This document shows positions 1 to 64,000 of a stretch of DNA of 64,000 bases, one piece after another. Below the pieces are notes generated by a model, which saw only the letters and a list, made by a program, of their open reading frames with translations, was not told the origin of the DNA and made no database searches. The DNA comes from Perca fluviatilis (taxonomy: Eukaryota > Chordata > Actinopteri > Perciformes > Percidae), in NCBI RefSeq assembly GCF_010015445.1, contig NC_053116.1, positions 29,598,285 to 29,662,284 of the forward strand. The letters are read 5' to 3'. Made by a program: the position numbers and the translations under genes. Within the stretch, counting starts at the first letter, position 1; each line of letters opens with the position of its first letter.

Positions 1-835
1 CAATAGTATGCTGATTTTCAGGTTCATACTTGTATTTTGGTATTCTACTTGAACATGTTTACATGCTTTAACGTTCAAAAAACATTATTTTTCTCATACC
101 TTCTGTCTGACTATAGGCCTACACCATCTGTCTAAAACGCTCAATTTTAGCGTTTGTCTCTTTAAGCACCCCTCCTTAAAAAGCCAAGTCTGCTCTGATT
201 GGTCAGCATTTCTGGGTCTTCTGCATCTGCGCCCTCTGCACCTCTGCACCTCTGCACCGTCATTGCAGCTGGGGAATGACGGCACTGTAGCGGCACTTTT
301 TACCTGTATAGTATAGTTGTGACATCACAACTGTACAGAAGTCCTTACAGCTCGTTTCTGAATACAGGCTGTGTGCAATCTCTGTGGATTGAGCTTTTTG
401 ATACTATATATAGCACCCTCTACCTGCTTTATAATCACAAAAGACATGGAAATCTCACTTTTTACAATATTGGACCTTTAAACGTGTTTATAGCACAAAA
501 GAGAAAAAAAGGTTGATGAAAACTGGTCCAAACATGTTTATCCACTTCAGAAAACGTATTAAGATTAAATCTCTTTGCAACATATGGGAACTGTGCTTGT
601 AGGATATGTGGTCTTGATTGTCAGAGGTATTATTGTAAGGGGCGGTTTATTTGACATAATGTGGTAGTATGGAAGGCCAGAGAGGACATAAGTTAAAAAA
701 AAAAAAAAAAAAAAAAGCCAGGCAGGTCCAGAAGTAAATAGTTTTCATGCTGACAATAAGTAATTCTTGCTCCCAAATGATTTGATCTGTGCTAATTTGC
801 AGATTCTTAATACAGTGTGAGAGAGTATTTATTAC
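1..835. other. Intron of the PH gene at the window edge
   Basis: No exon is seen here. It holds an A-run of about 22 bases at 695-716 and otherwise unremarkable AT-rich sequence. Short open frames here lack splice context. Confidence 0.5.
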
Positions 836-10588
<9,753 letters not shown>

Positions 10589-11736
10589 GACGGACGAGGA
10601 GTCTGTCTCTCTCTGCCTGTCTCAGCTTCTAGTCCACACACTGAGTACCATCTGCCCAGACAATCATCCCCACTGGGTTTGTGTGTGCGTGTGTGTGTGT
10701 GCGTGCCACACTAAAACCAAAGAGATAACATAAAAACAGGGGCTGGTTGGGTCCAAAAGAGGATATTGTGAGTTGGAGACGAGGAGGGGGGTGGTGCTGT
10801 TAAGCTCTAGTTCCCCCTTTCTGCCAGCATGTAGTTTATATTTCCATAAAGCCACGAGAACGAAAGGTGTTGAAGCTTTTTGAAGAGGAATTGAAGATAA
10901 AAGTGGCAAGAAGTGTTTGTCGAGTTGCAGCGTGGTAGTTGTTCCTTCCTTCCTGTCAGTTGGCTGTCTGCAGAGAACTGAGCAGCTTCCTCAGTTTGTT
11001 TTTTTTAGACTCTGAACTCAAACTGGGAACCTACTGACGCTTCACTATGACAACTAAACAACGGTTCTATTGTCATCCAAAGTTAACCACGTTTAGATAT
11101 AAAAATACAGCTGCGACCGATATTGCACCTCTTCACATTGACAAGTCAGGCTCTCTGATGCTCTCAGCCTCCCTGTTGAGAAGCGTGTGGATGAAGCAAG
11201 CATCCTGTTGGGAAAGATGGGACTATGCCTGCCTGTGTTTACATGCAAAGAGCTTGAATATGGATAGGCGAGTGAGATAATTACGAGTTATGAAACAGAG
11301 AGGGTAAAGGGCTGCAGTCAAAACAACAAGCCACAACAACTGAAAAGTGGAGCCTTGTGTTGATCTTCCTGGCTAGAATTACAGTAAGATTGTGGGAGGG
11401 TCTGTACACTATCATGTCTGAGTGTTTCTGGCTTTCCACAGGGCAGGAGCTGTTTCTGTGAAGTGACACAACTTGATGTAAGATGACTGATGGATATTAT
11501 TATTTTGGGTTTTGATTACAGTAAACAAGTCTACCAATATTGGAAGAAAAACCTGTATTTAAATGTAAATCAAAGGTGCTCTTTACGACACAAAGCAACC
11601 GTAAAATGAACTTAGTCATCATTATTCAAGTGATGAATAGATTCTTTATTGTCACAGTAAACATTTATTTCTCACATAGTCAAACAGCACCATATGTCAA
11701 AAGCTTTTTAGATACCAGCTGTTTACATATAGTGCA
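10589..11736. other. Intergenic gap between the PH gene and ttll10
   Basis: It contains the presumed 5' UTR and promoter of the PH gene and the 3' UTR of ttll10. No further gene is seen. The short GT tract at 10680-10701 lies in the upstream region of the PH gene. Confidence 0.5.
11645..11669 (-). terminator. Candidate polyadenylation signals of ttll10
   Basis: Two AATAAA hexamers on the minus strand (11650-11645 and 11669-11664) lie 68 and 87 bases past the ttll10 stop codon. They are the first such signals downstream. Confidence 0.55.
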
Positions 11737-12398
11737 TCACAGTTCCTCTTTCATGTTATAAACGTAGCTGTTTGTGTCCTCTCTGAGCTCTTCTTCACAT
11801 TTGTTCCCACACACAGGAAGTTCATCATGAGGAGGGAATGGTGTCTTTGTCTCTGGAGATCCATCGACGGAGATCCCTGGCGACGACAGCGACATGATGA
11901 TCCTCGTCTTCTGCTGAGCCTTAGAGTGCTTTACGTCATCCGCAGCTTTCAAATGATGATGAAAAGTACATTTGCTCAGCTGGAGTTCAACCCGAGACCT
12001 GGGGTTCTTATTCCTTACAGTCTGCTTGCTGCTGCTGTGTAAATATGAAGGTCTCTGCAATGACGGAGAGCTTTGATGGAGAGGTGAGGCGGCGGTGGAG
12101 GTGGTGGGACACTGGCCAGACCTTGAACTACCCCTTCCTTCAACGCTCGCTGACACACTGACATTATCAGGGGTTGATGTGTGCACAATTTGGCCCTCTG
12201 TCCCTGACTTACATCTTCTTGGTTCTGTCTGTTTGGTGCCTTTTTGGTTCAATTCACCATTTGTGTTGCTCTTGCTGCAGGCCAGCACTGAATCAGGAGG
12301 GAAAACTCCATTGTAAAGCAGCACAAAGTCCCTCTGACTGGCCAAAGGAAGAATCTTCTGCTTGAGACGACACTTGTTGAAGATCTCCAGAGATAAAT
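11737..12398 (-). CDS. ttll10: ttll10 last exon: end of TTL core and long C-terminal tail
   Basis: The acceptor at GCTGTAG opens DLSLEIFNKCRLKQKILPLA then SQRDFVLLYNG, which closes the conserved core. About 190 further residues are low-complexity, Ser/Thr/Pro-rich with charged patches, and end NMKEEL-stop at 11739-11737. Confidence 0.92.
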
Positions 12399-15300
12399 CT
12401 ACAGCATGAAGAAGTGACAGCAGATAAAAACATGTTGGGTGGTATCACACATCAGCCTGTTGAGCAAACTAGTCAGTCAGTTGTCTTTTAAATAACTCGA
12501 AATCCATTCATCTGATATAGTTCACACTTGGCTAGTGTGGTTTCGACACGCAACACGGTCAGAATAATGAACTGAAACTTTTCTTTTTTTTTAGCGACTA
12601 TATTGACTGTGGATCACTTTTTGCTGCTACCAATGTTGCATGATTGCAGGATATACCAACCAAACTTTTCTTCACTTTCCAGGAGTCAACGAGCACGGGC
12701 GGATAGCCTACAGGAACAGCGAAGTCAAGCCACTAAGCCTGTTTGGAAATTAATAGCTCTGCTGAAGTGTTAAATTTGTTACGATAATAATGACCACCAA
12801 AACCCAGCCCTATTCCTATGTGAAATTAGTTTGACTAAAATGACAAAATTATTGGTACTGGTGGAGCTAGATTAACTGAAAGGTTCTATATAATAATTGT
12901 AGGGCCCATGCAAACAGCGCCTTGCTTTACTTTTCACTATTTCTTTAACTGGGAATGTTGGTATTGGCAGTGGTAGAAGAAGTACTCAAAAGTTTTTTTC
13001 TGAAGTAAAACTATTATTAGTAAAACTATCAATACTGCACAGTACAGGTCCTGCATTCAAATGTTTCTTCAAGTGAAAAGAGAGGCATTATATCAGCACA
13101 AATTTGCTAATTTACTTAACATCTGTTCAAGCTTTCAACTCTAACTAATATAATGCTGGATAGTTTAATGAATAATAATGCCTCTTATTTTAATTGTGTT
13201 ATTTTATATGTAAATATTGAATCTCCAACATTACTGTTGGTAAATGAAGTAGTATAATGTTTTCCTGTGAAGTAGAAGTACACAGTAAGTCAGTAGTATA
13301 CAGTTGTAAACAGTTGGGTTGCATATAAAGTGCTGTGAGGGCCTTCTGTAAGCTATTTTAGGGAACAATGGTTCTGGAGAATGTTGCAAGCAGAAATGCA
13401 GGAGGCCAAGCAATCTGCCAGTTCCAAACAGGCACATTTTAAACAGCACTGCACTAGTGTTTCATAAAGGGAACTATGATGCAGTGAAATTTAGTTAGTT
13501 AGTTACTTAATTAGTTTGAGCATGGTGTTAACTTTCCACTTTAAACATCTACTGAACCTGAAAAAGAAAAAGCAGTGATCAGCTGTGATAATGTGAGCTC
13601 ACCCAGTGCTTCCACAACAGTCCTGGGTATCACCTCCTTCAGCACTTCACAGTTGGTATGAAGAGCTGGATTACAGTTCATCTCCAACAGCCACACCTTA
13701 GGAGCACACAACGACATGGTTAGTCCAAAAACATGCACATTAACACACAAACACTGACTGCCACTCAGATACTAAGCGACGTCTAACCCACCTTGAAGTC
13801 CTCGTCAACCATGAAGTCGCAGCCAATCAAGTCAAAGAAGCCCAGTCGGCAGTCAAACTTGGATTTGACTGCTAAGAAACACTGCGTCAGGATCTGCTGC
13901 ATGTGCTTCTGATGCATGGAAAGGGAAAATAACCTGTTGGTCAAATTAGGCTTCTGAGTGATACACAATATAGCACATCCTCCAGCAGACATTTTGAATG
14001 TCTGCAGCTCTTAACAACTCTATTTGAGAACGTGTGGTTGCATTTCTTCGATGATTTATTTTTCTGCTCTTTTTAAATGACTTGATCGTTACTTTAGTCA
14101 TGATTGGCTTCGTGTTGAAACAATTTAGCTGCATTCATAGATTTTTGGTGGCAGCAGGACAACATTTAAAAAATATTTATGTTCATTTGTAAATTGGTGG
14201 CAAGCATGCACAGCTGACTTTAATTTTTAATGTTAGGTGGGTTCCTTTTACAAGCCCTTAAGTTTTTTTTTCATACCACCATTTTCTTATGTTATTGCAT
14301 ATTTAATTTTTTTCTTTTTCTTTTTATATGCAAAAATAAAGAACTAAAGAAAATATTTGTGATACAATAACAGGTTTGTTTTAAACCAAACACATTGTTG
14401 TTTTGTTTCACTATCACACACTGAAGGTTGGAGGTTTCAATCTAACAGGTCCAACCTGAAAAAGATAAAAATGTGTACATTGTGGCGTTTGTTGTACTAG
14501 AAACAGCACATGTGATATTTCATTTTAGTAATAACATGATGTATCCTCAAACCGGAATGAGGTCACCCAAGCCTAAACGCAATCTCAATTAGCTGCAAGC
14601 GCCAACAACCATCATTATAATGGTAATTGGTCCCAGAGAGCAACAACACACAGCAGCACTCACTGCAAAGGCGCCCAGCACCCAATCCCTGGGCAGACCC
14701 TTGGCAACCCGAAATCTGTCGTTGACGTAGGTGTTGAAGCTCTCCATGGACCACACAGTGTCCTCCTTTAGCTGGCTGTACAGAGGGTTCTTCTTCTGCA
14801 TATACTGGAGACAGACAGCAGGGGGACCAGAGACACATGAAGCAGTCAGCAGTAGCAGAGAGACAGTTAGTGGCACACAGCTAATGCTTGATCTATTCAA
14901 CCTCTCTGGAAGTAATGCAAATGTCTCTCTACTATTATCATAAATGGTTTTGCCATTTTTAATTTGTGTTAATTGGGAGTTCATGTGACAGCTTAAATAG
15001 TTAACATGAAATACTCTCCTGTGAAAGTCAAACCCAGAGTATAAAAATCTGTGATGAGCTGGTGAATGAATGCCTTTAAACTCCAAAAATGAACAGTGAT
15101 TTCAGTCCAGTTCCCAGTTCTTCTTTTTATTTAATGCAGGCATATTGGTAATTGACAGCGTTTGTTGATTGTTCAGTTTTTCAGTGCAAATAATTATCAC
15201 CCAGCAGCTGCAAAGAAGGGGGTAGCTTCCTAAGTTTGATTTGAAAGATATCTACTTGATTTGTGTAACTCAGACTGATGAAGTCTTGTATTAGCTTCAG

Positions 15301-18300
15301 GTACATGTTGCAGTACATTTATAGTATACATGTCAGTATATTTTTCCACAGCTTTCACATTGAACGCTCATTTGAAAGTGATCTTTTTAAGGCCATGTAT
15401 GAACAGTTTAGGAGGAGTGATAACAACAAGCAAAATGGGGTAAATGACTACTGTTTTAAAAGCAGACTTAAAAGTTTTGAACCAAGAAAACTTTGATCTG
15501 CCAGTTAACCCTGGGTATTTGGGCAGTCTGTATGGGGTGTGAGGTGTACCTGATTGGTCAGGTGGGCAGAGAGGTTGTTGGAGCTGGGGTCATAAAGGTC
15601 GCAGGTCAGTCGCACATAACCGTGGCGAAAGAAGACCATGTAAGGTGAAGTGCAAGCAATCAGAAGGTAAGAGCGCACATCAAACTTTTTCCCTCTCAGG
15701 AGCAGTGGACTCTGGATGTAACTGAGGGAAAAAAAAAAAAAGTCAGTTTACATTTGTCAATATGTGACAAAATGTATCATAATATTGATTTATCAATCCA
15801 ATTGTTAGGTATGTTCACCCACTGTTGGACAATGCGAGCCTGAGGCTGCCGGCGGTGCATCTTCCTGGCCTGACGGTCCTCCGTGTGCTTCAGCTTCAGT
15901 CTGAAGGCAGCTACGTCCTCCTGGCTCTTCAGCAGAAAGATCCCTCTGCCCTGGTTCAGACCCGTGGGCTTACAGATCCACATGTGACTCTCATTGTTGC
16001 TCACACCTGGTAACAGTCGTAAACTTACTGTACATCAGGTAAATCAACAAACGTATGACATATAAAGATAGATCTGTCCTGTTCTACTGTGTATTGTTTC
16101 TTTTGTTGCTTTCAGACCTACAGTATGTTAAGGCATTTCTTTCTGTTGTTATTCTGTTATATATTACCTTCTTTATTCTATGAATGCCAATGACTGCTGT
16201 GTCTGAAATCACTCCATATTTGCGGAAAGTACACCATGCATTTTCCACCATTTTATTTGAGTTTATGACGGCTAGTTACTTTGAATGTGAACATTCAGAT
16301 TATATAAATAGATCAGCCCATAAAATATGCTGCATTAAACTACCCAACAGTGTACAGTATAAAGTAGTTCAAAGTAACTTCAACTCAAGCACCTACAACA
16401 TTAAAATGCTGCTTACATGTTGATGCATCAGTAATAATAATCAAACAATTTAATGTAGCACTTTTACCAATCTTATTCTACTGTATAATAGGTACTTTTA
16501 CTTTTGCAGCTATACTTTCGAGTGTGGGATTGTACATGGGGTTTTCTCACTTTGAGGTGTTGCAGCTTTAACTAAGTCTTAATAATTATTCTCCTATTAT
16601 TGTGTTCTGATGTGCTCTCGTCTTCTTTTCCACGAATTCATCTGTCACCCAGAGATTTAACCAGCTGTCTGTGTCTCTCTCCTGTTTACTTTGTGATAAC
16701 CATGTTTGTCATAACGCGCACACGACTTATCATAATGCTGTGTGTCTGTATTACTACAAACAATACAGAAACCATGAGATTCTTTCATCTCCAGTCCTTA
16801 AAATTAATGTTTTTTAGGTGTAATATTAAAAGTATTTTATTTGTCTCAGCCCTGTCCTGTGCTGCAGCCGCTCTACATCCAGATCCTGTTGATTGTTTCT
16901 CCGTGTTTGTGTCTCAGCCCTGCCCTAAGACTCATCTCTATGGCAACAGCATGTTCCCCTGGTGATTTAATCAGGGCCTTATGGGAGGTGAAGTGCATTA
17001 TTTTCCAACATCCTCAACCTCTTGATTAAACAATCACTAAGGCAACTGTTGTCTTAACACTGCCAAGCACAAACTAGTGTCTTTCTTTTCATTATTGGAT
17101 GTATGACAGGTCAAGTTGGATTAATCTTATTTCAAACTGGAGTCTTCCTAATAAACACAAATCTAGTTGAACCAGTGTCATGTTGTTGCATGTAGGCCTA
17201 GTACTACTGTACTATAGGTAAATGTAGGTGCTTGGATATTTTACCCTCCTGCTGGGCAAAGAAAGCCTCCCTCTCTTCACTCACATCCATGCGGAAGGTA
17301 GTGGGAATAAACTCTTCCATTTTCAGCCTCCTGTGAAAAACAACACAACAAGGATGAAGCCCTAATGAATCTCTGTCTTCTCAGCTGTTTCAACTTGCCT
17401 GCATATTGAAAATCAAAACTCCCTGGGAAAGTTCCTTTAGATCACATTATGTTTAAATAACATGTCATGGAGAACCATACCTGTTTTTTTTAAATTAATC
17501 ATACTCTAAATTACTGGATTCTTACATCCAGTGTATCCCTGAGGCCTAACAAACATGTTTAGAGCATTTTTCATGTATTTTGAATACTACATTCTTTCCA
17601 TCCATGTTTGCTAGCTTGCGGTCTTCTTCTCTACCATTGCTGGGGCATTGCTACATTTTTATGGCACTTTACAGCCACCAGCTGTCAGTTCATGGAATAG
17701 TATGAAACCTTTAACAAGAACGTGTACCGATGTGAGCATGTACATATTTGCCCTATATGTGTGCATGACATCCACACATGCACCCACTTGTAAAAACATA
17801 GTACAATGAGTGGTACAGGCGGTTACTATTAGATTGTACTGTATGGTTAAATGGTTTGTCTGAACTTTGTACAACTTATTCCGTAAAAGGAATTCTTTGA
17901 TATTTAAGACTTATTTCTCTTTCACGTGTTGATTAAAAGAATCGGGTTTGTTAAACGTGTTTCACTGTATTCATTTACTATCAATAATTAACCACTGAAA
18001 TAGTTTATATAACTGACACACATCATGCTCAATTCAAGGCTTGCGAGATAGGAGGCCTGCTTTCTGATGATGCCATTTGGCTGTGTTTATTAAACAGTGT
18101 CGCAGTCTGATATGTCTTTCAATCAGTATTTGCAGAGCTGGGCCTCTATTGAACCTTCATGATGGCACCAAATTGTTGCCAGGAGGTTTGAGACACAAAA
18201 ATACATACATCGGTAAAGGAAAACACTAGCTGTCTGCTTTTAATACAAACTACCTCAATCCTCGACCGTGGTGGACTTTGCTGCTGACTCGCTCATATTC

Positions 18301-19635
18301 CCGCAGACTGCTGAGAAGGCCGATCTTAGTGGTGAGCACCTTGTTGTTGGGAATCTGGTACACTAACTGTTCACCTGGGAAAAACACATGATTTAAGTTT
18401 TCTTTGTGTGAATGGAAGGCAATACAACCTTTTCCTACTAAAAGCAAAATGAGAACAGAAATGAAACATTTATATTTTGAAATACATATTTCCAATTTTC
18501 CAATTTTCTATGTCATTTTCCTAGGACAGGTTACATTGTTATATGTTTTTACAGTTTATAGTAAGATACAGCATTCAGATTATGTCTTGTAAATGAATAT
18601 AGTATTGGACCTGCTCTGAAGTTACAGTAGTTGGCTGGTGATTTGGTCTCACACCACTTGAGTTTGAAATCCTCCCGCTGCTTATTGTAAATCCTCTTCC
18701 ATCCTCTGCTCTCACAGTAACCGCTCACTCTAAAGGAAAAGTCCCAAAGGAAATCAATCACACTTCTGCTTTAATCACATAAAAAATCCAGAGGTCAGGG
18801 GTCACATGTAATCCCTAATAAGGGGCCCATAACAGAATATACAGCAGGAGAATAATCTTTTCTACTAGGATGAAAGCAAATCTTTCCTTAGAAGTCATCA
18901 CTTTTCTTAAGCTTTTTATTTTAAAATTAAACAACTTCACTTACAATGTGATCAATTTTTTTTTAAATACCTACAATCCAACACATTATTGATACCCCTC
19001 ATGTCCTTTATTTCATATTTCTCTACTTACATTTCAGCCCCATTGGCTCCTCCAAAGAAGTAGAAAGGCCCAGGTCCCCGGGGCTCCTCTACCTGCCGCT
19101 GCCTGTTCCTATCTGGGCAGGAGCAGGTCGACAAGCCCCTGGGGGCGGACTTTCGGAGGAATTGCTCCACCAGGCCCGCACCTGCTAATTTTACATACAC
19201 ACAGAAATCATACAAGCACACTGTCACATAAGCTCTGTCACATGCATGTAAATTGTTTTGATTAACTGTATTTTGTTATGCTGCAATAAAGGATAAACAT
19301 ACTGGAAAAAAATAACATTTGACATCCCACTTTCCCCTCCACACACCTGACCCTCTATCCTGGCTTTCCTGCTTGACAGTCAAGTGGGGAAACCTGTCTC
19401 TCTTTTTCTGTGTCTCCACCCTCTGGACCTGCTCCAGTCCACCTTCTGATGTCACTTCCCGCATGCCACTATGGTCAGGTGATGAAGGCTGTTCTCCTGG
19501 CTCCTCCTGCCTCAGTTTTCCTACAGGCTGGTTGTCCACACAGGGAACCTCCACTTCCTTCTTCACCACTTCTGCCCCTTGTTGCTCCTCTGCCTGGCCT
19601 TCACTGTAGGACTCCACCCAGAACTCAGATGACAT
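11737..19635 (-). CDS. ttll10: Tubulin tyrosine ligase-like protein 10 (protein polyglycylase)
   Basis: Eleven exons join in frame at GT/AG sites: 19635-19347, 19184-19031, 18729-18611, 18374-18254, 17330-17245, 16006-15823, 15721-15550, 14804-14664, 13908-13792, 13696-13603 and 12398-11737. The result is 712 residues; human TTLL10 has 673. The TTL/ATP-grasp core begins near residue 140 (FYFFGGANGA). It includes the ATP-binding lysine in WICKP (K269), LNQGRGIFLL, KFDVRSYLLIACT (330-342), and the metal-binding set D453, E466 and N468 in GCDFMVD and LLEMNCNP, with the D-E spacing of 13 seen in TTL. Residues about 520-712 are a Ser/Thr-rich tail without a visible domain. The family adds or elongates glycine side chains on tubulin and other proteins, notably in cilia. 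Human TTLL10 is reported inactive; nothing in this copy looks disabled. The first in-frame ATG after the exon's acceptor is used as start, but exon(s) upstream may be coding. Confidence 0.93.
13603..13696 (-). CDS. ttll10: ttll10 exon: catalytic Glu and Asn
   Basis: It encodes VWLLEMNCNPALHTNCEVLK then EVIPRTVVEAL. E466 and N468 complete the metal site. The segment is almost identical to the human protein. Confidence 0.94.
13792..13908 (-). CDS. ttll10: ttll10 exon: catalytic Asp
   Basis: It encodes KHMQQILTQCFLAVKSKFDC then RLGFFDLIGCDFMVDEDFK. The aspartate in GCDFMVD (residue 453) is the first metal ligand of the ATP-grasp site. Confidence 0.94.
14664..14804 (-). CDS. ttll10: ttll10 exon: KEDTVWSMESFNTY
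   Basis: A phase 0-0 exon of 47 codons (YMQKKNPLYSQLKEDTVWSM then ESFNTYVND). It matches FMQKKSPLYMLLKEHTVWSM in human TTLL10. Donor GTGAGT. Confidence 0.93.
15550..15721 (-). CDS. ttll10: ttll10 exon: KFDVRSYLL motif
   Basis: It encodes YIQSPLLLRGKKFDVRSYLL, then IACTSPYMVFFRHGYVRL and DLYDPSSNN. This is the central-domain signature of TTL enzymes. Acceptor TCCCTCAG, donor GTACAC. Confidence 0.94.
15823..16006 (-). CDS. ttll10: ttll10 exon: ATP-binding WICKP
   Basis: It encodes NNESHMWICKPTGLNQGRGI then FLLKSQEDVAAF. The lysine of WICKP is the family's ATP-contacting residue and the glycine-rich stretch follows. The exon ends QARIVQ plus two bases of a histidine codon at donor GTGGGT. Confidence 0.94.
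17245..17330 (-). CDS. ttll10: ttll10 exon: MEEFIPTTFRMD
   Basis: An 86-nt exon encoding RLKMEEFIPTTFRMDVSEER then EAFFAQQE. It matches MEEFFPETYRLDLKHEREAF in the human protein. Acceptor TTTTCACAG, donor GTAAAA. Confidence 0.92.
17540..17790. repeat. Diverged interspersed repeat (sister of 63135-63340)
   Basis: It shares GAGGCCTAACAAAC, GGTCTTCTTCTCTACCATTGC and CATGGAATAGT, in the same order, with the right end of the window. It lies in the ttll10 intron between the exons at 18254 and 17330. Confidence 0.55.
18254..18374 (-). CDS. ttll10: ttll10 exon: PNNK..TTKIGLL motif
   Basis: It encodes EQLVYQIPNNKVLTTKIGLL then SSLREYERVSSK. PNNK.LTTKIGLL is a signature of TTLL10 and its polyglycylase relatives. 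Acceptor TTCCCAG, donor GTAGTT. Confidence 0.93.
18611..18729 (-). CDS. ttll10: ttll10 exon: N-domain segment
   Basis: It encodes VSGYCESRGWKRIYNKQRED then FKLKWCETKSPANYCNFRA. The human counterpart is SSYCKSKGWQRIHDSRRDDY with TLKWCEVKS. Acceptor CTTTAG, donor GTCCAA. Confidence 0.92.
19031..19184 (-). CDS. ttll10: ttll10 exon: entry to the TTL domain
   Basis: It encodes GAGLVEQFLRKSAPRG and ends PFYFFGGANGAE, which matches PFFYIGGTNGAS of human TTLL10. Phase 1 in, phase 2 out, donor GTAAGT. Confidence 0.9.
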
Positions 19636-19725
19636 GACCTTGTGCTGGTGCAGATCGCTGGTGATGACTAAAAATGTTCCAAAATGGGAGGGCAGGTGGA
19701 CCCTTTTCTGCTGTGCAGTGACACC
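19347..19725 (-). CDS. ttll10: ttll10 first annotated coding exon, with 5' extension to its acceptor
   Basis: The acceptor CATTTCTGACTAG lies just beyond 19725. The frame is open from there through the ATG at 19635-19633 (MSSEFWVESYSEG) to the donor after SQDRGS. The segment 19636-19725 reads GVTAQQKRVHL...LVITSDLHQHKV and may be coding or 5' UTR. The encoded N-terminus is acidic and Glu/Gln-rich, probably disordered. Confidence 0.8.
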
Positions 19726-19974
19726 CTAGTCAGAAATGGAGACCAGGAATGAGATGTTTTTTTTTTTTTTATTGTGAGTCAGAGCGCTGAAGATTTGGTG
19801 TATTTGGTGTATTTGGAAGATGAAAGGAAAAGAAGAAGAGAACCAGATTGGCCTTCATTAATAGTAATGTACTGTACTGTATGGTCACATGATATTATTT
19901 TCATTAGCCACACTAACATCATGGCTCTAGGGTTGGCTATGTCAGTCTGTTGGTTGGTCGGTCCACCACTTTGG

Positions 19975-20300
19975 TTCCAACAAAGAAGTATCTCAACAAC
20001 TATTGGATGGGTTGAAATGCCATGAAATGTTTTAGAGGCATTCATGGTGACCCCGTGATCTTTTGTCTAACTCCACCAGTTCAAACTTTGCACTTGACCA
20101 TCACTTTGGTCCATAGATATTTATAGTTCTCAGAATGGTGGTCCCTCTCCTCTAGCAACACCATCAGACTCGAATGTCAAACTCTCACAATCTAAATCTG
20201 CTATGAAATTTGCACCTTCATGGTCACATTGTAATTTAATGACCCTATTACCTTTCGTCTGGCACCACCATCGCAACAAACCTTAAATGTTAAGGCTCAC
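19975..20300. repeat. Teleost interspersed repeat fragment
   Basis: It contains TATCTCAACAACTATTGGATG, CATTCATGGTGACCCC and CTCCTCTAGCAACACCATCA. These are typical of a very common fish repeat often found in introns. Non-coding. Confidence 0.55.
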
Positions 20301-20539
20301 TACTAATAAAAGTCTCAATAATAGTTTTGTTTGGTTTACAGTAATGAACATTTCATCTTCTAAGGGTTAAGACTTTTAGCCTTGTTTTTGTCTGTAGTTG
20401 AAAATGCAATATCACATTTGGCAAACCTGACAAAATAAAGTGTAAAGAAAATGTGCTATCTCGAAATAAATGTGGTATTTTGTATTAGAAGACAGGAGCT
20501 AACCTTATTGTAGTTACAGTTAGAAGCAAAAGGGGTTAC

Positions 20540-20655
20540 CTGCGACTCCTCAGACACAAGGAAAGCCAGACTCCATGAAAACCTACTCAGCCTGTTCTTC
20601 TGCCATGTGCGCTCAACCTTGTAGTCCAACGGCAAGACCCAGACACACAACAAAC
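20540..20655 (-). other. Candidate upstream exon of ttll10
   Basis: A strong donor (GAGTCGCAG/GTAACC) ends an open frame (LDYKVERTWQKNRLSRFSWS, then LVSEESQ). It joins in phase 0 to GVTAQQKRVHLPSHFGTFLV in the extended exon at 19725. No ATG is in frame before an upstream stop, so the exon would need another exon 5' or an acceptor near 20657. It may instead be 5' UTR. Confidence 0.4.
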
Positions 20656-20699
20656 CTGCACACTGAAGTTAGTTGGCAGTTAAGCCAACTGAAATCAGC

Positions 20700-22801
<2,102 letters not shown>

Positions 22802-23545
22802 TCAAGGCGGTTGCACCATAAAGTGTGTGTCTTTGGAGACTCGCCCATTCCCATGTCATCTCAACTGCCTCCTGTACCAGGACGTGCTCAGCAATTACAG
22901 GGATGCAGCCTGCAGCAATGGTGTCCCTACACAACCCATTATTTGGAGGGATTCTCATTGTCAAGGTGTTACAGTGGAAGTAATGGAGTTAAGTTTCAAT
23001 GTAAAGAAAGGCTTGTCTCAATAGGGTCTTTCTCTCTCCTGCTATTCATGATTTCCTTACAGAGTTACACCGAGAAAGCAGAGGGGGCAGTATTAGTGGG
23101 GGGCGACATTTTGTTCCCAGGGTCTGTATTCGCTCATTCCCACTGCTAACAAATGCAAGATGGAGACACAAAGACATCAAATTTCACCAAGAGTGACTTT
23201 ATCATGGAAAATGTACAAATAATATGCAAATTTCTGTCCCCAGATAAACAGTTGTTTCGAGACAGATATGTAAAAATTTTTAATGAAATACATGTGGTGT
23301 CTTTATTGCCTTTATAAGTCTGTTAGTCAGGTGTGTATGCTTATTACTCCATAATGAGGTGTCTGTTTTGCTTGACTACGTCCACAGGCTTCAAATCTGA
23401 CTACTGTTGTGGGTTTACAGTTGTGACAATTTTAGATTCACTTTTGCAGTGATTAGTCATCAAAAAATTGCTACCAAGTAGCTTAACATTGGGAGAAGAT
23501 GTGGTTTATGTGGTATACATAATATAAACCTCACTGATATGGCTC

Positions 23546-23756
23546 TTAAGCCTTGTGTTGACTTAGAGTCACAGTGACCCATTTAAAATTTTTGTTTTAT
23601 ATCAGAAAATATGGGACGTAGAAATAAGCGCTGAAAATGTGTAAAAGAAAAAAGTAACAATTTAAAACGTTGGAAAAAGCAAAAACAAACGGCGTCAAAA
23701 ACATTGGAAAAAAAGTGTTTTTTTCAAGGTTGACGGGAAGACAACACAAGGGTTAA
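23546..23756. mobile_element. Miniature TTAA-flanked element
   Basis: The ends TTAAGCCTTGTGTTG and, inverted, TTAACCCTTGTGTTG sit on TTAA. TTAA flanks suggest a piggyBac-type non-autonomous element. It is 211 bp with no coding capacity. Confidence 0.6.
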
Positions 23757-24800
23757 GACGGCATGTACTCCATGCAGCTTTGGTATTTCACACTATCATC
23801 ATAAGGTGATGAAGGTGGAGAAATGCTGCAACAGTCCCACCCAGCTGAGCCTCTGTGGTCACTCCAAATGCAGAGAAAACACGTGATTCGTACTGATGGC
23901 AACCTCCTGGATTAACGTCATTCAGTATGTTGGTTACACCCTCTAAAGTTATGAAAAAACACACACAAGGAATACCACTTGATTTTTAAGTGGAAAATGA
24001 CTCACCGATAGCAGACTCTGGCAAGAACACAACAGAATAGAAAGAGTTGGTGAAGGAAGAGATGCTCCCAGCCTAAAAATACACCAACTAACAAGAAAGT
24101 GCTTGATACAACAAGTGTGGGGGCCCCTTCAATGGTCAGTACTTTAGAAATCAGTCAAGTCAGTCAGGTGAAATCAATCAACATATTAGTACAGAGTTGG
24201 GAAGGAAGGTAGTATTACTGACACAAATGGTTAGGCATTTAAACTACTGGATGTCTTCGGTCAGTGTTTATCTGGCAGGATATTTCCATAGGTCTCAGTT
24301 GATAGGATATGAGCACCAGTAATATATCATGGTGCTTCAATTTAAAAAGAAATAAACTTGTAATAACCCACACATTTCTGAATTTTCAGCTCTATCATCA
24401 ATTCATGCATAATGAAAATCATTAATTCATCCATGCATTCTTTATCTGTCAGTTGCAGGCATTGACATTTCTGTGCTTTGGTTTCTGAGTTTAACAGAGT
24501 ACCTGAGTACTCAACTACTGTGGAGATTTACCAGCAGTTCAAAGAAATGGCAGCCAACTCTGCAGAAATACCTGTTCAAAATTAGGTCAGGAGGTTATTA
24601 GAAATATACTGGTAGCAGTGCTAATGCATCAAATGTTCCTGGGTTTGTACATTAGCTAAGATTCAGTATTTCAGCACGCCAGTGTCTCATAACAACACAA
24701 AGCTAAAACACCAAGTTTACCAAAAAAGGCTTAAATAAAAAACACATTTGACAGGACACGTCTAATCAAGTGGTTGTTTTGCATGATTGCTAGATAAAGC

Positions 24801-25498
24801 TTAAAGGAATACGCCGACTTATTGGGAATTTAGCTTATTCACCGTAACCCTCAGAGTAAGACAAGTCGATACATACCCTTCTCATCTCCGTGCGTGCTGT
24901 AACGCTGTCTGACGGCTCCAGCATTAGCTTAGCCCAGCACAGATCCTGCAGGTAACTGGTTCCAACTAGCCTACTGCTCCGAATTGTGACAAAAGTGACA
25001 AAATAACGCCAACATGTTCCTATTTACATGTTGTGATTTGTAGAGTCACAGCGTGTACAAAAAAAACAACGTAACATGAGACACAGCCATCTTCTATCTG
25101 TAAACAAACCGGGAACTATATTCTCAGACAGGCTTGCTGCGAGCATATCACTCCGCCCAAGTACTATATTCTTCCGCCTTAGAATATAGTTCCCGGTTTG
25201 TTTACGATTAGAAGATGGCTGTGTCCTCATGTTACGTTGTTTTTTGTACACGCTGTGACTCTACAAATCACAACATGTAAATAGGAACATGTTGGCGTTA
25301 TTTTGTCACTTATTCGGAGCAGTAGGATTACTGGAACCATTCACCTGCCTGTTCTGTGATGGGCTGATGCCGCTGGAGACGTCAGACAGCTTTACAGCAC
25401 GCACGGAGATGAGAAGGGTACTGTATGTATCGACTTGTCAAACTCTGGGGGTTACGGTGAATAAGCTAAATTCCCAATAAGTCGGCGTGTTCCTTTAA
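24801..25498. mobile_element. Foldback element of about 700 bp (near-perfect long palindrome)
   Basis: The left arm starts TTAAAGGAATACGCCGACTT and the right arm ends with its inverse. Arms of about 320 bp remain similar throughout, including AACATGTTGTGATTTGTAGA and AAACCGGGAACTATATTCT. The loop is about 60 bp near 25150. Non-coding. Confidence 0.88.
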
Positions 25499-26177
25499 GT
25501 AAAGCAACTATTAGCTTAAGTAGCTTATTACATGTTAAAGGGTTATCTTGATGAGTTTCAACCCAAATCCTTTCTCTTGATTAGGAGGAGCACATTTTAA
25601 AATCTAACATAAAACTTACCAACAGCAAACAACCAACACTCTTCATGTGGTTTGAGAGGGTCAGTTGAAAAAGAAAAATCCCTGTATTAGCTCTGCTAGC
25701 AAACTAGCCACAACTAAACAAGCTAACATTAGCCGCAGTAAATAGCAAAGAAACATACATTGCATTGATAGTTTTTCTTTTAAATACTTATATATATTTT
25801 AAACCACTTTAAAATAAAATAAAATAACATCAGTAGCAACCTGTAACAAAATAATAGCTCTCTTTTAAAATAAATAAATAATATGAAATAATGTTCTAAA
25901 TGTGACCTCTTCTGTGATAGAAAATACAGCTTCAACAAAATATCTCTTATACATTTTCAATGTAATAAGATAAATAATAAAGACTGAAACATATGTGCCA
26001 GCTTTGCACACGGTGCACTCCACCTCCCACTTGTCCGGTCCTGACTGGGACTGTACGGGGGACATTTGCACTAGTCTTGTTTTATGGTTGTGCGCAGGCT
26101 CCACGCAGAGCTTTCTCCGTAGCCTACGTAAGTGGCCTGATGTTTATACTTTTGCGCTGGTGTGTGCGTCGAGCCGG

Positions 26178-26179
<2 letters not shown>

Positions 26180-26242
<63 letters not shown>
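26180..26242. repeat. (GT)n microsatellite
   Basis: About 31 GT units at the left edge of a CpG-rich stretch. Confidence 0.96.
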
Positions 26243-26244
<2 letters not shown>

Positions 26245-26249
26245 AGTGG

Positions 26250-27090
26250 GTGATAGAGCAAGGGAGAAGTGAGAGTGACGGCGAGCGAGTATGACTCTAG
26301 AGTCATAGTGAGAGAAACAAAGTGTCTCCTCTGTGTTTTCTGACCACGTGGGAAATCTTTAGCAGGACATGCTTCGGCATTTTGTGTGCAATGCTGCTCC
26401 GCTGTCTGCTCTGGTCTGCTCTGGTCCCTGTCTCACCGTGTTAGTCCAAAAAGTGCCACAGAACACACCAAAAAGACGCGACGAGACGTAATACATCTCT
26501 ATAACAACAGGCGGCGCTAATCTGTATTGTTGCCCAGGAAATGAAAACCGGCTGATGGGTTTGTTTTCTCCGGAAATTCAAAGCCAGACTGTCATGATGA
26601 TACGATACATCCGAGGCTGTATGCTGTCAAGCCTGTAGCATGGATGAGAAATAAAGCCATGGATGTATTAACAGACGCTCTGTTCACAACACTGCAGGCT
26701 AACCTACTAGCTAGCTAGCTAGTAGCACGACATAATAATTACATCTCCTTGGTTGTCTAAATACATCCATCGTTTATTTAGCTAAGCATGTAAACGATCG
26801 TGAACAACGAAAACACAATGTTTAACGTTAGTGAATATTTTAAACAATGAACCGGCAAATTCATGTTCGCTACGTTTACCGATGTAGAGACGCGAGAGAG
26901 AAGCTCATGAACGCGCATGTTGCTACCGGTTGCTACGACAACACAAACAAATTGTTGCTAGTGCGCATGTCCATCGTGACGTCATGGGCCAAGAATGCGG
27001 AAGAGCCAAGCTCCATGTTGTATTAATCAAGGGGGTAAGCTTTGCTTCAGAACTCGAACCTCTGATGGCGCCATTTTGTTGCTACAAAGG
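26250..27090. promoter_or_regulatory. CpG-rich stretch, possible promoter
   Basis: CpG is clearly denser here than in the surroundings (for example GACGCGACGAGACG, CGTTTACCGATG, TCGTGACGTCATG), without strong overall GC bias. No gene is recognised on either side within 5 kb, so a distal ttll10 promoter, an unannotated RNA or a CpG-containing repeat are all possible. Confidence 0.35.
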
Positions 27091-28899
27091 TATCACCTCC
27101 CGTTAGTATTCCACTGACCGCCAATTTTTTTTTACGTCACTTGACTGCGAATAACTAATAGTCTAATAGTCTGAAGCGTTTAAAGACTCTATTTGTCCAT
27201 TGTTTAGTTCTAAAGAAACACAACAACGTATAAAAGGCTCCATTACCTTGTACCTCACGTTATGGCTCCGTAGCAGACGTTTTTATAAAAATCGATTGTG
27301 TCATAACCAAGCGACTTACTGTCGCACAGTAGAGGAATTACCGTATAGTACAGGAGAAGCTCGCAGGCAGTTTGGACTTACGTTAGCTGTTTAGGTTTAA
27401 TTACTAATGTTAATTAGCATGTTAGTTAGCCTGTGCTTATGTTATCTCCTTACATATACCTATGCTCTCCGTCTCTGTAAGATTGGAAATGATTGAGATT
27501 TCTCTTGGCACAGCTACCAGAAGACTTTCAGACACGTTGCTCACGTCACATTTACGTTGTCTCTCTCAGTTGGAGGCTGCGCAGTAAAGCAAGAGATCTC
27601 CGGAAAAGTGCTTCTAATAGCCTTCACTGGTCTCCGTCCAGAGCAACGGGCTCTGTTGGTCCATTATATATATGTCAATGGTATTAATGCGCTTTTGAGC
27701 ACTCTCATTGGAACGTACGGGGCTTCCCGCCGAACACTGTATCCAGTTCTCTTAATACATCCATGGTTACAACTGGGTAGTTTCTGTCACCTGAGGATAT
27801 GTTTGTATATGAGCTGCTACTGCATTATTTGTTGTGGTCATGGTTGGCAAAATAAGCTGGTGTAGCTAGCTGCTAACTGTTGCTAGTAAGCAACTTTCAT
27901 CGTTTTTGAATGACACCACAAGTCACAGAATTTTTCCTGCACCTGTACCCAACTTGGGTTAGACATGGACACTACTTTGTTTTTCATGCCTTACCAAGAG
28001 CACAACATTTAGCAATTGTTAAATTGTTGTTGCTATGTTCAGTGTTGTGTTAGCATGCTAACATAGCTCATTTTCCCTTTTGACAAGTAAACTTAGGTAA
28101 ACACACCCATTTTCAATGTTTAGGGAGCAACTTTTGGCAGGAAAACATTGTGGTGATATATATCTAAAAAATACAGTAGGCTATAATTTACAATGCATGC
28201 TAGATGAGGAAAAGCTTGATAATACTAGATGCAGGGCCTGAATTTCTGTGTGTGATTGTGAGTATTGCGCATAATTTTAGCGATTCTCACTACTCTAGCA
28301 ATTATAATGCGGGAAATTCCCACACAAAGTTACAGCGATGTCTCATACTGTTCAGACAGCATTAGCACCAGTGCGGAATCATGAGCGGAATGCACAACAA
28401 CTGCCTGGAAGCACTGCATTGACGCACACATGAAAACATGAATGGATCACTGGCTGACGGCTAATGTACATCCACATGTGTGGAACCCGTTCAAAAAGGC
28501 TGACAACAGCAGAGGCAGACTGCCATCTGGAATACCAAACATTATCTAGGTAAGTAAAAAAGTGGCATCCGGCTAAATTTGCCAGGTTTGTATAGGGTGT
28601 GATAATTACATCCCTTTTTTTTTAATCGACCAGCTTTATTGCACTTCATTCCACTCGCATAATACCACATCAGACCACTTTTTCTAAGAATAGGGGTAGT
28701 GGGTGGAGTGTGTAAGACTTTAAGTTGAGCCACATGTACGAGAGTAGGCCTTTTCTTTTGCATTGAAAGTAATAAAGAAGTTCAGGGTATCCCCAGAACA
28801 GTTGTTAGTCATGGTGGCAAGAGTCCATCTGGGGCCAGTCACAGCATGATGGCAGCATTAATATAGAGCCAGATAGTTTCTGTGATAACAGAATCATGG

Positions 28900-31330
28900 A
28901 TGGAATTGCTAAATTGAGAATTTAAAAAACCATAAGACAGATTTCATGGGGCTCTGCATGAAGTCAATGCAGACATAGGTCATATGTGCCCCCGGGCGGA
29001 GCGGCGATATAGAAACCCATCTAAAACTGCTGCAAAAGAACCGTAAAACAGTAAGATCATACTTCACGTAGGTGGTAATGGTGTAAATCGGAATCACTAA
29101 AATGAATGTTGAGTACTTTGTGCATACGCAAAGACAATGTCGGACTCAGTAGTTTTGACCCCTGCCAAACCTGACCAATGATGAAATGTACAGCCGTCGT
29201 CTTCCACGCTGGTTGTCGGGTGGTGCCCAGCTAATGATGTGGGCTATGTGAATAATGGAGGGGTCTGGGAAAGCCTGGTGATTGAGAGAGACGGCATTCA
29301 TCCCACCTGGGACGGTGAGCCTCATATCAAAAATCTGAACGAGTTTATCAGACATAAACCATGACAACCCAAGTTTGATATTAGTAATAGAGGTGCAGTG
29401 CTAGCCCTGTGCTTCCGTAGGAGCAGGCCACTCATGGTCTAATAAGCACGGTGTCTGTCCCGCTCAGATCGGTTAAATAAAGGTAAAAAAAATGCGCTAT
29501 ACTTAACAACCTAATTGGATTAAAATACTGCAATAGAACAAAATAGGAAAATAGATGTGGACTATTAAATATTAGAGTCAAAGCAGTATGGTAAACGAGT
29601 TGATATAGACAATAAAATTGATTTATTTTGTTTACTACTGCTGGGCCATGAAGACTATGAGTTAAATGAGCCACTCCCAGCCATATTATACTCAAACTAG
29701 AGGAAGAGGGGAGTTGCAATCTTGTGCAAGCCGCTAATTACTCTAAACCTAAATAATTATAACTCATTTGAAAGTGTTAATAACATAAAATGAAAAATAC
29801 ACAATTATATTGTTGTTATTTACAGGCCCAGGATTCTGAATTTTATCTGAATTCCAGAGTTTTATCATGTTTAGCCTTAAATCAACCAAGTATTTGTAGG
29901 TGATTTTAATATCCATGTGGACGTTGACAATGACAGCTAGTACTGTTTCAACTCATTACGGTTCAATCGTGTAGAGTAAGCGACTGTTTTAACCACACGA
30001 CCTTGTGCTATATGGTATTGAAATGAGGTTAATAATATTGCAGAATTGGTATTATCATTTTTAATACTAATTTTACTACCTTTATATTAAATAATAACCA
30101 ACCACTTATACAGTTATAGAATAAAAAATCAAATAGTTTTAAATAACATTATGTTAACACTCAAATTGATGATTGTAGAGTATTAAATGCACGTATGATC
30201 CTTTTGCACTGTCGGTGCTGCCAGTGTCATGGGCTGCATGTAAAAAATTTTTAACATAGACGCTCTATTTCTTAGTTCAGTATAGTGCTCATTGGTTACT
30301 TACTATTGTCGGACTTGTGTCCCACTGCCTGGGTTTACTATGATCTCCCCTTTCTATCAGATTTGGAAGGGGTTGTAATAGTATGTTTTCTACATACGTT
30401 TTTTGTCATCATACCACTGTTTACTAATTTAACTTGAAAGTTTGTTCCATTCTTGTATAGTGTGTTTTACATTGCCCTTACACGATTATTGCCTGTGGTG
30501 GTATCTCTTTTGTGTTTTAGGGCCGGTCTCCCGCGTTGTATAATGAAGAAGACAGTGAGGTTGGTGTACCTAGCAGATAGGCTTCAGTTATCTCTCAGAC
30601 CAGCGATCTGGGTCGGGGCAGAAACTGTCACCTCATTCAAGATCTTAACTCTCCTATTTGTAATAGTAGGAGTGAGAGTTGCGTGTTCACCTACTCCACT
30701 GCTTCTCTTCATAATTGTTAGATTAATATACATACAAAGTAGGACAGGCCAGCCAAGCCAGATCCAGGGAGAGTTCTAAGCCCAAAAGCTACCTCTCCTT
30801 ATGACCTGTCTCTCTTAGTTACCTGTTATAGTTTGTTATAGTCCTAGACTGCCGGGGGACTTCCTTCCTTTGACACACTGAGCTGCTCTCTCCCCCTTTC
30901 TATTACTGTTTCTATTACTGTTACTAACTATACATTTGTGTGCAGCCCGTCCAGAATGCTTGTTACTATCCTAGTTCTGGGAGTTTATCCGTTTATGCTT
31001 TTTCCAGCGTATTTCCTTGGGGAACGCACAAGACCTGTTTGCAGCTGTCGCGTCTGCTGCATTCTGCTGAGCTCAGGGCCCTAATGTCATGCTGCGTTGT
31101 ACCCTGCAGCTTCCCTAATCCAGTACTGTTCATTATTAATGTGATACTATGCCACTGTTATCACACCCCAACCCTGTAGACACCTACCAAGGCCTGGGTG
31201 GCGAGTTTCTTCCAGGAGTTTTCTCGCCACTGTCGCACTGCTTGCTCTTGGGGATTACTGGAATGGGTGTGTTTGTATTATAGGTGTCTCTCTATGTAAA
31301 GTTCGAATTAAGTTAAAGCTAACTGGAGAT
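28900..31330 (+). pseudogene. Decayed L2/CR1-type LINE, plus strand, with its reverse transcriptase deleted
   Basis: In order: an SGNH/esterase-like remnant (HVGGN near 29068; LPNLTNDEMYSRRLPRWLS and IERDGIHPTWDG at 29165-29320), an endonuclease scrap (VGDFNIHVDVDND near 29900), then the C-terminal PAIWVGAETVTSFKILTLLF at 30600-30660. A 3' region at 31190-31260 (GCCACTGTCGCACTGCTTGC) matches that of the LINE at 59493-61762. Frames are broken many times. The 700 bp between endonuclease and C-terminus is too short for a reverse transcriptase. Confidence 0.7.
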
Positions 31331-31634
31331 TTGAAAAAATGACTACGTCTAAGTTTCCAACCGAGCCGCCCCACTGAAACTAGTTTAAAAAACTTAAAAA
31401 TACATTCAGTTTTTTTTGCCCAGTGGCTTAGGCCTGGTGGGGAGCAACGTAGGTCCGATGGGCCACAAGGCTTGCAATACAATGGGGGAAACCCTGAAGT
31501 GGATTCAATGATAATCTGTCTGAATGTATCTGAAGATTGCCAAATATATTCTGATCTTCAAGACTTACATTTCTAATACTGTAAGTGTGCTGTGTCTTGA
31601 CATTGAGGCTCTCATGTTCCAAGCAGTGAAGTGA

Positions 31635-32172
31635 TTAAAGGTCCCATGGCATGAAAATTTCACTTTATGAGGTTTGTAACATTAATGTGAGTTCCCCCAG
31701 CCTGCCTATGTTCCCCCAGTGGCTAGAAATGGCGATAGGTATAAACCGAGCCCTGGGTATCCTGCTCTGCTTTGAGAAAATGAAAGCTCAGATGGGCCAA
31801 TCTGGAATCTTCCCTTTATGACGTCATAAGGGGAAAGGTTACCTCCCCTTTCTCTGCTTTGCCCACCCAGATAATTTGGCCCACCCATGAGAAAGAGAGA
31901 GACATCATGGCTTGCAAACAAGCAAAGTGGCAGCTGGTCAAGGCCACACCCCCACACTCCACCTTGCCCACTCTCTCTCCTCCTCAATAGCATTTAAAGC
32001 TACAGACACAGAAATGGCACATTCTAAGGAAAGCTCATTCTGGGACTGGCTCGTAGTGGTTGTAATTCTGCACCAAGGCTGAATTTCGGGAAAGAGACTT
32101 CAGATACTGTATTAGGGGACCACTGGGGCCTATATAAAAGCATCCAAAGAGCACCATGTCATGGGACCTTAA
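31635..32172. mobile_element. TTAA-flanked non-autonomous element, 538 bp
   Basis: The left end TTAAAGGTCCCATGGCATG and the inverted right end TTTAAGGTCCCATGACATG match closely and sit on TTAA, as in piggyBac-type elements. No transposase is present. Confidence 0.7.
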
Positions 32173-32801
32173 AGTATTTTGGCAGAACTGGTGTTTCATT
32201 GTTTAATAAAAGTGTTGCAGCATGTACTGTAAGTATAATACAGGACACAGATTGCAGTAGATAAACCTACCTTCATCTTGACTAAGGCATTGGTCCGGGG
32301 GCTGTGGATACCCACCGGGTCATAAATAGTCAGAATGAGGAGCTATCCGTGGAAAGCTAATCTCAAAGGCATGAATAAAATCTACCTTAAATGTGGCAAT
32401 GCTTCTGCTGTAACCTATAATCAGTTCCACTCATTTATGCCTGACTGTTAAAGGAGTTCCTTGTATGAGTGTGTGACAGCTCCTCAGAATTATTGTACGT
32501 CAGCAGGAATGTCACGTCATTTAGCCTCTGTTGTGCTCCTGTTTTTCCCAGTATCAAGCTCAGCTAAGTGAATTTAGCCTCCTCATCCACAGCCGGTAGT
32601 AGTGCAGGAATCTGGTCTTACTGCACCAAGCATGCACAGACCAGCACAGGAATGTAATTCAGTAGCGTGACGTCACCAAGGGGGGAAGTAAATACTTACA
32701 GTTACCTCCTCCTTACTGTACAGTAGAGTGGTTATTTTAACTGACACATTTTTAGCTTTTGTTAAAATTCCATGATGTGCTGTATATCAAGTGTTAGTAT
32801 T

Positions 32802-33192
32802 AAAGCTATAGTTCGTAGTTTCTGTCTCCCCATGAGGAATTGTAAGTAATGACAACAATTCTGTCGGTGCATCCGCATGACACAAGCCTTCACCCAATAA
32901 CGCGCAAAACGCACTTCACCCTCACCCCTCATCCACACAGTTGCTACATAGCCAAGGAGAACACGGAGGATTAAAAAAACATGATGAACTCTTCAGAAGA
33001 GGTAATTATCTTTACTCGAGTTTCTGCATGCGAAAGTCACCAAACGGCACCAGTTTCTGAACATAGCCATACTGAGAAATACAGAGAGTTGTGTGGAGCT
33101 GATACTCTTAATTAATTAATCAATTCATTTGGCAATTGCTTGAATGTAACGGACGTTCATTAGCATAAAAAAGTGACGCACTAAAGCTTTAA
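32802..33192. mobile_element. Miniature inverted-repeat element
   Basis: The ends TTAAAGCTATAGTTCG and, inverted, TTAAAGCTTTAGTGCG define a 390-bp non-coding insert. The target duplication is not clear. Confidence 0.5.
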
Positions 33193-34237
33193 CACTACTG
33201 AATAATGTGATATTTTATTTATTTACTTTTTTATCACAGATTATATAAATTCATACCTTTTAGAATTTAGAGAAATAATTATGTCTCTGTTCTATTTAAA
33301 TGTCCCAGTAAGCCATGATAGTGTGACATTGAGCCAGCATGAACAATACCAGGGCCCTGAGACTAAATTAAGCCTTCATTAATGTTATTATCTAATGTGT
33401 GTTTTTCCAAGTGACATGGCAAAATATCTTCTGTAAAAAAGGCCTTTAAAGCACTAACACACCTGTGTACATTGGCAATATATTACTGACCTAAGAGCAA
33501 TATGAAAAAAACCATAAACATGCTTATTATGATGTATTATTTAAACACACATACTCTGAAAGTACATCATAGAGGCCTACACACAGAATTATTTGGCAAA
33601 GTTATGTTTCTCTGCATCACGGTTGCTCGTAAATAGAAGCCATTGTGTATCTTTTGATCACAGTCCCATGAAAGGTGACTCTGCTGTGAAATTGGTTGGC
33701 TTTTGTCTTCCTCTCAGGATTTGAATCTTTATTTGTATAAAATCACAGAAATCATGCTAATTTAAAGACAATATTATACTTGCATGGAAAAAAACAGACT
33801 GTTCCAGCTAAAGGTAAATATATTTAACTTTACATTTTTCTTAGGCCCATTTTTCTCAACACAGCTTACAATGTGTAGAGTTTGTTTTGTTTAATGATTG
33901 ATGGCCTGATAGCATGAAACAATGCTGATAAGCTAACTTTAAGATAGCTAAAGAACAGATTTGGGGATTATTTACTGAACATATTTCATATAAAGTGCTT
34001 GACAAATAAATAAATAAATAAATAAGAGCACACAGAAATTGGGATATAATATTTCTGGGACTGACTCTATGAAAAAGCATGAATGTTAGCCCCCCAGCAC
34101 GGGAGATCAATTAAGCCTGGAGCCTGTTATGTTAAACGGCTAAATGGTTTTGTGTTTGTGTTCAAACTGATAAAATCAGAGCAACGTTTAACCAGTCAAC
34201 TGAACCCCTGAGGCCTAATTAAACACCATGCTATTGG

Positions 34238-34345
<108 letters not shown>

Positions 34346-35394
34346 GCTCAGATAGGGAGAGAACAGTGCTAAAAAATAAAACAAATAAAATAAACCTTCC
34401 CCTGTAAATCTGCAAATGTAACCAGTGACCATATAGACAATGCGTATGGATTTCAGTAAGCTAAAAGCAGCCTACAGTAAGTGGCCCAGGACCTGGCAGT
34501 GAAAACGAGCCTTGTGCTACTCGGTTTATCAAGCTAGCCTACTGTGTACTGCCATAGACTGGGACACAATGAGGGCTTAGCTGATGGGGGGACCTCATGG
34601 GTAAATTGAGGCATTTAAAAAGAAGCTGTGTTCAGCAGTAATCTGATCCACACCTGACTGGGGCTCTGCATTCCGAGTTCACAATGATCAGAGAAACGGC
34701 TACAAAGGGCCAGCACAAAGGAGATCTGAATAAAATGTAAAAAATAAATAAATAAACCTAATTCTGAAAATGTGAGAAAAATGAACAAGAGAGACATTTC
34801 AAATTTCATCCCATTTTATTGAACGTTTTCTTTTACATTTTATAACATCATATACACAGTACATACAGTTAACATTATGTACAGAGTGTTTCAAAGATAG
34901 TTAGTTTTTGTGAGACGGTTTTTGATAGAAGTTTCAAAAGCTGTGTGCATTGTTCTACTGTACCTGGAGAAAAGCCAAGTCCCCAGAAGGAATTCAGTTA
35001 TTGCTGTGAGAGGACGAAAGCAGATCTTTCAACAGATAAAAGTCACAACGTTTTCTATAATACATTTTTTTACACGGCATTTACGTCAACATTCCTGATA
35101 GAAACTAATTTACGGCGCAGCATTCAAGAAAACCTATTGTAAGTAGAACGGTCTTATCCTGGACTGCTGCTCAGTGGAGAAACTTTGACTCAAGTCACGT
35201 GGAAGAAACCCAGAGAAATCAATCAATCTTCCAGTGCAAGGATCATAGTTCCATAGTCATCATCACTCAGCCCCATCTGCCACTGCTATAAATATGTTGA
35301 TGTGCTTCCCTGTACTGCTCTTTGTCAATACACTGCATATCAGATGCACGAGAGCGAGAGAGGGGGAAGTAAGAGAGCAGAAGGTAATGCCATT

Positions 35395-35466
35395 TAATGG
35401 ACGGCATTACCAGACAGTATTAGACACCAATAATTACATCTAACCATGTCTGGTAAGACGCCTATC
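35395..35466 (-). ncRNA. mir429: miR-429 hairpin
   Basis: The mature 3p product occupies 35422-35401 (22 nt, seed AAUACUG) and is identical to the vertebrate miR-429 sequence I know. The 5p arm at 35460-35439 (CGUCUUACCAGACAU...) pairs with it across a 16-nt loop. It shares its seed with miR-200b but ends in GCCGU, which separates the two. It lies 1.27 kb downstream of miR-200a. Confidence 0.97.
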
Positions 35467-36723
35467 AACAGGCTGGAAAGATGACCTCTGAGCTTTCACC
35501 TGTGCAAAAGAGGAAGAAGAGAGATGGAGGGAACAGAGCAGTGTAGCAGAAACAGGTTGAAATGAGCAGTTCCTCTTTTGTTGCGGCCGCAGATTCTATA
35601 CACGCTACACATTCACTTCTTTGTACATTTTAATTGGCCAAGCATGCAGAGCAAGAATAAAGCCACAAGTGAACACACCAAGGCATGAAGCAAATTCTTT
35701 CTGTTCCAGTCTTCTACATTAATACACAAATATGCAATGGCAACACAAAGAAAAGGGACAACCGGAGGGGGGGGAAGCTATTTCATGTTTCTGTGACTTC
35801 AATAATGGAGCTGGGTGGCCAAATAAAGGTGCGGCTCAATATTTGCGGGGTAATTCTCCCTCCTTAAACAAACACTAGGTCTCTGCTCGCTCCATGTCTA
35901 TTATTTGCTTGTTTCTAAGGTCTGTTTGAAGGCTTTGCCTATTAATTTTAGCCCAGACATGGATGAAAATCGTTTGTCTTCAGTTCAGTAATATTTAATC
36001 TCCTCTGTTTCAAATCAATGCCGCAAGAAATCTGTGTACGTTTTTACATTCTAGCATGCCTAACACACTACCTAAAGTCATTTTTTGTTGTAGAGACTCC
36101 TGTCTACTTAAAGCACTTTTGTGGCGAAAAGCTTGGGAAGCTGGGAGGAGGCCACCACGTCTGTAGCTCAAGGTTTTTTTTTTACCAGTAAAGCACTCTC
36201 AGGTGAGCTCATGTGTCAGTTTCAGGATGTGCCACGCAGGTAAGGCTAGTCGGACCAACCCGCCACACAACACAAAGACCAACGCTGTTCAGGGGAGGGA
36301 ACAGGGAAATAAGGCCCTGCAGGACCGGTGGAACCATCAACCGACTGCTATTCTTTATCTTGGGTGGGGTGGGGTTGCTATAAAAGTTTTTTTTTTAAAC
36401 AGGGAAGTAAGTAAAGAATTCAAAAACAGGACCATTTACTGCATAAAAGATCAGCTCTTTCTTGTTTCTACTTCAACAATCTCAAGCTGTTTCAGTCATA
36501 AATATTCATGTATTTTAATACCAACTATGTCCTGTCTGTCAACACTGTGCATCATCTATGACCTTATTTGCTACCCCAGAATACAGAGACAATCCTGCTT
36601 ATAAGGATTACCATTCAATGGCAACATCTAAGGATTCTTACAGATTTAAATTCACTTAAGTTATTCACTTATTTCACATTATTTTGGATTAAACATTTGA
36701 GCACCGGAGACCACAGAGTCACC

Positions 36724-36796
36724 CAGGAAACATCGTTACCAGACAGTGTTAGAACAACAGTTGTACAATCCAGCACTGTAAGGTAAGATGGATCCT
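36724..36796 (-). ncRNA. mir200a: miR-200a hairpin
   Basis: The mature 3p product occupies 36751-36730 (22 nt, seed AACACUG) and is identical to vertebrate miR-200a. The 5p arm is at 36790-36769 (CAUCUUACC...GUGCUGGA) with a 17-nt loop. The seed differs by one base from miR-200b/429, so it belongs to the miR-141/200a target class. Confidence 0.97.
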
Positions 36797-36807
36797 GAGA
36801 GCCATTT

Positions 36808-36809
<2 letters not shown>

Positions 36810-36854
<45 letters not shown>
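36810..36854. repeat. (GCT)15 trinucleotide repeat between miR-200a and miR-200b
   Basis: Fifteen perfect units on the plus strand, read as (AGC)15 in the pri-miRNA. It lies 20 nt upstream of the miR-200a 5p arm in transcript direction and about 90 nt downstream of the miR-200b 3p product. It is not in a supported coding frame. Confidence 0.97.
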
Positions 36855-36855
<1 letters not shown>

Positions 36856-36937
36856 AAGTATTTGAGCCGATCCAGGGCCCTGGCCAGGAGCACGTTGCTG
36901 CTAACGTTGCTAAAGCGGTTTTTCTGGTTGCAGATGA

Positions 36938-37008
36938 CTATCATCATCATTACCAGGCAGTATTAGAGAAAGTGATGATATCCAATGCTGCCTCGTAAGA
37001 TGGAGATA
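36938..37008 (-). ncRNA. mir200b: miR-200b hairpin
   Basis: The mature 3p product occupies 36965-36944 (22 nt, seed AAUACUG) and is identical to vertebrate miR-200b. The 5p arm is at 37002-36981 (CAUCUUACGAGGCAGCAUUG...) with a 15-nt loop. It is the first hairpin of the cluster in the direction of transcription. Confidence 0.97.
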
Positions 37009-37009
37009 A

Positions 37010-40000
37010 TCACCCAAACATCTCATTACTAAACTGATGGAACAGATTGGGATAACTTTGGTTGTAGAATATAATGTGTGAGTTCCAGTTATTAAATGTT
37101 AATGAATGAATGACATCTACTGAAGCAGATTTGGGAGTGAGTAGTAAACCTAACCATAAATACCTTTGAAAGAAAGGGGAACTCAACCTTAAATGATTAG
37201 GGTATATGGGTACGTAAGAGTGAAATAAGTAAGTATGCCATAAACTAAGCCATGTATAGCCTAAAAATAGCATTGTAAATAGGCGTTGGGAAGTCTATAT
37301 TTGGAGACCCCCTCTCTATAATATAATTGCTGAGCCCTTGTTGTGGTTTTTAGCTTAAACTCGCTGTCACAGAAGACTGGGCCACAGTAGTTGTTAATGA
37401 TTGCCCAAACCTGTTACAACTAGTCTAAATCTATGGCACGGCAAAGTTGGGAGGCCTGCTTTTCACACAATGCATGGCAGTTACTAATTTCAAACGCCGT
37501 ACGTCATGCACCTTCACTTAAAATTGTCACCAAGTCAAAAGCACGTCAGCCTCAGGGAGCTGTTTCTGTTCAACATCATATCCCGCCAGAAGAGTAATAG
37601 TGTTTTTACGTTGCAACATACTGTTCTGTCTCTCTAATAAAACAGTGTTGTCAAGTCGGTTTCAACTGATGTTTTATGGAATGGAAAAAAGGAAAAGCCA
37701 ATTTTTCTTTTTCTTTTCTGTTTTGCATTGGTGGAGATCTTAGGCCGTTGTCTTTCTGTTTGCTGAATGATGAAAGGCTGATGGAATGCTGCTCAGCTCG
37801 ACCTGAGCCGACGCTGTGTATGCAGAAGGTCACTGAAACAGCCCTCGTTTGCTGAATATCGTGGATCATTCACAGGTACACCGCGTGAAATCCTCACACC
37901 CCATACTACGGACATTTTAATCTCTAAATTAAACATTAAATAAATTTCTTATTATCTAGTTATTCTAAAAAGTCACTGTACTTTATATCTTGTCACATTA
38001 GATATAGAATATACTTCATCAAATGACGTGTAGGTTAACTACGGAAAGTTCCCCTTTTCTTTCAACAAAGATTTGATTGTTCAACACATTTAGAATCAGC
38101 CCTCTCTTTTACAAAGTGACTACATTTCTCTCGGAACAAAAGCCCAAATAAAGAGATGAGACATTATTGTGTTCATTAAGAAAGAACAGGTTTCCAGTCA
38201 TCCTGTAAGCAATGCAAAAGTAGAGCACACGAGAGAGAGAGAGAGAGAGAGAGAGGGGGAGGGAGAGGGAAAGAAAAGTGAGTATAAGGGAGGGAAAAGT
38301 TCAGGGAAAGAAGGTGAAGGAAAATGGAGAATGCACCTGTAACCTTACCGTCATGAAAGGTACCCCCAAGGAAAGAATGTAACAAAACCAAAGTAAAGTG
38401 AGTACGTTTGGAGGGAGGGGGCTGAAAAAAAGAAAGAGAAAAAAGATCTTGAATTTCCACCCCGCTGCCTGAGAACGCTTCGTCTTCCTCCCGGTCAGTC
38501 AGGCCCCATGAAATGAGAAAGCCAAGCAGACCTGCTCTCCCAGATTCTATTTAGTTAATCATCAGCATTATAAACCAGTGCTGCAGGCCCTCTGAGGAAG
38601 AAAAGAGGGAGAGAGAGAAAGAAAGAGTGAAAAAAAAGATTAGCCCAGAAAATTCTAGCTGGTAGAAACAAGTTGTGAAAATAACAGTACCTGAACAAAG
38701 TAGAGCATGTTACCTTTCGAAATATCTAACCAACCCCTACGTCCAACAAACTTGGTCTCAATTTGTCCTCCATTTGTCCAAATACTTCTTCTTCTGTTCC
38801 CTCGTGGTTCAAAACGACCGAACTTTTCCCATTGTTGTACATAGTGCTCGGTGCAGTGTGGGAGTCTCAACCGCTTACGGCTGCCCACGCTTTTTGCCTG
38901 TTGGAAGTGAGGCGTGATCAGGTAACTCTGCCCTCTGTGCTGGAATGTGACTCCACTGTGAAGTCAACAACCCCATAGGTAAACTGGCCTGGCCCTTAAT
39001 CAATAGTTGCTGTCTTTGTGAGAAAACAATGGCAGGGAAACCCAAAACCATATTTAACTCCAGACCTTATCTTAACGGCACCTAATTGGGCCTTGAGACA
39101 ACTGAGGGGCAGCCTGGTAACTGGGATATTTAGGCCATGATACTGCTTATCATCCATGTGCCACTGCAGTACTTCTAAATGTATACTTAGTGATTTACAT
39201 TAGTAGTTGATGTTAGAGCAAGTAGCTCCTCCCCCTTGCTCAGTGTCCTTTCACCTTTCTGTTTTGAATATTTCAAATGAAGCACTAACATATTCAACTA
39301 ATTTGATTATTGAAAGGGATTTGGACATTTACTTTCCTTCTTAATGCCTTTTACATATTTTAATTCAAGCTACCTATCCACCCCTCCTCATCACGGACAG
39401 GTTCCTTTTGCATTCTATCAAAAGTAAAATCTGTCAGAAATGAATAATTAAATTAATAATCCCCCTGGAGGCACAAATTGTAACATTACGTCTTTTGAAG
39501 TTGATTCAATGTTGCCAAAAAGAGGAAATTATTGTTTTAAATGGTAAACTGTAAGATGGAAACATCTTGAATCATATTATTATCATCATGGCTTCTTAAT
39601 TAAAAGGGTATAGCATAGCACTGACTTTTTAAAATGGCCCTGGCCCATAATGCAGTGTCATTTACCCTTTTAGATGAATCAAACCGCAGCTATAACTTAA
39701 CCTCTCACCCCACGAGGTGATAAGGCCTACACTCTCTTTTAATTTCAAACCTATGACTCAAACACGAACAAACAACATCAAAATCAGTCCACCATTTCGT
39801 CTGGTCTCCCAATCATTAAATCTGGCTTTCTGTTGAAATTCTACTCTGCACTTCCCGCCCTGCTGCCATACGTTGGCAGTGTGACCAGCCCTCATGTGAC
39901 TTGCAGCTATTCAGGTGTATGAAAGAAATGAACAAATGTTGCTCTTTCCACCAATCACAATCTTCCACCTCGCTCTGCAGTCGCCACTGTGCAGTACATG

Positions 40001-40899
40001 GTCGACATTTTCCCTCCATTTTCCCTTCTCCTTCCCAGACTGCAACAGTCCTCGGCTGCTCAAAAAGACCTTATGAGCAGCCTAGAAGACTTAATAATGT
40101 ATACCTTCTATCTCGTGGAAATGATCTGCTCTGATAAGTCCAATGCTGCTGTCTGTCTGAACTTAACCCAACCTCAGAGGCAGGGAAAACGGACGAGCAG
40201 ACATTTTACGTCCGACACACATCCACTTCATAACAGACTCTTTTTTTCATTTCAAAAGCGCATGACATAGGCGTTATTCTATCAAATCTCTACCTTAAAA
40301 AGCCAACGAAAGGAAAGCAGTAAGAAGTAAACCGTAGAAACCAAAACTCTAGAGAATATATCCAAAGACTAACCGACAGTTTGTGGAAAAAAGTTGCCAA
40401 ATGAGTTCTGAATTAACACTTAACAATAATGTTAAACTTATCAGGTATTACTATTTGATTATTAATAGGTAAAGCGGTTTCATACCATGGATGTTTCCTT
40501 GTGAAGCAGATTTTAAAGCTCTAAAAAAAGGAGTCAGACTCCGTCCTCATATCCTTTGACAAGTCTGGCAGTTTGCCTTTACCTGCCCCAACTGGTCTAT
40601 CCAGTTTAGGAATGAGCGTTGGCTTCTATTGTTTCCTCTTCTTTCTCCCCGGTTAAAAGGAGCTGGAATTCGATACACATTATTTTCGCTTCCCATCGAA
40701 ACTAGCTAGACCCTCCTATATCAGCACACAATCGCAGAGGGCTACATACGCTGACCTAATTTTCTGATCTTAGTCGATGAACAAATGTCCGTAAAGTTTT
40801 AACTCTGTTGACGCTGAGCAACAGGTTATGACGACAGCTCGAGTCTTAAAGATGGAGAATGAAGACAAAGAAGGGAACACATTAGTGCATTTACCCAGT
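37010..40899. other. Region between miR-200b and its candidate promoter
   Basis: No supported gene. It holds a (GA)n tract at 38229-38254 and AT-rich stretches around 39240-39620 with the even composition of conserved non-coding DNA, but conservation cannot be judged from one sequence. Confidence 0.4.
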
Positions 40900-41830
40900 C
40901 GTTTCCCAGGTGTGGTCATCGAGCCAGAAACCCAAGACAAGAGGCATCATTGTATAAGAGCTCTTGACGCCCCGTTGGCTAGTCTTCCTCTTTCCTGCTC
41001 CTGCTGAAGGACAGTCGACCTCTGGAGTGGCGGGTAGGAAGAAAAAAAAAAAAGCCGTCCCTTTTCAGGTAGATGCAACCGTAGAGTCGGAGGAAGAGCC
41101 AAACCCCGGAACAAAACCAACCAGTTTTAAGCGCGCCAGCTCTCTTCCTGCTGCCCGAGCAGAACTTGTTTTTTTCCAGGTGCTCTCGTCTGCGGTGTTA
41201 GGCGGTTAAGCTTCTCAAGAAGACAGAGGCTGAATTTGTAAAGGGCTTGGTTTACATGTAGTCTGACCCCCCCCCGCCCTCCTCCCCTTTCCCCCACAGG
41301 TGTAATTTTCAGGTCGCAGCCAATCTCCTTAGCCTCTTGCGCCCACAGGTGTGTCCCCCGCGTCTTTAGCCAATGGTGGTTCAGACGAAACTCCCCCCCC
41401 CCCACAACCCCTCCTACCCTCTGACTCCCACCTCACCGGTTCGCTCACCTCCGCCCTCCCCATGAGCCCCCAGGTACCTTGTTGTGTGTTTTTTTATGAT
41501 GTCAGCTCAGGCTTCTGTGGGAACAATCTCCTCTGTTCCTATTACAACACAGACAACAGGTAAAGAACCATCATCCTCAACTGCCGGACACACCTATCCT
41601 GTCCAAGCAGAGAAAATATATCATCAGGCCGACACACTGCGAGGGACAGGTATTCAAAACATGTATCTGTGAGGTATTATCATATGCAAAAAACCATTGC
41701 CTACTTCTTAGCTGTATAACTCCCCCATAACCTGAAATACCTGCCCTTTGCTCCACACGCCTCTTTTGTCCTAACAATAACCCAGCTGAGTTACAGCGAG
41801 AGCAACAGGTGAACAAAGTGCAGGTGAGTA
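40900..41830 (-). promoter_or_regulatory. Candidate E-box-rich promoter/enhancer of the miR-200 cluster
   Basis: CAGGTG or CAGGTA E-boxes occur at 40907, 41066, 41177, 41297, 41346, 41471, 41806 and 41821, and TACCTG at 41738. The stretch around 41.2-41.5 kb is GC-rich. ZEB1/ZEB2 and SNAIL bind this E-box type and repress the human cluster from a promoter about 4 kb upstream of miR-200b, the same distance as here. Confidence 0.55.
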
Positions 41831-41899
41831 AAACTTGAGTAAGACACACCCGCAGTTTGAGTCGTGGGAGATGGGGGAGCAGTGACAAGGGGGCTGGTG

Positions 41900-44800
41900 G
41901 GGCCCCTGGCCCCCAGGGGCAAACAGGGGCCTAATCCAAAACCTGGACAGGGTTTGGCTGGAAGCTGGGCAAGGCAGACACTTTCGGTCTTGAGGTGTAA
42001 TTGTCGGGATTAGTCTCTCAACAATGAGCACAATGGCAGAGCCATATCCTGTTTCAGCAGGGGCGTGGCACAGGTTGCTGCAGAACTACGTTAACAAAGA
42101 TGGAAGAAGGCGATTGTTTGAATCTTTAAGTTAAACAAACCGTAGCAGTCTGTGAAATACTGACCCAAACTACAATAAAATCGCTCATTATCCACCAATC
42201 AAACACCTTTACCTTTCGATTCCAAGATAGTTATTACAATAAAGCTCTATGTTGAGCCTCAGTTCTGTACTGTGGATAATGAGTTGATTATGAAAAAAGC
42301 AGAAAAATAGTGATAGAAAGTCTGTGCATAAGCATTAAATGTTTTTTTGTAGTCTTTCACCATGTCAATTCTGAGTGAAGCTCAGTCTCTTCAAAGGGAG
42401 CAGTTAGTGAATTGCTCTGCTCTGAAAGGTTTGCTTTGTTCAGGCTCTTCATTTGCATACCAAATGAGGTTTGGAGTGAAGGCAGGGGCCTGACCTGAAC
42501 TTATTTGGGTACTGATGGCTATCTGGCCAGCCGGTCACGCAAGTCAGGATGTGAGGACATCCCTCAGCAGCATTGACTCAACAGCCTCAACAAACACAAA
42601 CACTCAGAGGCAAATACTGCTGCGTGGACATATTCAAACTCCCACCTGCTAAAACGTCTTGGTTTCTCCGAGGCCCTTTTATGAAAAAATCAAGTAAGAA
42701 CACTCTAGAATAAGGAGGTGTTATGTAGGTTTACAAAGATTATTTGTGTGCACAATTTTAGAATTTGTTGTCTCAAAATAAGAATTCTTGCTCTGGATTT
42801 CGCATAATGTATCACCTTCATGTCATTATGCTTGTCTTGCCTTCACACACTGACTTTACTGTGAATTGCTTGGATTTAATGCCATTTTATTTAAAGTTGT
42901 TTGAGATCCAAACAAACATTTTACAGGAAAACGGATTATTTCTCAGTAAAAACGTTGATACTGGGAATGACATCCAGTTCGTTAAAACTCTTGAGGAGCG
43001 TTTTATGAATGTCGTCTTTGTTGTTTCCAGCTTCTGGCTGATTGAATTTCCCCTTATCGAGTCAAGAACACAAATTATGTGTGAAGAAATCACTTTTTTC
43101 TCCAGTATACCTCACAGCATCCATAAAAATAAGCAAAAAATTTGTTTTTTCTACGTTATGAAGACACCCATTTTCTGTCCCAGTATGCAAATTGGCCTGT
43201 GATTTATGATGGACACTGTAATCCTGAATGGGTCTGTGTACTGGATGTACCTACAGTATCAGACATTCTGGGGATCAAAAGATGAGATGAGAGAAAGCTG
43301 GGACAAGCAAAACCTTGCTCACTGTAAAACAAGCCACCGAACAACAAGGTTTATAGTTGTCTTTACAGTAACCTGACAGCGGTCGTGTGGATCCAAGTCT
43401 GGATAAATGCCACAGCTTGTCAACTGAGAAAAAGGAAAACAATGACTCATGTTTGTTTCATCTTTCCCCGTGTGCTGTTGCAGAACATTTCCATGTAGCC
43501 CTTCACTAATCTGCATTCAGTATCCAAGGTGACTAGTAACGCTGGATATGTATCTCCCCTCAGGCCTCTAACTGAAGCCATAGCCTTTATGGTGCATTGC
43601 CAACTGAGAATCACAATACACACAAGAAGTGACCCTGAAGGGCATAGTAAGTCTTCTTAAAATAAAACCAAGAGTCTAAGTGAGTGCTGTTTGCTCATTA
43701 AGTATATCGAACAACTATGAATTAATCATTTAACTTAACTAACATAGTCAGACAAATCAGTCGGTGCTTTCAAAAAAAGCATAACAGAGCCAAATAATCT
43801 GTCCACAGTTATGAGTACCAAAACATTGTCATTTAAGTGAGTACAAGTGATTGACAGTGTGATGGATTCTTCATTTCCTGCACAGTATAGAGTTTTTGAT
43901 CAGTAAAAATGTTCTTTAGTGAGTAACAAGTCTCTGTAAGTTCATTTTCGCTTAACTAAATTGAGAGAAGGTGCAACAGTGAAAGAAGGAAACTCGTTCA
44001 AGTTGTAAATATGTAAAACACTGTGGTATTATTTGGAAAATTGGTTGGTAGTGATGTAAAGCATCTAGTACTTGAATTGTGATAACTAGGCTAAGATACA
44101 AGATAAATTCAAGTAAATTGTTCCGTTACTTAAAAACCTGCTGTGCAATTGCATATTGCAACATTGTAATGTACCATATTCTTGTGATAGCTCAGAACAA
44201 ACTGGATCATGTGAATTTAGCTGGGCTGATGACCTGGGCTGTCGTCAAGACCACTAACCAATAGAGTCCAAGACAAGTCCAAGTCTGAACACTCGGACCC
44301 ACAAGTCAGAGACAAGTCAGAGATAACAAGAAAAAATGACTCAAGCCCGAGACTTATCTGGAGTAATACGGTACAGCCCTGCTGCTGGGCATGTATGACC
44401 CATATCGTTCAACTTCTACCTCTTTGGTGTAGTATCTTGATCTACAACTGTGCAGAGAGACTAGGTTTAAACAGAATGAATAGACAAATAAAAAAGCTGC
44501 GCAGTATTCGAGGTTGATTTAGTAATGCAGTGATTCGTATGCAGAAAGATTCAAATGGATTACGCTTATAAAAAAAAGGAAATGTATAATATAATGGATA
44601 ACTAACAGCACTTTGATGCGAGGCTGTGTGCGGATACTTTGCTTTGCGTTTCTTGTAGTAAATAGACACCTTGTACTGTAAACCAGACAGCCTATGAAAC
44701 TGATCTGAACAATATCCTGTGTGTTATAACATATTCATTAGTAAAGAATACTGAACAACAATATATCCACACTCTCTGAATGGTCATAGACACAACGTAA

Positions 44801-46549
44801 AGCCATCAATAGCTGCTGTTCTCATAGGTTTTCCCAAATTAGAGGCCTTATCACACCATATGCAGCATCTGTCCGTTAAGTCTTTTCTGTTGTTTTATCC
44901 ACCTGTCTCCTCGGTCTGCCCTGCTGCTCAGGTGACTATGGGATAATTACAGAGATTGACATTGTCTTAGAGGAAATTGGAGGACTTAGCCCAGGTGTGA
45001 TGTTTAAAGGACCCTCATTACATTGATCAGCACTCAACCACTGATTTCTACCAAGTCTCTCGCCAATTAGCTCCCTGTCCGCCTCGGCAGCAAAGCCCCC
45101 CCGCCACCTTATAAAGAAAATATAGAATACATAACTCTTTCAGGTGTTTGACTTTTTCTACAGTACAATATTTAACATGTATTAATATGTATGTTAATAT
45201 GATTAATATGATAATAATTAATAAAATAATAATAATAAAATAATTAATATATGATTAATAATAATATGTTAATATTAATATGTATGTATGTTAAACTTTT
45301 ATCTTTGCCTGGTTGAGGAGAAACAAGCCTCATGTCTTCTCACAAAGCCAGAGAATCACCAAGGGAGCAGCGTGCACACAAGCAGTCTAGCAGCCACAGC
45401 CGTGCTCTGACTTGCGGCCTGCCACCAGCAGCGGGTAATTGGCCCCAAAGGATTTAGGGCGGGATGGTGCGTGTGGATGGCGCGGTCGTATCCCATAATC
45501 TCCAATGGGGCAGTTTCCACAGAGAAGTGGAGCGAGGCATACCAATTATTACTGCATCTTATTCCACAACACACCTGTTTGGCTCATCTGCCGCTTCAGA
45601 AACAAACTGTGATCCGTCTGACATCAGTGACAAGCAAAGTGGAGTAATATACAGAATCTATATAGGAAATGTATGTAATGAAATACATTCATATGCATCT
45701 ATTTAGCATGAGAAAAATGCATGTTTGTATGGAAAGTATCACCACGAACGATCATATCAGACATTATATCAAAACATTCACTGTTAACATTACCTAATTA
45801 ATTCCCCAAAAAATGTTAATGGATTTAAATGAGAGCATGTTTACTTATCTGAAGATTAGTAACTAAAACTACTTGGTTAATGTTAAGGAAAGACGTTGGT
45901 CATTCAGTAGTTAAATAAGAAAATATCATCACTGACAAGTCTTAGACAGGATTTGATTCAGGATGCTGGTGTTGAAAGTAAACACTTATCCACCACCCAG
46001 ACCTCCACACACTGCTGTGACAGTACACTACTTTGACGTTGCTGTTAAATGTAACACTTTTTTACTCTTTAAAAGGAAAAAAAAAATCTATTCAAGCCAT
46101 ATTTTCTGAAAGTAAAGTCAATTTTACTCATACTCCATCCACCTGTTTCTACCAGCAAAAAACAACCAACCAATGGACTAACCCATTTCAATCTATATAA
46201 TCTTGTTTTGATGTATTAGCTCCGCGTGATGTTAATGAGATGGGTTTCAGCATGTACTGTAAGTGGGTGGTGGGGAGGTCGCCATTGTAATTATTCTTTT
46301 TGTATCTTTTTGTTTCTGTATGCTTACGTGTTTACATATTGCTATGTTTATTTAAAAAGAAACTGAGAAAAACAAAATAGTGGAAACACTGACAGTTGAC
46401 GGTTTTATCATAATAAACACAATGACCGAGATGCACTGCTGCTGTCACTGTAAGTATTAAATATATGAGGCAAATCTTCTAAAAGTTTTTGTTGATTAAA
46501 TTCAATGACTCTGAATGGATTCCTGTCTGTCTTAAACCTACGTGTGCAG

Positions 46550-46595
<46 letters not shown>

Positions 46596-47450
46596 ACACA
46601 CTCTTAAGTGTGACTTGTTGCCTGTCAAACACAGCTGCAGTGCTGCTGGCTGGGTCAAGTTTCATTCATTGACAGTCGAGACGTTGCAGTTTGTTTAGGA
46701 AATGAGCTGAAATGCTGACCTCCAGGTCATCATTCATTGTGCCCTTCTTTAAATAGCATGTTAGCCTAGCCTGCCTCATGGCAAAATGTGGCATTGTCAA
46801 AGCTTTAAAGGGTTTGTGTGTGTTCAGTTTGAGGGCATTATGAGGTGCTATGATAGAGTACAATCTCCAAACACACCTGCCTGTTTCTTCCATGAGACTC
46901 TCTATTTGGTCCCATGTAATTAGCTCGCTGTGTAATGTGTTTACTAAGGCATTAGGATGCAGGGAATGACAATGATTTTCAGAGGAAGAGCTATATGCTT
47001 TGGTTTATGTGTATGTGGATTCATCCAGGCATGAAAAATGTTGAATGGCACTAACAGAAGGTGATCGCCCATTACATGAGCCTTTTGAGATTATTCAGAG
47101 AGGGAAGCATCGTTCTCTGTAGACATACACACAGCTGATAATCGTTTGGGTCAATAGTCAGTTGCCTCGTGTGAATTTACAGTTATAACATCATAAGTAA
47201 TAGAATTTTATTATAACATTTCCATTTAGGAAGAACTCCTTTCTCATCCAGGCCAGTCCAGTTAACAGTTGTTATGACAAAACATTTTGTATAAGAATCA
47301 TAACTGCACTTTCACCTTCCGTCAAACTCATTTTTCATACATTTCTGGTGGTGATGAGTATTTACCATTTACGTTTGTTTTCCTGCACTAGAAGTAGTTG
47401 AAGTGAATATTAGCCCTTTTCAACCAAATGGTACCAGGAACTTAATGTCC
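41900..47450. other. Gene-free stretch upstream of the miR-200 locus
   Basis: No coding exon with splice support. A repeat-like segment at 44220-44400 carries AGTCCAAGACAAGTCCAAGTC and ACTCAAGCCCGAGACT, typical of a fish repeat. The (CA)n at 46551-46592 is a microsatellite. The segment 44925-45065 has the look of a conserved non-coding element. Confidence 0.4.
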
Positions 47451-47453
47451 TCC

Positions 47454-48012
47454 TGTCGGTACACGATCCGTTCTGCCTGCACGATCCGTTCTGCACATGC
47501 GCGATCCGTTCTGCACATGCGCAAAATGTTCGCGCATGCGCTTTTGTACGAGGATTTACGACACTGCACGATCTGTTCCACGCTTCCGGTCGACAGCCAA
47601 GCTAACGTTAGTTTAGCTAACAGCTAATTCGGCTAACCGCTAGCTGAGACAGCATGTAATAACTTTAAAAGACCCTCAAAATAAAACTTGAAAATAAATG
47701 TTAACATATATAACAGCTGTTACGTCAGTTCTACTTTACTTGTGCTCATTTAAAATCACTCAATATTTGTCTTTATTGTTATTACTGTAAAGTCTTAATT
47801 TAGCTGTAGCCTGCTTCTCCCATTAAGTTTGACTTAACGTTATTTTAGACTGAATCTATCTGTCAGCTAGCGGTTAGCCGAATTAGCTGTTAGCTAAACT
47901 AACGTTAGCTTCCCGGTGGAACAGATCGTGCAGGTCGTATCCTCGGTAAAACAGTATTATCTTGCGCATGTGCAGAACGGATCATGCAGGCAGAATGGAT
48001 CATGTACCGACA
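47454..48012. mobile_element. Foldback element of 559 bp
   Basis: The ends TGTCGGTAC and GTACCGACA are inverted. The arms share GCTAACGTTAGTTTAGCTAA, CTAATTCGGCTAACCGCTAG and (with variation) CACGATCCGTTCTGC. The left arm carries three tandem copies of a 22-25-bp CGATCCGTTCTGCACATGCG unit. The loop is about 200 bp. Non-coding. Confidence 0.82.
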
Positions 48013-51000
48013 CCTTGTTTAATCCTGTTTGCATTTACACCACATTTAAACAACCGTGCTGACTAGACAAATAGACCAATGACATGATAGATTTTTGCTA
48101 ATGATGAAACAATAACAAAGACTCATCACATAAACTTCACAAGAAATATCCTCCCCTAGTCCCAATATTGATACTACTGGCAGGCAGTACCTACTGTCTT
48201 TTACTGTCTGAATTTATGCTGCTCTTGTTGTAGCAGCTTCAAATGTTGTGTTCGACCAATCAGGGACTCTCAGCGCATCTAAACTTATCAGAATGTGCTA
48301 CCTGTGGACTTTTGGGGGGGGCAGGAAACAGGGCAGAGGAACTCAATTTAGACCCTGGTTCCGCCATTTGGTAAATTCTGTGAGCTCCTATAAAAGGTTT
48401 GTGGATTCCTGGATAAGTTCCTGCAGTGGAAAAGGGCAATATGACGCTATGGAAATCTGTTAGAGCTCTATATTTTTTTCAGACTTTCTCGAGCTGAATT
48501 ATTTTATCTTAGCCTCTAAAACTATTTTGATAAAACAAGGTACTTTTTGGTAAACTGGTCACAACCAGCGGCCATATGCAACCAGTGACAAATCTTCTAA
48601 GTCAACATTGCTTTGTATCATTACTTTTACCTACACTTTTAACATCAATAATAATAATAATGTGTCCTGCACATGATAATTTGTGTGCTTTATATACTGT
48701 ATACACACCATGAAACTTGAATGTGGTGGCCATGGCACATCTTGAAAGCAAACTTAATAATGGGACATGAAATAGTGCATCACTGACAACTACTGTATGG
48801 ACTGGTGAAATGGGGTTTTAATGATTTGTACAACTAATTCAAGATGCCAAAATATTTAATTTTGAGGGGATATGAAATATCTTTGACCATTTTTGCTTCA
48901 AAACTAAATGTAGTTGATTGTGTGATACTGGCAGACTTGTATTCTCGCCAGTATTAAAAATGTGAGATCATCGTTGGAAATAAATATCAGCGTTACAGAA
49001 GTTCTCATTACACTGTGAGCTAAATAATGAGTCAAATTTTGACTTCATTCTATTTGTTCTGTTATTGCTAATTTGTGTTCATAACGTTAAAAAACCTTCA
49101 ATGTAAAGCTACGTCTTTCTGAACATATACAGTACATTCACTGTGTGTTATGTGTGGGTAACGACTGATCTCTCCCACAGAGTGTATCATGGGGGCCTGG
49201 CTGCAGGGTGACAGCAGGTCCTGCTAATGATGCAAGACATGTTTATGATGTGGAGGCTCTCTGGGGAGGCAGGGTTCAGGTGAAGCTACAGCAAGGAAGC
49301 GGCCCACTGGGACCAGTTACCAAGGTAGACGCACAGCTCTCCTCCACTCCTCACATGCACTGCCCTGTACCTCTCCACCTCCTCTGTGTGTCAGGGTAAG
49401 GGCCCTGACAAAAACTAAAGTAAAGACTATATCAGACATTTTGAAGTGGCTTAAACAAACTGGAAATCACTCAGAATTAATCTGGTTAAACATTCGTAGC
49501 AAAAAAAAAAAAATCAATGTACCATTGTCAAATAAACAGCAACACCTTAGTTTAATTATCATATGACCACATTTCCCAGAACTCCCCCAAGCACTTCCTG
49601 CTTCATTTGCTTAACTGAAAACAGTCACCATGTCAAAACAAATTTGCCAGCTACCTTTAAAAAACAATGTCTCTTTTTTTCTGTTTTGGTTGTAAAGCAA
49701 TGCCACAGATCCCCCATATATCCATGCCTCAGACAAGTGCTCTCACAAAAAGGGCCAAATTAAGAGGCAAACACTTTTCTGGTGAATTTGCCCAAAGGAA
49801 CATCTCCCATTACAACCACCATATTCAGTAAGAAAAAGTTTGTCTATCATCGTACTTAACTTATCGTCCAAAACAACCACAATTCCTGCAAAATCATCAG
49901 ATGTAACTCAGTGTCTCCGTTCTGATTGAATGGTCAGCCTTGGGAGATGCTGCAGCTGCTGTATCATGCTGAATGCTGCAACCCTTCAAACACATAGCAA
50001 GTGGCAACGCTGCATATCAGTGGTAGCTTGTTGTTTCTGTATTTGCTGTATGGACTTGATAAATGTTTAATTTGCTGGATCCACTTGTTTATTATTGATG
50101 ATTTGGTGCTGCAATAATTATTCCTTCATGTAATTCTATTCAAGAAAAAAGAAACAGATTGTGTTTGCCTCTACGCATACTGTACATACATCACATTTTA
50201 CCCAAAACTACTTTAAACAAACTACTTTTTGCTGTGTTTTATGTGTATCTATCTATTTTATGTGTATCTGCTGGCAGTAAATTACTGCTGAGCAATGTAA
50301 AAAGGTTGCAATTAATTCAGATTTATAGCTTAGAGAGATGTACCGTTCTTGGTAATGCTGATGGCCACAGCCAAAATATACATCTGACCTAAGCAGCGAG
50401 ATATCAAGATCTCCAACCTTCCCACTCAAAGGACAAAATTATTCAAGGGGGGAGAATATCAGAAAAGAGATATTAAAAAGCAGGAAAAGTAAAGATTCCT
50501 TTATTATAAAGGTTATTATGGTCAACCTGAAAGTCATCTGATCTGCACTTATGTGTTTGACAAGTTTTTCTAAAGGTAAAGTGTTACTGGCTGCTTATTG
50601 GCCTGCTTATGTAGCGCTTTAAGTGAACATGCTGCATATGTTATCTATGCAGATAAAGTTAACGACTTCGGCCCCATCTGTAGTTTTTGTTCCTCATGCG
50701 GACAATCCTCAGGTTCCTCAATTGTAAATCATGAAAAAGGTTTTTCAGTAGATATTTAAGAGGAAACACATTTTCCGGTGCACTTGTTAGACTCTATTGT
50801 GCAATTGTGTCACCATAAATCTGATCAACACCAGGTCGGAGCTGAATGCGTAACAATTTTTACCGAATTGTAGTGTGCTATGGTCATGAACTAACAACCA
50901 TATTTTTCCTAATCTTAACTAGTCCTTTTGTCGCCTAAACTTAACCGTAATGTCCGCCAAAACAACCGGCGGCTCGCTGTGCTCTGTACCCGACTAACAG

Positions 51001-53590
51001 TCACCTTTTATCGGGTAACTGTGCTATGGTCATGAACTACAGATAGAATATTTGACTTATATGAAAGAGAATGTGGAAGTAAGGTAGGAGGTGAACACTG
51101 CGATATACAGGCATCCAAGTCTGAACAATCCCAACGTCAGCATTGACCAAGAATGACTCTAACTCTGCTCTGAATTAATACAGGTCCATATGTGAGTAAA
51201 TGATTGGCAGATTTCATTCTGTTGCGTGAATTAAGAAGACATGAGTATCAAAGTCCACAGGCCTAAACATTACCTGAGTCTCTCTGCAACACAGACCAGT
51301 CACTGTAAGAGAGCTACACATTAACACACACAGCGCGCCGGCTATGTCAAAGCTCAGCCAGAGTTTTACAACCCTCCAAACACACCCTTTGGATTTGGGC
51401 GCCGCTCTGTCAACATTGTAGTCTCCAGACGCTAGGCTATAGTAGGTTCATCTATTCCTTTCAGCCAATCAAAAATAGGCAGCAAGGTGTGACACCGTCC
51501 CATGGGAGAGCAGGAGCCATGGAGACCAGCTGCTCATTGAACAGTAATGGGTATGGAAGTGTTGAAGGTGACATTTTGGCAAGCAGAGTGTATACTAGTG
51601 TGATGCTGGTGTTTTATAGCCAGTGTACTGTACGTACTTAGCAGTGTGTTTATAGAATCTAATCTTATCATTCAGAAAGATGCTGGTGTTGAAGAGGCTT
51701 TGAGTCAACCTCCCAGTAGACTGCAGTCAAAAGAGCACAAAACACATCCGTCAGCTTAAATTTAGCAAATGCACTCACATGATCTACCTCTATCTATTCA
51801 CTATACCTCCAACTACACTTCATACCAGCTTCTTAAGGATAAAATATGAGCAGAGTTTGCCAACAAAGCCCTTTGCTGCATTTCTCATGGGTCATACGCG
51901 CCTGCTCAATGTCTGTTCCCCATCAGGTTGGAGGGTATAGACTCACAATAGATGTGGGAACACCTTCAGCTTTAACCTCAGCTGACCTACCTCTTGATGA
52001 ACGTGACCTCTGCCCTGGAAGATCACCCAATCTAACCATCTCTTCAAGACAAAGCAGGCTGCAAGGGAATCTTCAACTCGTACTACCCAGCTCATCCAGG
52101 GCTGTGATACGGACTGTATTCAAAAGTGAACTGGGAATAAACCAAAGGCAAAGATGTTGGCAGCTGTAATGTGTGTTGAGAGGAATTCACCCGTTGTTAT
52201 CACTCACTGAGTTATGCAAGAACGGGCCGGTGGAAACCTTTGCCTGGTACAGTGTTGGGGCTCAGCCTCCACACATACACACACACACAGAAAGAGAGAG
52301 AGAGCCAAGAAGATCCTGCCCTTAGAATTTTCTAATTATCCTCAGTGAATGGGAGGTAGTCGGACACACTGAGGGCTGACTTCTTAGGTTATCACACACA
52401 CCACCAAGACTCCCTGGTCTTCGGATTATACTATTTTTAGTTTTCATTTATGGGTTTTTTTCCCCTCAGAGGGCATGAGGTGTATGGGAGGCATAACGAA
52501 GAGAAGATTTGTTTAAGTGTAGGCCGAGCCAAAATAAAAACTTTCAAGCTTTGTCAAGCTTTTACTGTCAGTTGCTTCCCTGTCACAGATGAACTCAGAT
52601 GTCTCTGAATAACTAGTGCTTCAACTAAAAGTCAGCTACTTTTTTACTACCAGCTTTTTTTTTTTGCGCTGATTAAAAGTGTTTTTCAGCAGGTCTTTTT
52701 ATTGGCTGCATGCTGAGTAAACAGCTAAGACTTTTGTGTTGTATGTGTGGCTACAAGCTTCCCTTTTCATTTGGTCCATTATACTTTACACATGTTGACC
52801 ATTTCTTAAGATGTTTAACTTTTCCCGGAACATTTAGAAATAAAAAAAAGAAAATGTTATGAGTAAAACAAAATATTGCTGGATTAAAGATTTTGAGACA
52901 GGATCCCTCTATAAAGCAGTGCCAGAACTTTAGTGGTGCAAAACATCATCTTCACCCATCATCACTATGAAGTCATTCATATGCTCACATGTAGCCACTC
53001 ACTCTGACATATTTAAACTGAAGATTTATTTATTTATTATAAACAGCAGATAAAACAATGATTTATGTTTGCCACTGTGTTTTTTTCTGTGTATAATCTA
53101 TGTATATAAATTGCCATTTTATGATACATTTTCTGGGGAAAAGAGTGGTACATGCCAAGGAAATAATTATTTTTATCTCAAGGGAAAACTTGTACTAGAC
53201 ACATAAGCTGTTTATTTTATTTAGAGTGGATATAACTGTGAGTTAGTCTGCGTCTAGCACCAAACCCACAAGCTCTGACATCAGCAGCTAAGCAGCTAAG
53301 ACGCATTCTGATGGTCCTATGCACTGCTTATATCCAACGCAGCTGTACTTTGCTGCTAATGAAAGCTTTTTTTTCTCTCTCCGAAATATTCAGAGGCAGC
53401 GAATGAATCCATGGACTCCAGTGGCTGGACGTGGTAACAATCTGCAGCCTCGGGCCACAGAGCTGAATGGAGTGACAGTAAGGCGAGGAAGAGCGGTATC
53501 AGATGAACACATGAAAGAGGGAGGTCGCTGGATTTAAGGCCTTTTGTCTTTGGGCGTTCAAAGGAGGCAGCTGTCGACTGCACAAGGCCC
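48013..53590. other. Gene-free stretch
   Basis: I see no exon that I would support. Open frames near 49208-49399 and 51846-52169 lack recognisable domains. Microsatellites are minor. Confidence 0.4.
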
Positions 53591-53592
53591 GT

Positions 53593-53637
53593 CTCTATTC
53601 ATGTGGGGGGGGGAACCACAGACAGCGACCACGCCAT

Positions 53638-53688
<51 letters not shown>

Positions 53689-53695
53689 TTCTTTG

Positions 53696-53755
<60 letters not shown>

Positions 53756-53799
53756 TGGCGTGGTCTCTGTCTGCGGTCCCCCCCCCCACATGAATAGAG
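53593..53799. repeat. Palindrome with (AC)n and (GT)n arms
   Basis: CTCTATTCATGTGGGGGG, then CAGACAGCGACCACGCC and (AC)n, are mirrored by (GT)n, GGCGTGGTCTCTGTCTG and CCCCCCACATGAATAGAG. A spacer of about 12 bp (CTTTCTTTGAAG) lies at the centre near 53693. The whole can fold into one long hairpin. Confidence 0.92.
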
Positions 53800-53984
53800 T
53801 GTGTCACTTCTCCCAACAGGTTCAAACTGTTCTTATCATCATAGACTTCATTCAAGTAATCAGACCTCACATAACCTTAATGTCATCCATGTATTATTTA
53901 TACGGAAGGTGTGTAACACCCACAGTTCCTAACAATGTTCCCTGTAGGGTTGTTGCTTACTTCCTGTCCTGAGACAGGCCACAC

Positions 53985-54135
53985 AGTTTAAAGAAACAGT
54001 CCAACTTTTAGGGAAATAACCTTGTTTATTGTCTTGCCCTGCCTAAGAAGATATCACTGACATCTCTGTGTGTCCAGTACACAGAACAAGTTAGCCTAAT
54101 TTAGCACAAAGACTGGAAGCAACTCAATTACTGTA
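53985..54135. repeat. Teleost interspersed repeat fragment
   Basis: It contains TTTAAAGAAACAGTCCAAC, TAGCCTAATTTAGCACAAAG and ACTGGAAGCAACTC. This order is familiar from a widespread fish repeat. Non-coding. Confidence 0.5.
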
Positions 54136-54505
54136 TTAATGACATGCTAGATACACGTTAAAATTAGAGATTAAGGTTTTAAAAGCTGTTACACAGTTGG
54201 AACTACAGTATTTCTTGACATAAAACATGTACTCATCCAACACCTGTTGGCAACTTCTAAAGACTGGGGGACAAAACGAACCGTACCTATGAAGTGCATC
54301 AGATGGCAAAAGTGTTTATTTCTGTTCCAAATGGCAACACTCGAAATCAGAGTAAAAAGGCCTATTGTCATAGAGAGGGGCGAGGCGCGATGAATCAAAC
54401 TGGACGGTCTTTCCTAGTGTTAGCTAGCTAGCTCTGGCTCGGAGCGTATCTATGTTCCCAGGGTCCTATTTTCCCCAGCTCAATATCATTTTAAATTACA
54501 CATTA

Positions 54506-55134
54506 CTGTACATACACACCGCCGCCGACTTGAGCCTCGAAGTTACAGGAGGTCATTCATTTTCAATGGAAGCCGGCTTCTCTCAGCTGCAAGAAGCGGC
54601 AAATCCTTCGGTGTCGCATTTTGGGCGTGTTGAGCAACCAGCGTGTCAAGCAGAAAGTTGAAGTTTGGTCAACTTTGTGGTAATGAGCTATGACGCGGTT
54701 CAGCGGCAAACGACCAGCAACCAATCGGAATATAGACGTCCTTCACACTGGCTGATTCCAGATAACATACGATGTAAACTTTCGTTCCTACCAAAACATT
54801 ACTTCCGAGAAAATGGAGGAAAGGCTCATCATCGCTGTTGCTGGGTTCCCTATAATTTATGATATGACTTTGTTTGCGTATAGGGACCAGTTTAAAAAAA
54901 AGGAGGCATGGGATAAAATAGCTGGGATAGTTGGTGTCTCCGGTGAGTTGGTGAAGTGTGTGATGTTTTTATTATTTAAGTATATATGCTAGTCTTCCTT
55001 ACTTGATCTGAATGTCCTGCCACGTCAGAGCGGCCAAAGCGTCAAAAGCTTCCCTGTACTTTTTAACAAGCGTCCTTGACAGGGCGGCCAGAGCTTCTTT
55101 TGCAGCTCAAGTCGGCGGTGGTGTGTACGTACAG
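54506..55134 (+). mobile_element. PIF/Harbinger-type non-autonomous element (629 bp) with TTA target duplication
   Basis: Inverted ends CTGTACATACACACCGCCGC and, on the right, CTGTACGTACACACCACCGC continue into CGACTTGAGC. TTA flanks both ends (54503-54505 and 55135-55137), the classic 3-bp Harbinger duplication. It carries a MADF-like exon at 54813-54942 but no transposase. Confidence 0.82.
54813..54942 (+). pseudogene. MADF (Myb/SANT-like) exon fragment within the Harbinger-type element
   Basis: The ATG at 54813 opens MEERLIIAVAGFPIIYDMTL then FAYRDQFKKKEAWDKIAGIV and GVS, ending at a GTGAGT donor. The pattern is that of a MADF DNA-binding domain, with helix 1 (LI.AV) and the W.KIA helix. 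Harbinger elements encode such a Myb-like partner of the transposase. The rest of the domain and later exons are missing. Confidence 0.7.
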
Positions 55135-55348
55135 TTACAGTAAGGAGACCATTCAAAGAGTATCATGTTCTCAACAATGTTTTTTTTCCTAGATTGAATG
55201 TTCAATGTATGTTTCCCTGTCAGTTATGTTGAAATCACACTACAGCTTATTGCCGAGTGATGTTATACTCCTTAAAACCTACCCCCTAAAATTTGCACGC
55301 ATGACAGTTTGACTTTAGACATTGATATCTCAACAGTGGCTGAACAGA

Positions 55349-55863
55349 TTTTTTATTTATTTTTTTGTATTTTTTGTATTAGTTTATTAGTTTTTTACAG
55401 GTGTCTCTAATACACCTATTTCAATTTTTCAGATTCTATGACAAACCATATACTTATTCTTTTACTTATTCAAGTATAGAGATTAAAAGATGAGATAAAC
55501 AAACAGGCATACAAATGAACCAACAACAATAACACCATACTAACAAAAGTATAAATAAAACAGGGAGAAATCATTTTCAGTAAAGTAAAGAAATACAGTC
55601 AGGCCATTTATCTGAGACATAGTTGTACCATTTCTGCCAGTGTTCAAGAAATGTTTCCATTCTTCGGTTAACATGAGCTGTAATCTGCTCCATTCTGTAG
55701 ATTTCTGTTAAAATATATCTCTCCATGAAGTAATTGTTGGACACTCTGGTAGTAGCCATTTTCTGGTAATAGTCTTTTTACTGGCCACCAGCATTGCATT
55801 TATCAAGTGTTTGTCCCCTTTCAGCCAGCTTTGAGGTATATTTCCAAGAGAATCTTAAAGTCC
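55349..55863 (-). mobile_element. 5'-truncated L1/Tx1-like LINE end
   Basis: It is flanked by the direct repeat GGCTGAACAGA (55338-55348 and 55864-55874). The T-rich left end corresponds to an A-rich tail on the minus strand. The minus strand frame 55759-55577 ends MEQITAHVNRRMETFLEHWQ then KWYNYVSDKW, resembling the C-terminus of an L1-clade ORF2. Confidence 0.6.
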
Positions 55864-55874
55864 GGCTGAACAGA

Positions 55875-58609
55875 CTTTTACAATTCAAACATGCATTTGA
55901 AAAGTCCATTTCCCTTTGTTTCAATTGAACTGTTACGATAGCCTTTACCAATCTCTTACAATGTTAGTTTATATCAAGAGCATAGGGTCCTTGGAACATA
56001 GGGATGACCCCCTCTGGGTTTTCTTGACAGCCACCCTGCTACCTTTTTCCAAATGTCTAACTACTTCTAAAACAATATGGTCTCATTTTTGCACTTTTAT
56101 TTCTTCATGTGTTAATAATCATCCGGCCTGTTGACATTGTAGCTTTGGAGCTGTGACAAGATGTTTGGCTGACACATGATCTCAGGGAAGTAGAAAAATG
56201 AATGCGTAGCACCAGTGATGTCAGAAAATACTGTAGACAAACTAGTACCACTTTAATTATTACACAAGTAGTAATTGTGTTATTACGGCAGTCAAATGTC
56301 TAGAGAATTACATGAAGATGATCCAAACGTTACTATTTTATTGGCAATAACTCCATAAGTGTACAGATACCATGACTATCTCATGTTTAGGCTAATCATT
56401 TCATAATTCATGGTTAAAATAAATGACCATGGAATAATGAGACGAGGCATTCAGGAGAAGCAAAGTTTCACTAGGTGTACAGAAAATCCCTGTCTGATAC
56501 TAAAAGTCAAATCTCTCTTTTTTCTGCTGTTTGAGCTTCATCGTCACTGCAGCACGCCATCAGTTGATATTTGCATGAGAGGCAAATCAGTCAACCTCTG
56601 TGAGTGTGTCCAACCAGCAGAGCTGTAGCTACTGAGCAACATATGAGCCAGATGTTTTGTAGTGTGTAGTGTGTTTTCCCAAGTGTTTGTTTGTGTAATT
56701 CTGTACTAACAGTAGCTCTTTTACTGCCATTCACTCGTATATCACAAATTTTAGCAACAAAATGGCTAAAGTCAAACTAGTAGTAGAAGTCGCAGTAGTA
56801 TGTAATACAATTGTAAAAGTATATTTAATATTCTTCACAGCACCGTACAGAATATCAGTGCACTTCATTTGTTGTTGAAATTCAGTTTAGAAACTGAATC
56901 CTCCAATTATGGGTCGCACTCCTCTACTCCCAAAGACTTCACGCGTATTTTCCTATGCAAAAAACTTTGCATTCACTGAGCGGATGCAGTGCCTGCTGCA
57001 GGAGACAAGGCTGCTCTGTGATGCTCAGGTCCCTTCCTGACCTCGTTTGTTCAAATCAAACCAAGATGCAAAACTGGCTTTGGTCCACTCCAGTTTGTAC
57101 AAGGGACCTGACATATACGACCGGCAGGGACTCTGAACTGAAAGATCTGGGAATGTATTATATGTGTTTAAAAAGTAACAGCATCAGAAATGTGTTTTAT
57201 TTTTTTAAGGAAATGGATGTGAACAGAATGCCCCCACAAAGGAAATCTTGATGAAGCATTATCTGACATTATTTATGGTTTACAAACAAATTCAACCGAT
57301 TTAATCCCCACCATGTATTTCTGTTTTACAATGGGTACTCTCAGAAGAAAGGGCAACACATGTCATTTTGGGTGTCATCAGGCCTTAATTAACCTGCTTC
57401 CCATTTAGTTTTCCCATCTGCTGTGGTGAGTCCCTCTACATATGGGCTGTATTCTCCTATAGGAAATGTAATGACCACCTTCTTAACAAACAGAGGCACT
57501 CTGGGCCGAGGCAACAGCAGGTTGACTACAATAAAGGCAGGATGGAGGGGGGTGCAAAAGTTGTGGGATGGGTGGGCTATTGAAGTGTTAAGCAGGAACA
57601 CAAAGGTGGGATTGGTCTGCAGGGAGTTAAAAGAAGGCTAAGCATCAAACATGGCTGTTTGGGTGACTTAATGTCACATCAGAGTAGTTTAAGTGGAAGC
57701 AAATTGTGAGAAAATGATGTAGGTTTGCTGGTATACACACAAAGAAACTGGCTCCTCGCAGTATTTTCATTACTACTGTTGGTATATCGTGAGCAAAAAC
57801 ACTTCCGACCAAAATTAGACTATGCTCATGTACCTAGAGAGATGAGCTAGGCTTGGCTGATATTGCATCAGTGGGAATCCCATCATAGCAACCAGGTGCC
57901 TGCAGCCAGCCCGGGAGGATGGAGAGAACAGGGAGATTGAAAAAAACAAGGTGCTTACTGTACCTCCTGATCTGAACAGGCTCACCATGTACACAAGCTC
58001 CTATATTACTGTATCCATAACTATTGTACATGTAGTTTCTTTTGTAGTAGCGGTACTCTGATTGGGACACAACAAGGAAGAACAAAGCAACTGAGGGTCA
58101 TTAATCATTAACCACTATTGACATAGAATTGACTGTGACTGCCAATAGCCTGCCAAAAAAAAAAAAACTGCCAAAAGCAGGAATACAAGTCCAGAACATT
58201 TTTACATTAACTCAAAGTCACAAACTAAATAGCACTCAGTTTTGGCAGCGTACAGATTTTTTTGCAAAAAAAAAAGCTTGTATATATAGTCATTGGTAAG
58301 ATGTGACAACACAGAAAAATAAATTGTATGTTTGTTTTTTTCATGTTTAAGGTGAAGGTGTGGCTGTAATTTGGGTGATATAGTAGGTTGGCTATATACA
58401 TTGTGGTGTTGGTTGTTCTACCCTCCTGTCCACATGTCAAAGTGTCCCAGAGCAAAACAAGAAAAAAAATAATCAAAATGAATAAATGAATGAACACATC
58501 ATTATATATTACATGTATAATATATTTCTTTCAACCATAAAGCTCTTTTAGTTTTCATGTTAAGTGGCTCTAAGTCAAATTCTGGTCAGTACAAGTCATG
58601 TGCAGTGTT
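55875..58609. other. Gene-free stretch
   Basis: No supported exon or repeat family. Short frames are not backed by splice sites or domains. Confidence 0.4.
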
Positions 58610-59358
58610 TAAGTGATGGTTGGGAGTAATTTCACCCTAGGGTCCTTTGCACCATGACCTCGAGCCAAACACCCACCCAGAAGCTTTTTTCACCTGGGTC
58701 GAAAATTGGGAGAGTTAGCGTTATCAGCTGAATAGCTTAGCGCAGGGGCTAATGGATCCAGGTTTGTATCTCGTAAGTTACCCCACTAATAATGCCCGAA
58801 ATTATACCAAACTTCTACACTAGTACAAATAGGTTATGCTCTTATAAAACGTAGAGTGCTTAGGGCCGTTTACATTAAATAAGGTAATGTCTCCAAACGT
58901 ACCCCAATTATAACTTGTCTCCTGCTAGTTATACTACAGCACTTACTTAAAAAAAAAAAATTAAATTAATAAATATTTTTGTTGTATCGCTTTTCGGTGT
59001 TGTAATTTGTAGACGGCCCTAAGCACTCGTCTAACTGCCGGCAGCAGCAGCAACAACAACAGCAGAGAGCAGAAGCCAGCAGGCAGGTGTTATTTACATA
59101 AACTTCTGGTGTACCTACAAACTTTCCAATCCATCGTTTTATGAGTGTATAACCTATTTGTACTAGTGTAGAAGTTTGGTATCATTTCGGGCATTATTAG
59201 TGGGGTCATTTACAAACCTGGATCCATTAGCCCCTGAGCTAAGCTATTCAGCTGATAACGCTAACTCTCCCAATTTTCGACCCAGGTGAAAAAAGTGTTT
59301 GGCTCGAGGTCATGGTGCAAAGGACCCTAGGGTGAAATTACTCCGAACCATCACTTTA
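58610..59358. mobile_element. Foldback element of about 750 bp
   Basis: The left end TAAGTGATGGTTGGGAGTAA is mirrored at the right end. The arms share GTGCAAAGGACCCTAGGGTG, CATTAGCCCCTG and TTATTAGTGGGG. An inner pair (CTTAGGGCCGTTTAC / GACGGCCCTAAG) extends the fold. The centre has CAG/CAA repeats. Non-coding. Confidence 0.85.
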
Positions 59359-61856
59359 AAGGGGCACTCCTGCAAATGCACTTGTATGTATATAGTGTTG
59401 GGAATTGTGAGAGACATGCTAAAAAAGGATGGTCAAAATTGACCCCACTGACATCATCATTCATTTTTTTTTGTCTTTTCAGAGCCACAGAATTCAATTC
59501 AATTCAATTCAATTTTATTTATAGTATCAAATCATAACAAAAGTTATCTCGAGACACTTTACAGATAGAGTAGGTCTAGACCACACTCTATAATTTCCAA
59601 AACCCCAACAATTACAGTAATTCCATCAAGAGCAAGCATTAGCAGTGGCTATCGCGACAGTGGCAAGGAAAAATTCCCTTTTAGGAAGAAACCCCGGCAG
59701 ACCCAGACTCTTGGTAGGCGGTGTCTGACAGGCCAGTTGGGGGTGTGATGAACAGTGCCAATAATAGTCACATTAAAGGTCACAGTGACTTCGAAGGTCA
59801 TCGTGGAAGTTCATGTCATAGCAGGGCACATCGTGTCATACTGAGTAGTGCAGTCCCCTATACCGGATCCAGACTACTCTGTGCATAGGAACATCACAGC
59901 AGGACGTTGCGGGATGTAGCGTGGCGCTGCAGAGCATGGGTGGATGCGGCGGATGCAGCAGGACGCAGCAGGACGCAGCAGGACGCGGCCGGGAATTGCA
60001 GAGAATCGCAGAGCATAGCTCTGCGAAGAAGAAACATAAGGACTCCGGGGAGTAAACTCCCCAGAGCTAGATTAGTAACAAGCAATTCTGGGACAGGATG
60101 CATACAAAAGTAACAAGTAGAGATGAGAGAGCAGCTCAGTGTATCAAAGGAAGGAAACAGCCTCCCCTGCAGTCTGGAATTGTAATAGCATAACTAAGAG
60201 AGGCAGGTTAGAGAGAGGTGCCTGGTCGGGCTAGAACTCTCCCCAACCGGATCGGGCTGTACTGGCTTGCCTCCCTCTACTCTTGCTATATTATTAATTA
60301 TACAGTATATAAAACTGATGACTACGAGGAGAAGCAGGTGGGCCGGGTTAGGTGGACGCTGCGACTCCTCACTCCCTAACTATAAGCTTTGTCAAAGTGG
60401 AGGGTTTTCAGTTTACTCTTAAATGTGGCGACGGTGTCTGCCCCTCGAACCCAGACTGGAAGCTGGTTCCACAGAAGCGGAGCCTGATAGCTGAAGGCCC
60501 TGGCCCCCAGTCTACTTCCAGAGACTCTAGGAACCACAAGTAGCCCCGCATTCCAGGAGCGCAGTGCTCTAGTGGGACAATAAGGTACTAAGAGCTCTTC
60601 TAGGTATGATAGTGCTTGACCATTTAGAGCTTTGTAAGTCAGGAGGAGGATTTTAAATTCGATCCTAGATTTCACAGGAAGCCAATGCAGAGAAGCGAAT
60701 ACAGGAGAAATATGATCTCTTCTCTTAGTTCTCGTCAGAACACGTGCTGCAGCATTCTGGATCAGCTGGAGCGTCTTAAGGGACTTATTTGGGCAACCTG
60801 ATAATAAGGAATTGCAGTAATCTAGTCTAGAAGTAACGAATGCATGGACTAGTTTTTCAGCATCGTTTTGAGACAGGATATTCCTAATTTTGGCAATGTT
60901 ACGGAGATGGAAAAAGGCTATTCTTGAGGTTTGTTTAGGGGCGGGGCGTTGAAGGATAAATCCTGATCAAAAATAACTCCCAAATTTCTGACAGCAGTGC
61001 TGGAGGCCAGGGCAATACCATCCAGAGTAGCTATATCTTCGAAAACGAAGTGGTGTGCGTTGGTCCTATCACAATAACTTCCGTTTTGTCTGAGTTTAAC
61101 ATCAGGAAGTTGTGGGTCATCCAGGATTTTATATCCTCAATAGACGTTTGAAGTCTTGCTGACCACTTTCATCTGGCTTAATTGACAGATATAATTGGGT
61201 ATCGTCTGCGTAACAGTGATAGTTAATTGAGTGTTTCCTAATAATATGGCCTAGAGGAAGCATATATAAGGAAAATAGAATTGGTCCAAGCACTGAGCCT
61301 TGAGGAACGCCATGGCTAACTTTGGCGTGCTTGGAGGGTTTATCGTTAATGTTAACAAATTGGGATCGCTCAGAGAAATAAGACTTAAACCAGCTAAGTG
61401 CAATTCCTTTAATTCCGACTAAGTGTTCGAATCTCTGTAACAGGAGTGTATGGTCAATAGTGTCAAATGCAGCACTAAGATCTAGTAAAACAAGAATGGA
61501 GACAAGTCCTTTGTCTGCAGCTGTTAGAAGGTCGTTAGTAATTTTCACCAGTGCCGTCTCTGTGCTATGATTCTTTCTAAATCCTGATTGAAAATCATCA
61601 AATAAACTGTTGCTATGTAGAAAATCACATAACTGATTAGCAACCACCTTCTCAAGGATCTTGGATAGAAAAGGAAGGTTAGATATAGGTCTATAGTTTG
61701 CTAAGACCTCAGGATCCAGGGTCGGTTTTTTCAGAAGAGGTTTTATCACAGCTATTTTATATCACAGAAGACATTATACAATTATTTTCCTATGCTGGTG
61801 ATGAGTGCACTCATTTGTATGCATCAAATTGGTTGAGTACCCCTTTAAGTGACATG
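59359..61856. mobile_element. Inverted-repeat element split by a LINE
   Basis: AAAGGGGCACTCCTGCAA at the left and, inverted, AAAGGGGTACTCAACCAA at the right bracket about 230 bp of older sequence into which the LINE at 59493-61762 inserted. Its own family is not known. Confidence 0.5.
59493..61762 (-). mobile_element. 5'-truncated L2/CR1-type LINE with target duplication CACAGAA
   Basis: It is flanked by CACAGAA (59486-59492 and 61763-61769). The 3' end on the minus strand is a (AATTG)n tail, usual for this group. The reverse transcriptase starts mid-domain (VIKPLLKKP, NYRPISNLPFLSKILEKVV) and keeps LLDLSAAFDTIDH, HGVPQGSVLGPILFSLYM and the catalytic YADD. The frame is lost after about 206 codons (61749-61129). 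The C-terminal part reappears at 60675-60376 (LLWNQLPVWVRG). The element is dead. Confidence 0.85.
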
Positions 61857-61869
61857 ATGGATGATGAAT

Positions 61870-64000
61870 GTCACAACTGAACTGTTAAAAAAGGCTGTTT
61901 TAAATAATATACTTGAAGTGGACCAGATTACTGATTTTTTTTATTATTATTTAAATAAAGCTTGATGATGCACAAAAGTCTCTCACAATTTGGCTTAATG
62001 GTGTTTTTGTGGTTTTGGGTGGAGGATTCTTCTTCATCTCCCTCTTCCTTTTGTCTTATTTAATGTCAGTGATTTTCATCTGGCTTGTCTGACTTTGTAA
62101 AATCATGCTCAAAAAGAATAACTTTCTTCTTTCATTCATTTCAACATCTGCTCTTTTCAGTTGCTGTTAGATGAAACTGGGGACCCGTGGGCAACACTCA
62201 GTCACTGCATTCACAAAACAATAGCAACAACACTATTTCCTTCCACCCAACCACCCAATCATGACACAAACCACATGAGCAAATCCTCATACATTTTTTA
62301 ACATTTGTATGTGGAAGGAAAAGCAACCTTGCAGGGCAACTTGTTGATGGAACAACAGGTGTTTAGTGACAGTGTAAACAAAGCCACCTCATCCTGAATG
62401 TCTGGTTTCTTTCTGCTGCAGGGGAGTCCCTTCACTTCATCTTGTGGTATTTTCCACCAAAACATCTAAACCTGATAGTTTAGGGGACAAAGAGGAGCAA
62501 TGATATTATTTTGTCAGTGTGATGAATAATCCACCTATAAACTAAAAGCTAAGAAGAAAGTTAGTTTTTCATGTTTAAAAAAAAAAAGGGTTTAACGTTA
62601 GGTTTAAAGTTTTATTACATTTAACAATACCGTTTTTTGTTTTACACTAAGTGATCAAACTATAGAAGTTAATGTGGACTGTGAGTGTAACAAACAGCTG
62701 TGTTATATTCAAAATTCAAGGTTCACTTACAGGAATTCTCAATCATATCCCACAGCCTTCATCCAGTATGTGAACTGGTTAAGACTTTTTTTTATTGCAG
62801 TTATGTGTTCCTAAGTTTGACAATAAATATAACATGCAAACTCACTGTTAACCTGGTTGTTTACTGTAACCAGGCAATAGTGTAAACATATTGAATGTCT
62901 GACCGAACCAACCAGTACAACTTGTTGATAACCTAAAACTGGCATCTGAGGCAGCATGGGATGAGATCCTGCTTCAAGCTACCTTGTGGCTGAATTTCTA
63001 CCATCTTCATGGATGCTGTTCTATCCCTCCACTTGGGGTCAGTTTCCTTATGAAGATCAATTAAAGGGGCTTGTGGAGTTAACAAAATGTATGTTTACAC
63101 TCAGTTTTACCCACCAAAACACATTGTGTGCATTCTTGAGGTCTAACAAACGTGTCGAACGCATTTCAATGTAAAACATTTACAATCCCATTATCCACCA
63201 ATCTTCTTCCCTGCCTTTGCTGGTGCATTGCAGCATATCTTGACGTGTTATCGCCACCTATTGATCAGTGGAATAGTGTAAAATAATTGGTACTGTAGGA
63301 CAGCGTATCGCATCACCTGCATTCACACACGCAAGCATGGGCATCCTCGTATACTAGATAAAAAAAACGGGGACACATTTTTAGAAAACAGCTCATTGTA
63401 CTACTAGAGGTGAAAAACTCCCAAAGGGAACCTTTAGAGAATAAGGCTGGCGATATTGTATATTTTTCTGATTGTTAGCTTATCCTATGAAAAGACCAAA
63501 ATCAATCAGGCCAAAGTCTGTCTCTCTGCTTTCCAACTTCCCTACCCTTTCTGTGGTACATACAAAAAAAGTAAAAGTCCAAATTATTTCCCTAAACAGC
63601 TGGACACTGTAGTTCTTAGCTAACATTACTCAAACAGTAATACATAATATATTTCTTGGGGACTATTTTCTACTGTGGATTAGTACATATTTGCTGCTGT
63701 ATCAAGTCTTCACAGCAGCAGGAATGTGCGAGATTAACTGAACATAAACTACAGTTCCCATGTTCATGGTAACCTAGGCAACAATGGACTCTATGCCACA
63801 GAGGAATAAGATGTATCAGGCTTTGGCTACACAGACAATACCTGTTGGTAGGAACAATCCACTGGTGGTTTTGATGTTTTCATCAGATTTACTGACAACA
63901 AGGGACATTTAGAATACCACCAACATGATCCTGAATAAACATTTGTTTAGCACTTTTCAAATAAAGAGGAAGTGTTAGTAAACTTATGAAAAGGTGAAAA
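61870..64000. other. Right edge, no gene seen
   Basis: It holds only the repeat copy at 63135-63340 and non-coding sequence. No exon is supported. Confidence 0.4.
63135..63340. repeat. Diverged interspersed repeat (sister of 17540-17790)
   Basis: GAGGTCTAACAAACGTGT, CTTCTTCCCTGCCTTTGCTGG and CAGTGGAATAGTGT occur in the same order as in the ttll10 intron copy. Confidence 0.55.

Follow-up and report, generated by a model that had tools for sequence, protein, structure and literature searches.

Background

The DNA analysed in this work, a stretch of 64 kb from the perch Perca fluviatilis (C5:29598285-29662284, hereafter the window), carries on its minus strand three short sequences that resemble mature microRNAs of the miR-200 family. 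The locus raises the questions of whether these sequences belong to the miR-200b/200a/429 cluster known from other vertebrates, how much of their surroundings is shared between fish and human, and from which promoter such a cluster would be transcribed in perch.

In the human MIR200B gene, GRHL2 is reported to bind 3859 bp upstream of the hairpin and 368 bp downstream of the transcription start site, which therefore places the human start site approximately 4.2 kb upstream (PMC4757891). The human cluster is repressed by ZEB1/2, with ZEB-type E-boxes described upstream of the start site (PMC8656820), and by Snail2, which acts via E-boxes in a reporter of the -321/+120 promoter (PMC3480416); an enhancer of the human cluster has been placed 5.1 kb upstream of the start site (PMC3783398). 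In mouse, Ttll10 is called the miR-200 host gene, (PMC5356520), an arrangement that would put the promoter elsewhere. In zebrafish, overexpression of zeb1b lowers miR-200b, miR-200 sites are present in the 3' UTRs of zeb1a and zeb1b, and putative Zeb boxes are reported in the spacers of the cluster and in the first kilobase upstream of it; the Zeb/miR-200 feedback loop is described there as having just a minor impact on gastrulation (PMC3696638).

Results and discussion

Three miR-200 hairpins on the minus strand

When the 64-kb window was scanned with Rfam, three precursors of the family RF00241 (mir-8/mir-141/mir-200, curated cut-off 47 bits) were found on the minus strand with E-values of 3e-13 to 9e-12: the mir-200b precursor at 36940..37007 (68.4 bits), the mir-200a precursor at 36726..36795 (63.3 bits), and the mir-429 precursor at 35397..35465 (64.5 bits). 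Nothing besides these three scored above the Rfam cut-off in the whole 64 kb. The 22-nt mature sequences that a preliminary description of this DNA had located on the minus strand were recovered exactly, i.e., TAATACTGCCTGGTAATGATGA at 36965-36944 (200b), TAACACTGTCTGGTAACGATGT at 36751-36730 (200a), and TAATACTGTCTGGTAATGCCGT at 35422-35401 (429). The mature sequences of 200b and 429 start with TAATACTG and that of 200a with TAACACTG, and the family seeds AAUACUG and AACACUG are present at mature positions 2-8.

RNA folding, which had been suggested as a check on the hairpins, gave a single stem-loop in each case, whose 3' arm carries the mature strand, at -33.0 kcal/mol (z -6.6) for mir-200b, -34.3 kcal/mol (z -6.7) for mir-200a, and -25.8 kcal/mol (z -4.1) for mir-429; in each case 0 of 200 shuffled sequences were as stable. 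The hairpin signal from Rfam and folding together is far beyond chance. No fourth hairpin of the cluster was detected by Rfam between 34 and 43 kb, even at the loose threshold of E<=0.5, at which eight matches were obtained in this interval. Six of them were the three hairpins and their antisense shadows; the other two, a weaker hit of RF04301 to 200a and one of a viral pseudoknot family that stayed below threshold, were rejected. It is highly improbable that the cluster consists of pseudogenes or decayed copies and is no longer processed, given that the mature sequences are intact, that all three precursors lie well over the Rfam cut-off with strong folds, and that the cluster is the sole miR-200 locus detected by pattern searches of the genome (described below).

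Comparison with the zebrafish and human genes

The locus is the ordinary vertebrate miR-200b/200a/429 cluster, which has already been described in zebrafish. The zebrafish cluster on chromosome 23 likewise consists of three hairpins in the order 200b-200a-429 (PMC3696638, PMC4623745), with mature sequences near-identical to those of perch and the same two seed classes in both species. Compared with the zebrafish sequences deduced from published morpholinos, the perch miR-429 is identical at 22 of 22 positions and miR-200b at 22 of 23, and the mature 200a differs from zebrafish miR-141 at the last base only (PMC3696638). The spacers differ in length: between the Rfam ends, 144 nt separate 200b from 200a and 1260 nt separate 200a from 429 in perch, as against 49 bp and 1569 bp, respectively, in zebrafish (PMC3696638). 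In its 3' half the perch miR-429 is of the fish type and differs from the human sequence. The miR-200c/141 cluster of human and zebrafish belongs to the same family and has the same seeds, and it is found at a different locus with different flanks.

The 144-nt spacer between 200b and 200a contains an (AGC)15 microsatellite at 36809..36854 on the minus strand (15.3 copies, 100% matches), which lies 13 nt from the Rfam boundary of 200a and is likely to vary in length between individuals. In a joint minimum-energy fold both miRNA hairpins are kept, and the weak CAG stem that forms between the two is unpaired in the centroid structure; a strong repeat hairpin disrupting the 200b and 200a hairpins, considered as a candidate, does not appear in this fold.

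ttll10 and the neighbouring genes

The preliminary description had also placed ttll10 after the cluster on the same strand, and coding exons of such a gene were indeed found at 12307..18369 on the minus strand. Pfam TTL matches were above the cut-off in the exons at 15505-15747 and 15777-16034, and a third match, at 13541-13771, was just under it; none was found in the other seven of the ten open reading frames (ORFs) sent to Pfam. With a fragment of human TTLL10 as the query, an alignment was obtained to eight colinear blocks running from 18369 to 12307 on a single strand with 50-84% identity (E<=3e-5), and six more rows were at chance level (E>=0.75). Further exons are likely to be present on both sides of the recognised blocks. 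In a protein search, one of the exons gave 28 relatives in pieces of 72-137 aa that covered 48-91% of the query; no solved TTLL10 structure was among the 21 PDB matches. Membership in the TTL family does not depend on this human reference. The name ttll10 probably holds as well, judged from the 50-84% identity of the eight blocks to the human protein.

In human 1p36.33 the order is MIR200B-MIR200A-MIR429-TTLL10 on one strand, and the perch cluster has the same order and the same strand relative to TTLL10. The preliminary description had gone on to propose a block conserved from fish to human. The hairpin identity, order, strand, and ttll10 linkage are borne out; the term conserved block is probably too wide. 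Codon usage was scored in the window and in 60 kb on each side of it, and ten of several dozen exon-like pieces were submitted to Pfam, two of which had no match. In the upstream flank (+87 to +121 kb in window coordinates, minus strand), RING, ankyrin, and ZZ pieces were found together with a MIB/HERC2-type piece whose closest solved structure is MIB1 (E 3.7e-30), and the upstream gene is therefore regarded as a mind-bomb type E3 ligase. On the plus strand beyond ttll10 are a RhoGEF piece, with ARHGEF16 in 3 of 3 PDB matches and hence ARHGEF16-like, and an anoctamin exon piece identified by Pfam. The human cluster is flanked by C1orf159/AGRN and TNFRSF18/TNFRSF4, and none of these was among the genes identified from the ten pieces within 60 kb of the window. 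The identified neighbours are thus unlike the human ones, and what can be claimed as a fish-human block is the cluster and ttll10, while a wider block is probably absent. Wider synteny is not necessary for orthology of the cluster. Judged by titles and abstracts, no report of a linkage between miR-200b/miR-429 and TTLL10 in fish was recognised in the literature searched, and no novelty is claimed for it.

Repeated and mobile elements were also observed in the window. A reverse transcriptase domain (RVT_1, E 8e-33) at 61129-61761 on the minus strand probably belongs to a retrotransposon of the non-LTR class; no convincing Pfam match was obtained for another open piece, at 60376-60966. Approximately 1.8 kb at 1946-3706 is occupied by AT-rich, interrupted, satellite-like repeats with units of about 25, 35, and 61 bases and a strong strand asymmetry.

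A conserved non-coding segment upstream of the cluster

Upstream of the 200b hairpin, an 83-aa open stretch on the plus strand (40958-41209) gave eight candidates in the protein search, of which seven were relatives with 49-87% identity. A control ORF of the same length at 48212-48463, one of three further plus-strand 83-aa ORFs (the others being 30928-31179 and 38666-38917), gave 0 candidates and remained below the minimum number of shared words with any protein. Aligned back to the window, the seven relatives spanned 40777-41238, and six of the seven matched in two plus-strand frames, in both of which the window has stops. The two-frame matches and the stops argue for conservation of the segment at the DNA level rather than the protein level, and the ORF at 40958-41209 was therefore rejected as a protein exon. 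The seven relatives have the look of conserved non-coding DNA read through by gene callers, and they may come from close species.

The conserved element (40777..41238, taken on the minus strand) is located 3.77-4.23 kb upstream of the 200b hairpin, a distance that agrees with those of the GRHL2 peak and the start site of the human cluster (PMC4757891), and we predict it to be the promoter or start region of the perch cluster. The human start region is a CpG island, whereas the perch segment is just GC-richer: at 41001-41500 the GC content is 0.55 and the CpG observed/expected ratio is 0.58, which is not convincing for a CpG island at the predicted promoter.

A run of CAGGTR boxes and a candidate Grainyhead-type site

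The hexamers CAGGTG and CAGGTA were chosen after the ZEB boxes of the human promoter, and the run described here was seen and tested before the human distance was consulted. Thirteen CAGGTR boxes (ZEB/Snail-type E/Z-boxes) are clustered at 40442..41826, counted on both strands and 3.4-4.8 kb upstream of the 200b hairpin, in what is predicted to be a repressor-binding array that overlies the 83-aa open stretch. With 13 boxes in 1.4 kb starting at 40442, this is the densest CAGGTR run in 284 kb; no other separate stretch within the 184-kb context exceeds 6 boxes, and the best one in 100 kb of C7 has 5. At 40401-41900, 0 of 2000 dinucleotide shuffles reached 13 boxes (mean 1.67, highest 7), and with 13 copies against 2.4 expected CAGGTR came first by Poisson p among the one-degenerate hexamer classes with at least 5 copies (6144 possible), although these tests flatter the run because the tested stretch was selected by the run itself. 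Among single hexamers in the run, CAGGTA, which accounts for most of the excess, was first (7 copies against 0.8 expected) and CAGGTG thirteenth (6 against 1.7). A comparison of the 60 permutations of CAGGT plus R over 184 kb is fairer than the shuffles, and less clean: the best stretches held 14 copies of TGCAGR, 13 of CAGGTR, and 11 of GGTCAR, so that 1 of the 59 other letter-permutations does as well as CAGGTR, and the GGTCAR stretch contains a tandem repeat while the TGCAGR stretch does not.

Three boxes could be followed in the relatives of the conserved segment through the encoded residues Q-V, which permit CAGGTR without proving it. Q-V is present at box 40907 in all 6 relatives that cover the position and at box 41066 in 6 of 7, the seventh (P0035) being compatible in another frame; at box 41177 it is found in 0 of 7, with Q-E in five, H-E in one, and one unreadable in that frame.

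CAGGTR is also the core of a splice donor. It is therefore possible, though we consider it the less probable view, that the run is a chance or compositional cluster, or a set of sites that resemble splice donors and belong to an unannotated transcript from the plus strand, and that it lies near the promoter by coincidence. Eleven of the 13 copies share one orientation, on the plus strand, and an antisense transcript across 40442-41826 is possible; in addition, one permuted motif is equally dense elsewhere, CAGGTG by itself is only mildly enriched, and one of the three boxes with readable conservation (41177) is lost in the relatives. Against this view, CAGGTR heads the one-degenerate hexamer classes by Poisson p (in a stretch chosen by the run), no shuffle of 2000 rose above 7 boxes, the other two readable boxes (40907 and 41066) are consistent with conservation, and nowhere in the segment is a reading frame conserved.

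A candidate Grainyhead-like (GRHL) site, AACTGGTT, is located at 41119..41126 on the minus strand, approximately 4.1 kb upstream of 200b, and is the only match to AACYGGTT in 36901-46000.

Predicted promoter and regulation of the cluster

Our main reading, to which we assign a probability of roughly 0.7, is that this is the vertebrate miR-200b/200a/429 cluster upstream of ttll10, expressed as one predicted transcript from a promoter approximately 4 kb upstream and likely repressed by ZEB/Snail factors outside epithelia. The observed anatomy comprises the hairpins with their order and strand, ttll10, the conserved segment (40777-41238), and the densely packed CAGGTR boxes of 40442-41826, and from it we infer every regulatory step that follows for perch. 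All three hairpins would be carried by a single primary transcript, which would begin in the conserved segment and extend for about 6 kb. In epithelia it would be activated by Grainyhead-type factors bound to AACTGGTT at 41126-41119; outside epithelia, ZEB/Snail factors would occupy the CAGGTR boxes and silence it. Processing by Drosha and Dicer would yield two seed classes, AAUACUG (200b and 429) and AACACUG (200a), both of which would in turn repress zeb mRNAs and close a double-negative ZEB/miR-200 switch such as that reported for human and zebrafish cells. In this circuit the conserved segment and the boxes would serve as the promoter and the ZEB arm.

The preliminary description had read shared regulatory constraint out of the proposed conserved block. 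Linkage by itself is no proof of shared regulation; the conserved, ZEB-box-rich non-coding segment approximately 4 kb upstream, which that description did not mention, is a better pointer to it. The predicted regulatory segment of perch, with its ZEB-type boxes and a candidate Grainyhead-type site, lies approximately 4 kb upstream of the cluster, as does the human one (human data from PMC4757891 and PMC8656820). The zebrafish boxes, on the other hand, were placed within 1 kb upstream or in the spacers, compared with the perch run at 4 kb, and the zebrafish in-silico analysis, which took 1 kb upstream of the stem-loop, would have missed a segment at 4 kb (PMC3696638).

We consider it unlikely that the cluster is instead an intronic passenger of a distal 5' promoter of ttll10, the 4-kb segment then being an enhancer or unrelated conserved DNA. 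Such an arrangement would fit ttll10 lying downstream on the same strand, the naming of Ttll10 as host gene in mouse (PMC5356520), and the human enhancer upstream of the start site (PMC3783398). The first recognised ttll10 block, however, starts at 18.4 kb and is separated from miR-429 by about 17 kb (5' exons were possibly missed), and the segment is as far upstream as the GRHL2 peak and the start site that the human cluster has of its own (PMC4757891).

Search for miR-200 loci elsewhere in the genome

The perch assembly (951 Mb, 297 contigs) was searched for further members of the family. The 16-base core TAAYACTGYCKGGTAA had five exact matches in the genome, of which three are the cluster, and a backwards control pattern had one. 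The remaining core matches, at C7:32.52 Mb and C14:7.41 Mb, were rejected when Rfam made no mir-8 call in the 3-kb loci around them. With one mismatch allowed over 21 bases, five sites were obtained, i.e., the cluster's three and isolated sites on C14 and C20, that on C14 being covered by the Rfam scan. A genome-wide search with RF00241, in which 65 of 108577 first-look candidates were scored, gave at least three places.

Zebrafish is reported to have a second cluster, 200c/141/429b, on chromosome 6 (PMC4623745), and no counterpart of it was detected in the 951-Mb perch assembly when one mismatch to the mature sequence was allowed. The zebrafish miR-141, as derived from its morpholino, would match the search pattern. 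So, too, would zebrafish miR-200c and miR-429b. The human 200c/141 cluster lies near EMG1, and no mir-8 hairpin was found near perch emg1 at C7:23.70-23.80 Mb; this region is uninformative on loss because neither phb2 nor ptpn6 was recognised by eye in its exon list. Three copies of snoU85 (RF01296) were observed near emg1 within about 4.3 kb, at C7:23.764-23.769 Mb. Either the 200c/141 cluster has been lost in the lineage, or it has diverged by at least two mature bases, or it is missing from the assembly. No report of a loss of the 200c/141 cluster was recognised in the literature searched.

A more far-reaching proposal, which we regard as quite improbable, is that 200c/141 was lost and the whole miR-200 system runs from one locus, whose promoter would have been fixed at 4 kb since the common ancestor of fish and human and would have grown to 13 ZEB/Snail boxes that form a single steep epithelial switch, with the (AGC)15 repeat as a length-variable tuner of 200b/200a processing.

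Conclusions

What is new here is the record of a well-known cluster in perch, together with a candidate promoter segment and a hint of a single miR-200 locus. In the perch genome this central regulator of epithelia has retained its order and its linkage to ttll10. For the fish miR-200 cluster, the segment at 40777-41238 offers a specific and testable candidate promoter, located at the human distance and equipped with the motifs required for a ZEB switch. Should the single-cluster state be true, one deletion would remove all miR-200 activity in perch, which would make it a cleaner animal for this purpose than either zebrafish or mouse.
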